Assembly (NCBI GenBank): GCA_022539475.1
Contig: VCMS01000183.1
Span: forward strand, 1 to 64,000
Origin: Gracilaria domingensis
Lineage: Eukaryota; Rhodophyta; Florideophyceae; Gracilariales; Gracilariaceae
Direction: 5' to 3'
Length of the DNA stretch: 64,000 bases
Both the position numbers and the translations under genes were made by a program. Shown here one piece after another: positions 1-64,000 of this stretch. How positions within the stretch are numbered: the stretch's first letter is position 1; every line of letters begins with the position of its first letter. Under the pieces are notes generated by a model. It made no database searches. It had not been told where the DNA came from and was given only the letters and a program-made list of their open reading frames with translations.

Positions 1-2400
1 CTCCGCTCTGCCGGGTGGTGACCTGCAACTAATTGTGGTGTTCCCGACGGGTTACGTTATCCACAGCGGTGTGTACCCCTTGGTGGGTCGTGTCGTTTCC
101 AGCGCATTGCTAACGAACTCGACGAGTATCAACCAGAGGTACAGCGGACTGCGGCGCACCACAACGCTATCGGTAGAGACCGCGAGATTGGTGGCGGTAC
201 CCTTGCGACACAGGTGACGTGGTCGACGTCCCGGTGGGTAACGGGTTCCGTTACTTCCTCCCCCTCCTTAGGGCGGGGTGCACGGGAGACACGACGTCCG
301 GGGGGGGTTCAACTCTAAGTTGAGTTTTTCCTCTTCGTCTATTTACCTCGCAAGACTGGTTTAGTGGATACCCGCGGTGGGGCGGTGATATCTCACAATT
401 CCGTAGGATCCGATAAGCCCGGGCTTGCAAGGGCGGAAGAGTCGCAGGGCGCGACAGATACGATGTTCATCCCCTGTAGCTCACCCAGTTGGGTGTTAAC
501 GTGAACGTAGGGTGGTGGTGCCAAGCGGCGACACGGTCTTAACGATATCCGTTCGTGAGATTATTGATATCCCATCTACGGTATCGTCCGTGACGAAATA
601 ACTTGTAGATGGGGTCACTCTCCGCGACTAGGCGAGAGCGGGTTTCGCTTCTCGGATATAATAGAGTATTCTTATGGCGGAGAAATACCATAGAGGACGG
701 TGGTTTTGATCCTAGTTGGTAAGATGGGAGGTCTTTAACCTTTTACCGCATCGAAGTTGACGGCTTTATAAGCGCGCGCCTTATCCATCGCTGTGCGAGC
801 GACCGGTACCATTTGGTTAACCATATCTCCAGAACGTTCCCTGTATAGACCGCACACAGAACCAGGGCTAGCGATAACGGAGAAAGCAGTTTCTTGAAAC
901 TCTCGCATTGCAAACCGTGGCTGCAGGTACTCGTACTGTATATAGGACCAACACACAGGTGCTAGCATTCGTTACCGGTTGGGGGATGTGGATGGGTGTA
1001 GCATGGCGAGCAGTAATAGCGTCGATATCGCATCACACACGCCGTATCCTTGGATGATCTGCCAACATAATGCATCTTTAATGGCAGCTCTCACGCCATG
1101 GTACGTTAAAGATCGTTCAACCTGGCGCATGCTCTGTTTGGGTGGTAGGGTGGTCGTAAAAATTAATAGAATTCTTGACTCACTGCAGAGAGCAGACACG
1201 ATCCTGGAACGTCAGCACTTCGAGCTCGGATTAGACGATCGGTAGTGTGAAACCGTGTTCTGATAATAGATGAACCGGTGGAACCGTACACAAAAGACCC
1301 GTGGGTGACAAAATAGCTTGTGCAAGCCACGGTGGCCGTATCCGTTTCAGCGGGACTGTCCGTAGCCAACTTAGAGAACGCGATGCGGGGATAACCAGAA
1401 GGTTATCTGACTTAGTCTTGCGGCTTCTGCGATACAAGCTTACCTAAGAGTATTCGGGATAGCGGAATAGACCATCCAAAGGAAGGACCGCGCTGAAGGG
1501 TAACGAGCGCGGCTTAATCTTCTTCGGAGTAGCATTATAGCGAAGTTTCCGGAGGTTGTAGAGCGGACGCTCGGTGACGATAGAGAGCACGACGTCGTCA
1601 ACATGCGGTAGTCAGGTCCGAAGGATGGAGTCCAGAGACGGCCAGATAAAATCCCTACAGGGTCAACGTATTGTTTGATCGACTGCGTGGGCGATGTGGC
1701 TCCCTACCCGAGATTCGATGATAAGTGTGCTCATAGGATGCAGAATACAACAGGCAAGGTATTTTGGCAGGCGAGTAATCACAGGGACGCGACATGTGGC
1801 GTTCTATAATGTTATGGCGCCATTCGAGACAACTAACTCGAGTGTACACAGAGAGGGGGATGGATCGATATGTAAAAGGTTTGTGCTCTGAAATTAGAGG
1901 AATACGATCTACCTGCAATTGAGCGACGAGGCGCGAATTCGGCGTGTCCGCGTTTGGACCTGTTCTCTAATGGCTAGAATCAATCTCCTCGGGAGTGATG
2001 GGTACAAAAGATCCAGTCAAGGTCCACTTCTTGCTCAGAAGTGAGCAGGATGTGCGTCACAGATGATCATCCGAGCAAAGATTCGAACCCAACCTGCTTT
2101 GTTCCTTCCACAATAAAGCCATGGTATGTCCAGATCGTCAAACTGGTGCCACGCTTCTGCATCTGTCCCCACAGCGGGAGATGCATCTGCCGTGCACATT
2201 CAACGTTCCTTTTTTGTACCGTAACTGTGGAAATCGAACTCCGCTACCCTCAAGCGCCAACGCATGCACGCGTCCTGATGGTCCTGAGATTTCCCATGAG
2301 CCATCGGAGAGATGAGTGGTCCGTATGGTACCGTAAAATGGTTGCCGCAATAAGATAATGGTCTCAGTGTAGTTAGAGGCCCATACAACGGCTAGCACTC
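1..2400 (-). pseudogene. Element A integrase and C-terminal region, decayed
   Basis: Minus-strand similarity to the integrase part of element C (24040-26000) can be followed base by base, for example 1-470 against about 24120-24530 and 735-1440 against 24830-25400. Only short open pieces remain. The differences from C are dominated by extra single bases, a pattern that may reflect uncorrected long-read sequence as much as true decay. It carries no function that I would defend. Confidence 0.75.
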
Positions 2401-3704
2401 GTTTTCTCCTCCGAAACTGAGTAGTTACGTTCGTTGTACGTTCAAGGATACCGACCAGTAGTCCGAATTGGATGTCTCACCCGTCTTCGTGACCTGACAC
2501 CAACAGGGCGCAACAACCCAACGCTGGTGTGCACTGGCGTCCAGTGTCTACTTTCGGAAATGGAAGTCTAGCTTAGGCAAAGCCCGAAGATTGGGCCGGG
2601 ATGGACGGTCGTACGGGTGCAGTTTCACAGTAACAATGAGAGAGTAGCAATTGAGATGCTGTAGGCCTCGCTTGCCGCGTCGCTAGGGGTTCCCAGTTGA
2701 ACTGAGTTGACCTTTTCTCAAAAGGTGGTTAAAGGGGGGTCGCAATACTGCGAAGGTTCGGGAGCAAAACGCCGTTATATACATTCACCTAAGAAGCCTC
2801 GCAAAGACCAGAATGGGAGTTCCGGATGATGTCGTAGGGTGTTTCGCTTCCTTCAGCGACTTCAGCGAACTGCGGTCAACTGAGAGCTGTCCGCAGGTCG
2901 AATGATATGCTAGGTATTTGAGCAGAATCTGTGAAGAACTCGCACTTCGTTGAGTTTCAGCGTAATGCGCCGCGTCCCTGAGACTGCTCATGAGTCCCGG
3001 ACGTGGTGTTAAGTGGTCATCAAGGGTTATCGAGAACACGATGAATGATCGTCAAGAACATCGCAAGCGGTCTTCCCACTTGAATCGAGCGCACGAGATA
3101 TCGATAGCAAACGTTGGAAACGTAGCCGGCGCGTTGGTTAATCCGAACGGCATTAGTTAAACCGGTACAAAACCTTGGTGGCACACAAAGCAGTTTGTCC
3201 TTATCCTTTCAACGGATCGGAAACTTGCAAGTATCCGCAATTGGCATCCAAGGCGGTGAACAACTGTGCACTCGCAACGAGTCAATGTATTCGTCCATCC
3301 TGGGTATGGGATAAACGTCTTTGACGGTGACCGGAATTTAGACGACGGTAATCAATACAGAATCGCCACGATCCGTCCGCTTTTGAACTAGCACCACGGG
3401 TGAGGCCCAAGCGGATTGAGCCGCCTCTATGACGCCAGCGCGTAACATCTTCTCAACCTGAGATTGGCTCTTCTTCCCTAGCTTTGGGACCAGCCCGGTA
3501 TGGGTGTTGGGAAATGGGGCTAGTACCTGGAAGTAGGTCAATACGGTGTTCCGTGATTTCAATTGTCCCGAGGGATCCATCCCACATGGGTGTGAACTCC
3601 CTCAACATTTCTCTTAGCTTACCCTCTATGAGATTCAGGTACATGATTAAATTCAACTGTTCCAGTTCCTTGACAGGGTCTGTATCTTCCGTTCCTGGTG
3701 GCAA
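2400..3704 (-). pseudogene. Element A reverse transcriptase/RNase H region, decayed
   Basis: The right part encodes the typical Ty3/gypsy RT entry (a segment with HRIDLLPG and HPYRAGP, near 3480-3580) followed by the stretch ending in WASPVVLVQK. Further left, RT and RNase H are recognisable only by similarity to the corresponding part of element C (25900-27400). The region is broken in many places. In the family this protein copies the element RNA into DNA inside a cytoplasmic particle. Confidence 0.75.
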
Positions 3705-4654
3705 CGCTTTACCCTCGGTGGGTGCCAGCGATTCGGTAACTTCGCTCGCCGGGGTAACCGATGCGGTAAACGCGGTTTCCGCTGATCCCTCCCCTCCTTA
3801 GCATCGGTTATACCGAGAACATCCGCAACGGGTATCTTCGTCGGTACGATAGCAGCAGGGTGTGGGAGAGTGGAACCAAGGATTTGGTTTTTAGCTAACC
3901 ACTGTCGGGTTGTGCCAAAGTTGGCGACCAAAACTCTGAATGGTTTGTCGGGTTCCACCGAGATTACTCCGTTCGCCAAAGCGAGTTGCTTCTGATCATA
4001 CAATGATGGCAATAGTTGTACCACACGTAGGCCAGACTGCTTAGTAGTTATGGTGACCCAAACTTGGGATTGCGCAGGGATTGCGATGGCATGAGCCACA
4101 TGGAGCTTAGATGATACCGGGTCGACGGTTGGAACTTCCTGTGCAGCAGGGAGCGGGACGCGCTTGCGTGTAGCTCTCTTTAGCGGTTTCCTTACAATCG
4201 GTATTTCGGAACCATCATCCATGGTAACAACTCGAGCTCGAGGTCGAATCGCTTCAACAAAACGATCACAAAAGTCACAACCGAGTATCACCGGTGCGGC
4301 AATGCTTTTGCAAACCATGAAATCCACTTTAACCATACAGGTTCCTAATCGTACCATGAGAGGTATGTACCCAAGAGTACGCAACGGGTTATTGTTGGCA
4401 TCCGCGATATCCAAACCTGGACCATGACGAATTTCATCCCGTAGCGCGGGTGGCACCAACTCAAGGTGAATCAGGTTCGGTGCAGCTCCTGTATCCAACA
4501 CAGACAACTGTCGAACCATGAACTGGTTAGACAAGCCAAGATCGGCATAAACTTTGTAGTTTCTCTTGGCCATCACAAGAACTCTTTCCGGAATACGGAG
4601 ATTACGGGACCGTATCCACGGACGACGTAGAACCGAAAGGTGTTCTGAGCTCAC
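3653..4654 (-). CDS. Element A aspartic protease segment of Pol
   Basis: An open stretch of 333 codons. Near residue 50 it shows the retropepsin signature LSVLDTGAAPNLI, and about 65 residues later the conserved flap-to-core segment with ILGCDFCDRF, as in Ty3/gypsy proteases. Such enzymes act as dimers and cut the Gag-Pol precursor. It follows gag directly on the minus strand. A G-rich polypurine stretch (3785-3802 on the plus strand, C-rich) encodes an AKEG motif near the protease/RT border that recurs in elements B and C. The element as a whole is broken, so this is a fossil part. Confidence 0.85.
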   Translation of the reverse strand: MSSEHLSVLRRPWIRSRNLRIPERVLVMAKRNYKVYADLGLSNQFMVRQLSVLDTGAAPNLIHLELVPPALRDEIRHGPGLDIADANNNPLRTLGYIPLMVRLGTCMVKVDFMVCKSIAAPVILGCDFCDRFVEAIRPRARVVTMDDGSEIPIVRKPLKRATRKRVPLPAAQEVPTVDPVSSKLHVAHAIAIPAQSQVWVTITTKQSGLRVVQLLPSLYDQKQLALANGVISVEPDKPFRVLVANFGTTRQWLAKNQILGSTLPHPAAIVPTKIPVADVLGITDAKEGRDQRKPRLPHRLPRRAKLPNRWHPPRVKRCHQERKIQTLSRNWNS

Positions 4655-4792
4655 GTCAGTTTTAGCCGCTATCCTTGAAAGGATTCTAACAGCTGGGGAG
4701 CGAAGCTGTGACGCCTCGGGCGCCTTTAACTTCGGCTCGGAAGGCGCCCTCCCGTAGGGGAAACTCCCGAAGTCAGTTTTTCTGAACGGGGC

Positions 4793-6943
4793 TCACCGAA
4801 TTCGGTGCGTGAACTCCGTTCGGGGGCCTAACTGAACCCCATGCGTGGGTACTTCGCCTTGAACCTGGTTCGAAGGTGCCTGTGCCGGAACGGAGGGCTG
4901 AGCATAGACCGGAACCGGTAATCCCAGTTCAGCTCTGGCCTTATCATATTCCTTTCGTGGAACAGATTCCTTTTCCTCGGGCGTGAGGGCGTCGTAATAC
5001 GCAATAATTTTCGGCCGGTGCGACGGCGGAAATACGCACTGCGTCGATACGTGACCTGGAAGGTAGCACTGGTAACATATGACCGAGGCCGGTTTGTCGC
5101 GAGGGCGATTGTCCACTCGACGTTGTGGTGCTGTGTCCTTCCACCCTGGACGGTTCAGACGCGACGAATTGTTAGCGTAAGGCAGCGGGGCTGCAGGCAC
5201 CCGGACACCTTGGGCATACAATGCGGGGTCTTCTTCCGTGCTCGGAATCGAGGTTGACGGCAGGTCCGTAGATCCGTAAGAATCGGGGTTACTTCCGATG
5301 AAGTGGACGTTATCAGCATCACCGACAGCGGTTTCACGTCGCAAAACCGACATCGATGGTGACGAACTCTCCGCGAGTAGCGCTTTCGAGCGGCGCTGCC
5401 CCGGGTTGCGGGCTCGATACGTCTCTCCTTCCGCCTGGGCGTAATTAACCAACTCTAGGTACGTCATTCGGCGTTTTTCCTCGCGTCGGCGAGCGACCAA
5501 CGACCGAATGGTGGGGTCCAAACCATCAACAAACATGGTACACCGCTCCTGTGCGGAATACACATTACCACATCGGTGAAACGCTTTGTTCAACCGCGTT
5601 GAATAAACCGTTTCAGATTCTCCACTCTTCTGTCTAGTGTCGCGAACAGCAAGAGTAGCGCTGTAAATCGCGTTGGAAGTCGCGTACGACCTGAGAAGGT
5701 AGTTCACGGCTTCCGGCCAACACGTGACTCCTCCTTCCGAGGCTCTCGAGGTTCCTCGAACTGAGTTGTACTGATCTTCCGCAGTCCCTGTTAGGAAGTA
5801 CGGCAGTGCCACATATGCCTGTGCTTCACTCATACCGAGTATATCGGCCTCCTGGACGAACCTGGCAAGGAAATCCAAGATAAGGATAGGATCTGTCCTC
5901 GAGAACTTCCTTGTTTCAAGGGTAACATTCAACCTTCGAATGTAGTCCTTCACCTTACCGGTTCCTCGCGAGGAGCGATTCGAAGTAACATCCTCCAACC
6001 GATAATAGCGGTACGACAACAGCTTTGTGTAGAGCGGGTCCGTCGGCTTTAACTCTTTGAGTCCCAAGTGGCGCCGTCCTTTCACGCGTGATCTCATCAC
6101 TGCCTGAGTAGACTGCGTCGCTTTCGACCGTGTCGAACGTGACCTATGACGGTTGTCATCACTATCAGATGAATCTGACGAACTGTCTTCAGTCATGCCG
6201 CTCGAGTCAGAGCGCGATGAATCCGAATCATAGTGAACTCGTTTTGGGTGTCGACGTTTCTGCTTCACCGAACGATGGTCTTCATCCGCAGATGGATTTC
6301 CTTGAGGAACCTGTGCGTCCACAGCTTCATCCATACGGATTGTATCCTCCAGCGTTTCCAAGCGCGAACGAATTCGACCGATATCGGTGCGCATTTCCTC
6401 GACAAATGCCCGGTACTCCGTGACGAAGACGTCTGGGGTACCCAGATTTTCCATAATGGAATTCACGTCCCTTCTCAGAAGACGTAAGTCTCCTGAGACA
6501 TCCCTCACCTGGGCATTATCAACCTGCGTCCTCAACGAGGTAACATCCTGTAGGAGTTCCACGTGAGCAGCGTGATTAATATCCAAGCGGGATTCCAACC
6601 TAGCCAACTCGGCTACGGTAGCAGCGTTAGGGTTAACCATGGATGGTGTCTCAACGACGGGTTGAGCAGAACCCACGTTTTCCTTAGGTGCTTCCGTAAC
6701 TGAACGCGTTCTCCGGGGGCGGGGTACGACCTCAAGAGGTTGCGCCTCATCTGGGATAGACCGGGACGTCGGTGCAACGGGTGGAACCGCAGCTGACGAC
6801 CGCGCTGAACCAGCTCGAGAACCTCGAGGCGGTTGCGGCATACTGGAAACCAGTAGGCAATCTGATCCAGATGATCCAGTTAAACTCGTACACGAGTCCC
6901 AAAGAACAAGAAAACTCAATAAACCTTCTCGGTAAACCACCAC
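4793..6943 (-). CDS. gag: Element A Gag polyprotein
   Basis: An open gag of 716 codons, the best preserved part of element A. The N-terminus is basic and Pro/Ser-rich, followed by a coiled-coil-like stretch (about residues 105-215), a strongly charged Ser/Asp/Arg-rich segment (about 225-285), a capsid-like helical domain (about 300-500) and, near residue 625, one CX2CX4HX4C zinc knuckle (CYQCYLPGHVSTQC). Gag builds the virus-like particle and binds the element RNA. An internal methionine before PQPPRG may be the true start. Element C encodes a closely similar but broken gag at 28486-30624. Confidence 0.9.
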   Translation of the reverse strand: MVVYREGLLSFLVLWDSCTSLTGSSGSDCLLVSSMPQPPRGSRAGSARSSAAVPPVAPTSRSIPDEAQPLEVVPRPRRTRSVTEAPKENVGSAQPVVETPSMVNPNAATVAELARLESRLDINHAAHVELLQDVTSLRTQVDNAQVRDVSGDLRLLRRDVNSIMENLGTPDVFVTEYRAFVEEMRTDIGRIRSRLETLEDTIRMDEAVDAQVPQGNPSADEDHRSVKQKRRHPKRVHYDSDSSRSDSSGMTEDSSSDSSDSDDNRHRSRSTRSKATQSTQAVMRSRVKGRRHLGLKELKPTDPLYTKLLSYRYYRLEDVTSNRSSRGTGKVKDYIRRLNVTLETRKFSRTDPILILDFLARFVQEADILGMSEAQAYVALPYFLTGTAEDQYNSVRGTSRASEGGVTCWPEAVNYLLRSYATSNAIYSATLAVRDTRQKSGESETVYSTRLNKAFHRCGNVYSAQERCTMFVDGLDPTIRSLVARRREEKRRMTYLELVNYAQAEGETYRARNPGQRRSKALLAESSSPSMSVLRRETAVGDADNVHFIGSNPDSYGSTDLPSTSIPSTEEDPALYAQGVRVPAAPLPYANNSSRLNRPGWKDTAPQRRVDNRPRDKPASVICYQCYLPGHVSTQCVFPPSHRPKIIAYYDALTPEEKESVPRKEYDKARAELGLPVPVYAQPSVPAQAPSNQVQGEVPTHGVQLGPRTEFTHRIR

Positions 6944-7065
6944 GTCAGCGGTTCACGTTCAAAAGTTGTCAACCTCCAAAACTCTAAAGAGTCCCCTGAT
7001 CGTTGTCAGAAAACGGTGATCCGTCAACAATCAAGTCAATTCCACGACAGTGACCTAAAACGGTT

Positions 7066-7081
7066 CTAGGTCGGGAGACCA
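7066..7081 (-). other. Element A primer-binding site
   Basis: On the minus strand the sequence TGGTCTCCCGACCTAG begins three bases inside the 5' LTR. Its length and TGG start fit pairing with the 3' CCA end, acceptor stem and T-stem of a tRNA. The same 16 bases occur in element C and, with one change, in element B. I could not name the tRNA. Confidence 0.75.
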
Positions 7082-7084
7082 CTT

Positions 7085-8058
7085 TGTGGGGCAAACTCGG
7101 AAGAGTGAAACCCACCAGACTGTCCGAAGGTCCGCTCTCGTGAGAGATGGCAGACCAGTGACAGAGCCCTCTGTACCACCGTAACTCGGTTGTAAGGCCG
7201 AAGTGGCAACTGGCTATACCTACAGAGGTGATAGGCCACGTGGTGAGGAAACGATGAGAAACTCCAGAGATGGGGTGGTATCGGCAACGATGAAACACGA
7301 CCAACGACAGGTGTAGTCCCGAGAGGGAAAGCAACAGAAAACAACAACCAAACAACACCCACACGCGACGGGTAGGGCCTCCTCGGCACTGTGCCCGGAG
7401 CGGGGCGAGATCCTCCAACGGTAATGCACGGGTTTCCGTAAACACGGCAAAACTCTATACAGAGTCGGATCACTTCGTAATGTAGTCCTATACCTCCTCG
7501 GTACGACCCTCAGGTCCCGACATCAACGACAGATGTTCCTCAAAGGTACCGAGAGGGTAGGACCACCGTAACCAGACGTGGCTATACTCGCGAGAGTGAT
7601 AACCCACGTAGGCGGTTGGCGCCAGAGCCTCACTCGTGTAGAGTCCACTCGGGAGAGCGCTACTCGACAAAGAGTTCACTTAGAAGTGCTCGGGTTGACT
7701 TTACAAAGGTGCTCGCGACGACGAGGTCGAGCTCACCTAAGTAGGTCTAAACTAACTATGTACACGTGGTGCACACCCGCAGGGGTCCGTACACGTGGCT
7801 AGCCCAGTGTCAGGCACCTCAGGTGCACTACCTATTGTCCCGTAATATGCACACACACGGTGGTGTAGTACACGCGTCCACCTAGCGGTATTGGCCAGCA
7901 ATGGCAACCCTGATTACAGGTAACTGTGGGAAAGCCATTCCAAAAGTAACCGCCAAAATTGGGTCCAACTCATAACTCTTCGAGTGCATCCTCGTATCAC
8001 TCCCCTGAGTATATGAGGCGCATCATCCTGATAACCACGCAAAATGCGTTGCTCTACA
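7085..8058 (-). repeat. Element A 5' LTR
   Basis: On the minus strand this 974-base repeat starts TGTAGAGCAACGC and ends GCCCCACA, the usual TG...CA pair. It matches the LTR of element C at 30800-31774 and the partial LTR at 20223-20872. Two G-box hexamers CACGTG (7763-7768 and 7792-7797) with nearly identical flanks are kept in all three copies, and a GCACCT/AGGTGC inverted repeat follows them. These are promoter-type signals by position; their activity is inferred. Confidence 0.88.
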
Positions 8059-8609
8059 CAACGGGGGCTTTACAAGACCAAGTGGTGACGTCACGGGCTC
8101 CCGGGCACGTGTGCCTACTGTACCACGTGGGACGCGTAAGCGCAGGCTTGGACAAGACTAATTAGTCTATTTTCGTTAATTTAGAATTAATATTTACTCG
8201 GTAGTGTAGATATGTGGCCGGGGTGGTGCACCACAAATGCACCTCCCGGTGGCCCACGTGGCACTAGGCCCGTGAGAGCCGGAGGGGCGCTCGGGTGTAC
8301 TAAACCCCCGAGACGCCAACCTCCCACACCAAATGGTAAAGTCAAGCACCAACTAGGCTGATTTGACACCAGTTCGGTTCTACAGTCACCAATTGGTAAG
8401 TCTAGTAGTCCTCTAATAGTTTTGCTGACCTCGAGGGTTATACGTGCCTGCCGCACACCAGTGCAGGCGTATTTACCACTTGGTCACCGTGCACTATAGG
8501 CAACGGTGGGTGCTGCCGACCTATTAGGTGTCACGCGTTTCACTCCTCCGCCGGGTCGAGCCCACGCGGGGCTCCCCACTAGCAGCTCGCACCGATCGGT
8601 TATACCACA
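8059..8609 (+). repeat. Element B 5' LTR
   Basis: Repeats the sequence at 19230-19767. Compared with the 3' copy, which starts TGTAGTATAG at 19209, the first 21 bases are absent and the copy begins directly at the end of element A's LTR. It ends in CCACA five bases before the primer-binding site. It contains six CCANNTGG palindromes. Confidence 0.88.
8077..8130. promoter_or_regulatory. Cluster of palindromic sites in element B LTR
   Basis: Within 54 bases lie ACCAAGTGGT (8077-8086), the full CRE-type palindrome TGACGTCA (8086-8093), the G-box CACGTG (8106-8111) and CCACGTGG (8123-8130). The same cluster is repeated in the 3' LTR from 19248. By comparison with known bZIP and bHLH sites this looks like the enhancer part of U3. 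Binding is inferred, not shown. Confidence 0.5.
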
Positions 8610-8614
8610 TATTT

Positions 8615-8630
8615 TGGTCTCCCGACTTAG
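8615..8630 (+). other. Element B primer-binding site
   Basis: TGGTCTCCCGACTTAG lies five bases after the LTR and differs by one base from the site of elements A and C. It fits the 3' end of a tRNA (CCA, discriminator, acceptor stem, T-stem). The shared primer supports a common lineage for the three gypsy elements. Confidence 0.7.
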
Positions 8631-8742
8631 ATATCTGTGGATTACCAAGTGGTTTTGGGAAGGGAGGATTTGGAAGTCACGAGATACCCGAGTGGTTTGG
8701 TTCCCGTTGCAGAAGCAATTGGCTCCGACGCCAGTTACCTAA

Positions 8743-10731
8743 ATGGAGAAACGGGGCGCGCGCTACCCAAAGAGGGCGCCGAGCGCTCCACCAAGTGGTC
8801 ACCCCATACGGGGTTCAGTGTCCTATCCGGTGTTGGATAACCCGGAGGACCTGATTCGGAAGGAACGCCCACCCAGGGGGAAGAAGGAAGACCGAGAGGC
8901 TGGGGGCCCCTCGACCCTTCCCCGGGCTGACCAAGTGGACGGAGGAGCAGGCTCCGCAAGGGCGGAGCCCGCTCCTGTAACAACCCCAGTGGTAGACCAA
9001 ATGGAGGTGCCAGTCGGACCGCGACTGGACTTGGACGAGGTCACCCGAGTGGTAGTTGATCGAGCCTCCCAGGAGGTCCTCGACAAGGTACCTGTGGTGG
9101 TGTTACAGTACCTCGAGAACGAGGTACGAGGACACATCGACCGATTGGTTATGCTGGCTCTGCAGCAGCAGGGGGCTAAGCTTCAACCTGAGATAGTGGC
9201 CCAGGCCGCGCTCATGAAGCAAGCTCCCCCGCCTGCAGTAGACGCCACCAAACCACTTGGTATTCTCCACCCTAACCTTCCTACACAACCGACTGGTGAA
9301 GGATTTATCGACCGTATGGGGAAAGGGGCAGAGCCTCCAGGGATGGAGGGCCCGAGGTACGTTTACCTCCCCCAACCTACTGGTGTAGCTCCGTCAGGAC
9401 CAAGTGGTGGAGACCCTGATGGAGATTCGTCGAGCTCAGGAGACGAGCGTCGACGTAAACCAAATGGTAAGAAGAAGAAAACCAAAAGGGGAAAGAGAAA
9501 GAGTCGCCGGTCGGACTCGGACTCTTCGTCCTCAGACACCGATTCGGATTCGTCAGGAGACGACGACCGTACAGGTTCACGACGCAAGAGGAAGGACTCT
9601 CGCCAGAAGAAAGGAAAGAATCCCCGCAAGGGTAAGACCAAAAGGTATAACGATTCGGACTCAACTTCCGACGAGGAGACTGACCTAGAGGTGCTTACGC
9701 CGCTCAATGATTTATTCACCAAAGCGGTTGACTATCGTACCTATAGGTTAGAGAACAGACAGGCTGAGTATACCAAAGAGGTAGCTCAGAAGATAACGAA
9801 GCATCATAGGAAGCTTCGTTTTCAACTGGGTGAAACTCGCTTTAGCGGGGATGACCCTATTGCGATCATTGATTTCCTTCAAAGGTTCAAGATCGCTTGT
9901 GACCAGAATGGGTTTTCAGAGGCAGCAGCCATGTGGCTGTTTCAATTCTACCTAACTGGTCAGGCTGGAGCGTTGCTCCACAGTCGCCTCCAAGGAAACA
10001 CCATGGCGGTGGACGAAGACCAAACGGAAATGTTGACGACATACCCACAGGTGGTTAACTTCCTACTGGAAACCTACGCGACCGATGAGGTAATCCAGGA
10101 GGCGTACGCAGAGGTGCTTGCGTACCGCCAGCGCGCGGGACAAACCGAATTGGAATTCGCTCGCTCCTTATGGGCATTAGCCTCCCGCTGTGGAAGCGTC
10201 TTTACTACCAAAAGGTTGAAATCGATGTACGCCGACAACGTGGCGAAGTCTATCCGATCACAGGTTCGTAACTACCTAGCTACCAACCGCACGGTCGACT
10301 ACAACGCACTAGCCCGCCATGCACAGGGACTAGGCGACACCGTTCGGTCAGGGGCCAGGAAAGACTCCGCACCACTTGGCAAACCATCGAAGGAGAAAGG
10401 AAAAACCAGGCGGTCAGTGTTTGACGTAGAGGAAGAGGAGACCACTACGGAGGAGGCGTCCACACAATACGCCTCCCAGGGTCACCCAGTCCACTTGGTG
10501 CATGCGCAACCGACAACTCGATCGCACGGTAATACCTCTTGGTCCAGCTCGCTATCCAGCGAGCCACCCTCAAGACAAACCTCAGCTCTACCATCACAGG
10601 TATCCGTACCGGTCAGCCCGGTCCTAGCGGTACCATTCAAGCAATATGGTGAACGAGGACCACCCCCGCAGCAACGGAGTGCAGTACCTACTGGAGGCCG
10701 TCCCCATCGCGCGCGTCGTCGCTCGCGATGA
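8743..10731 (+). CDS. gag: Element B Gag polyprotein
   Basis: A 662-codon open gag. The first 220 residues are Pro/Gly-rich with a predicted helical stretch around 90-140. Residues about 225-320 form an extreme low-complexity block of alternating Ser/Asp and Lys/Arg runs, like SR proteins. A capsid-type helical domain follows (about 345-560), and a Ser/Pro-rich tail ends the frame. The zinc knuckle of this element (CX2CX4HX4C) lies just downstream in the overlapping frame at about 10757-10800. Gag forms the particle that packages element RNA. Several ACCANNTGGT palindromes lie inside, read in different frames. Confidence 0.9.
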   Translation: MEKRGARYPKRAPSAPPSGHPIRGSVSYPVLDNPEDLIRKERPPRGKKEDREAGGPSTLPRADQVDGGAGSARAEPAPVTTPVVDQMEVPVGPRLDLDEVTRVVVDRASQEVLDKVPVVVLQYLENEVRGHIDRLVMLALQQQGAKLQPEIVAQAALMKQAPPPAVDATKPLGILHPNLPTQPTGEGFIDRMGKGAEPPGMEGPRYVYLPQPTGVAPSGPSGGDPDGDSSSSGDERRRKPNGKKKKTKRGKRKSRRSDSDSSSSDTDSDSSGDDDRTGSRRKRKDSRQKKGKNPRKGKTKRYNDSDSTSDEETDLEVLTPLNDLFTKAVDYRTYRLENRQAEYTKEVAQKITKHHRKLRFQLGETRFSGDDPIAIIDFLQRFKIACDQNGFSEAAAMWLFQFYLTGQAGALLHSRLQGNTMAVDEDQTEMLTTYPQVVNFLLETYATDEVIQEAYAEVLAYRQRAGQTELEFARSLWALASRCGSVFTTKRLKSMYADNVAKSIRSQVRNYLATNRTVDYNALARHAQGLGDTVRSGARKDSAPLGKPSKEKGKTRRSVFDVEEEETTTEEASTQYASQGHPVHLVHAQPTTRSHGNTSWSSSLSSEPPSRQTSALPSQVSVPVSPVLAVPFKQYGERGPPPQQRSAVPTGGRPHRARRRSR

Positions 10732-10758
10732 AGGACCCACAACCGGCAATCTCCTCTG

Positions 10759-11922
10759 TTGGTTCTGTTTGTCGCCTCACCACTTGGCCACAGCGTGCCC
10801 AAGTGTGGCTCCGCAGAACAGGAACGCTCTCCTGACTGCTCGCCAGCAGAACCACCAGGATATATTTGGGCCCCCGGCGCGGAGCGCAGGCACGGGACAC
10901 GCAAATGCGCGACCCAATGCAGCCACACCTCATCAGGTACACCTCGTTACGGAGCAGGACCAAACGGATCCCGCCCCGCAGGCGGAAAACGCCGAACAGT
11001 TGGGATAGAGGCCTTCCCCAACTGTCCGAAGACGGAAGGCCTTCCAGAATCAAGTGGTGCAAGTATGGACAATTACCCATTGGTTACAGGGGAGGAGAGC
11101 CTCATGGACGGCACCGAACCGATATGCTTTCTCAAGCATAGTAACTATAAGGTAAACGTCACCCTCGGGTTTACTTCTAGCCACTTGGTACCATGCGTCA
11201 CTGTCCTGGACACCGGGGCAGGACCTAATCTGGTGAATGCCAAATTATTAACTAACAGACAACTTAATAAGCTTCAGCCATGTACATTAACTAACCCACT
11301 GGTTGACGCCAACAACAGACCACTAACCGTCATGGGAGCGCTTACCATAATGGTATTGATTGACACCATGAGGGTCCGAGTTCGCTTCATAGTCGTCAAC
11401 CAACTGGCAACAGACTGTATCCTCGGAACAACTTTTATAGACCAGCATGTCAGGGCAATTTTTCCACGTTCTAAGACAGTTCTGTTCCATAATGGCCCCC
11501 GGATCGCCATTATTGGTAACCACAAGGGTGCCTCTACGAAAGAGAACCGCACTCAACACCAACCGGTCCCGGAAAACACACTCTCCAACAAGGTGCGATT
11601 GGCAAAGGCGGTAACAATACCACCTATGAACCACTTGGTAGTGAAGGTCACATGCCAACAACCTGGCCTGTTATCCATTCAGAACCATTCACGGTTGGCC
11701 GAACGACACATGACCTTAATGGCGAATGGCATAGTCGACAACATACCGACAAAACCGTTTCAGGTCTACCTGAGTAACTTCAGCAACCGCCCGGTCAAGT
11801 TGCCAAAGCTCACCGTAATTGGTCTTGCCTTACCGGCTCCCGTACGATCTTTACAATTATACCACAATGGTCCCACGAGGTCGTGGATGCTAAGGAAGGG
11901 GGGGGCAGTGTCAATTCGTTGA
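10759..11922 (+). CDS. Element B zinc knuckle and aspartic protease segment
   Basis: The segment begins around the nucleocapsid knuckle and contains the retropepsin core VLDTGAGPNLV (near 11205-11240) and the later ILGTTFIDQH segment of gypsy proteases, with about 150 residues of linker behind it. The polypurine stretch GCTAAGGAAGGGGGGG (11889-11904) lies at its end, at the border to RT, and recurs behind the integrase at 15302. The protease would cut Gag-Pol inside the particle. Confidence 0.85.
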   Translation: MVLFVASPLGHSVPKCGSAEQERSPDCSPAEPPGYIWAPGAERRHGTRKCATQCSHTSSGTPRYGAGPNGSRPAGGKRRTVGIEAFPNCPKTEGLPESSGASMDNYPLVTGEESLMDGTEPICFLKHSNYKVNVTLGFTSSHLVPCVTVLDTGAGPNLVNAKLLTNRQLNKLQPCTLTNPLVDANNRPLTVMGALTIMVLIDTMRVRVRFIVVNQLATDCILGTTFIDQHVRAIFPRSKTVLFHNGPRIAIIGNHKGASTKENRTQHQPVPENTLSNKVRLAKAVTIPPMNHLVVKVTCQQPGLLSIQNHSRLAERHMTLMANGIVDNIPTKPFQVYLSNFSNRPVKLPKLTVIGLALPAPVRSLQLYHNGPTRSWMLRKGGAVSIR

Positions 11923-13415
11923 ATTCGTCGCGAACAGACCATATGGTGCAGCGACTGGCTGAGCGAGAAGACCAGAAACTGGAGCTCGACCCAGTGACCA
12001 ATTGGAAGACGGAGGTGAATATAGGACTTGAAGGGGAAGAGCTCAGAGCTCGGATCCTTGGACTCCTGGAGCCATTCAGTACCATGTGGTCGGGTAAGCT
12101 GGGAGCCATTAAGGCCACCCAGCACAGGATTGACCTCAAACCGGACTCCCGTCCCATCCACCAACAGCCATACCGCGCGGGACATAAGGCCCGTGAGGTA
12201 GAGCTGGAGGAGGTAGAGCGGATGCTCCGCGAGGGGGTTATAGAACCGGCAAACTCGGAATGGGCTAGCCCTGTAGTGCTAGTCCAAAAACGAGGAGAGA
12301 CCCGTATGAGGTTCTGTATTGACTACAGAAAACTTAATGCCGTAACGGTAAGGGACTCGTACCCCATCCCGAGGATGGATGAATGCATCGACTCCCTAGG
12401 AGATGCGAACATCTTTACCACACTGGACGCCAACTGCGGGTATTGGCAGATCGAAATACCAGAGGGTGACCGTGATAAGACTGCGTTTACATGCCACGCA
12501 GGCCTGTATCGCTTCTTACGCATGCCGTTTGGTTTAAGAAACGCCCCCGCTACCTTCCAAAGGGCGTTAGACATCATACTGTCTAAAGTGAAGTGGACAA
12601 CCGCATTGGTATACATAGATGACGTAGTCATCTACTCGAGGTCCATAGAGGAGCACTTCTCGCACGTCCAAGTGGTACTGCAGTTGCTACAAGAGGCAGG
12701 CGTGACCCTCAAACTACGAAAGTGTATGTTCTTCAACCAAGAGGTAGAGTACCTAGGGCATACAATAAGCCCCGGGAAACTTGAAGTGACCAAACGGAAT
12801 ATCCGAGCGGTACAGGAAGCGAAGCTCCCTACGTCGCAGACGGACATACGATCCTTTATAGGTCTATGCAACGTCTACCGGCGGTTCATCAAGGGTTTTG
12901 CAAAGATAGCCGCACCCCTGAACCGGAGGTTGCAGAAGGGGCAGCCCACACACTTTGACCACCTGGAAGAGGACGAGGTGGAGGCGTTCTATACATTGAA
13001 AGCAGCGCTTCTCTCCTCACCGGTACTGGCATTGCCCAAAACGGGACTCCCGTATACACTGGACACAGATGCGTCGGACGCCCAAATAGGTTGCTGCCTA
13101 ATGCAGGAACAGGAGGACGGCAAGCTCGCACCAATTGGGTATTGGAGTAGAGCTCTTAACCAAGCGGAGCAGAACTACACCGTAACGGAGAAGGAATGCC
13201 TAGCGGTTGTTTGGAGTATGCTCATGCTACGTCCTTACCTATATGGTGTGCGCTTCACGCTCCGAACGGATCACGACTCCTTGAGGTGGATATTAGGCTT
13301 GGCGGACGCATCGGGTCGTCTGGCCCGATGGCGTCTGAGACTCTCGGAGTTTGAGTACGATGTGCAGTACCGCCCGGGGTCAAGCACCGAGTGGCAGATG
13401 CATTGTCCCGGTTGA
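11883..13415 (+). CDS. Element B reverse transcriptase and RNase H
   Basis: A 510-codon open segment. It has the entry motif HRIDLKPDSRP and PYRAGHKARE, then WASPVVLVQK, FCIDYRKLN, the fingers/palm LDANCGYWQI, the LPFGL-type motif (MPFGLRNAPATF) and the catalytic YIDDVVIYS box at about 12610. The RNase H begins near 13050 (TLDTDASDAQIGC), includes the EKECLAVVW segment and ends with the TDHDSLRW motif at about 13265. The order and spacing are those of Ty3/gypsy Pol. The catalytic residues visible here are present. Confidence 0.93.
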   Translation: MDAKEGGGSVNSLNSSRTDHMVQRLAEREDQKLELDPVTNWKTEVNIGLEGEELRARILGLLEPFSTMWSGKLGAIKATQHRIDLKPDSRPIHQQPYRAGHKAREVELEEVERMLREGVIEPANSEWASPVVLVQKRGETRMRFCIDYRKLNAVTVRDSYPIPRMDECIDSLGDANIFTTLDANCGYWQIEIPEGDRDKTAFTCHAGLYRFLRMPFGLRNAPATFQRALDIILSKVKWTTALVYIDDVVIYSRSIEEHFSHVQVVLQLLQEAGVTLKLRKCMFFNQEVEYLGHTISPGKLEVTKRNIRAVQEAKLPTSQTDIRSFIGLCNVYRRFIKGFAKIAAPLNRRLQKGQPTHFDHLEEDEVEAFYTLKAALLSSPVLALPKTGLPYTLDTDASDAQIGCCLMQEQEDGKLAPIGYWSRALNQAEQNYTVTEKECLAVVWSMLMLRPYLYGVRFTLRTDHDSLRWILGLADASGRLARWRLRLSEFEYDVQYRPGSSTEWQMHCPG

Positions 13416-13560
13416 ATACCGAAGGATTGGACACTGACCCAGTGGACGACGACATCCCATGCTTTACTATAGAACCAGCTAACCACGAGGTCAATGAAGT
13501 TCTGAAGGGATACTGGCATGATGACAGTACGTACCAAGTGGTAGTGGAGACCCTCCTCCT

Positions 13561-15306
13561 GTGGAGGAAGGGGAACAGGCTCCAATCACCCGTGAGGAAT
13601 TCTTACGCGAACAATCGACCGATAGGTTGTGCAAAACGCTCGCTGACGTACTTGGAAGAAAGGATTCTCATTTCGACGTCGACCACAATGGGTACCTCAT
13701 CAGACGCTCACCTTTAGACGGAGCTCTCCAGAAGGTCGTACCTGAGTCATTAAGACAAAGGGTGTTATATTTGTCACACAATCCACGGCTTTCGGGACAC
13801 CCTGGAGCCACGCGGTTGTACTATACCCTTCGGAGGCAATTCTACTGGCCGCATATGGCTAACGATGTATATACCAATGTGGCGCAATGCAATTCGTGCA
13901 TTAAGACCCGAGGTGGTGTGGCGAAGCACAGGAAGTACCTAAAGCTATTCCCGGCGGCGGGGCCCCTGGAATTCGTAGCAATCGACATACTGGGTCCCCT
14001 GCCCAAGACCTCAGAGGGTTACCGCTTTGTAGTAGTCATAACCGACAGGTTCACAAAGCTCACCAGAGCCATACCTCTGAAGAACCAAACGGCAACGACA
14101 CTAGCGACAGCCTTCCTGGAGAATTGGGTCTACCCGTACGGTGCTCCCATGTACCTACTGACCGATAACGGTTCGAACCTAGCTTCTAAGTTCTTCGAGG
14201 CGGTTTGTACAATGCTAGGGGTCAAGCACTACTTCACCACGGCCTATCATCCGCAAACAAACGGCCAAGTGGAACGCTTCAATAAGACCCTAGTGGCACG
14301 CCTACGGCACTATGTCGAAGAGCACCAAACCACATGGTCTGAGTATGTCCAACCATTGACATATGCGTACAACCTCCAGGTCCACAGGGTCACTCAAACA
14401 ACCCCATTCGACCTGGTACTTTCGCGAACACCACATGGTATTATCGTCCAGCCCGGACCTGACCGCTCGGAAGCGGCCGGGACACTCACACCGGCGAAGG
14501 TCAAGAGAAACATACTCCAGAAGTTACGCGCCGCTTTGGCTGCTGCCAAAGTTAAGATGACATCAGCCCAAGAACGGTATAAAGCGGACTATGACCGAAC
14601 GGTGAGCAAAGTGACCAAAGTGGTAGCAGGAGACATGGTCTTCCTTGACGTGCCACCAAATGGTAAGCGACCAACCCCAGCGGAGATGGAAGAGGACATC
14701 CGCCTTGAGGCGGATATCAATTCTAAACTACTACCCAAGTCCACGGGACCATACAAGGTGATTCGCTCCGACGAGCATACCGCTACGGTCATAATGGAAG
14801 GTTTGGAGAACACGGTCTCCATCGACAGGATTGTCAAGGCCGCACAACCGACGACAGCGAATGCACAACCAATAGGTGAGCCAACGCAGCAGGAAGCGGA
14901 GAGGGAGCAAACGTCTCCCAAACCCCCCCCTATGATGAGTCAGCCGAGCGGTCAACCTTCCACCAGAGCCGTACCGGCTGACCCCACGACCCAAGCGGCA
15001 CAGGAGATCGAGCCTCCGCAAGACCAACGGGTCACACCACCCACGGGGAGCCACGCACCCCATGACCAAATGGAAGAGTCACACCCTCAAGTAGACACTC
15101 AGGAGTGCGCTATTGACACCATTGTAGGTCACGAACACACCACAAAGGGTATGCGCTACCGGGTAAGATGGTATGGATGGTCGCCCGAGCACGACTCTAT
15201 GGAACCACCTGGTCATATCCCTAACAACTTCATCATCCGATACTGGCGCAAACAAGGGCGAACGCCCCCACCAACTGGTATTGCTCCGCGTGGTACGCGT
15301 CGCTAA
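13561..15306 (+). CDS. Element B integrase with C-terminal chromodomain
   Basis: An open segment of 581 codons. The HHCC zinc-binding domain lies near 13780-13905 (HNPRLSGHPG to CNSCIKTRG). The DDE core shows VAIDILGPLP, LLTDNGSNL and HPQTNGQVERFNKTL, so both Asp residues and the Glu are present. A GPY-like region follows and then a Pro/Gln-rich linker. The last 60 residues, from about 15100, form a chromodomain (RYRVRWYGWSPEHDSMEP), which in chromoviruses can steer insertion towards marked chromatin. This assigns element B to the chromoviruses. Confidence 0.93.
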   Translation: MEEGEQAPITREEFLREQSTDRLCKTLADVLGRKDSHFDVDHNGYLIRRSPLDGALQKVVPESLRQRVLYLSHNPRLSGHPGATRLYYTLRRQFYWPHMANDVYTNVAQCNSCIKTRGGVAKHRKYLKLFPAAGPLEFVAIDILGPLPKTSEGYRFVVVITDRFTKLTRAIPLKNQTATTLATAFLENWVYPYGAPMYLLTDNGSNLASKFFEAVCTMLGVKHYFTTAYHPQTNGQVERFNKTLVARLRHYVEEHQTTWSEYVQPLTYAYNLQVHRVTQTTPFDLVLSRTPHGIIVQPGPDRSEAAGTLTPAKVKRNILQKLRAALAAAKVKMTSAQERYKADYDRTVSKVTKVVAGDMVFLDVPPNGKRPTPAEMEEDIRLEADINSKLLPKSTGPYKVIRSDEHTATVIMEGLENTVSIDRIVKAAQPTTANAQPIGEPTQQEAEREQTSPKPPPMMSQPSGQPSTRAVPADPTTQAAQEIEPPQDQRVTPPTGSHAPHDQMEESHPQVDTQECAIDTIVGHEHTTKGMRYRVRWYGWSPEHDSMEPPGHIPNNFIIRYWRKQGRTPPPTGIAPRGTRR

Positions 15307-15486
15307 GGAAGGGGGGGGGGTTATCGAAGCCGTTGAACGCCACGGGGGTTATCGAAGCCGTTGAACGCCACGCTACACGAAAAGCTAACTAACTAACCTA
15401 ACAGGAAAACAAAAGAAGATCAGAGATCACAATGCAAGACACTTTATTAGTCGAGAAGAATCCACGAGAGCGAACCACGAGGTGAC
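15307..15486. other. Spacer with 28-base tandem repeat and antisense poly(A) signal
   Basis: Directly behind the integrase stop lies a G-rich polypurine run (15303-15320), then a 26-base unit repeated twice with a 28-base period (15319-15344 and 15347-15372). At 15443-15448 the plus strand reads TTTATT, so AATAAA on the minus strand, 40 bases beyond the end of the minus-strand ORFs. This is a fitting polyadenylation signal for the antisense gene. Confidence 0.55.
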
Positions 15487-15726
15487 TTAGGAGGCCTTGG
15501 AGGACCCACGGCCACGTCCGCGTCCACGACCGGTTCCACGACCGCGACCACGTCCACGGGAGGTCCCGCGAGATGAAGCGGAACCTCCACGACCAGAGGA
15601 CACCGACACAGGTCCGGCGGAGCTTCCACCCCCGCCGCTAGCCGCGCTCGCTGGCGCACCACCACTTGGTAAGGGAGCAGAAGTACCAGCAGGTCCCGCA
15701 GGGGTACCGCTGCTGACTACCGGCAT
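15487..15726 (-). CDS. Small RG-rich antisense ORF of element B
   Basis: Seventy-nine codons on the minus strand, ending 40 bases before an AATAAA. The first half is Pro/Gly/Ser/Ala-rich; the last 35 residues are almost pure Arg-Gly repeats (GRGRGRGTGRG). Such RGG/RG tails bind RNA or nucleic acid in many proteins. It overlaps the end of the large antisense ORF by a few bases. I can say no more about its role. Confidence 0.5.
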   Translation of the reverse strand: MPVVSSGTPAGPAGTSAPLPSGGAPASAASGGGGSSAGPVSVSSGRGGSASSRGTSRGRGRGRGTGRGRGRGRGSSKAS

Positions 15727-18263
15727 GGTATTCGCAGGACCAGTGAGTGGATGGAAGGAAGGCGGTAAGCTAGACGGAGGGATGCCACCAGAGGTCGGAG
15801 GAGCAAGACCACTAGACGGCCCTGCACCGGGGTCAGACCAGTAGGCGGCATAGGAGCACCGGACGTCGACGGAAGCGGAGCCGAACGGAAACCAGTTGAG
15901 AAACCACTTGGTGCTCCTGTCCCAGTACTTGCTGGAGGAAGAGGAACGTTGTGAGGACCAAGCGGAGTATGGAAAGGTGCCGAAGGATCACCACCAGGAG
16001 GTCCACCAGGGAGTTGATACGTACCAAGGCCACCAAAGCCTACCATTGGGGTCGCAGGTTGCTGTGACGCAGGAGCGTACGGGTTGAAACTTTCCACAGG
16101 GGGTCGATGTAACGGCGCGTGGCCTTCCACAAGGTTGCTCAACTGACCAACATAGGCTGTCACCTCACGGTAGAGATTGCGCTGGAAGTAATCGCGGAAC
16201 TGTCGCAGCTCAGAAGTGCGCCGCTCGTGGTGAGCAACCACGGGGAGCAAGTTGGTAAGAGTATCCACAGCGGTGAGGATGTCATTTGGACCAGGACGGT
16301 TGAAGTGCACCATCGAGGCGTGGTTGAGACGAGCCAAAGCGCTCCGTATCGCGCCACTATCACCACCAGGGGGCACCGGATTCACCGGAAGCGACTGGAA
16401 ACCAACCAGAAGAGGCCCCTGGGCAGCCCGTCCGGGAGGGTGAGCAGCCGCCTGAGGGTTCGCCGGACCACTTGGAACAGGCGCAGCCACGCTGGTCGGA
16501 GGAGTAGCCTGTACAGGTGCCGACGGAGGCAATGCGGGGGACTCATAGTTCTCGGCAGCCACCATCACGGTATCGTCATTACCAAATGGGTCTTCGCCAG
16601 CCATGTGCTGCTGTTGGAGAGGCACGATGCTATGAACCTCCGGGTCGTAGACATCCCAACCCTGTTCAGGCCCCCAATTGTGGTTACTTACCGCAGTGAG
16701 GTAACCATCCAACTGCTGCGCAGTATATTTGGTGCCCTCCACGATGTTGGAGAGCCCCATGGCACGAATGTCGCCGACCACATCGTTGGGAATATTGAAG
16801 ATACGACCAAATGGTTGAGTTCCGCTGATCCCGACAGACTTGTCAGGGCAGCGCGTGTCCCAAGTCACACCTTCCACGGAAGCCTGAAGGGCGAGGATAG
16901 CCACCATGACGGCCCACTCGCTGCGCGCGACCGACCAAACGGCATATGCGTTGTTCCTCTCGAGGGAGATGCTACTACCAAAGTACGCAAGGACCGGCGG
17001 GGTCGGCACTTCCAGCCACTGACATACTTCATAGTGGTCCCACCAAGAGGGTCGATTGACATACCATGTCCGGCGGTTGTGGTCGCTCTGCGACCAATAC
17101 TCAACGTTGTGGAACAGGAACATGGTCCGCGTACGGTTGTTACGGTGACGAACACGGCTCTCAGCCATCGCATCGGTCGCCCACCTCCCACGGTCAGTCC
17201 AATAATTGGTATCTAAAGGGCGCTCAAACGCGACGTACTCCAGATCGACCTCGATGTGCGTAGCAGGTTCGTCCAAGCGGTGAAGGATATCTACCAAACG
17301 GCGGAAGTAGTGGACCTCCCCATCGCAGCGGATGAAGGGGAGATCCGATGGTACGGCCACGGGGATGTAGTATAGAAACTTCGTGTGTCGCTGCCGCGCA
17401 TGGAAACACTGTTGTCGACCGAACCGGCTCTGCTTCTCGCCCTTGCGTGGTGGAGGAGGTGCCATAGGCACCGCCTCCAACCGGCGACAATCCCAACGGG
17501 CAATTGCGGTATACTGCGTGAGACCCATGTGGCGGAACCGCAAGGGACAGAATGAGGAACTGATGTGGAAAGGCCAGTTCCCCAGAGCGACCAATTCGGC
17601 GGAGATATCGGCAAAGCGTGCACCATAGTGGGCATGCGGCTGCCCGTGCGTCCTATTAAGGTCATGAGGATTCAGCTGTTGAGCCTCCACCGTACCGGCC
17701 ACCGCAAGAGGGTTAACATTGCTCGGACCCGCGACGGCCGCGTAGGGATCATACCCACCGCGACCGTAAGGGTCTTGACGAGAGCGCGTATTCGACCGCG
17801 TGTTAGGCTTGAAGATGCCACCGCCGCGGCCGCGCGCTACCCCAGGGGTCTTGCCAGACATCCTCGACCGGGAGGCAACAGTTTCGCGAACCGAACGGTT
17901 GACCTCCGCCGAGGGGGAGACTTCAGAAGCCGAATATCCCTTTATAGGGTCGTAGTGCGGCTCCTCCAATACCAAGTGGTTGGCCTCCACGGGAGCCTCG
18001 GCGCCCGATGGAAAGGACACGGGTGTACCGGTCTGGGACGGCAGACAGGGCTGCGAAGAGTCAACCACGTGGTAATGCGATTGAAACGGCGCCGTCTCAC
18101 CCCCGGGGTCCACCACACCGGGAAGGGCGCGCGTGATGCCCTCCTCGGCACCGTCTTCACGGCGTTCGAACGTCATCGACCACCCCGTTGGGGAAGCGGG
18201 TTGATCACCCATGAGGTATAAAAGGCGCGAGTTGGAGCGAGAGCGTGCCACGGAGGATACCAA
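15717..18263 (-). CDS. Large antisense accessory protein of element B
   Basis: An open frame of 848 codons on the strand opposite to gag-pol, filling the space between integrase and 3' LTR. It has a Ser/Arg-rich start, a GRGGG patch near residue 145, a globular part of roughly 200-520 rich in Trp and aromatic residues (for example WWDHYEVCQWLEV and VARSEWAVMVAILAL), and a long Pro/Gly/Ala-rich C-terminal third. No zinc finger, transmembrane segment or known catalytic motif is visible. The globular part is clearly similar to the antisense product of element C (21400-22100), so it is not a chance frame. Antisense ORFs behind pol are known from some plant gypsy elements; whether these are related I cannot tell. 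Function unknown. Confidence 0.8.
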   Translation of the reverse strand: MVSSVARSRSNSRLLYLMGDQPASPTGWSMTFERREDGAEEGITRALPGVVDPGGETAPFQSHYHVVDSSQPCLPSQTGTPVSFPSGAEAPVEANHLVLEEPHYDPIKGYSASEVSPSAEVNRSVRETVASRSRMSGKTPGVARGRGGGIFKPNTRSNTRSRQDPYGRGGYDPYAAVAGPSNVNPLAVAGTVEAQQLNPHDLNRTHGQPHAHYGARFADISAELVALGNWPFHISSSFCPLRFRHMGLTQYTAIARWDCRRLEAVPMAPPPPRKGEKQSRFGRQQCFHARQRHTKFLYYIPVAVPSDLPFIRCDGEVHYFRRLVDILHRLDEPATHIEVDLEYVAFERPLDTNYWTDRGRWATDAMAESRVRHRNNRTRTMFLFHNVEYWSQSDHNRRTWYVNRPSWWDHYEVCQWLEVPTPPVLAYFGSSISLERNNAYAVWSVARSEWAVMVAILALQASVEGVTWDTRCPDKSVGISGTQPFGRIFNIPNDVVGDIRAMGLSNIVEGTKYTAQQLDGYLTAVSNHNWGPEQGWDVYDPEVHSIVPLQQQHMAGEDPFGNDDTVMVAAENYESPALPPSAPVQATPPTSVAAPVPSGPANPQAAAHPPGRAAQGPLLVGFQSLPVNPVPPGGDSGAIRSALARLNHASMVHFNRPGPNDILTAVDTLTNLLPVVAHHERRTSELRQFRDYFQRNLYREVTAYVGQLSNLVEGHAPLHRPPVESFNPYAPASQQPATPMVGFGGLGTYQLPGGPPGGDPSAPFHTPLGPHNVPLPPASTGTGAPSGFSTGFRSAPLPSTSGAPMPPTGLTPVQGRLVVLLLRPLVASLRLAYRLPSIHSLVLRIPCR

Positions 18264-19196
18264 CCGAGAGGGGGAACACCACCAATTGGATGACTAGATG
18301 AAACCTGAGGGGTCACAGAGAACGGGCACGCCGCTCGAGCGAGCTGACACACCGTGAAAATGACCAGGGTTGTGCGCCGGCTGGACGGGTTCCGTGAACA
18401 AGGGAGGTCACAACCACCCCAGAGGGAACCTGAGGGACGGAAGGAGACCGCGAGGAACCAGGTGGAGGGGCGCTGAACGCCGCGCAGTCGGGTAAACCCC
18501 TCGGCTGGACCTGAATCAAGCCTGAACACCACGATGAGGCAGACCCCTAGGTAGAAGCGGCGTCAGCACCGGTACGGTCACGAAGTCTGAAGAGCCACGG
18601 GCAGGAGTCTCCTCACCCTCGACGCGGCCGCCAAGGCAACGACACCCCAGTGGCGCCCTCACTCAAGCAGAGAGACAGTACGTGTCGGAACCAACGAGGT
18701 ATCACCTCAGTACGGCACAAGACCAAGTGGCCAACAAAGAATAGGAGCGACACCACGAGGGGGCGGTGTGCCGATCGGTTGACAACTGCGAACCCCACCG
18801 AAGGGAGGCTCGAAACCAACTGGTAAGCCGGGACTAACCCGCTCAGGGGGAGGACGGACAGGGAAGATGGAGTGGCGGACTCCTCCGGGAGGGACAGAAG
18901 AGGCGAAGACAACCACGTGGTACCAAGCGCGCGACAAGATCAACCTGAATGGTCGCGGTTCGCGGTTTCGCGTCCCAATACCACGAGGGATGTAAGGTAC
19001 GGTCGCACCTACCACAGGGGGTACGGCGGCGTGGGTAATGGCGCCGCAGTGCATGTGGCGAACCGCGCCGTGCACCGCGCCGTCTTCGCGTCATCGCGAG
19101 ACGCGCCGTGCGCCAGGCGATGCGCGCCGACGACCGTTTGGCGAAAAGGCGGCAAACGCCGTGGGAACTTCGCAGCCACGGGGCGTGCCTGTCGGT
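18264..19196. other. GC-rich leader between antisense gene and 3' LTR of element B
   Basis: About 930 bases without a convincing gene on either strand. It would be the 5' leader of an antisense transcript started in or near the 3' LTR. It holds CCANNTGG palindromes at 18282, 18723, 18815 and 18912. Several short frames here look like chance frames of GC-rich sequence. On the plus strand GGTATAAAAGG lies at about 18214, inside the antisense coding start, of unknown meaning. Confidence 0.5.
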
Positions 19197-19208
19197 AGGA
19201 GGGGGGTC
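19197..19208 (+). other. Element B polypurine tract
   Basis: AGGAGGGGGGTC lies immediately before the TG of the 3' LTR. In the family this RNA stretch resists RNase H and primes plus-strand DNA. Element C has a similar tract at 20873-20885 on the minus strand. Confidence 0.75.
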
Positions 19209-19767
19209 TGTAGTATAGCTCGGCCAGATCAACGGGGGCTCTACAAGACCAAGTGGTGACGTCACGGGCTCCCGGGCACGTGTGCCTACTGTACCACGTG
19301 GGACGCGTAAGCGCAGGCTTGGACAAGACTAATTAGTCTATTTTCGTTAATTTAGAATTAATATTTACTCGGTAGTGTAGATATGTGGCCGGGGTGGTGC
19401 ACCACAAATGCACCTCCCGGTGGCCCACGTGGCACTAGGCCCGTGAGAGCCGGAGGGGCGCTCGGGTGTACTAAACCCCCGAGACGCCAACCTCCCACAC
19501 CAAATGGTAAAGTCAAGCACCAACTAGGCTGATTTGACACCAGTTCGGTTCTACAGTCACAATTGGTAAGTCTAGTAGTCCTCTAATAGTTTTGCTGACC
19601 TCGAGGGTTATACGTGCCTGCCGCACACCAGTGCAGGCGTATTTCCCACTTGGTCACGTGCACTATAGGCAACGGTGGGTGCTGCCGACCTATTAGGTGT
19701 CACGCGTTTCACTCCTCCGCCGGGTCGAGCCACGCGGGGCTCCGCCACTAGCAGCTCGGCACCGATC
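19209..19767 (+). repeat. Element B 3' LTR (cut by gap)
   Basis: Starts TGTAGTATAG and from 19230 matches the 5' LTR with about seven differences, most of them close to the gap. Its last 15 or so bases lie in the N run. The near identity of the LTRs is the basis for calling element B young. Confidence 0.92.
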
Positions 19768-20222
19768 NNNNNNNNNNNNNNNNNNNNNNNNNNNNNNNNN
19801 NNNNNNNNNNNNNNNNNNNNNNNNNNNNNNNNNNNNNNNNNNNNNNNNNNNNNNNNNNNNNNNNNNNNNNNNNNNNNNNNNNNNNNNNNNNNNNNNNNNN
19901 NNNNNNNNNNNNNNNNNNNNNNNNNNNNNNNNNNNNNNNNNNNNNNNNNNNNNNNNNNNNNNNNNNNNNNNNNNNNNNNNNNNNNNNNNNNNNNNNNNNN
20001 NNNNNNNNNNNNNNNNNNNNNNNNNNNNNNNNNNNNNNNNNNNNNNNNNNNNNNNNNNNNNNNNNNNNNNNNNNNNNNNNNNNNNNNNNNNNNNNNNNNN
20101 NNNNNNNNNNNNNNNNNNNNNNNNNNNNNNNNNNNNNNNNNNNNNNNNNNNNNNNNNNNNNNNNNNNNNNNNNNNNNNNNNNNNNNNNNNNNNNNNNNNN
20201 NNNNNNNNNNNNNNNNNNNNNN
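19768..20222. other. Assembly gap (455 N)
   Basis: A run of N. By comparison with complete LTRs it should contain the last bases of element B's 3' LTR and the first 325 or so bases of element C's left LTR (the part matching 7085-7409), leaving little more than 100 bases of unknown sequence if the stated length is right. Confidence 0.95.
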
Positions 20223-20872
20223 GAGATCCTCCAACGATAATGTGCGGGGTTCCGTAACCACGGAAAAACTCTAATACAGAGTCGGTCCTTGCGTAATCAA
20301 GTCCTATAACCTCCTCGGTACGACCCTCAGGTCCGACATCAACGACAGATGTTCCTCAAAGGTACCGAGAGGGTAGGACACCGTGACCAGACGTGGATAT
20401 ACTCGCGAGGTTGATAACCCACGTAGGCGGTTGGCGCCAGAGCCTCACTCGTGTAGAGTCCACTCAGGAGAGGGTACTCGACAAAGAGTGCACTTAGAAG
20501 TGCTCGGGTTGACTTTAAAAAGGTGCTCGCGACGACGAGGTCGAGCTCACCTAAGTAGGTGTAAACTATCTATGTACACGTGGTGCACACCCGCAGGGGT
20601 CCGTACACGTGGCTAGTCCAGTGTCAGGCACCTCAGGTGCACTACCTATTATCCCGTAATATGCACACACACGGTGGTGTCGCACACGCGTCCACCTAGC
20701 GGTCTTGGCTAGCAATGACAACCCTGATTTCAGGTAACTGTGGGAAAGCCATTCCAAAAGTAACCGCCAAATTGGGTCCAACCCACAACTCTTCCAGTGC
20801 ATCCTCCTATACTCATCCCTGACTATATGAGTCGCATCATCCCGATTACCACGCGAATTGCGTTGCTCTACA
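20223..20872 (-). repeat. Element C 3' LTR (partial)
   Basis: Matches 7409-8058 and 31121-31774 and ends in GCTCTACA, the complement of the LTR's TG start. The two CACGTG boxes lie at 20577-20582 and 20606-20611. The remaining third is inside the gap. Confidence 0.88.
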
Positions 20873-20885
20873 TCTCCCCCCTCTT
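20873..20885 (-). other. Element C polypurine tract
   Basis: On the minus strand AAGAGGGGGGAGA runs straight into the TGTAGAGC start of the 3' LTR. This fixes the orientation of element C and the LTR boundary. Confidence 0.75.
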
Positions 20886-20942
20886 AGAGCCGAGAACGAC
20901 TTCGAAGCTGAAGTTTGGTGCGAAACGCAAGTACGTATATAC

Positions 20943-22736
20943 GTGACAGTCATGAGCGGTACCAACTCCTCGGTTTCTATATTTCGCAAGCGCGATACAC
21001 TCTCAAGCGAACAGAGTATTCCAGCATCCGAACTCGATCACAGTATATCATCTGTCATTCCGATGAACCCGAATCAGTTTCCTCATCACCCGACGGGTCA
21101 AGTGAGCGCGTCGAACTACCCTCAGCCGGGTTCTGCGACCGCTCCATTGCCTCAGTCTCAACCGATGGTTTCGAAGAACGTCCCGTTATGGAATTCTGCG
21201 CAAGCGATGCCGCTGATGGCGAACCAAGCTGGTTGGATATCGAAGGAATCTCTCGCAGTGCGCGATCCACTCTGCGATGGGTTTGCGTTCATTCGTACAC
21301 CATGGTTCCATCCGGTAGCTGTCAACGATGAAACTCTCTTGGAGTCGTACGCCGAAAACGGCTTCCTACCAGGCGGTCTGCCGTTGGCGGTAGTGCAATC
21401 CCAAGAATGGAAAGTTCGTATAGCGAACGACCCGATGATTCTCCGGTCCGTCGAGTGCACCTCGAGCATCTGGTTCCACCGTCATATGGGTTCGATACTC
21501 CGTTCTACCGTACCTTCGGTGAGGTCCGATATGGAGACAACGTAGCGATGTTCAACCTTGCGCGGTGCGCTGGCGAGGGCCCGAACATATCGAGGTTGAT
21601 ATTGTGTTGGAATCGGCCCATACACCGAGCGAAGCTCCGTTATCTTCGCAAGAACGCTTCTCAGGGTGGGTTCGTCAACCGCATTCGGTTTGAGCGGAAA
21701 GCTCGTTCCCGTCATGGGTATCTGATTCCGTATCCGAATATCGAGACCGAGAGGTACAGACCGCAGGCTCTTTGTTGGACGGTTCCCTCCTCTACCAGAT
21801 TGGTGGCGTGACGTGGAGGTACCCAAAGGGTGTTTTGCAGAACTGCCTCCATGCTTGAGTTACATCGGTTCCCGATTGATTAACGATCCGCATTCAGGAT
21901 GGTGGGGTCTCGTGGCCGGCGAGTGGGCGGCACGCGTAGCAGCGTTTCTCCTCTAGGAGGCATACGACAACTACTGTGTTTGGTATATTCCGCCGATGCT
22001 TCGCAGCATTATCCGCTCGCTGGATTGGCACACTCCCTTGGGGTTCGAAGAGAACGTGGATGAGATCCTTTACATCTTGGATGTTATCGATGGAGTCGAT
22101 TGGGAAACGGTGCACCGTTCGCAACGCGGTAAAGAACCTCGTCGTCACTACGACCGCTCATCCGGTAGGAGGCATCCCACCGCAGAAGATTTCGTCTATT
22201 ACGACCCATGGGAGGGTACGACGACGACTAGCGCGTATGCCGAGTGGGCAGCGAACCAGCCACGGTCGATTCCAGACGGTCACTCGATTGGGTTCATGTT
22301 CAGCGACGACTGGGTCGCCCCAGTGGACCTGGATGATCCGAATATGGATACTGGTGGAGAGGTGGCGGGAGCGCTCGTTGAGATGGACCAGGAGTTGGTG
22401 AACGACCTACCGGCGGCGAACCAGGTGTTGCACGCCAGCGGCGGTGTACCCCAGGCTCCTGTGGGTTGGAATTTCCCGACTCAAGCCAGTGTTCCGGTGG
22501 CGGGTCGGGCTCCTGTGGCGGCTACCGTTTCTTCGGTCCTTTCGGCTCCGACCGCTTCAGTCGCTCCGGGAGATTCTCCGGCGAACATCGCGATGTTGCG
22601 CGCCTGTGTCCAGAACGCTGGAATTATCGTGCCCGATCATCTCACCATGATAGCAGAGATACTGGCTCACGCCGTTCCGCACCCTACGCAGGGTCCTTCC
22701 GGTAGCGGCGGTGCTGGTCCCTCATCGGGAGTGTAA
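20943..22736 (+). pseudogene. Antisense accessory gene of element C (broken)
   Basis: On the plus strand, opposite to gag-pol and next to the 3' LTR, lie two long open stretches (20943-21545, 200 codons; 21996-22736, 246 codons) with further coding-like sequence between them. The first is Ser/Pro-rich; the last ends in a Pro/Gly/Ala-rich region with a helical segment before the end. The middle contains a Trp-rich stretch (near 21800-21950, with VAGEWAARVAAFLL) that matches VARSEWAVMVAILAL and its surroundings in element B's antisense protein. Position, orientation and sequence agree, so this is the same accessory gene in a second family. It is broken at a few points and its function is unknown. 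Confidence 0.7.
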
Positions 22737-23103
22737 GATGACCGGCGGGGCTGGAGGACTGGGTCCTTAGTATAAGATAGAAACAGTAAAACCATCTAGT
22801 GGTAACTTCCCTTCACCTTTTGCCTGTTCTCCGCGGACTTGATCGATCTCCGATTATTTGTCCACTCACACTGCGTTCCTGTGTACCTCACTTCCTTGGT
22901 GCTTCTTTTACTCTAGCCGTTTTTAAATCGGTACAACCGGCATTTCGGTATGCTCTTCTTTCTTTCTTCTCACTTCTTCTGATTCAGTCTTTACCACTTC
23001 GTTGGTCTTCTTCCTTCATTCATCCCCACGCAGAAGAGGCCAACTCTCCATCCTGAGTCTTCCGCATCGCGGTATAGTTGATAGCTCCTCAGCGGGAACG
23101 GTT
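22737..23103. other. Spacer in element C, no gene seen
   Basis: A pyrimidine-rich stretch between the antisense gene's end and the chromodomain end. No convincing gene or repeat is visible. Confidence 0.5.
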
Positions 23104-23457
23104 TTATCCCACCTGGTCTTGGTCCAGGTTGGCCGGCAACGCTGACCGAGTGCGACGGTGGTATGAAACGATCTTTGACCTAGGTAGGTGCTTCACCGGC
23201 TCCATGGTGTCCTCCTCGGCGGAGTAGCTATACCAGCGCACTTGGTACAGTACCGTCCAATCGGGTTCTACAACATGACGTACGATACGTTCGACCACGT
23301 ATTCCTGTGGATACACCTCGGTGTTTGACTGCTCTCCTTCACCCATTGTGGTTCCGCACCTTTCGGGGTGGCGAGGTGGTAGCCGGCTGACCTCTAGAGA
23401 GGTCTCTCTTGGACTTAACCGGTCACGACTCACTCCGAGTTCCTCGCTGCGCGACAA
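23104..23457 (-). pseudogene. Element C chromodomain end of Pol
   Basis: An open minus-strand stretch of 117 codons whose middle (YVVERIVRHV, then YQVRWYSYSAEEDTMEPV) is a chromodomain with the aromatic and acidic positions typical of chromoviruses. It resembles the end of element B's Pol. About 1 kb separates it from the integrase core, filled with a Thr/Ser/Pro-rich linker (24040-24408) and decayed coding sequence. Confidence 0.75.
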
Positions 23458-24039
23458 TCACAACTTACGCAAGGAGCGTCCAATCTTCGACCCGAAAGAT
23501 TCTTCTTGAAGTACTCTCCTTCTTGAGTCTGACGAGCTTCGGCTCGTTATGGTTGAGCTTCCAACCATCCAACGGTAGCGTCAGGAGTCCGAGCTCTCTC
23601 TCACTATCCAGAAGGATCTCCCGTGCGACGGAGAACGGGCAGGGTGTCGCTCGTGCGGCATGGAGGCGGAGTGACCAATCACGGTGCATATCGCAGCCTT
23701 CTGGTTGGCTGGGAGATGGCAAGTGTGAGCCAAGAGCTACCCTAACAGGTGTCCGTTCGCCAACGGTTGGCGACCGTACATTGTGCACCGTGCACGTGTG
23801 GTACTCGCGCACGCGACTTACTGTCAGCAGTTCCCTGCGTCGGCGGTGCTTTCCATACGTCACCACGTCACACAACGTGCTACTCTGAACTTGGGTCTGT
23901 CATGAGACTTCTGCCACGTGACTTGGGTGCACCATCGACGGTTTCCACACTTGTGCTTCATACTTCATCTTTCCAAGGTTGTTCTCCCAAATAATACGCG
24001 GGTAAGTACGACTTCTCGTTTCCTCGTACCACGGCGTGG

Positions 24040-25950
24040 TTAACACCGGTCGGTAACGTTGAGCTGGTCTATCGCTTGCGGTTCTGCATTTTCCGGAGGG
24101 CCCGGGTCTACAGATATTGTCTTCTCCGCTCTGCGGATGGTGACCTCACTCGGTTGTGGTGTTCTCGACGGGGTTATGTTATCCACTGCAGTGTGTACTC
24201 CATGGGTGGGTCGTGTCGTTTCCAGCGCATTGCTCAACGAACTCAACGGAGTATCACCACGAGGTACAGCGCCTCGGCGCGCCACAACATCATCGGCGGA
24301 GACCGCGAGATCGGTTGCGGTACCTTGCGACACAGTGTGACCGTGCGTCGCCGGTGTAACGGTTTCTGTACTTCCCTCCCCCTCCTTAGGCGATGGTACG
24401 GGAGCCACGACGTCCGGTGGGGGGTCAACTCTAGTTGAGTGTTCCTCTTCATTTCCCGCGACCGGTTGCGCTACCCGCGTGGGTGATTCTGATTTCGGTA
24501 GATCCTAGAGACCGCTATCAGGGCGGAGAGTCGCAGGTCGCGAGGGTACGACCTGTTCCTCTCCTGTAGCTTCACCCAGTTGGGTGTTAACGTGAACGTA
24601 TGGCGGTGGAGCCGGCGCGACACGGTCTAACGATATCCGTTCGTGGAGATTATTGATATCCAATACTACGGTATCGTCCGTGACGGAAATAACCTTGTAG
24701 GGTCCTTCCACGACAGGCGAGAGCTTGTGGCGGCGTTCCTTCTCAGGATTATAGTATTCTATGCGGAGAAATACCATATAATTTTGTTTCACCTTCGGTA
24801 ATGGGGTCTTAACCTTCGCATCGAAGTTACGCTTATAAGCGGCCTGCGCCGTATCCATCGCTGTGCAAGCGACCGGTACCATCTTGGTTAACCAATTCTT
24901 CCAAGCGTTCTTGTATAATCCAACAGACGGGTATGTAGAAAGCGTTTCTTGAGCCTCGATTGCAACCGGTGGCGGTACTCTTGACAATGCCAACTCAAAA
25001 GGTGCTAACTTCGTTACCAGGTGGACTTGGATGTTGTACGCGAACATGATAGCGTCCGTGTACAGATTCCAATCCTTAGGATGATCTGCCACGTAAGATC
25101 TTAATGCATTTAGCATGGTACGGTTAAATCGTTCTACTTGATCATTTGTTTCGGGGTGGTAGGTGGTCGTAAATAGATTCTTGACACTCAATATCCGACA
25201 GACGTCCTCGAAAAACCTCGACGTGAACTGTGAACCGTTATCTGATAATAGATGAACCGGTGGACCGTACACAAAGACCCAGTGGGTGACAAAAGCTTGT
25301 GCAACCACGGTGGCCGTAATCCGTTTCAACGGGACTTTCCGTACCAACTTAGAGAACCGATCGGTGATAACCAGAAGTTTTCGATTACCTCTTGCGGTTT
25401 TGATCAATTCACCTAAGATATCGATAGCGATAAATTCCAAAGGAGACCGTGCTGGGAACAGCGTTAATTTCTTCGAGTTCATACGAAGTTTCACGTTATT
25501 CTTAGCGCACTCGGTGCTAGAGCGCCGTACTGCGTAGCAGTCCAATCCCATTGACGGCTAGTAGACATCTCTACGCAGGGTCAAGTATAATTTTCGACCT
25601 CCTGGGTGGGCTCCTACCTTCACATAGTGTGTCATGACTAACACACGGTTTTGCAGCGAGTATAGGACCACAATTTGGGTATACGCTTCAACCAAACTAA
25701 CCAGGTACCCCTGATCGTTATCCTGAAAAGGTATACGATCTTCTCCATTGAGACGAGCGCGAATTTGCGTACAGAACTCATCCGTTTGCTGTTCTCGGAT
25801 CATGTCCTCGAGAGTGATGGGTACAAAAGATCCAGCTAAGGTATCCAACTTCTCAGAAGTGAGCAAGATGTCGTCACAGATGTCATCCGACAAGGATTCG
25901 ACCCAACCTGCTTGTTCTTCCACCATAAAGCATGTTATGTCCAGATCGTC
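24040..25950 (-). pseudogene. Element C integrase region
   Basis: The catalytic core is well preserved at 24505-25551: FIAIDILGEL, LLSDNGSQF and HPETNDQVERFNRTM supply the DDE residues, followed by the C-terminal part with a KNWLTKMV segment. The zinc-binding part lies to the right (about 25560-25700). A KEGEGSTET stretch encoded by a polypurine run (24373-24390) lies in the linker behind it. The element is broken elsewhere. Confidence 0.85.
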
Positions 25951-27400
25951 AACTGGTGCCGCTTCTGCATTCGTTCCCAAGCGGGAGAGTGCATCTGCCT
26001 GCAGATTCAAAGTTCCTTTTTTGTACGTAACTGTGAAATCGAACTCGGATAACCTCAAGCGCCAACGCATCAAGCGTCCTGATGGTTCCGATATTTCCAT
26101 GAGCCATCCGAGAGATGAGTGGTCTGTATGTACCGTAAAATGGTTGCCCATAAGATATGGCCTCAAGGTGGTTGGAGCCCATTCGACGGCTAAGCACTCT
26201 TTCTCCGAAACTGAGTAGTTACGTTCGTGTACGTTCAAGAATCGTGACCAGTATCCAATTGGATGTCTCACGCTGTCTTCTGTGACCTGAAACAGGGCGC
26301 AATCAACCTAGTGTGCACTTGCATCAGTGTCTACTTCGAATAGAAGTCCTAGCTTAGGCAAAGCCAAGATTGGCGTTGACGATACTGCGTCAATTAATGC
26401 CGAAAAGGCAGATGCTTCCGCGTCGCCTAGGGGTTCCAGTTGAACTGGTTGACCTTTTCTCAAAAAGTAGTTAAGAGGAGTCGCAATATCTGCGAAGTTC
26501 GGGACAAAACGCCGATATACATTACAGAGACCAAGAAAACTGCGCAGTTCCGCTTGTGTCGTAGCGTTTTTCGCTTCCTTCAGCGACTTCATGCAAACTG
26601 CGTCAGCTAAGAGCTGTCCAAGTCGGATGATATGCCCTTGATATTTGACAGAATCTGTGAAGAACTCGCACTTCTTGAGTTTCAGCGTAATGCCGGCGTC
26701 CCTGAGGACTCTCATGACGTCTCGGACGTGCGTTAAGTGGTCATCAAGGTTATCGAAGAACACTATAATATCGTGAAGATACAACAAGCAGGTTTTTCAC
26801 TTGGATCGAGCCAAGAGGATATCGATAGCACGTTGAAACGTAGCCGGTGCGTTGGTTAATCCGAACGGCATTCGTTTAAACCGGTACAAACCTTGATGGC
26901 ACACAAAAGCAGTTTAGTCCTTAACCTTCTCACCGATCGGAACTTTCCAGTGTCCCCAATTGGCATCTAAGGCGGTGAACACTGTAGCACTCCCAGGTGA
27001 GTCAATTTATTCGTCCATCCTTGGTATGGGATAAACGTCTTTGACGGTGACAGAATTTAGACGTCGGTAATCAATACAGAATCGCCACGATCCGTCCGCT
27101 TTGGGAACTAGCACCACGGGTGAGGCCCAAGCGGATTGAGCCGCCTCTATGACGCCAGCGCGTAACACCTTCTCGACCTGAGATTGCTCCTCTTCCCTAG
27201 CTTTGGGGCCAGCCCGGTATGGGTGTTGGGAAATGGGGCTAGTACCTGGAAGTAGGTCAATACGGTGTTCCGTGATTCCAATTGTCCCAAGGAATCCATC
27301 CCACATTCGGTGTGAATTCCCTCAATATTTCTCTTAACTTATCTCTATGAGATTCAGGTACATGATCGAAATTCAACTGTTCCAGTTCTTTGACAGGGTC
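25950..27400 (-). pseudogene. Element C reverse transcriptase and RNase H region
   Basis: The RT entry (HRIDLLPGTSPISQHPYRAGP and WASPVVLVPK, 27007-27306), the palm end with a YLHDIIVF segment and the connection (26308-26787, with CEFFTDSVKYQGHII) and the RNase H end with VHTDHSSLGWLM (about 26100) are recognisable in the right order. The region is interrupted in several places and is treated as a fossil. Confidence 0.85.
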
Positions 27401-27499
27401 TGTATCTTCCGTTCCTGGTGGCAACGCTTTACCCTCGGTGGGTGCCAGCGACTCGGTGACTTCGCTTGCCGGGGTAACCGATGCGGTAAAAGCGGTTTC

Positions 27500-28441
27500 C
27501 GCTGATCCCTCCCCCTCCTTAGCATCGGTTATACCGAGAACATCCGTTACGGGTATCTTCGTCGGTACGATGGCAGCAGAGTGTGGGAGAGTGGTACCAA
27601 TAATTTGGTTTTTAGCTAATCACTGTCGGGTTGTGCCAAAGTTAGCGACCAAAACTCTGAATTGTTTGTCGGGTTCCACAGAAATTACTCCGTTCGCAAA
27701 AGCGAGTTGCTTCTGATCATACAATGATGGCAACGGTTGTACCACGCGTAGAACAGACTGCTTGGTAGTTATGGTGACCCAAACTTGGGATTGCGCAGGG
27801 ATTGCGATAGCATTAGCCACATGGAGCTTCGATGATACCGGATCGACGGTTGGAACTTCCTGTGCAGCAGGGAGCGGCACGCGCTTGCTTGTAGGTCTCT
27901 TTAGCAGTTTCCTTACAATCGGTATTTCGGAACCATCATCCATGGTAACAACTCGAGCTCGAGGTCGAATCGCTTCAAAAAAACGATCACAAAAGTCACA
28001 ACCGAAAAGTACCGGTGCGGCAATGCTTTTGCAAACCATGAAATCCACTTTAACCATACAGGTTCCTAATCGTTCCATGAGAGGTATGCACACAAGAGGA
28101 CGCAACGGGTTATTGTTGGCATTTGCGATGTCCAAGCCTGGGCCGTGGCGAATTTCATCCCGTAACGCGGGTGGTACCAACTCAAGGTGAATCAGGTTCG
28201 GTGCAGCTTCTGTATCCAACACAGACAACTGTCGAAGCATAAACTGGTTAGAAAAGCTAAGATCGGCATAAACTTTAGAGTTTCTCTTGGCCATCACAAG
28301 AACTCTTTCCGGAACACGGAGATTACGGGACCGTATCCACGGACGACGTAGAACCGAAAGATGTTCGGAACCCACGTCAGTTTTAGCCGCTATCCTTGAA
28401 AGGATTCTAACAGCTGGGGAGCGAAGCTGTGAAGCCTTCAA
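27500..28441 (-). pseudogene. Element C aspartic protease region
   Basis: Near-copy of element A's protease segment (3653-4654): LSVLDTEAAPNLI at the catalytic loop and the FGCDFCDRF segment. A polypurine stretch at 27505-27523 encodes AKEGEGS at the border to RT, the counterpart of 11889-11904 in element B. Confidence 0.82.
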
Positions 28442-28485
28442 CTTCGGCTCGGAAGGCGCCCTTCTCGTAGGGAAAACTCCGAAAG

Positions 28486-30624
28486 TCAGTTTTTCTGAAC
28501 GGGGCTCACCGAACTCGGTGCGTGAACTCCAATCGGAGGGACTAACTGAACCCCATGCGTGGGTACTTCGCCTTGAACCTGATTCGAAGGTGTCTGTGCC
28601 GGAATGGCAGGCTGAGCATAAACCGGAACCGGTAATCCCAGTTCAGCTCTGGCCTTATCATATTCCTTTCGTGGAACAGAATCTTTTTCCTCGGGCATGA
28701 GGGCGTCGTAATACGCAATAATTTTCGGCTTGTGCGACGGCGGAAATACGCACTGCGTCGATACGTGACCTGGAAGGTAGCACTGATGACATATGACCGA
28801 GGCCGGTTTGTCGCGAGGACGATTGTCAACTCGACGTTGTGGCACTGTGTCCTTCCCACCTGGACGATTCAGACGCGACGCATTGTTAGCGTAAGGCAGC
28901 GGGGCTGCAGGCCCCCGGACACCTTGCGCATACAATGCGGGGTCTTCTTCCGTGCTCCGAATCGAGGTTGACGGCAGGTCCGTAGATCCGTAAGAATCGG
29001 GGTTACTTCCAATGAAGTGGACGTTATCAGCATCACCGACAGCGGTTTCACGTCGAAAAACCGACATCGATTGTGACGAACTCTCCGCGAGTAGCGCTTT
29101 CGAGCGGGGCTGCCCCGGGTTGCGGGCTCGATACGTCTCTCCTTCTGCCTGGGCGTAATTGACCAACTCTAGGTTCGTCATTCAGCGTTTTTCCTCGAGT
29201 CGGCGAGCTACCAACGACCGAATGGTGGGGTCCAAACGATCAACAAACATGGTACACCGCTCCTGTGCGGAATACACATTACCACATCGGTGAAACGCTT
29301 TGTTCAAACTCGTTGAATAAATCGTTTCAGCTTCTCCACTCTTCTGTCTAGTGTCGCGAACAGCAAGGGTAGCGCTGTACATCGCGTTGGAAGTCGCGTA
29401 CGACCTGAGAAGGTAGGTCACGGCTTCAGGCCAACACGTGACTCTTCCTTCCGAGACTCGCGAGGTTCCTCGAACTGAGTTGCACTGATCTTCCGCAATC
29501 CCTGTTAGGAAATACGGCAGTGCCCCATATGCACCTGCTTCACTCATACCGAGTGTATCGGCCTCCTGGACGAACCCGGCAAGAAAACCCAAGATAAGGA
29601 TAGGATCTGTTCCCGAGAACTTCCTTGTTTCAAGGGTAACATTCAACCCTCGAATTTAGTTCTTCACCTTACCGGTTCCTCGCGAGGAGCGATTCGAAGT
29701 AACATCTTCCAACCAATAATAGCCGTACGACAACAGCTTTGTGTAGAGCGGGTCCGTCGGCTTCTACTCTTTGAGTCCCAGGTGGCGCCATCCTTTCACG
29801 CATGAGCTCATCACTGCCTGAGTAGACTGCGTCGCTTTCGACCGTGTCGAACGTGACCTATGACGGTTGTTATTACTATCAGACGAATCTGATGAACTGC
29901 CTTCAGTCATGTCGCTCGAGTCAGATCGCGATGAATCCGAATCATAGTGAACTCGTTTTGGGTGTCGACGTTTATGCTTCACCGAACGTTGGTCTTAATC
30001 TGCAGATGGATTTCCCCGAGAGATCTGTGCGTCCACGGCTTCATCCATGCGGAATGTATCCTCCAGCGTTTCCAAACGCGAACGAATTCGACCGATATCG
30101 GTGCGCATTTCTTCGACAAATGCTCGGTACTCCGTGACGAAGACGTCTGGGGTACCCAGATTTTCCATAATGGAATTCACGTCCCTTCTCAGAAGACGTA
30201 AGTCTTCCGAGACATCGCTCACCTGGGCATCATCAACCCGCGTTCTCCACGAGGTAACATCCTGTAGGAGTTCCACGTGAGCAGCGTGAATAATATCCAA
30301 GCGGGATTCCAACCTAGCCAACTCGGCTACGGTAGCAGCGTTAGGGGTAACCATGGATGATGTCTCAACGACCGGTTGAGCAGAACCCACATTTCTTTCG
30401 GGTGCTTCCGTAACTGAACGCCTTCTCCGGGGACGGGGTACGACCTCAAGAGGTGGCGCCTCATCTGGGATAGACCAGGACGTCGGTGCAACGGGTGGAA
30501 CCGCAACCGACGACCGCGCTGAACCAGCTCGAGAACCTCGAGGCGGTTGCGGCATACTGAAAACCAGTAAGCAGTCTGATCCAGATGATCCAGTTAAACT
30601 CGTACACGAGTCTCCAAAGAACAA
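28486..30624 (-). pseudogene. gag: Element C gag region
   Basis: Similar to element A's intact gag throughout: the basic Pro/Ser-rich start, the Ser/Asp/Arg block near 29850-29980, the capsid-like region 29182-29646 and the zinc knuckle CHQCYLPGHVSTQC near 28760-28800. It is present in several open pieces, so a few breaks. Confidence 0.88.
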
Positions 30625-30780
30625 GAGAACTCAATAAACCTTCTCGGTAAACCACCACGTCAGCGGTTCAGGTTCAAAAGTTGTCAACCTCCAAAACTCC
30701 AAAGAGTCTCCTGATCGTTGTCAGAAAACGGTGATCCGTCAACAATCAAGTCAATTCCACTACGAAGACCTAGAACGGTT

Positions 30781-30796
30781 CTAGGTCGGGAGACCA
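30781..30796 (-). other. Element C primer-binding site
   Basis: TGGTCTCCCGACCTAG on the minus strand, three bases from the 5' LTR and identical to the site in element A. Confidence 0.75.
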
Positions 30797-30799
30797 CTT

Positions 30800-31774
30800 T
30801 GTGGGGCAAACTCGGAAGAGTGAAACCCATCAGACTGTCCGAAGGTCCGCTCTCGTGAGAGATGGCAGACCAGTGACAGAGCCCTCTGTCCCACCGTAGC
30901 TCGGGTGTAAGACCGAAGTGGTAACTGGCTATACCTACAGAGGTGCTAGGCAAAGTCGTGAGGAAACAAAGAGAAACTCAAGAGATGGGGTGGTATTGGC
31001 AACGATGAAGCACGACCAATGACAGATGTAGTTTCGAGAGGGAAAGCAGCAAAGAGCAACAAACAACCAACACCTACACGTGACGGGTAGGGCCTCCTCG
31101 GCACCGTGCCATGAGCGGGGTGAGATCCTCCAACGATAATGTGCGGGGTTCCGTAACCACGGCGAAACTCTATACAGAGTCGGATCACTTCGTAGTCTAG
31201 TCCTATACCTCCTCGTTACGACTCTCAGGTCCCGACATCAACGACAGATGTTCCTCAAAGGTACCGAGAGGGTAGGACCACCGTAACCAGACGTGGATAT
31301 ACTCGCGAGGTTGATAACCCACGTAGGCGGTTGGCGCCAGAGCCTCACTCGTGTAGAGTCCACTCAGGAGAGGGCTACTCGACAAAGAGTGCACTTAGAA
31401 GTGCTCGGGTTGACTTTAAAAAGGTGCTCGCGACGACGAGGTCGAGCTCACCTAAGTAGGTGTAAACTATCTATGTACACGTGGTGCACACCCGCAGGGG
31501 TCCGTACACGTGGCTAGTCCAGTGTCAGGCACCTCAGGTGCACTACCTATTATCCCGTAATATGCACACAAACGGTGGTGTCGCACACGCGTCCACCTAG
31601 CGTTATTGGCCAGCAATGGCATCCCTGATTACAGGTAACTGTGGGAAAGCCATTCCAAAAGTAACCGCCAAAATTGGGTCCAACTCATAACACTTCGAGT
31701 GCATCCTCTTATACTCATCCCTGACTATATGAGTCGCATCATCCCGATTACCACGCGATTGGCGTTGCTTTACA
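30800..31774 (-). repeat. Element C 5' LTR
   Basis: A 975-base copy of the A-family LTR, TGTAAAGC at the outer end and CCCCACA at the inner end (minus strand). The paired CACGTG boxes lie at 31478-31483 and 31507-31512. Confidence 0.9.
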
Positions 31775-31873
31775 CATATTTTCTGAGTTTCACATTGATC
31801 AGCGCGGTGGATTGAACTTTAGCAAAAAGCAGAATTCGTGGTATGCACCTTTCTACAGTTAACCCTTGTCGGA

Positions 31874-31899
31874 TACATGGAAGATATCTCTTCCATGTA
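31874..31899. repeat. Perfect 11-bp inverted repeat with TATC loop
   Basis: TACATGGAAGA, a four-base loop TATC, then TCTTCCATGTA. It lies 100 bases outside element C and just before the first coding-like sequence of element D, so it may be part of D's leader or LTR. Its function is unknown. Confidence 0.6.
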
Positions 31900-31949
31900 C
31901 ACATTACCTTCGAATTATATACATAGCGGAGCTATTAAATTTGGAATAG

Positions 31950-32470
31950 GTGCTATTCGAAACGGAGCAATGGCTCTTCCATCGATACAGTTACATAAGT
32001 AACAGCGTCTCCTCCAAGTACACCTTCAATGGCTTCATCACTTCACTCAGAGAGAACTTTCAGCTCGAGGAGGAGATCAAAGAAGTCGCTCGTAGAACTG
32101 AGACCCACCTTCTTGACGAAGACACCATGTACCAACAATATGGTAGAAACCCGAAATTTGTCCGTAAACACCCGCTTCGCAATGACGCAAGGACACTTGG
32201 ACGCTCCTCCCGTTCACATCCCCCCCACGATCATTCGAAAAGAGTCACCGTCGCAACGAATGTCATAAGTGCCATGCTTGTTGGCATCTTGGCCAAAGGT
32301 ACCACGCACCACACGCACCAGATTCAAATTTGCCGATGCTTCATTTGGAGCAATTGGTCAAATCACACTTCCACTTGACACGCCGCCCTACGTATCTCCC
32401 ATCTATGTAACCATGGATGTCGTACAAGCTGATATCCCAGCCCTACTTTGTACGGATGTCTTGGACTGAG
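31950..32470 (+). pseudogene. Element D gag/protease remnants
   Basis: Open pieces with a helical gag-like stretch (about 32000-32120, LREEIKEVARR-type) followed by a Cys/His-rich patch near 32265-32310 and a protease-like stretch up to 32469. Assignment rests on position before the integrase; the sequence is decayed. Confidence 0.45.
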
Positions 32471-32645
32471 AATCGCTAATCGCGGACACTGTCGCGAACC
32501 GTTTAACACACAGAAACGGATCACCCCAGAAGACGAAACTGAGCATTATGTGGACAACTGGTTTATACCACTGTATCGAGCTAGAAGCGGTCATATAATC
32601 GTTTAAAATCTCTTTCCACCGCGAATTTACTTTGCAAGGACGCAG

Positions 32646-33562
32646 TTGCACAAACTGCATCGACAATTCTTTCACCCCAGCACCGCAGTCCCATCAAGAA
32701 GGCAAGACCTGAAGAAGCCACCCCAGAAGCGTTGGCAATCCTCAAAGACCTCACCAAGCGATGTGACCCATGCCAACGAATCCAAAACGCACCAACCCGT
32801 TTCCGTCTATCTTTTGGCGCAGAGAATGTATGCTTCAATGGGCGCGTACTTATTGACATCATGTATATCGATGGCAAACCAATCTTGCACGTCGTGAACG
32901 AAGTAACCCACTTCCCATCCGCAGCATTCTTACCAGATGTTTCTACGAAAACAATTTGGAAGAAAATCTTGCTATGTTGGATAGTAATTTACACAAGTAT
33001 ACCTAGCGTAATGCTTGTATATCAAGGGAGCGCTTTTGGTCAACTTTTCATCGACATCGCGCCCTTGTTCAACATTCACGTCGACCGCACATGTGTAGAT
33101 GCCCATTCAAGAATCGGTATTGGCGAACGATACCATCAACCACTCCGTCAGACGTACCGAAAGATAATGGAAGAAGACAGTCGAACAAAACCTGAAATAG
33201 CTCTGGCCACTGCGGTAAAATCCATGAACAACACACTCGGTCCCGAGGGTCTTGTCTCATCTGCTCTGGTATTTGGCTATTACCCACCAATACACACTCG
33301 CTCGGAGACCCCAAGCGTACGAGCGACCCTGGCAAGCTGTGGGAAGATCGCTAACACCGTTAGAGCCAAAATGCAGAAATGCATGGCGAAGCTAAGACTT
33401 GACCGTGCCCTGAGGCATAGGAGTCCTAGAGCAGCGAATCATAGCTACCAAGTTGGAGACAGAGTACTAGTTTGGCGTGAAAAGATCGTTGAAAACAGCC
33501 TAGGTGAATGGATAGGCCCGATCACTGTGCAAGCCGTTGACGAAGCCAAGAAACTGGTCTAG
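32646..33562 (+). pseudogene. Element D integrase
   Basis: The zinc-binding part (HKLHRQFFHPS, later RCDPCQRIQ) and the catalytic domain are open for some 275 codons. The segment LATAVKSMNNTLGPEGLVSS and the C-terminal VGDRVLVWREK are typical of this copia lineage and are shared with element E (48168-48719). The element is a fossil. Confidence 0.85.
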
Positions 33563-33699
33563 TTTCAGGATGTTCGCACTGGGACGGCTAAACCATTCGG
33601 TCTAGCTCAGGTCAAACGATACTATGAGCCCGAACAACTAGCGAAGTCATTCTTTAGCGATCTGCATCACTCGCCATCCCCCGTTCAATCACCGTAGGG

Positions 33700-35232
33700 G
33701 TATTATTGTTGCCTCACCGAGATCCTGGATAAGAAAGACCCTCGAGTGCAGTCTAAAGAGATGGATGAGGAGAAAAAGAGCGAAATCAGAGGCCTCCTTG
33801 AGCGTGGCACCTTCAAAATCATCCTACGCGAAGACGTTCCACCCAACGCTAACATTCTTCCAGGACGATTCGTTTTGGCTATAAAGTCAACTGAGGACGG
33901 CAAGCTCAAATATTGTGCCAGATAGGTGTTTGGTGGACACCGCGACAAATTGAAGAATATGATGGTACACAACTCCGCAACCCTTCAACCACAATCCATT
34001 CCCATTCTCTTAGCTCTTGCTGCCCTACATGGATTTGATGTATGGATATCGGACATACGACAGGCATACTTACAATCTGCTGAACCTCGTTTTTCGTGAG
34101 GTATTCATCACAAAATCAGTTCCGGAGTTCGAGCTTGATCTATCTCAATGTCTACAGCTCTTGAAACCACTCTACGGCCTCTGTGAGTCAGGTGATTTAT
34201 GGTATCGAACACTCGACCTATACCATCGCGATGACCTTGGTATGGCCCCACTACTCTCTGACCCAGCACTCTACATCATGCTAGGTGAGCGTCTGTTGAA
34301 AGGACTGTCCGGCTGTTACGTAGACGACTGGATACGCTCTGGGAACGCGGACTTCAAACGTATCTGCGACAAAAGCAATAAAACGTTCCAAATGACGGAG
34401 GAACCAGCATCTACCAACTCTACTTACTGGTTTCAGCCTTTCGCGTGACTCCGACGGAAACATTCGACTGGATCAACGAAAATATCTGCGCAAACTTATA
34501 GAACTTCAAACATCTGCAAGTTTCTCGAAATTTCGATTAATGCGTACGAAGCTAGCCTGGCTTGCCAATTCGCGTCCTTACTGTCTTTTTGAGATCTCGC
34601 AAATGGCGCAAGTAACCGATGAACTATTTGATATGAATCGCACTGCCGTCATATCTCAACTGAATCGCGCCATACGCTATGCAAAGACGAATGACATATA
34701 TATCGAGTTCCCGCCCCTTTTCCTCAAAACAATTCGTGACATTCGGTTCTCTTACTTTTTGTTTGCTAATAACGAAGACTTATCCTCACAGTTGAGACAT
34801 ATATGCTTACTTGGCGACAGGTCGGGCGCGGTCATTCCTATTAGCTTCAAGTCTTACAAGTCGCGACGGATAAAGCGTTCGGTTATGGCTTGAGAAGTAA
34901 TAACATTTTCGGATCTCTTCGACATTGCAATCACCCTTGCGCAAGACTTGGAACTCATTTTCCGGCAACGCATACCATTGCAGCTCTTCACAGATAGCAA
35001 AAGTTTGTTTGAAGTTATATCAAAGGGCTCAAGAACTTCCGAAAAGGGAATGATGCTCGATATTGCGGCAGCCAGAGAAGGATTCAAATCCCACCTCATC
35101 TCTGACTTTTGTTTTGTTCGAAGCTCATCGAATATTTTTGACGGATTGACGAAGCGCATGCAGCAAGCATCGCTTCGTAATATCGGGCTTTCTGGGTTTT
35201 CTTTCAATTGCACCCGAGCAATGGATATTTAG
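33700..35232 (+). pseudogene. Element D reverse transcriptase and RNase H
   Basis: RT is recognised by LKPLYGLCESGDLWY and GCYVDDWIRSGN (34130-34340), the copia palm region with the DD pair. RNase H follows with AWLANSRPYCLFEISQMAQ (about 34550), a stretch corresponding to the central strand near 34850 and LQLFTDSKSLFEVISKG (about 34985). Several breaks are present. Confidence 0.85.
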
Positions 35233-35255
35233 TGGTTGAAGATGGTTTGTTTTAT

Positions 35256-36740
35256 TTATTCTGGCTTTGAATTATACACCTCACGCACTTCCGCCACAAA
35301 GACCTTACTAGCCTCCTCATCTCTGCTACACGAGCGCAACGCCGCCTCTGATAATTCCAATACTCTGGGCTTTGCCACGTCTAAAGTCTCACCTCGCGAC
35401 CCGTCCACCATCACACAGTGATCCGCGATATTACCCACCCTGAGCCGCACCAAAAATATGGCTCTTTTACGTGACCCGATCCACGCATAGTTGTTCTCGG
35501 CAAAGAATGCGCATCTGATTTTTTTCATATTCAACCTGCTTTCCACGCTATGCAAGGTCTTTTGGATGAATATAAACCCCTCTGGCGCTGCAGCAACTCT
35601 TGCAACTTCTTCGCGGTTGTCACATCGATTACCCTGGCGACCGCATTCACTACCGCAAACATTAAGCAGTTCCCTGCTTTGCGCGCGCCGACCACTGAAA
35701 TCTTCTCTTCTTTGAAATATCGCTTCGCCGCTGCACTTGGACCTCTCTTTCCGAGCCGACTTAGGTCAACGAGAAACCCGGATTCTCTAAACGCTAATCG
35801 ATTAATTTCTCTCTGATGACAACCCATGCTCTGCGCCAGTTGCCTCTGTGAATACGTGGTTTCGGCGGTAACGGCATGGCTTTCTTTTCTGCACTCTCAG
35901 TCTCGGCAGTTACGTGAAATTCACTTCTTTCCATCCCCGCGTCTGCAGCGTTTCAATATCAACTGGGAACATAGATTCTGTCCCATTTTGTGCGGAACAA
36001 ATCGCGACGAAATGCCCCTTGCCAAGCTTCTTTTTAGTCCGCGAACCATCCCACGCCATGAAATTTTCTATCCCACATATTGTTTCAGTTCTTTGGTCCC
36101 TTTCGAGCCCCGAATTCTTCACCCTGGAATACTCCCCTTGGTACCTTTGCCGCCTTTGGTGCCTTGGTGGACACCCCTTTTAACACGTTTGGCTCTTTGG
36201 TTCGCGACATGTTGGTATTCTGCAGCGTGGCGCACTGGTGTGTTTCCGCTCTTGTACTAATAACCGTATATGGAAGACGACGTCACCCAGTATTGGGTCT
36301 AGCCGTTGCCAAAGCTGACGAACAAGAGCGGAGGAAACACTGCGTATTTAGAATGGGGATAACCGCAAAAATGGCGCTCTGTTTCGTCTCGAACCTACAA
36401 AAGTGTTTCCTATTTACTCCGAACACGTCGACTCTATATCGTTGCTACTTATCTAACTTTGAAATCTTTGTCTTGGTTGCTCATGCTGGCACCACCCGAT
36501 ATCATCCCGAATGGACAGCTCATATTCCGCAACCGCTGCGGGGTTATATTTCTCCGCAACAAATGGGACAGGGAGAACCCAAACATGGTCTCGTTTGGGC
36601 CGATTTTTGCGCCCTTGGTGCTGTCCAGACCTGGTCGCCCAACTTTCTTCTGTTTACTTTTCTCTGGCTTCTATGGCTCTGAATCATCTTCATGTTTTTT
36701 GAGCACGATGAGCACCGCTCTTATCGTAATTGCTACGTTG
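35256..36740 (-). pseudogene. Minus-strand coding remnants behind element D
   Basis: Starting 24 bases beyond D's RNase H and running antisense to it. From right to left (its 5' to 3') there are a basic stretch near 36460-36690, a piece with GKGHFVAICSAQNGTES (35910-36122), a helix-turn-helix-like stretch YSQRQLAQSMGCHQREINR (about 35810-35870) and a segment with GNCLMFAVVNAVARV and then ADHCVMVDGSRG (35256-35750). Cys and His spaced this way recall papain-fold peptidases, but this is a guess. I do not recognise the family. It is broken at several points. It could belong to D as an antisense gene or be a separate element. Confidence 0.4.
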
Positions 36741-36742
36741 TT

Positions 36743-36755
36743 GAGGGAGGGAGTG
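36743..36755 (+). other. Possible polypurine tract and LTR start
   Basis: GAGGGAGGGAG followed by TGTAGAACGC. The arrangement is that of a polypurine tract before a 3' LTR on the plus strand, and the position suits element D. I found no matching 5' LTR. Confidence 0.35.
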
Positions 36756-38295
36756 TAGAACGCTGCAGCTACTGTCATTGTTGGAGGCCAGCATCGTTCG
36801 AGCTCAACAACGAGCTCACAGACCACGCGGTCTATAAGCTCCAGTAGCAACTACTTGTATTACAAGCGCGCGCGCACGGTGATAGCGAAAGGAGCTAGTT
36901 TGGAATAGAAGTTAACGTTTACAATAAACGTAGCTTTCATCAGGGCGCGAAGAGATGCACCCTACCAACACTCTTGACCTGTCTTCATTATAGAAGACAC
37001 ACTCACCAAAGCAAATTCGTGCGTTTACACCACAACTTAGTGTGATTTCTGTGGACACCAACGGCCCGAGATCGCGTCCCGGATCTCGTATGGTTTGGGA
37101 TCCGGGAGGTCAGGGAGGTAGGAGTTAAAATTTGTGCCATTGGAACTTCATCTACCTTGATAGAGATGATATATCTCTTGAGAGTGATGTATCATTGATG
37201 TACTGTATTCGATGAATATCAACGCGTAAATGTGTATTGATAGAGCTCCTGCAACTAATCTGGCTCAGCGCGGAGATACACGGTTTAGCGGTTTACGCTA
37301 TCTCAAAGTAGTACAGAAGTAGAAAGCTAGTTGTCGGTGAACGACTTCACTCTTTTGAATCATCACTAAACTACCTTCTTCTACAACCATACTACTGTTT
37401 GTATCGGTCTTGTACGACCGACGCGACGCAGCCCCACCGGGGGTCGTTAGTCTCGTGCACATGCAGACCTGCCGAGTGCCGTCACTGTGCACCCCATCTC
37501 TGTTCAGTCGAACAGCGCCGCCGGGCGCCGGGACACTGGATCTCGTTGGTCCAGAACTCTAGCTCGACAAGGAGCCAGAGGATTGCGAGTCGACATACAG
37601 TAGGTCAGGGTCAGCATCCGCAAAAACAGTCTCAACGCTGAACAGTGAAAATCATTGATTTTGAGTGCTTCTGCATCAAAATCCTCTCTTTCCGTTGATG
37701 TTCAACCTTGACCCCACGGTGGTGTAGATTAGAACGCGGACGATGACAATAGAATTTAGCCTTCAGTAAAGATCCAAAACACTTCATCCCTCATCAGGAA
37801 ACGATTCCAAGCATCATCATGACGATTGCCCTTTCTGAGATTATACAAATTGGTCATCAAATCAACACACTTCTGTTTTCAGTCTAACATCCCCATTTCT
37901 TCCAAACGGTACAGTGTTTGAGTTTTATCTCTCCTCTGCGATCGTAAACAAAAGAATCGACAACAATGAATCTGTTTCGTGTCTGTAATCATCAGTAGCA
38001 CTTTCATCAAGCTCCGTCTTTGCGAATGTCTTTTCCAACACGCTAGCAGCCAATACCATCACTTTATAAGACAAAGAGACATCTTTAATAACCAATAACC
38101 TTCTAAGAAGCTAGTGTTTACATAAAGTGTGCTTTCTGGCGTAATCAGCTAGAATCGAATCATGATGTTGCGTGAAGCAACAAAACCTCTTAAAGCGATG
38201 ATCTCCATCCTCAAGCCAGCAATCAGCACCACATCCTCACCATCTACCATAGAATTTTTGCATCAATCTTTGGTATTGCTATCCCAATTGTTATC
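36756..38295. other. Non-coding stretch, no gene seen
   Basis: About 1.5 kb of mixed composition between element D and the pogo-like transposase. A GC-rich patch at 37410-37560 gives short frames on both strands that look like chance. The last 600 bases are AT-rich and would contain the upstream part of the transposon at 38296. No terminal repeat was recognised by eye. Confidence 0.5.
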
Positions 38296-40098
38296 ATGCC
38301 GTACAAACATAAATGGACCCGTTCCTTGAAGCCGAGCCATCTTTGTCCGAAATGTAAGCTTGTGCACAAACGCACACAGAGCTGCTTTCTCGTTCGAGCG
38401 TTACGTATGCGTGTGACTCGAGAAATGCGCCATGCAGTTTCTGTGGTGAACGCCGGACAGATGTCTTTCCACGAGGCAAGCAGAACCTTTCGTCTTCCCG
38501 TTTCATCAATTCACTACTGGCTGCATCGAATTATGTTGGTCAATAATCCAGTGCGGAGCAAAAAGTTTGCTCTAACCGAGACAGAAGAGCAGCACATCGT
38601 GAGCGTCATAGACCACTACTCTGAAACTGGACGGTACATGACTCGAAATGACTTGAAGGACGCCGTGCAGTTCCTTGTCCAATTTTTTCCCTACGAAAGG
38701 CTGCAGAAGATTCGTTTCAAGAGTTGTCGCCCTGGTGATGATTGGTGCAGGTCTTTTGAATCGAGGCATACAAACCTAATTATGTATCGCAAGGTATCTG
38801 TGTTGGAGTCAAAAAGGTATATAGCAACCAATGCAGAGACTCTCACGACCCACCTGGCAAAGTTTTCCGCTCTGTTTCGCACATACAACATAGACCGCCG
38901 CCGTCTGTTCAACTTAGACGAGACGGGATTCACAATGGCAAACGAAGACAAGAAGAACCCAAGAACCAAGCATTATGTGTCTGTGGGGGATATTCCGGAG
39001 GTGCAAGGCGCCACTTTCAAGAACGTTCATCGGATTACCTGTCTTGCCTGCGTTTCAGCCGAAGGAACGGCTGTCGACCCTATGTTTGTATTTAAGGGAA
39101 CACGGGTCCGCTCCAGGGCAGGAAGCGAAGACGGTGTACCAGAGCCTATACACGAAGTGCTTCCCCGTGGGTCCCTCGTCGCTTCCAGGAAAGATGTTGC
39201 TGGTGTTGACTCGAACAACTTTCTACAGTGGGCAAAGCATTTTGTTGCACAGACTGAGGACTTACGCAAGAACGGAAGGCATATCCTGGTTACGTACGAC
39301 GGCTATCGAAGCCATATGTCTCTCCTCGTATGCGAGTTGTTCAGGGCAAACAGAATCATCGCTTACATTTTGCCATCTCACACCAGCGCTGCTACTCAGC
39401 CTCTTGATGTTGGTGTGTTTTCGTCGATGAAGTCTCACTTTCGTGAGCTTCTTGCTGCATGCGTATCTGGTCTGCCTCTTTTCGACCGCGAGTTAGATGT
39501 TTTCGATGTGTGTCGCATCATAAGTGAAGCATACGCGAAACCAATGACTCGAGAAAACATTCGTAGTGGTTTCGTCAAAACCAGTCTTTGTCCCATCGAC
39601 GAATACCATCTCTTCGGAGAATATCGTCCTCGAAGCGCAGAACAATTTAAAGAACGAGTTGGCGTGAACGAGATGATCTCCATGTTGCGTGCAAAGAAAG
39701 AAAAGATGACGGAGGAGCTGCTTGGTACCGCACGATTGACAAAGAGCGGATTCGTTGACAGCAGCGAAGGTGTTGTGCTTACCTGCGACGCCGCATATGA
39801 CTTAATCAAACTGCAAACTGAGAAATTGGCATTACGTCGAAAAGAGCAGATGGAGAAGGAAGAAGCTAAACGTGCAAAGCAGCTTAATCGCGCTCTTAAG
39901 AAGCATTCTGCAAGCATGAGAAAAGCTGCTGAAGATTTGGTTGGTCGCATAGAAAATATTGAGGGAGTTGTGCCTGCTCATGCTGAAAAGAGTGGCCGTC
40001 GTGTGCATCGCGTTGGAACAGTATTGAGTGCCATAATCAATGAGCACGAAGGCGATGGGGATCTCGGTGCTTCCGTAGCTGCAACTCCTATTCATTAG
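38296..40098 (+). CDS. Pogo/Tigger-like DDE transposase, open
   Basis: An uninterrupted 600-codon gene. The N-terminus has CPKCKLVHKRTQSC (residues 17-30), a possible zinc knuckle, then a psq-type helix-turn-helix (about 40-80) and a second DNA-binding part (about 90-165) of CENP-B/pogo type. The DDE_1 catalytic core spans about 200-400 with LDETGF (Asp208), TYDGYRSH (Asp335) and QPLDVGVF (Asp371), preceded by the LPSHTSAATQ signature. A Lys/Glu-rich coiled coil follows (about 505-560). All three acidic residues are present, so it may be active or recently active. It cuts and pastes the transposon in the nucleus. A domesticated host gene is the alternative; terminal repeats were not found. 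Confidence 0.88.
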   Translation: MPYKHKWTRSLKPSHLCPKCKLVHKRTQSCFLVRALRMRVTREMRHAVSVVNAGQMSFHEASRTFRLPVSSIHYWLHRIMLVNNPVRSKKFALTETEEQHIVSVIDHYSETGRYMTRNDLKDAVQFLVQFFPYERLQKIRFKSCRPGDDWCRSFESRHTNLIMYRKVSVLESKRYIATNAETLTTHLAKFSALFRTYNIDRRRLFNLDETGFTMANEDKKNPRTKHYVSVGDIPEVQGATFKNVHRITCLACVSAEGTAVDPMFVFKGTRVRSRAGSEDGVPEPIHEVLPRGSLVASRKDVAGVDSNNFLQWAKHFVAQTEDLRKNGRHILVTYDGYRSHMSLLVCELFRANRIIAYILPSHTSAATQPLDVGVFSSMKSHFRELLAACVSGLPLFDRELDVFDVCRIISEAYAKPMTRENIRSGFVKTSLCPIDEYHLFGEYRPRSAEQFKERVGVNEMISMLRAKKEKMTEELLGTARLTKSGFVDSSEGVVLTCDAAYDLIKLQTEKLALRRKEQMEKEEAKRAKQLNRALKKHSASMRKAAEDLVGRIENIEGVVPAHAEKSGRRVHRVGTVLSAIINEHEGDGDLGASVAATPIH

Positions 40099-41127
40099 GC
40101 TCAGCGGTGTTTAGAAGCAGTAATCTTCGTTTTTAAGATCAGCCTATGTTTGGCAGTTGGTTTACCAAAATCTGCATTTGAGGCATTTGTTTGGGTCTTA
40201 TTGTCCAAGAAATTAAACCAGTCTTTTGCAAATGAGCCTGTTTTAGACCTTGTTAGTAAACTGCCTCTAACATCTGTTTGAGTTCTTCTTTCAGCTTGGT
40301 TCTTGTCTTGTTTGTTAGCCTAGATCGTCAGCTTTTATAGGGCTGACGTTCTATCTCTCAAGGAAGACCCAAAATTACGTCAAAGGGTTCACAGTGGTTT
40401 TGTTCAAGTGTTCAGCCTACCCTACTGTACTTCAACAATTAGTTGTTGTTTGAACACCTCAGTACCTTTTGGTGTAAGTCAGTAATATAAACGTGAGATC
40501 TTTTCACTCGCATTGTTGCCTATTATGGTAAGCTTTAAGTCTTTTCAAGATAAGTACTTTTTTTAACACCTTTGTTACAATCGTTCTTTCCATAAAAGTT
40601 AAAACAGAGTGAACAAAGTTTCACCTACAAGCATAACTTTGCGCATCAGACTTGGGTCTTTCTCTCTAAGAGCATTACAAGGTTTGAAACTATCAAAATC
40701 GACAAAATTATGGCATAATAGAATCGATATTTTGGACAAAAAGTGCTTTTTTTGACATTTTTAAGCGCCGAAATTAAGAAGACGATAGATGCAAATGCAA
40801 CCTATGGTGATTACTTTTGCAGAGGGTGCGTACAAGAGTAGAATTATGCAAGCACAATAGTCATCTTTTTCAAAAGTTAACTATTTAAGATGAGTAGTGA
40901 TTTCTAGAGATGACTGACGAAATAACGAAAGATACCAGTAAGTATGTCTTCTTTGCACGGTTTTACTGTCTGCGCCGTGTACCACACGTGAACACGCAAA
41001 TAATGCTCCATTGCTGCAAACACTCTGAAAAGAGACACGAATGCCAAATTAGGCATTGCCAATTTTATTATGGGCCTGATTTTGCATTCCTGCAATTTAC
41101 TGCACCTCTCTGCTCGAGTGATTTTGG
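40099..41127. other. AT-rich non-coding stretch
   Basis: No gene is recognised. The first 800 bases are probably the downstream part of the pogo-like element or its surroundings. A minus-strand frame at 40904-41356 covers the hairpin region and looks like chance. Confidence 0.5.
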
Positions 41128-41293
41128 AATTATCGGCACTCACCCCGTGAGGGTGGGCTGATAATTGAAGGCTTGGAGGATCCACGCAATTCAGTCTGTG
41201 GATTGCGTGGCTCCACGTCTGCTTAGCGGACGTGGAGAGGTTTGCACTAGAATTATTAAGAGAGGGGAGTAGCCTCCCCGTCGCACTATAAAA
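41128..41293 (+). promoter_or_regulatory. Four successive hairpins and a TATA box
   Basis: Within 150 bases lie AATTATC/GATAATT (41128-41134 and 41160-41166), CCACGCAAT/ATTGCGTGG (41182-41190 and 41202-41210), CTCCACGTC/GACGTGGAG (41211-41219 and 41229-41237) and GGGGAG/CTCCCC (41264-41269 and 41274-41279). TATAAAAA follows at 41286-41293, then a pyrimidine-rich leader. The layout is that of a core promoter with palindromic upstream sites, perhaps the U3 of an LTR belonging to element E; a second copy was not found. Confidence 0.5.
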
Positions 41294-42103
41294 AGGGGGG
41301 AGCAGTGGAGTTCGGCTTCTCCTCTGCTCCTCATCCGCTACATCTTTTACTTTCAACTACATCTTCCTCATCCCCGCACTTCCCCTTCGCCACGCGCTGC
41401 GCGAACCGCGAGCACGAGCGAGCGCAACGAAGTAGCTTACAACAACATTCGGGAATTAAATTTACGCTACAATATGTCTAATAAAAGAGGTAATCGCTAT
41501 TCACGTTCTATAATAATCTAGCTCTATAATTATTTTTCTATTCTAGGCTGTCTAATTAAGGTGGATCTTGAGATAAGCTAATTCTTTAATTAGGCTTCTT
41601 AGTTCAGGGATTACTTTATTTTCTTAAATAAAGTACCCAAGCGTTTGGGATAAGTGTAAAGTTAGATTGGCCAACATTGGCTGAAGCACTCAAAAGCTTT
41701 TTTACCAAAATAAAAATTAAAATTTTTACTCTTGAAGTTATTCTGCCCTGCACTACTAGGCCCCGCGGCCGACGTGGACAGGCGGTGCCAGTGCACTTAG
41801 GGCGTAATCGTTGAAGACTTTACCGACGTGGACAACAACGACACTGCGCCCACGCCGACTACGGCAGCTGCTCCTCGAAGAGAACCCCACCCGCCCCGCC
41901 CTACTCACACGGCCCCGCCAAGAGCCGCGCCTGGGTTGCGCTCCGCACCGCGCCCTTCTGCTTCGGGCTCATCCGTACCTTCACAGCCAACGACCCAACA
42001 AGAATTGCCGCGCGTGCCACGCCGTACCGGTGGACACGCGAGCGACGGACCTAGGCTACAAATCCTTTCCGTACAAAAGGAAACTGTTTTGCGTGAGAAA
42101 GCG
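41294..42103. other. Leader-like and GC-rich low-complexity stretch
   Basis: An AT-rich part (41450-41760) follows the promoter-like region. From 41760 the sequence is GC-rich and gives a Pro/Arg/Thr-rich frame (41828-42103) cut by the Harbinger transposon. It may be the gag start of element E, whose gag continues on the other side of the insertion, but no motif proves this. Confidence 0.4.
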
Positions 42104-42124
42104 GGGAACAGCGGTAAATTCGCC
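42104..42124 (+). repeat. H1 left terminal inverted repeat
   Basis: Twenty-one bases that match the complement of 45432-45452 exactly. Confidence 0.85.
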
Positions 42125-42287
42125 TTTTTCAAATGATTCAATTTTACTAAAGAGTTATGTCGTATCAATTGCTCATTGCTTGAAGTTTGCGTAATGCACA
42201 TAAAACCATATATTGGCACACTCAAGAACAAAACTGCTTAAAGTAATAATTAAATGTAATAGATGTTACTATTTAAACCATAATACT

Positions 42288-43115
42288 CTACGTCACAATC
42301 ACCTCTTCAATGTCATCGGTGTCAACATATTTGTTGTCAGGAGCTCTCAACTCAACATATAATACACGCAGCCCTTCGCCAAAGTTTAGAACCTTCTTCT
42401 GACGGACGTGGGTCTCAACTGCGAAAGGGAGGTCAATATGACAAAAGGATTTCACTTTGTCCCATTTCTTCTCTCGCAATTCTCGCAATGCTCTGTGAAA
42501 CCCTCCAATTTTAGGGTGGTAGGACATTAGAGCGTGGAACTGCTTCTCCAGATCACCTTTGAACAGAGCCTTTGGATTTGTCATTACTTCAGGCCAGTCA
42601 ATGACAAGTTCAAAAATCATCCCAGCGTTCACAACTTGACTACACATATCTGATTTTGTCACACCACACGGTAACAAAACAGCTAATGTAATGTTGCTGA
42701 TCATTGTTTCTTCATCTTCCCAAACGGATTGCAAAACTAAAGGATAAAATTCAGATAACTGACGTCGGGACCCTGCAATGTTTCCTTCAGACTCAAGTTG
42801 CCCTACATTGTCAACCTGTTCTACTTCATTGTCATCTGCCACAGTTCTGGAATTATTCGCATTCGGCAGAACACCAGAACATCTTGGCGTCAATGTGCTG
42901 GTATGACGGTCTTCATAACAAATAGTTAGAAATACGTTTTGTACCATAATATATACAGAAATAAATTCGTACTTACTTAACTCATTTTTCTTTTCGTCCC
43001 GGATCTTGTTGAATCTGTTACGGAAGGTTGGAAGTAAAAATGGCTCAAAGAGACTGTCCATTTTCTTCACATCAGAAGCATTTTCGTCACCAGTGAGATC
43101 ACCTGAGTCAAACAT
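42288..43115 (-). CDS. H1 accessory protein of unknown function, one short intron
   Basis: An open stretch of 275 codons that contains a clear 66-base intron (42911-42976): donor GTAAGT, branch site TTCTAAC and acceptor GAAG, flanked by coding sequence in matching phase. Exons would be 42977-43115 and 42288-42910, about 253 residues. An upstream ATG at about 43178 (MAPSKRPKLTND, nuclear-signal-like) lies in another frame and may be a first exon. The product is acidic in the middle; its C-terminal part (CHIDLPFAVETHV, LRVLYVELRAPDNKY) looks folded. Harbinger elements usually carry a Myb/SANT-like partner that brings the transposase to the nucleus and DNA; I see no clear Myb repeat here. Confidence 0.6.
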   Translation of the reverse strand: MFDSGDLTGDENASDVKKMDSLFEPFLLPTFRNRFNKIRDEKKNELSKYEFISVYIMVQNVFLTICYEDRHTSTLTPRCSGVLPNANNSRTVADDNEVEQVDNVGQLESEGNIAGSRRQLSEFYPLVLQSVWEDEETMISNITLAVLLPCGVTKSDMCSQVVNAGMIFELVIDWPEVMTNPKALFKGDLEKQFHALMSYHPKIGGFHRALRELREKKWDKVKSFCHIDLPFAVETHVRQKKVLNFGEGLRVLYVELRAPDNKYVDTDDIEEVIVT

Positions 43116-44355
43116 TGATGCAAACGACGCACTGCTGCGGAGTCATTTGTTAGTTTTGGTCTTTTTGATGGTGCCATACTAACTGGGAAGCGGAAAAGGA
43201 AGGATGTGCTGGACGGGATTGAGCACATTGAGGAAGAACAGGGGCAGCGGTTTATGTACCTTATGACTTTATGTGGATCATAACTGCCAGTACCATCATT
43301 GTATCAGCATGTATCGATATTATGATCGAATAGTGTGTTGTGAATAATTGTACTATTTTTTGGAGTGCTAGAGAACCACGGCCCTACAAATAAGTACTTT
43401 TGTTTTGTCTGGACGTAAACCGTTTTGGTGGCTGACCATTTTGGTGCCTGGATGCATATGGCTTTCTGTACAACGCGGGAAAGTAGAAACCTCTCTTTAA
43501 TTCTGAGTCTGTTCACTTATCTGGAGGCTGTCGAATGCATTTAGAGAATATATTAGATTGCTTTTGTTCTATAGTTTTCAAGGGCGACATAGATGTATAG
43601 AGGGTTCCGTCGATAGCCATGACGACGATAACTTGTATCCTGTACATCACAGAAAACTAAAAATGAATGAATGAACTCTTCTAGAGCAATACAATACATC
43701 CACAAAGTTTCATACTGTAACTCGACTCGTCACAGTAAATACAGTACATTAATTATTCAGACTTTCCTTTAGATTGAGCTAAAAGTGCAATTTTGAAGCA
43801 CTTGTATCACGAAAACTGTTATAGCATAGCTAGAAATTTTTTAACAGTACCAAGAGCTACTGTCAAGCAAGACAATGTTTCTTTTTGTTTAATACCAACG
43901 GCATAGATTAGAATTCAAAGAAGCAACTAGTATCATCGTCAACAATAAATGAAATTGTTCATAGAAGATGAAGAGATTGGTTTGAAAATTCGAACACAGA
44001 CGGTATGTTCTTAGAAAGAGAATGTGCTTTTTATCTATGCTGATATTTTTCACAAAAAAATCTAATACGGGTACCTATGGTGTGTATTGTAAACGCTCGG
44101 ATCGATAATCCAGATATGATAAAACAAGATATATATATCAAGCCATTGCCAACTTTTCTAGGGGCTCATATTGAAGAAAAATATCTTTCATATGCGCTCA
44201 TGTCCATTGAATTATAATGTATACGTTCGCAGGAACAACTGCATTTCTACTCAGTAGTGCTTACAATAAATGAATCTGTGTTCCCATCTGAAGATAAAAG
44301 CCGACCAACCTCTCCCGTTTTTTTCTAGCCACTAGAGCAACCAGGAAGTCGCATT
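43116..44355. other. Non-coding centre of H1
   Basis: A 1.2 kb AT-rich stretch between the two divergent genes, which probably contains both promoters. No further gene is seen. Confidence 0.55.
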
Positions 44356-45241
44356 ATGCATCGCTTTCATCGTCGAGCAACTGCGTCAACCTTTAATGGT
44401 TGTAGTATACATATATTTCGCCGAATGCGTAATAATTCGAACCAATTTCAGCACCGAAGATTTCAAGCACTGTTTGGTGTGACCTCTCGAACCGCTGCAA
44501 CTCTATGGAATTTGCTCTACCGTCGCCTTCCAAGCGGTCCTAAGCATCAGCACTTGCTTTGGGCTTTGCTCTTTCTTCGACGCTATGCATCTGAGCACTA
44601 TAATTGCACAATTGCTAATACGGACGAGAAAACGTTTCGTAAGTGGTCTAAGGTCTTGGTGAATTTAATATCGGAACTACCTATTTTAAGTTTATGTTTT
44701 TTACATTTTATATACTTTTTGTACGCTAACAAATCTCTAGATACGTTGGGAGAGTCGAGTGTCTGAAGAACCATTTTGTAACAGTTTTGTCAGCGTCGAT
44801 GGCACAGATTGTCCCATCAATGAACCATTTCTATTTTCATCGAAATGGTTCTCTCACAAGTTTAAGGCTGCTGGTGTGAGGTATGAAGTTGGGGTTTCAG
44901 TTCATAATGGTTTTATAGTGTGGGTTAATGGTGGGTATCCTTGCGGCTCACACTCAGACTTAAAGATTTTTCGTGAATCAATGAAAACGAAATTGCTGGA
45001 AAACGAAAAAGTTATCACAGATGATGGTTACAGTGACTCTAAATGTATTCGTAAGCAGTCTATTGGATATGGTGAATACAAGCATCACTCTTATATTAGG
45101 GCTAGACATGAAAATGTCAACCGACAATTGAAGCGGTTTTTGGTGCTTGATATGAAATTTCGACATGATCTTTCATTTCATTCTGTTTGTTTTCATGCCG
45201 TGGCAAATATTACACAAATATCTATAGAAAATGGGGTTTAG
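44356..45241 (+). CDS. H1 Harbinger transposase (DDE_4 type)
   Basis: Two open parts. The first (44356 to about 44700) holds the N-terminal helical domain with RRLPSGPKHQHLLWALLFL and TDEKTFRKW. The second (about 44741-45241) holds the catalytic domain: VSVDGTDCPI (first Asp), CGSHSDLKIF (second Asp) and RARHENVNRQLKRF (Glu), all in place. Between them lies an AT-rich stretch ending in GCTAACAAATCTCTAG, a good branch site and acceptor, so an intron is likely. The obvious donors (GTAAGT at 44639, GTTTAT near 44693) do not keep the frame, so either another donor is used or the gene carries a small indel. The enzyme cuts and pastes the element. Confidence 0.75.
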
Positions 45242-45431
45242 ATACAAACTTCGTAAAGCTCTAAAGCGTGGTCCATTCGACATATGCAACTTGAATGTAG
45301 AAGACTTTTGCAATGAGCATATGTCCTTCACATATTATTTCTGATATACACAATGGTTTTGAAACCTTTTTGTTAACATAGTTTGAAAGAAGATTCACGT
45401 TTTATTACACAAATGCGCAATTTGCAAATAG

Positions 45432-45452
45432 GGCGAATTTACCGCTGTTCCC
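45432..45452 (-). repeat. H1 right terminal inverted repeat
   Basis: Exact complement of 42104-42124. Bases immediately outside differ between the two ends. Confidence 0.85.
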
Positions 45453-46040
45453 GGCTAAAATTTCCAAACCCAAAAATTGCTTCACACGCCAGTGCAAAAC
45501 TGTGCAACGTGTGGGCTAATTCTGCCGCCATCTGGCGTGCTCACACTAGCGGCCGCGGGTACCAGCGCAACCTCGCCAACAAATAGCACCCGCCCAGGTT
45601 CTACGTTTGCAACAAGGACTTCGAGTCGAACACGCACCTCGAAAGTCACCTTAAGGGCCATGCTCACGCGAAGACCGTAGCTCGCAAGCAGCAGAACTCT
45701 TACTAGGAACTCTGCAACAATTTGTTACTACCCTTCTCTTGTGACATTTAGCATTCTTTCACCACAATAGTCGACCACAGCGGACGGGGAAAAACCTAGG
45801 CTTGCCACTGACATCCGGCTCCACAACATGGGCCAACAAATTCTGGCAGACACCGTCCGCAGCTCTGAAATGACGGATTCAGACTTTAAAGGAACTGATT
45901 TCTTGGCCATATTCGTCTCGGACTACCTCCCCGAAATACTCTTCGATTTCAACCTCCACACCAATTTTGCGCTTATGCTCCTCCTCCTAAACTTTCTCAA
46001 AAACCGGGAGGTGTAAATCAAGGTCCACGATGAAAACTAC

Positions 46041-46870
46041 TTGTTATACAATTTGTCCCTTACCGTGTACCAAAACGAGAAGGACCTGACCTATTGTTAC
46101 GAAAAGGTAATTGAACTTCGCATGGTGTTGGAGAGCAACCCACCTCCCTCTCCCACCAACAATTCCACGAACACAACCGATCGCATTCGAAACCCTAACC
46201 GCGGCGTTGGCGTGACACATTCCGACAAGTCCGACAGCGACTCCGTCGACTTACGACACTATGGGTATGATAAGAAGCAGGCGGCCCGTGGAATTTATAC
46301 CCGATTTAAGGATAACAACCGAAAGTTCTCTGGTGACCTCAGCCAATGTTGCCAGGAATACGCTGATGAGTTCGCTGCCACTGCTGAGGAATATGATACA
46401 CCGAAGGACCACTGGTTGAAGTTCATGCGCCACATTTTGACTGGAAAGGCGAAGCCTCACTTTTTGACTCACGTGTAACCCCAAGCCCGCCACTTCGACG
46501 ACGCTTGCGACAAAATGACTACCATTTATGACTCCGTAAGCCGGCAGAAGTGCGCGGAAATCGTACTCAGTAACCTCCGCCTGGACCAATCTATCCCCGA
46601 TTCTGTTACAGTTTCCGAAGCACTTACCCTCCTGGAGGAAAAATCTCTACGCTGACTCCCCAATACCCACCCTACAGCCGTTCGGACCAGCACAAGATCA
46701 AATATCTTCGCCGCGCTGTAGTAGGGCACAGCTTCGCTAGAGATGTGATCCACGGCCTAGACACCGATAACCTTCCCGATCAGGAGGTCTTGACCCAGCT
46801 GGACTCTTCCGAACAGCTCAAGGTCGAAGAAGAAGAACTTAACGCCCCCCCAAGTTTTCCACCCGTAACA
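46041..46870 (+). pseudogene. gag: Element E gag
   Basis: A helical Gag-like stretch (46041-46478, with LRHYGYDKKQAARGIYTRFKD-type sequence and a following acidic helix) and a further part to about 46860 upstream of the zinc knuckle. It is broken at a few points. Confidence 0.65.
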
Positions 46871-46872
46871 TC

Positions 46873-48015
46873 GTGAAGAAAACTGACACATTTTTAACCT
46901 CATATGGTCGCCCAGTTGTGCGACAGAACTCCCGCCCTTCAACCCGATCCACAATTACTTGCTTCAACTGCCGTAAACCGGGACACACAGTGCGCCATTG
47001 CCCCCATCGGCGCAATCTCTCGTACATCACCGCCCGCAGAGTCCAATACTACGAAAAGAAGCGCTTCGGGAAAAACCAGCAAAATGCCCTAAAGCAACTC
47101 CTCTTCGAGCTCTGCGAGCAGTTGGACCATCCCTCGGATTCGGAAACAGAGGACGCAGATACTTTTTTCAACACTGCCCCTACGGATGCACCGAACGACG
47201 CAAAGGACGAAGATAACGACTCGGCTCAATCAGATCCCGACGACCTAGTTAACAACTTCTTCGAGTCTCAACGTCCATGCGACCGACAACATTCCGGATA
47301 TTTAGATCGGAGATTCGCCACTCTAAGCAGCGAGGTTCCGCATCCAGCTCGTAGTGTAGGCCGTAAGATAACAGATAGACGTATTAATAGAACTAGAAAC
47401 AAAAAGACACTGATAGAAATCCTTTCTTGCGATGTCTCTACCATCGCAATTAAGATCCCCACGGAGCAATTCAATGGCGCATGTCTGGACACTGGAGCGC
47501 AAAGAAGCATCTTCGAGCTAAAACAAGCCCAGACCTACTGCAAATCTGTTGGAATACGATTCAAGTCCCAGAAATCACCCCTACGCTACTGTCTTGGAAA
47601 TACCATACTCAACCCTATTGGCAACCTTCCAATACGAATACATGCCCCCGAAGGACGCATTCTAAAGCTGTCCGTTGACTTCATCGACGCCAACATTCCC
47701 CTCTTACTTGGTCTCAATTTCATGGACCACGAAAAGGTTTATGTCAACAACATAACCAAGGAGTTAATATGTCCCCGCGACTGGACTATGCATATTACAC
47801 GTAAGTTTGGTCTCACCTCTATCTCGAGTGGAATGACTTTATCGACATATCCTTTACGAAAGCTGAGCTTCGAAAGCTTCACCTACACTTCTACCATCTC
47901 TCAACAGGAAAACTTTTCAATCTCATCAAGCGAGCCAAGCCAGAAGAGGCTTATGCGCGTACTCGAGAGCTACTGGAAGCTGTCACAAAGGCCTATCAGA
48001 CCTGCCACCGGTTAA
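46873..48015 (+). pseudogene. Element E nucleocapsid knuckle and protease
   Basis: Open for some 380 codons. The knuckle CFNCRKPGHTVRHC (CX2CX4HX4C) lies near residue 34. After an Asp-rich linker comes a protease with GACLDTGAQRSIF near residue 205 and PLLLGLNFMDHE near residue 285, the two landmarks of retropepsins. This is a part of a broken element. Confidence 0.82.
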
Positions 48016-48049
48016 CCCCAAACCGCAAAGCTTCCAGGTCTCCTTCCCA

Positions 48050-48780
48050 GACGGTCTTGTATTTAATCGAGAATTTTCCCTCGATCTCATGTTCATGAAG
48101 CAAAGAGCCATACTCCACGTGGATCCACGTCGTCGACATACAAACACATTTCAGCGCTGCAGTCTTTGTGAATGGAAAATCCTCGGATGCAGTCTGGGAC
48201 GCCTTCTTTGAGTGTTGGACCAATATCTACACAGGCTTCCCCGACTCAATTCGCTGCGACCAAGGTTCCGTCTTCACATCTTCACGACGGCAGACACTAA
48301 TGCGTGAAAACGGCATCACCTTTACCCTGTCCGGCGTCGAAAGCCACAACTTATTAGGCTCCAGTGAGCGATATCACGACCCCCTTCGCCCAATCTTTAA
48401 CAAGATTCGACACGAACGCCCCAATGCCGATTTCAGGCTCGCCCTTAAACTGGCTGTGAAAGCAATGAATGACACCATGGACCCCGAAGGCCTCGTACCT
48501 TCCCTCTTGGTGTCCCGATTCCTGGGTGTTGCCTCCAAACTACCGGACCAACACATACGCATGGAAGCCCTTATGATCGCCCGTCACGAAATGAAAACTA
48601 TCTTTAATGAACTGAGGCTCCGTACAGCCCTCAATCGCAGGATTCCACCTGCAGCACGAACCGACCTCCATATCAGCCGGAACGTCCTTGTGTACCACAA
48701 AGTCGTTATCCCCAACTGAACAGGACCTCAAAAGATCATTAAAATCGACTACAAACAAGTCTTCCGCGACCGTGATGGTA
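48050..48780 (+). pseudogene. Element E integrase core
   Basis: RCDQGSVFTSS corresponds to the second catalytic Asp region, ESHNLLGSSERYHDPLRPI to the segment with the catalytic Glu, and LAVKAMNDTMDPEGLVPS is the lineage signature shared with element D. The first catalytic Asp region lies just upstream in decayed sequence. Confidence 0.82.
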
Positions 48781-48999
48781 TGGAAGTCCAAAACAACGTG
48801 AGCCAGGTCAAACCTTATGTTGAAGAAGCCACTTCCAATCCTGAGCCACCGCAAGACCCATCCTACCTAGATATTCTTCACTGCTTCTTCTCCGACTTTA
48901 CATCCTTCTCCGAATCTCCTATTCATCTTACGAAATACTTAAACCAAGCGACCGCCGTAAAACCCTTCCACAATTCGACGACGCCAGAAAGAAAGAAAT

Positions 49000-50284
49000 C
49001 GAGGGGTTCTACAAACGAGGAACTTGGAAGACGATAAAAGTTGAAGATATTTCTCCAAATGCGTACGTACTAAGAGAAAGGTTCGCTCTCAGCATGAAAA
49101 ACAAAGGTACGCCAGACCAGCTCTACAAGGCCCGTTTATTGCGCAAGGACACCGGGATAAGGACAAGAACGTTCTTATCCACAACTCTACAACCATAGGA
49201 AAGTGTTCCACTAGAACTATTCTCAGCCTATCCGCAATCTACGGCTTCCAAATATGGAGCTATGATGTAAGCCAAGCTTACTAACAGAGCAACGGATCCC
49301 TAGAACGTGGGGTATACTTGGAACCATCTAAAGACTTCAAGCTACGTCCTGACGTAACCCTGAAGTTACTGAAGCCTCTCTATGGACTCCCAGACTCTGG
49401 AGATTACCGGAATAGAACTATGTTGGATCACCTACGAAACGAATTGGAAATGAAACAAGCAAAGTCAGATATCTCTTTCTTTCACAAGAAATTAGAAAAA
49501 CAAACTTGGTGGAATTGTTGGTACTTCCGTTGATGACTCTCTCTTTTCCGGAAGAGACCAATTCCTAGAGTTCACCGACAAATCTCTACAAAGATTCGAG
49601 TCAAGAGCAAGGGAGTTCGATAACTTTAAATTCTTAGGACTTAATATCAAAACGGAAATTGAGGGCTTCAGCACCAGCCAAAAATAGAACATTGAGAAGT
49701 TGAAAAGGATATCAGATAATAGTTTCAAAACATTTAGATCGCTACGCGCAAGGTAGACTGGATATGCAACTCGAGACCCCGATACATGATTTCTTGTTAA
49801 CAATCTCTTGCAAGTCATGGAAGAGAAATTCAACACAAACCCGAAGGAATATGCCAAACACATGCACAAATCGGTTTCCTACCTCAACACAACTAACACG
49901 AACCAACGTTTCTTCAAGAAACTGGATTTGGATAGCTTTTGTCTTCGGGTTTACTCTGATTTGTCTTCCGCGAACAATGGAGATCTTACATCGCAACTTG
50001 GATACATCGTGCTATTCGCCGATATGTATCACAATTCAAATGTTGTCCATTACTCAAGCTACAAGAGCAGACTGGTGGTACGCAGTGTGCTAGGAGAAGA
50101 GATATACGCCTTTGCAGTCGCTTTTAAGCAGGCCTATATCTCCAAGAAGAACATTGAGGATATGACTGGGAAAGATATTGAGCTGCGCATGTTTGAAGAC
50201 TTGATAAATCTCTTCGATGTCATAACAAAGTCGTCAACGACAGCAAAATATGGCGTAATGATTGACAGATACGGAAAAATATGA
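49000..50284 (+). pseudogene. Element E reverse transcriptase and RNase H
   Basis: RT shows LLKPLYGLPDSGDY (about 49370). RNase H is recognised at 49800-50284 by LSSANNGDLTSQLGYIVLFAD and an LRMFEDLINLFDVITK stretch that aligns with element D. Several breaks are present. Confidence 0.78.
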
Positions 50285-50928
50285 GAACAGATGCATATGT
50301 GATATTGACTTCATTTGATCTGAACACATTCTAGCAGAGTTTTTGGCAAAGCTTACTATGAGCTATGTTTTGAACAATATAGTTAGCGAAAACAGGATTT
50401 TGCATCTAAAAAAACAGTGGGTTGTTAGAAACTTTAAGATGTTAAAATTCTTTAGTTTAGGACCTAGTGCAAACAATCCTAGAAAAATTGGAGTGTTAGA
50501 ATTATTAGCACTTTACCTGGGAGATGCGGGTTTTGTTCAGGTTTCAACCTTTCTATTGTAGCCTTGATACAAGAGTATAAGGGCTTAGAAGCGATTATAA
50601 GTCTTAATCTTTAAACTGCCTAGATCGGAATTAGGTAAAATGATGGCCTATACAGAACGTTTAGACCTTCCAAAATTAACCTTAGACTTCAATATTTTTT
50701 ATGCTTCATAATATATAAACGAATTCATGATAATTGTTCTTTGTCCAAAATGCACCATGTACAACATTACATATGCACTAAGACACGTTATGTTCCATAT
50801 TTTTAAACGTCAAAAATTCGTTCTCCATGTAAAACAGACAAATATACAATATTCAACACCGCAAAAAAGCACTAGTTGTGCTTTGACAAATGGTGACGAA
50901 ATCTAGAGCTCAAAACATTGAATGTTTT
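50285..50928. other. AT-rich stretch, no gene seen
   Basis: Between element E and Harbinger copy H2. A 72-codon plus-strand frame (50343-50561) has no recognisable feature. E's 3' LTR would be expected here but no repeat partner was found. Confidence 0.5.
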
Positions 50929-51765
50929 CTAACGTGAATTAAAACACTCGTGTTTCGCCCTTTGCCTAGTAATCATATTATGTAAAGAAAAAGAAGATAC
51001 AACGGAACTTCTTAAACATCGGGAATCGGGGTACCCGTCGTTTCCAATAACCGATTCGTTCTCTTCCAAGCGCATTTTTAAAACATTCTGAAATATGACA
51101 AGATCTGTATGACTACCACATGGAAATGGCCCTGTAGCCCAAACAACACTTCCAATGCTTAGTGAAACGGCAATTTCATATCTAACCCCTGGTCCGCGAA
51201 ATTTATGTGAAAACCATTTGGGATCGAATGGATACGGTTCGTTGATTGGCATGTCCGTCCCATCTATTGAAACATAGCAGCCCTCAACTAGCGGATTAGA
51301 AAAAAATCTATCAGAAAATTTAATCTATTGATTCGTTAGAAAACCGTTCCGTTCTAATAGGAATGAAAAAAAAACCTTACCATTGACGCAAACGAAACTT
51401 TTCGGACCATTTTTCACGCTTTGGTTCGAAATGTCTTCTCGTCGACTTTGCATATTGAACAATGGACAGATTCTGTAGAATACACCATCAAAAACATAAG
51501 CGCCCATAATAGATGAACTGGTTTCAAATCATTGGTTAGTATGAACGACGCAGAGTTCCATAACTGAGAACAGATAAACGGAGATGTTCCAAATAACGAA
51601 CGAAAGTGTCGTAGTTTTTGGCGAGAAGATTGCGAACTTAAATTCGGAAGCAGAGTCTCGGACTCCTGTAGAAAGACTTGAGGGCTTGTTTGCGGCTTGG
51701 TCATGATGATTGTTGAAGTAGTTCACGTTCTTCCTGGAATCAGGAGATTTGCTCTTTAGGCACAC
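50929..51765 (-). pseudogene. Harbinger transposase copy H2, broken
   Basis: On the minus strand, 51414-51704 gives the N-terminal domain (LKPVHLLWALMFL, VDEKTFR) and 50929-51252 the catalytic domain (MPINEPYPFDPKWFSHKF, PCGSHTDLVIF), clearly related to H1 (44356-45241). The first Asp region precedes 51252 and the Glu segment appears as RAKHECFN, with the expected HEN replaced. The two parts are separated by a stretch with stops, and the copy is probably dead. No terminal repeat was seen close by; a possible one is discussed at 52361. Confidence 0.75.
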
Positions 51766-52529
51766 GGTGGTTATAAATATTTGCTTTCAAAGTTCGCATC
51801 TTGCTTTGGTTTATTGAACATCATCTTACACTGAACTATAATTGCCTATATTATGGGCTAGGTTTACTAGAATTCAGAATTATTTAAGTACAACAAGGTA
51901 GACCAACTTATTGCCTTAGATTTTTTTCATTTTTTTTGATACTAACGTCACAGATTCGGCATCGTGTTATGTTACGTATATTTTCTTCATTCAGACATGT
52001 GTACATAATTTTACAATTCAAAATATCTGGAAAGAGAAGAGAGCAAATGCGTCATGAGTGAATTGTGTGTGACATGCAAAATAATAATTTACATGTCCAA
52101 GATGTGACCAAGCTAAGTGTCAAGAAATACTGATACGTTCAAAATGTTTGTTATGGAATCATACTCCGTGCATTCGATATGCTATATATCTTATGCGATA
52201 TGTATCGCAAAGAGATAGCCGGAACTTTATTCCTCGCCGGGCTCCTCTAAACGTGAATCAAATCTAACATGCTTCCTAAGTAAGAAAGAGTATGTTTTAT
52301 CTGGGACTGTCTTTGATAGATTAAAGTTTGCACAAACCAAAGTGTTATTAACACTGAAAAGAGCGGTACTTACCACAAAAAGCGGTATATACCGCTCCTT
52401 TCTTTCATGAAAACAAAGAAGTGAATACTAGAAAAGCGGAGCATTGCGTAAATATAAACAATAAACGCTCTGCGTTTTATATATCTTTTAGCGAAATCGG
52501 TTTCTTTTATTCGTTGTTGAGATATCGAT
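51766..52529. other. AT-rich stretch before the spliced gene
   Basis: No gene is seen. It contains a 16-base perfect palindrome at 52381-52396 and, 45 bases before the first ATG, a TATA-like TTTTATATATC (about 52475) that suits a promoter for the gene starting at 52530. Confidence 0.45.
52361..52397. repeat. Nested AGCGGTA palindromes
   Basis: AGCGGTATATACCGCT (52381-52396) is a perfect 16-base palindrome. A further half-site GAGCGGTA lies at 52361-52368 and its complement TACCGCTC at 52390-52397. The half-site AGCGGTA also occurs in the terminal repeat of Harbinger element H1. Confidence 0.6.
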
Positions 52530-55500
52530 ATGCCCAACTTTGTTCAACGCGAGAAGTTTTGCGCTACTGCGACCTTTCCAGCTGCGAAAAGAAGTAAGAC
52601 TTCTTACGGTATGAACGACATCTAATTTACCAAACTCAAAAAAGCACTGTGTCACGCTCGAACTTAAGGAAGTCCGTAATCTGTAAATATTAACTCCATA
52701 GTTAGGGTGTTGCGTAAGAACTGGTTTGGTCTTGCGTTATATGTTGAATTCAGAGTTTTGCACCGTTGGTGTCAGTTACGTAGCGAAAAAGTTCTATATT
52801 CTTTCCACGTATACAGAAAAGGTTTTGAATTACATTACTTGCATTTGCGAGCTTTTTTTAGCTATGTACATTTACAGCACAGTACTACTGGATGTGTCTC
52901 GACTATTCCTTTTTCTTCTTTCGACGTAATTCATATAAAGGTCTTGTTGCAGGACTACCATTGTTAGACTTCTTCGCATCCATGTTCCGACCTATCTTTT
53001 GCAACCGAGAAGCTGCGTGATGAAGAAGAATCACACTCCCCGTCTCACGTAAAATTCCAAAGCCGTTAAGCTTTTGATAGCGATGTTCAAAAATGGTGAA
53101 CTTATTTTAGTGCAGTTTGACTTAACAGAGGAGCTGGGGGTGAAACAAAGTAGGATGACTTTGTTTCACCGATTTTTATAGAGACTGAAATGGTCTCGTA
53201 AATATAGTAGCGTACTTAGGATTAGTAGCTCACGATAGTAATTTCAAATGCAAACTTAAATACAAATGCAAACTCAAATACAAACAATGTGCTCTCGTGC
53301 TCACATCCCCCCTCGAGCGAGAACAGGAGAATTGCAAAGAGAATTGCGATGAGTCGCGAACAAAGACCCCGTCAAGGACTTCGTAAAAATGTCCGCCAGG
53401 TTTTGCGCGGAAGGAACATACTGTATATCAACAGTCTTTTTTTTCACAGCTTTCAGAACCTGATAATAGCGCAAGTCGATATGTTTGACTTTGCATAGTT
53501 CTAAGTATTCCTTCAACCCACAAATTGTGCCCAAATTTGTCCTGAAACAGGGGAATGGCATAGCTGACAGGATTGCCAATCTCTTCGAAGATATTTCGTA
53601 CCCAGTGCAGTTCCCTGATACATTCCGACACGGCGTAGAACTCTGCCTCCGATTTTGAAAGTGCGGTGGACTTCTGCAACTTCGAGCTCCAAATTGTTGA
53701 TGGTGGTTGAGTTGACTTCTCCTTTGCACGGAGGAGTCCTACTCCATTTTATACTAAGCTTACCTGGGCAGAACCCTGCCAAAATCTAAGGTACCTCAAA
53801 CTTGTGGCCGAAGCTGTTCCGTAATTAACTAAGCTGCAGGGAGCCACACAAATCGGATATCATATCAAAATCAATTCTATCTTACTCTTGCGGGAGGTCT
53901 GGAGACACCTCATCTTTTGTATGAACTAAACCTCAAACAAGAAAAGTTTCTTGGCACCAACGTAGTCTCACGCAAGATCGCACTCATTTCCATCAGCATG
54001 TCTGATAGCACACCTATTCCAACACCCTCTCCTTGCTATCAGAGCAGTTGAAGACACGCATCATAGCACGTAGTTCATGGTGACGGTCTCTTGTAGTTGC
54101 TTTTGTGAGAATGTCAGCCGTCATCTTTTCAGTAGGGCAGTGATTCAGGACTATTAAACCCTCTTCCACGCCTTCTTGAAAAAAATAATATCATAGGTCC
54201 ACATTCTTGGCTCTCCTTCCGCCTTTTTCCCATTCAAGGACACCCGTGTTGTCTTCGTAGATCGTAAAAGGCATCTAAGTCGGTGCCATTGCGATTTCCT
54301 TCAGTATATTGCAGACCCATTTCACTTGCTTACGGCATTCCGACAACGAAATGTATTCTGCTTCTGTAGTAGAAGTTGCGATGCATGACTGCTTCGTGCT
54401 TTTCCATAAAATTACATTTCCATACGGTAAGACACAAATGCCGCTCATCGATTTGCGGTCTTGATCATCTCCAGCCCAGTCGGCGTCTGCATATGCGCAT
54501 AAAGCGGGTACAGTTCTGCCCTTATTCAAGATGTGTATCCCATACTCTCTTGTGCCGTTGAGGTAGCGCATAATTCTTTTCACTGCCGCCCAGTGCATAA
54601 CAGTTGGGTTCGCCTGTGCCCTTGAGAGTATGTTCACTGCGGCACAAACATCTGGTCTTGTGCGGGTCGCAAGGTATAACAGGGATCCAATAGCCTCTTG
54701 ATATAATACCTTCGAAGAGAACCGTTCTGCCTCTGAAGCGAAAGCCGGTTTGTACCCTGTGCTCAGTGGAGTGGAGACAGGCTTAGCACTTGACATGTTG
54801 AAGCGATTTAGGAGTCGTTCTACGGCTGGCTGCTGATGAAATTTGATGCCATCTGTCCCATGCTGGATGTATACACCTAGAAACCTGTCCTTCGTCGAGC
54901 ATTCCTTCATCTCAAACTCAGCAGAGAGCATTTTCTTCATTTACTTGATTAGCTTAGGATCATCTCTGATGACCAGAAGGTCATCAACATAAAGCAATAT
55001 CCACAGGTGGTGTCCACCCCGGGCCTTGTGGAAAGAACATGGTTCAGATTGGCCCTGCTTGAATCCAAGATTCAGCAATCTTTGGGTGAATAATCGACTC
55101 CAGATAGAGTTAGGTTGTTTTAGGCCGTATATAGACCGGTTCAGCTTAAGTACCTGCCCTTTTCATAGCCCAAGGTTCAACCCATCGGGAGGTGACATGT
55201 ACACTGGGTTAGCTTCATCGACTCGACCATTGAGGAATGCACATTTGACATCTAACTGGTGGATCTCAAATCCAAACAGACATGCCAATGTCAATGCCAG
55301 TCGCACAGTTCCAAAGTCAACAACAGGAGAGTAGACATTTGCTACATTTCTTTGTTGACAACCCTTTGCTACAAGGCGGTCTTTGTACCTGGCAATCGAT
55401 CCAACATCATTGTGTTTCAGTGCAAACACCAGTTTGGAGTCAATGACGCGTGTCCCTGACGGCTTTTCTACCACATTCCAGGTCCCCATCGAGCTCAGTG

Positions 55501-58500
55501 AAGAAAGCTCTTCGTCAATGGCACTCTTCCACATTTGCCAGTCAGGGGAGTTCTTCGCCTCTTGTAGGTTCTCAGGAATATTGCTTGATTCTTCCCTCAT
55601 GACTAGGCTACTGTGTTGTGTATCCGAGTAGCGGTTCGGGGGCTGTCGTTGGCGTGCAGGGTACCTGCGTACTGGGTAGTGTGTCAAGAACTCCTGCATG
55701 CTAGAAGTCATAGAGAAACCGTTTGAGTCTGCAGCTGGGGATTGAGGTTCGCCTTCATCATTCTCACTTCCACTTCCTACTTCTTCGGCTGGATCCTGAT
55801 CATCTCTTTCCAAGTCCATGTTTTCTTCATCATCAGTTGAATCTTTCTACGCTGCTTCTACTTCAAGGTCCTGATCCTTATCTACATTGGTCTGCGCCGG
55901 GGTGTGTTGAGAAACATATTCAGTTATGCTCAGTGGCGCCTGTCCAGCAGTCTTGAAAAGTGTCCTTCCAGGGAATGTATGCTCATTGATACTGACATGC
56001 CTTGCAAACGTAATTTCCCCGCTCTCAATATCGAAGACACGATTGTTCTGGTGTGGGAGACATCGCAACAGGATCCCTCGTCGGGCTTTTCTGTCCAATT
56101 TCTTTCGTTTAGCGACATGGATCCATATTTCACACCCGAAGGTTCTCATTGATTTGATATTCGGGATTTTCCCTGTGAGTGCTTCATGAGGAGTTTTGCC
56201 TCCATTTGCATCGCAGCTATTGATGTTCATGGTCCTCGCTGCGGCGCCAACCGCCTCAGCCCAGAACCTGTGTGGAAGGCCCGCATGACGTAACATGGTC
56301 CGAACCATCTCCATAATTGATCTATTGAATCGTTCCGCGACTCCGTTTTGCTGAGGTGTATACGGAGCGCCGTTTTCTCAATCGATTCCTTCACTAGAAA
56401 GGTATTTCCGTAGTGCAATGTATTCCGGGCCATTGTCGGAGTACACAAGCTTGATTTTTCTTTCAGTTCGCCTCTCAAACTTCAACTGGAAGCACCTAAA
56501 TTCGAGCGTCAAATCTTTCCTCCGTTTCAGGATACGCACGTCCTTATACCTTGTTTTCATGTCAATAAAGGACACAAAGTACCTTTTGGATCCAATGCTT
56601 TGCGTGTTAATTGGTCCACATATGTCAGTGTATATCACGTCACCAATTCGAGCATCTCTTGTGCTTCTGTTGCCAAAGCTCCTGCGGGTAAGCTTCCCTT
56701 CAATGCAAGGCGCACAGTCCGATCTTTGTTCTGCCTTCGCACTAAGGTCTAGTCCGTGTACTATACTTTGTTTTGACATTTTCCTTACGCGTTGCTTACC
56801 AACACGTCCAAGTCTCTCGTGCCAAAGCTGTAGGCCAGCCTCTTCTAGCGCAACATTTGCGACATGTACGCATGCAGTACCTCGCAGCTGGTATATCCCG
56901 GAACCTTTCGGCGCCCGTATCATAACATCTTCCCCCCGAATTAGACATGCGGAGGAGTCAAATATTATCTCGTATTCCTCGCTTGTCAGTCGGGAGCAAG
57001 AGAGGAGGTTGCAGTCCATGTCCTTAACAAAGAGGACGTTCTTCAGCATTAGATGTTCAAAACGTCTCCCCGACTGTGATACGTTAAGAACCAAATCTCC
57101 TGCCTTTGTGGCTGTCACGCGTCTTCCATCGCCCAGGACCACAGCTGTTGGTTGTGTTTGGAAAAAGAGGTATTCCATTTCAGGCTGCCCCACAATGTGA
57201 CAGGACGCTCCAGAGTCTATAATGAACTGATATTTCTCTTGCCTGCTCACTAGTGCGTGGTGAGTTCGGTTGCTACCATCTTGCCCATTGGCTAGTTTGT
57301 TTGATGGGCAATCTCGCTTGTAGTGCCCCTTCCGGCCACACTTGAAGCATTTTCCTTTCACATTGGCCTTAAGCGCCTTTTCCGTGTCAAGGGTACCAGA
57401 TGAGGAGCTTGGTACATGCTTCTGCGGCCCAATAACCCTTGTCTCATATTCCTGGAGAAGTCGGGCTGCTACCTTTTCCCAGGTCAGTTCAGTGTCAGCC
57501 ATCGTCTGCAACGCCGAGATAACTGGGCCATAGGGGCTTTCACCAGTAGCACCAAAGCTTGCAAACAATATAGCGATCTGCATGCTATTTGCTATGGGGC
57601 TCCCCATTGCTTCGAGTCTTGAAAGTACAGCCTCAAAGCCGTCGACGTAGCCCGACATCACTCTCCCTTCAGTGTAGCGTGTCTGGTGCAGCTTCGTCTG
57701 CAGCTGAACTCTAGTGGCAGTGTTTTCCGTTGCGTACCTCTTTCGAAGTTTGCGATACGTCACAAACGGGTTACGTCTTTCCGATGCAATAGCTCTCAGA
57801 GGCTTATCACCTATAGATTGAACCAGATACATGCGAGCTTTCGAGACCTTCAGCTTTAAGTCTCCCGAAAATGCGTCCATGCCTCCCTCCCCAACAACAT
57901 CGTCTAGAACAACTTCCAGCAATTCCTTTCATTCTAAAAGAGCTTTAATTCTCGTCGTCCAAAGAGTAAAATCTTCATGCCTTTTCGCGGAGAATCGTGG
58001 CAACTTCTTGGCTGTATCTTCCTCCATAGCAGCACAAGATAGTAATAAATTCGAGACGAAGACGGGAAGTCTGATAGAGTCTGAATCGTGGTTGAACTAG
58101 GTTGTTGGTTGCAAGTGGAGCGCGATGCTACCACTGTTGATGGTGGTTGAGTTGACTTCTTCTTTGCACGGAGGAGTCCTACTCCATTTTACACTAAGCG
58201 TACCTAGGCAAAACCCTGCCAAAATCTAAGGTACCTCAAACTTGTGGCCGAAGCCGTTCCGTAATTAACTAAACTGCAGGGAGCCACAAAAATGGGATAT
58301 CATATCAAAATCAATTCTATCTTACTCTTGCGGGAGGTCTAGAGACACCTCATCTCTTGTATGAACTAAAACTCAAACAAGCCAAGTTTCTTAGCACCAA
58401 CGTAGTCTCACGCAAAATCGCACTCATTTCCATCAGCATGCCTGGTAGCACACCTATTCCAACACAAATCACCTGTACGCTGTCCAGACAAAGTACGTAA

Positions 58501-61500
58501 CACCCCCTGGATCAACGCTTGTCCAGGTCCCGTGCCTAATCGGCGTCTGACCACGCAATGACGTGAGGCTTCACATCGGACGGAATGAGTAAACCAAGTG
58601 TCCTGGTACCCTACAGGTAGCGAACAACATGTTTCATGACTTGCTAGTGTTCTGGGCGCGGGTGCGAGGCAAATATCTCCAACAAAGATACTGCAGTTGC
58701 AATGTCTGGGCGTGTGCGGGTGCTGAGAAGCAACAAAGAGCCAAGGACTCGCTTGTATGGAACATTAGTCATAGCCAACGCTTCATCTGCACTCAGTATC
58801 TGCCGCGGTGCATAAAGGGAGTGGCCTTCGGGAAGGAGTGTAGCAACTGGTTTTGCGTCCAACATATACGAGAGCGTGATAATCTTGTCAATGAGCGGGT
58901 GTTGATGCAAATGAGTCCCAGAAGCCGATTCATCAATAGAGACACCAAGGTAAAGATTAGCCTTTCCAAGATCACTAACTTCGTAGTTGTCGGAGAGCTT
59001 CTTCTTCATCCGCGCCGTCAATTTGGCAGGTCTAAAGAGGCAAATATCATCAAAGTAGGCCAAGAGCACAAGCATACCGTCCGAGAAGGTGTACGTAAAT
59101 AGGCAGGGATGGGACTGGGCTTGAGTGAGACCAATGGACCGAAGATACGTTGAAAGATTCTCGAACCACAGGCGAGGAGCTTTGCGAGTGCCGTAAAGGG
59201 ACTTCATGAGTTGAACAACGTTTCTTCGGTTGCTCAGATCGACCGATGTAGTCATGTTGTCATACTGCCATTGGACTGTCCTTGTGCCTTGTTCTGTAGC
59301 GACGATCTGTGAGTCGTCTCCAAGTGCAATGGAAATCGAGCATGATTCGATTCCGTGGACATCCTTATGGTCAGGGGTGAGATGGGTGGTTGTACCCGAG
59401 TCAAGCATGAGAAGCTCATCAGAACTTGGGCGCGCCAGCATTGCCTGGGCGACAGCAGCTCTAATTCGATGGTTGCTTCCAGAATTTGCAGAGGTGTTGG
59501 ACTTCTGCTTGTTATTGGGTGTCTGGTCGCGAGATCCAGAACGGTTACTGCTGTCATTTCTTGTATCCTTCTCCGAATCGCTCAGGTTGAGACAATTCTT
59601 GGGATTCTTCGGATTTAGAAAACAGTTGGAAGTGGAATGGTTTCGTCTCTTACAGATACCACAATTCGACTTTGCTGCATGGGCTTGTTCAGTTCTCTTA
59701 GTAGGCAGATCACGGTGTTCATCGAGTAGACCAAATCCCAAGTAAGATTCTCAGATGTTAAAGTCTTAATGGCAACACACACTGCATGTAGCTGGAATGC
59801 TTTTACAGATGCCACAAGAAGTGCAACAGAGAGTTCTTGAGGTAGCTTCGTGTCCATGCTGTTGAGTTCTTCAACTAAGTTGGCCATCTTGTCAACATGC
59901 TTACCAAGATATTTGGAGACGTCAGTGTATCAGAGTGTAACAAGGTCACAAATCTTGGATATACGAGAAGCAGTTGAGGTCGAGGCATATCGGTATTCTA
60001 GCAGTTTCAGCATTTTGTTGGGGTTCCCAATTTCAGTTTGGACCACTCTTAATGTTTCTTTCGACAATGGAGAGACGATTATGCCACTTGCTTTCTTCTG
60101 GGATTGAATGAACTCTTCACGCTTTTCATCAACAGCTCTGAAAGGATTGCGCGAAATCAGAAGAGCGTTTCCGACTCCTTTGGCGTCACAAGTAGCTTCG
60201 ATGCGAATGCGCCATAGCTTGTAATCATCCTTCTCCTCGGAGGGTTTGATGCGAGTTTTGTCACTTTCCATTGTAAAAAGAGAGTTTCGTCAAACGGAAG
60301 GGATAAAGGGAAGAAAGAGAAATGATTAAAGGGATTGTAAAGGAAAAAAGGAATGCCAAGAAACGGAGATAGAAGTAATTAGCGATGCGCAAAAGCGGAC
60401 GGGACCATAACCTTTTAGTACAGTTTAACTTCACAGAAGAGCTGGGGGTGAAACAAAGTAGGATGACTTTCTTTCACCGATTTTTATAGAGACTGAAATG
60501 GTCTCGTAAATATAGTAGCGTACTTAGGATATAGTAGCTCACGATAGTAAATTCAAATGCAAACTTAAATAAAAATGCAAACTCAAATACAAACAATGTG
60601 TTCTCGTGCTCAAATACAAATGCAACTCAAATACAAACAATGTGTTCTCGTGCTCAGAACTTACCGGAAAGGAAAGTCCAGTTGATGTTTGGTCCTCCAC
60701 TGAGAGTTTTCGTGTGCACAAATTGCCAACGTTTCGAAAGAAATTCGCGGAACTAAAGCTAATGTTTGCACAAAATGGTAAGCATAATCCTATCTTCTTT
60801 CCCTACAAATGTCAGTAGTACTGTACATTAGGTGGCACCCGTTTACATAGATTAGCACCCGTTTAAGCATCTGCTTCTTTCACTATTAAAGCAGTGCTGA
60901 GGAGAACCAGACACACAGTCTTGTTCTCCAACGCCTCACTACTCATTCGCTCTCACAGGTTAATGGGCCTACGGGCACGCTGCCCTCGCATCTACAATGC
61001 TTCTATTGTACTCTAGTCAATGAACAGAGTACACGTTTATCCCAAATCTTTCTTCTTCGCACATTTCATAACTGTAACCGCAATTTAAGCACATCTTTTT
61101 CTTCTTTTCTCGTGCTGAACTTTATCAAAAGGAGCAGCACTACTTAAGATGGCAGTCGGTTCCTGACAAATTAATATAGAAATGATGCCGGAAGCTGAAG
61201 ATAGTAAGAGATATGGTTTCTTTAATTGAATGGATAACTACCGCGACAAATTACGTGGACACCATTTAAGTTTTTTTTAACCGTCTTTAATGCGGTACTT
61301 ATTGGAACCGCTTTCAATGCGAACCAAAGAAGATTGTGTTGAGCCACGCACTAAACATTTACACCAGACCATAAGGAACTGGGTGTGGTGAACAAAGCAC
61401 AACAAATATATTCTTTATGAGGGAACAGAAATATCACTGTAACCACTATATTTATTTTGCTGGATTACTTCAATGATTGTAATTCTTGGCCTATTTCTTA

Positions 61501-61996
61501 ACACTGAACAGAAAAGTTCAAATCTGGGGCACACATATTGTAGATTTCGAACGCCAACCGCTTCACAGTCCTACGACTTTAAACCCGTACCGATCGAGGG
61601 GGGGTGTCAGTAGTACTGTACATTAGGTGGCACCCATTTACATAGATTACCACCCGTTCAAACATCTGCTTCTTTCACTATTAAAGCAGTGCTGAGGAGA
61701 ACCAGACACACAGTCTTGTTCTCCAACGCTTCACTACTCATTCGCTCTCACAACAAATACAGCGACTAACCTCTGTTTTACTAGATTCTACTAGAGACGT
61801 TCTGCGCCAGAGATCAACTGCAACTCTGTCGGTTCCGGTCCTGGACTCGGATGGCGACAACGATGATCCAGACTTATTTCATAGTGGTCAGTCGTCTCGA
61901 GAAAATGTTGTTGTAGACACTGAAGATGAAGATACCGAGGTTAGAGAAAGTCAGATGTTTACACATATAACGCGTGGCAAGAATAGACTACTCTAG
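52530..61996 (+). CDS. Spliced gene of unknown function, interrupted by retroelements
   Basis: Three exons join in phase: 52530-52593 (ATG, then donor GTAAGA), 53081-53104 plus 60664-60777 (split by element G; ends in donor GTAAGC), and 61785-61996 (branch site CTAAC, pyrimidines, acceptor TAG; stop TAG at 61994). Exon 2 and exon 3 are best supported; exon 1 is tentative because its acceptor is only fair. The product would be about 135 residues: a short basic start, a middle with ESFRVHKLPTFRKKFAELKL, and a very acidic C-terminal part (DSDGDNDDPDLF, DTEDEDTEVRE). I recognise no family. Element G's insertion inside exon 2 must abolish the original product here. Confidence 0.42.
53105..53303 (-). 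repeat. Element G 3' LTR
   Basis: A copy of the 60413-60612 sequence. On the minus strand it begins TGAGCACGAG and is preceded by a polypurine tract GAGGGGGGATG (53304-53314). Confidence 0.82.
53304..53690 (-). pseudogene. Element G RNase H end
   Basis: HIDLRYYQVLKAVKKKTVDI and VPSAQNLADIFTKSL mark the C-terminal part of a copia RNase H. The rest of the domain continues, after the nested element F, at 58470 and beyond. Confidence 0.82.
53695..54024 (-). repeat. Element F 3' LTR
   Basis: A 330-base repeat partner of 58135-58464. On the minus strand AAGGAGAGGG (54025-54034), the polypurine tract, lies directly before it. Confidence 0.9.
54275..55819 (-). pseudogene. Element F reverse transcriptase and RNase H
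   Basis: The RT start (MGTWNVVEKPSGTRVIDSKL, VAKGCQQ, LDVKCAFLNGRVDE) lies at 55163-55600 and the part after the catalytic box, with RNase H, at 54275-54940 (GSLLYLATRTRPDVCAAV, YADADWAGD, TSTTEAEYISLSEC). This is the standard copia layout. The element has breaks. Confidence 0.88.
55847..57922 (-). pseudogene. Element F gag, zinc knuckle, protease and integrase
   Basis: A UBN2-type gag (from 57922), knuckle CFKCGRKGHYKRDC near residue 192, protease FIIDSGASCHIV near residue 233, pre-integrase domain with LWHERLGRVGKQRVRKM and the zinc-binding CAPCIEGKLTR, then the integrase core with YTDICGPINT and YSDNGPEYIALR, continued at 55847-56314 (TMLRHAGLPHRFWAEAV). The first 514 codons are open. Gag probably begins further upstream at about 58070. 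The element is broken at a few points. Confidence 0.88.
58135..58464 (-). repeat. Element F 5' LTR
   Basis: Partner of 53695-54024. Inside it on the minus strand, two bases beyond the LTR, TGGTAGCATCGCGCTCC starts, a likely primer-binding site of a type different from that of G. Confidence 0.88.
58470..60271 (-). pseudogene. Element G gag, protease and RT remnants
   Basis: Gag starts at 60271 (KPSEEKDDYKLWRIRIEATC, a copia gag start). A zinc finger CGICKRRNHSTSNC and a protease loop LMLDSGTTTHLTP lie at about 59440-59690, and RT is represented by LMKSLYGTRKAPRLWFENL, YFDDICLF and LSTRTRPDIATAV (58650-59220). The element is broken and shorter than a full copia element. Confidence 0.82.
60397..60412 (-). 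other. Element G primer-binding site
   Basis: On the minus strand GGTTATGGTCCC follows the LTR directly. This resembles the copia primer site that pairs with the anticodon half of initiator tRNA-Met. Confidence 0.6.
60413..60656 (-). repeat. Element G 5' LTR with internal duplication
   Basis: Longer than its partner at 53105 because 44 bases near the outer end are tandemly duplicated (units ending at 60612 and 60656). The target duplication follows the second unit. Confidence 0.82.
60810..60956 (+). repeat. TRIM-like element 5' LTR
   Basis: Direct repeat of 61605-61752 with TG and CA ends. Confidence 0.9.
61605..61752 (+). repeat. TRIM-like element 3' LTR
   Basis: Direct repeat of 60810-60956, preceded by the polypurine tract. 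Confidence 0.9.
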
Positions 61997-62480
61997 ATGT
62001 ACTGTGCAGTAACTTGCATCGGCATTGGAAGAGATGATTTTGGGATTCAGGTTTTTAACGATGTTCGTGAGCTTGAACTTTGTATTACCCTTCCCAGCGG
62101 CTGTATTAGGAACTCGGGGATATTTTGGGACGGTCTGCCGCTGTCGATTGTTTGACGTCTCCCGGCGCTTATTGAAGCGTTTTATCTAAGCCCACACTCA
62201 ATTCACGTAAAATCAGATGCGCTCCTTCTGATCAAAGAAGTTGAATCAGCATCACAACGTTGCGCCGAACACATCGCCCCATTCAAAGTCAATCTTCTTT
62301 AGTTTTTCTGCGCACAACCTTGCGCCTACCAAAGGAAACCGGGTGCGCAGCAAAGCTCCGCACAACGGCCATGTATCCCACACTGTCAGAGGTACCAACT
62401 CAACACCGCTATAAAACACCTCTGCCCTCTATCACATCGAGTTTCAAAACCGGAACGAAAGTCAAATCAGGACGTATGTC
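61997..62480. other. Stretch without recognised gene
   Basis: Follows the spliced gene's stop. Short frames on both strands, none recognisable. It may contain the gene's 3' end and the leader of the pogo-like remnant. Confidence 0.5.
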
Positions 62481-63626
62481 ATGCCTCCGTCTATGCGAAG
62501 GCAAACAGCGTTGCTCAAAAAGCGTTCTACGAAAAACAAAATAATTGCTTACCAGAGACATACTGCTTACTTGCTTCTCAAGCAACAGGTTCGGACACGA
62601 CGAATCTTGGCACAGGTGGGCATATCGCGCACTACACTTTACCGCATTCGCACAGCGATGGTCACCAATGATGAAAGGACGCTTAAGAAGCTATTGAATC
62701 TTACCGCCAATCCTGCTGGACGCCGACCAGTTCTCACCGAAGAAGAGAATCAACTGATCGTCAAGCGCATGAAGCACGCTGCAGGTCGCGGATTTGCGGT
62801 GAATGTCGAAACTGCAAAGCAAATTATGGGAGGCATTGCTGCTGATGGACGTTCTTCGTTCAAAAACGGAATTCCGTTCGAGACAACTGTCAGAGCCGTA
62901 CTAAACGAACTTCTGAGCATTGTGCCTCTACCGCTAAGGTCTATTGGTGTCATACTCATGCTTAAAATGTGTGGGTAGAACAGCATAACGGTCGCGGATG
63001 CTATTCGAAGTTTTGATGCATGCGGACTGTGACCAATGGACTACTGTTTTGTCAATAAGTCTGACAATAAGTTTAATAAGAGTCTATCTGAGCGTGGTGA
63101 CAAAATGAAGAACGTACTGTCCCGTTTTCCAGCGTTGCGTGCGCGGAGTCGAAACGCAGAGGCCTTACTTGCAGTCAGGAATGTGCTCAGTCCTTCTCCA
63201 CTCGGCACACCCACAGCTCTGAGCAATATAGCGGAGATTATAAGAGAGTACCATAGCACTTTTGAAGTAATTGAGCAGAACGTTGCAAAACCTGTCGACA
63301 CAGTTTCTTGCAGAAGTGCTACAGGGAGCAAAGTGCTCTCTGCTGGGCTTCCAGCTCAGTACCTTACCGTACAGGATCTTATTGACGGCCATAAAGCACA
63401 GCCGAGTTGCAGTTCTGGTGTTTCTAGCACGTCTGAAGGACAGGCGCTTGCGGTCATTGAGGGTTGTAAACGGAAGAGCGACAATGCGTCGAAAAGCCAT
63501 AGACGTTTGGAACAAGAAATTACAGGGGCTTTGTTACAGTTCTCTAGCAGTCTGGGCGTTCCGACTGGTGATCGTTCTTTTGGCTATCAAAAGGACACGC
63601 CAGATTATCATGATAGTGATTTGTAA
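62481..63626 (+). pseudogene. Pogo-like transposase remnant without catalytic core
   Basis: The first part (62481-62978, 165 codons) has helix-turn-helix character: a basic start, ILAQVGISRTTLYRIRTAM and then RRPVLTEEENQLIVKRMKHA and RGFAVN, the N-terminal DNA-binding layout of pogo/CENP-B-type transposases. Where the DDE domain should begin the frame ends, and the second part (63036-63626, 196 codons, another frame) resembles only a Ser-rich C-terminal region. No DDE motif is present, so an internal deletion of the catalytic domain is likely. It is not a close copy of the gene at 38296. Confidence 0.55.
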
Positions 63627-64000
63627 TCAACAGTAATGATTGATCGACTGGGTTGTTGTTGTCGAATCTGTTGAGGAATATGCCTCAAATTGAGCAATTT
63701 TTCTATTCTTTTGTTGTTTGAACGTTGCTCGCAAAGTCGGTGCTACGCACTAGACGAGTAAAGTTGCCGTTGTTTCTTGTCATTTCTTACAGGTCTAAAG
63801 CGTTAGAGCTATGGACATTGGCCTCAATAGGGCTTAAGAACTTTGGACGGAAACGCTGTGACTGATTCTGGAAAGTTGTTCCCAGATTAGCCGCTGGGAA
63901 GGGTAAGTAGCCAAAACCTATGAGAGATATCAACACACTCCATACGAAGTGGCTCAAGCATGGAAATCATTTGATTTTCCGGGAACCAGGAAGTGAATTT
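63627..64000. other. Stretch without recognised gene
   Basis: Mixed-composition sequence to the window's edge, with nothing I can support. Confidence 0.5.

Follow-up and report, generated by a model that had tools for sequence, protein, structure and literature searches.

The window, by which we mean the whole 64,000-nucleotide stretch of Gracilaria domingensis DNA analysed here, carries three mobile elements, A, B and C (Table 1). Element B has the order LTR-gag-protease-RT/RNase H-integrase-chromodomain-LTR and is a chromodomain gypsy (Ty3-type) LTR retrotransposon. Its two LTR copies matched each other at 8059-8589 and 19230-19758. Its pol region gave Pfam matches to RVT_1 (E 4.5e-34), RT_RNaseH (7.3e-36), Integrase_H2C2 (1.1e-15), rve (5.7e-13) and Chromo (4e-6), and its protease gave a gag-asp_proteas match below the cut-off (E 0.01; 16.8 bits vs 28.2). 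The B family is large, with at least 40 matches in an LTR search (40 scored of 300 candidates) and at least 58 in a search with the antisense protein (53 scored of 1147 candidates). One further B-type copy, L064, differs from B by 7% in gag-pol and by 20% in the antisense region, and an A-type LTR stretch is inserted within it. A and C are related elements (91% over 6 kb); the frames of C are decayed. No relatives were found in viral_contigs or genome_contigs, and the RT was matched by three plasmid records.

Table 1. Features of the three elements and positions of ACCANNTGGT in element B.
Feature	Position	Strand	Remark
Element A	1..8058	-	left end cut by contig start
Element B, chromodomain gypsy (Ty3-type) LTR retrotransposon	8059..19767	+	LTRs and domain matches
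B 5' LTR	8059..8589	+	end approximate; LTR repeat comparison
B gag frame	8743..10731	+	
B protease frame	10732..11922	+	
B RT and RNase H frame	11883..13415	+	
B integrase frame	13561..15306	+	with chromodomain
B antisense gene	15717..18263	-	candidate dyad-binding protein
B 3' LTR	19230..19767	+	reaches N gap 19768-20222
Element C	20223..31774	-	decayed frames; related to A
C antisense gene	20823..22736	+	broken pieces
ACCANNTGGT	8077..8086		
ACCANNTGGT	8328..8337		
ACCANNTGGT	8388..8397		
ACCANNTGGT	8475..8484		
ACCANNTGGT	8644..8653		
ACCANNTGGT	8790..8799		
ACCANNTGGT	9252..9261		
ACCANNTGGT	9399..9408		
ACCANNTGGT	9459..9468		
ACCANNTGGT	11630..11639		
ACCANNTGGT	11938..11947		
ACCANNTGGT	12081..12090		absent from earlier list
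ACCANNTGGT	13533..13542		
ACCANNTGGT	14329..14338		absent from earlier list
ACCANNTGGT	14430..14439		
ACCANNTGGT	14655..14664		
ACCANNTGGT	15204..15213		
ACCANNTGGT	15270..15279		
ACCANNTGGT	15661..15670		
ACCANNTGGT	15903..15912		
ACCANNTGGT	16806..16815		
ACCANNTGGT	17971..17980		
ACCANNTGGT	18064..18073		
ACCANNTGGT	18815..18824		
ACCANNTGGT	18912..18921		
ACCANNTGGT	19248..19257		3' LTR; absent from earlier list
ACCANNTGGT	19499..19508		3' LTR; absent from earlier list

Between pol and the 3' LTR, element B carries an antisense gene whose frame is 848 aa long from the first listed start codon and stops short of the 935-946 aa that are open in many other copies. The gene's own frame is the selected one. 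Its pN/pS was 0.18-0.24 against the divergent copies L064, L055, L056 and L062 and 0.33-0.35 against two close copies; the opposite-strand frame with shared third positions gave 0.28-0.34 against the divergent copies, and the other four frames were above 1. The B antisense protein had no significant Pfam match, and its single match in a sequence comparison with the PDB (E 0.73) was not significant. PF04195 was absent from its Pfam matches up to E 10, PF00172 (Zn_clus) matched neither the protein nor the genome (control genomes likewise gave no PF00172 match), and its structure model was uninformative (mean pLDDT 34.8).

The antisense gene is carried by both B- and C-type elements. A C-type antisense search returned at least 149 matches (147 scored of 897 candidates), some of which are pieces of one copy, and L066, a 2.25-kb part of another C-type copy, holds an open antisense frame of 660 aa. 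The C piece at 21726-21953 matched the B antisense-protein profile with E 5.5e-4 among 613 window frames, and the 660-aa frame matched the B antisense protein over about 170 aa in a one-sequence search (domain E 2.3e-6); when the complete C-type frame was scored with the B profile, the result was negative (-11.9 bits, E 1). The two proteins are distant homologues over about 170 aa. In the Pfam comparison, the C antisense pieces gave one match below the cut-off, to Sas-5-like implico (E 0.0076; 16.3 bits vs 27).

Element B contains the hexamer CCANNTGG 52 times, against a first-order Markov expectation of 4.25, and the decamer ACCANNTGGT 27 times, against 0.25. Over the whole window the counts were 72 and 28, the dinucleotide-shuffle means were 15.2 and 1.03, and neither observed count was reached in any of 100 shuffles. 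All 23 decamers of the earlier note were recovered at the same positions, and its figures of about 44 hexamers and more than 20 decamers in 8059-19208 became 47 and 25 on recounting. Within the B reading frames there were 33 hexamers and 16 decamers. Permutation of synonymous codons (300 shuffles) gave means of 9.7 and 2.5 and maxima of 19 and 6; when junction dinucleotides were also kept (300 shuffles), the means were 13.9 and 3.9 and the maxima 23 and 7. Observed counts therefore lay above every shuffle maximum, and the suggestion that protein sequence does not explain the sites was borne out by the large excess that codon-preserving shuffles leave. Other copies of the family were also found to carry the decamer. 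Similarity to B picked out 60 loci (L004-L063), each with 5 to 15 decamers; two of these loci are from the window, and in some cases two loci are parts of a single copy.

The hexamer and decamer are the commonest form of a looser inverted dyad, ACC-N(4-6)-GGT, which occurs 123 times in B (LTR copies included) and about 15 times in dinucleotide shuffles. By spacer, there were 63 dyads with N4, 40 with N5 and 20 with N6, and 100 dinucleotide shuffles gave about 5 of each and at most 11; at the remaining spacers up to 12, the count of ACC-Ng-GGT was inside the shuffle range. When inverted words of 3 and 4 bases were scanned exhaustively at spacers of 0-12, the ACC/GGT dyad ranked first in B, and direct and everted arrangements of the same arms showed no excess over chance. 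Codon-preserving shuffles of the B frames gave 11.8, 7.9 and 4.5 dyads with N4, N5 and N6, compared to 45, 29 and 18 observed (0/500 each).

Substitution of the inner letters of the N4 dyad brought counts near or under expectation, and the outer A/T proved variable (ACC..GGA 24 vs 9.3 expected; ACC..GGG 27 vs 7.8). At N5, AAC..GGT (24 vs 5.2 expected) and ACC..GTT (16 vs 4.2) were also raised, and we attribute this to overlapping N4 sites that have an A in front. The flanks of N4 sites favour A..T (72 of 126 arm ends), and N5 and N6 sites have little preference outside the triplets. The earlier note had called the core E-box-like. That description fails, since the letters needed are CC...GG, with the outer A/T variable, and N5 and N6 spacers are enriched as well (40 and 20 sites). 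An E-box read by a bHLH protein was rejected on the same ground: the sites do not require a CANNTG core, and the arms of ACC-N5-GGT and ACC-N6-GGT cannot share one CANNTG.

The inverted arrangement, enriched only at spacers of 4 or more, would also suit short stem-loops dispersed along the genomic transcript, so that the dyads would function as RNA, and in A and C the G..C that N6 sites often carry beside the arms could lengthen such a stem. In B, however, the A..T beside the N4 arms would leave a two-base loop, and wobble variants are not favoured at N4 (ACT..GGT 1 vs 3.7, ATC..GGT 3 vs 2.3, GCC..GGT 8 vs 4.7). Other self-complementary triplets, taken together, are only slightly raised (232 vs 182 at N4 and 229 vs 182 at N5), which also speaks against stems. 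On the flank preference and wobble counts we rejected the RNA reading, which we consider very improbable.

Even less probable is an origin without function, in which the motif results from a mutational process, from duplication or simply from base composition and codon usage. Element B is rich in ACC (370 ACC, 274 GGT), and the expectation from triplet counts is therefore higher, at 8.7 per spacer or about 26 for N4-N6. Shuffles that keep codons or dinucleotides nevertheless leave the excess, and composition and codon bias were rejected on these grounds. Tandem duplication was rejected as the source of the dyads because no tandem arrays carry sites; the tandem-repeat rows in B are few and short, numbering four and confined to 15316-15372 and 15506-15558.

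To compare the conservation of the sites with that of their surroundings, as the earlier note had proposed, copies were aligned. At four-fold degenerate sites, B and L064 differ at 3 of 97 positions in dyad arms but at 15 of 76 in dyad spacers, 34 of 161 where these triplets occur outside dyads and 258 of 1180 in the rest (Fisher 3.2e-7 for arms against the same triplets elsewhere plus the rest). Because arms are conserved at these sites and spacers are not, selection acts on the arm nucleotides, apart from the proteins. This contrast also contradicts a mutational or repair process as the source of the sites, which had been suggested earlier, and argues against an origin without function. L064 retains 61 of the 73 N4 and N5 dyads of B and 63 of 114 controls, in which the two triplets stand 10-30 bases apart (p 4e-5), and in the reverse direction, from L064 to B, 61 of 73 were retained against 62 of 100 controls. 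Retention of the N6 dyads in L064 was no better than that of controls (11/18; 0/2 and 11/16). Among 58 B loci, variable positions made up 56 of 516 in arms and 135 of 783 in the same triplets outside dyads (p 8e-4), with 984 of 5957 at other positions and 61 of 394 in spacers. Common variants (at least 20% of copies) were seen at 2 of 516 arm positions, 12 of 783 in the same triplets outside dyads, 112 of 5957 at other positions and about 1% of spacer positions.

The mean distance between dyads of B is about 95 bp, and their scatter resembles random placement. They are present in the LTRs, leader, gag, protease, integrase and antisense gene; the RT region is sparsest, at 5.4 per kb. Their positions agree with the earlier description of sites spread over LTRs, untranslated parts, coding and antisense DNA. 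The closest pair is 19.5 bp apart, centre to centre. No pairs closer than 18 bp occur in B; chance would produce 8 to 11 of them, and not one of 1000 random placements was free of such pairs. This minimum distance looks like a footprint per site. In L064 the gap is weaker than in B (2 pairs below 18 bp vs 5.7 under random placement), and it was not seen in C and A. The positions showed no helical phasing, as periods of 10.0-11.0 bp gave vector lengths of 0.006-0.025. Longer periods of 147, 167 and 200 bp gave 0.070-0.079, against about 0.044 by chance, and a period of 180 bp gave 0.025. Strict inverted arms at a preferred distance, with a tolerant outer letter and a free centre, are the pattern that a DNA-binding dimer leaves. 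The leading idea of the earlier note, that a protein of the element or of the host binds here, fits these dyads, and its alternative of a packaging or integration mark is possible.

The same ACC/GGT arms were found in A and C at other spacers. In A, dyads with N5-N9 are raised and peak at N6 (16 vs 2.5 in shuffles), and in C there are 29 with N6 (vs 3.2), 21 with N8 (vs 3.1) and 17 with N5 (vs 3.6). A and C had previously been placed at chance, which holds for the N4 spacer but not when the spacer is left free, as N6 in A and N6 and N8 in C are enriched. ACC-N6-GGT is the top inverted word in both elements among 3- and 4-base words with spacers of 0-12. In the gag and protease of A, codon-preserving shuffles gave 1.8, 2.1 and 2.0 dyads with N5, N6 and N7, compared to 6, 11 and 7 observed (0/500 each). 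Two other C-type copies show the same spacers: L065, a decayed copy in which 690 of 6001 bases are N, has 11 dyads with N6 and 10 with N8, and L066 has 6 and 8 (shuffle values about 1.9 and 0.7 for the two copies). B and C therefore have distinct spacer spectra, with p 8e-13 in a chi-square test over g 4-9.

Compared with B, elements A and C give a weaker and less uniform signal. When all triplet pairs were scanned in A, the ACC/GGT dyad came only narrowly first (score 5.9 vs 5.3 for the next). A second dyad, ACTC...GAGT, is enriched in both A and C, so that spacing is not the only difference in how these elements are recognised. Between A and C, dyads with N5-N9 were retained in 35 of 37 cases in one direction, against 38 of 53 controls (p 0.005), with no clear difference in the other direction (35/48 vs 38/59, p 0.23). 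In the remainder of the window, 31775-64000, ACC/GGT dyads were inside the shuffle range.

We propose that the dyads are predicted binding sites of a dimer, most likely the antisense protein, that marks the element's own DNA, and we give this reading a probability of about one half. A symmetric dimer would sit on double-stranded DNA with each subunit reading one ACC/GGT arm, and the dimer would fix the arm distance, at 4 to 6 bases in B and mostly 6 and 8 in C. The likeliest dimer would be the product of the antisense gene located between pol and the 3' LTR. This gene is conserved at the protein level, and like the spacers it differs from one family to the other; a shared arm with a shifted distance, together with each family's diverged copy of a shared antisense protein, points to it. 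In our estimate it is slightly more likely than not that the antisense protein binds the dyads.

A host DNA-binding dimer (a transcription, insulator or architectural protein) recruited by the elements could bind the dyads instead. The arms are common to families with very different antisense proteins, and arm conservation would look identical. The spacer preference, however, shifts between families of one host, where a single host protein predicts otherwise, and the sites fill coding DNA and not one regulatory block. We regard a host dimer as unlikely.

Less likely again is that Gag or integrase reads the dyads, either for cDNA packaging or compaction or as an own-DNA mark against new insertions (target immunity). 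Coverage from LTR to LTR suits such a whole-molecule role, and the B integrase carries a chromodomain. The Gag and integrase of C are only about 33% and 40% identical to those of B, so the spacer change could track these proteins as well as the antisense protein. To our knowledge, however, no Gag or integrase reads spaced dyads, and nested insertions such as that in L064 occur among these elements.

If the antisense protein is the dimer, it would coat its own DNA, with one site per about 95 bp over the full element, and the coverage from LTR to LTR fits such coating. Coating would let each family recognise its own copies and would most plausibly shield them from host silencing, as VANC does on VANDAL elements. 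Anti-silencing is the likeliest purpose by this analogy, at about one chance in three. A C5 DNA methyltransferase was not found in a search of the host genome, although split exons could hide the gene, and a VANC-like DNA demethylation would therefore lack an obvious target; another kind of silencing, if any, would be countered. The data suggest that each family labels its own DNA for the matching protein. More tentatively, families that share a half-site and an antisense DNA-binding protein may tell their own DNA by the distance between the arms. Under this spacer code, which we hold at somewhat under even odds, the distance would be written about 100 times per B-type element, in coding sequence at synonymous positions.

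Nuclear receptors, auxin response factors and Zn2Cys6 proteins are dimers that read the spacing of two half-sites. The dyads resemble their sites in that the half-site is constant and the spacer would decide which protein binds; unlike those cellular transcription factors, which have other half-sites, the marks here are written through a mobile element. The Drosophila gypsy element recruits Su(Hw), a host zinc-finger protein, through about a dozen sites clustered in the leader. It too is a retrotransposon in which a single DNA-binding protein has many sites, but the B dyads are not confined to a cluster in the leader.

In Arabidopsis, the density of a short motif gives VANC proteins a family-specific anti-silencing action on VANDAL elements (PMC5735166, PMC10398659). 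As described in the available portions of those papers, each family has many copies of its own motif, which is rare elsewhere, related families in one genome carry different motifs, and the specific binder is transposon-encoded (PMC5735166, PMC10398659), as the antisense protein would be here. The dyads agree with this pattern in being dense within their own family and sparse outside it, and in differing between related families of one genome. The VANC21 motif is mainly noncoding, in one orientation and often in tandem repeats (PMC5735166, PMC10398659), whereas the dyads are symmetric, placed singly, present in coding and noncoding DNA and kept at synonymous sites, and the families differ mainly in spacing. 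VANDAL elements are DNA transposons and B is an LTR retrotransposon; kinship with VANC was compared through the Pfam scan only. In the plant gypsy elements Retand, Grande and RIRE2, as in B, the interval from pol to the 3' LTR contains a conserved antisense gene, and its product is suspected of DNA binding (PMC11963269). According to the available part of that source, Retand elements are non-chromoviruses and nearly all have an antisense TRP28 domain (PF04195) (PMC11963269), whereas B carries a chromodomain and no PF04195 match was seen in its antisense protein. That part makes no mention of dispersed dyads in Retand-type elements (PMC11963269). Among the literature matches listed (titles and abstract openings, with subscription journals mostly outside), none described an LTR element with dispersed dyads or with an antisense protein that binds its DNA.

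If the antisense protein reads the dyads, this would be self-marking by an LTR retrotransposon, comparable to VANC and written through coding sequence. Several gypsy lineages have antisense genes in the same place, before the 3' LTR and after pol, and these would gain a candidate function. Pairs of protein and site with different spacers would allow a direct test of co-evolution between the DNA-binding protein of a genomic parasite and its own DNA. The results also reveal dense selection at the nucleotide level within the genes of a mobile element, and this would bias dates and codon-based estimates made on such genes.

The sequence sampled came to about 300 kb from one genome. Neither elicitin, for which the controls gave no match either, nor a spliced leader of dinoflagellate type was found in the host. 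Genome-wide, there were 24756, 17811 and 14575 dyads with N6, N8 and N12, against 20211, 17929 and 22548 for the reversed patterns; these controls are too noisy to give the counts weight, and N8 was not above its reversed pattern. The decamer ACCANNTGGT occurs 4164 times genome-wide, compared to 1620 for its reversed pattern.

A second inverted dyad, ACTC-N(3-6)-GAGT, was found to be enriched in the A-type and C-type elements, with 15 copies in element A (window 1-8058) against about 0.8 expected, 16 in the A-related element C (window 20223-31774; about 1.3 expected) and 6 in L066, which is 2.25 kb of a C-type copy (about 0.3 expected). Among the copies listed for A, seven lie at window 7095-7999, within or close to the LTR. 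Element B, the chromodomain gypsy retrotransposon rich in ACC/GGT dyads, showed no enrichment of ACTC-N(3-6)-GAGT (1 counted, about 0.3 expected).

Comparison of B with its divergent copy L064 at four-fold sites revealed 105 differences at 1051 sites in gag-pol vs 205 at 463 in the minus-strand antisense gene. On these substitution counts L064 reads as a mosaic, as if its antisense module had been swapped between lineages. L064 also carries a stretch of A-type LTR between integrase and antisense gene. Another family copy, L003, is 88-92% identical to B, and its RT region contains a T-rich insertion.

A search of the whole host genome for the C5 DNA methyltransferase family (PF00145) gave no matches, while 10 of 14 control genomes matched, although exon splitting could mask one. 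ACC/GGT dyads were not in excess in window 53001-64000, the region holding Copia-type frames. The window also holds a pogo-like transposase frame.

Coordinates of mobile-element frames and other structural features
Feature	Position	Details
Pogo-like transposase	window 38296-40098	600-aa frame; DDE_1 superfamily endonuclease domain (2.1e-14), weak HTH_psq match
Copia-type gag/integrase and RT frames	window 56378-59741	minus strand
28-bp tandem copies	window 15316-15372	two, perfect; between B integrase and antisense gene
T-rich insertion	L003:2330-2390	
A-type LTR stretch	L064:2966-3939	98% to window 8058-7085
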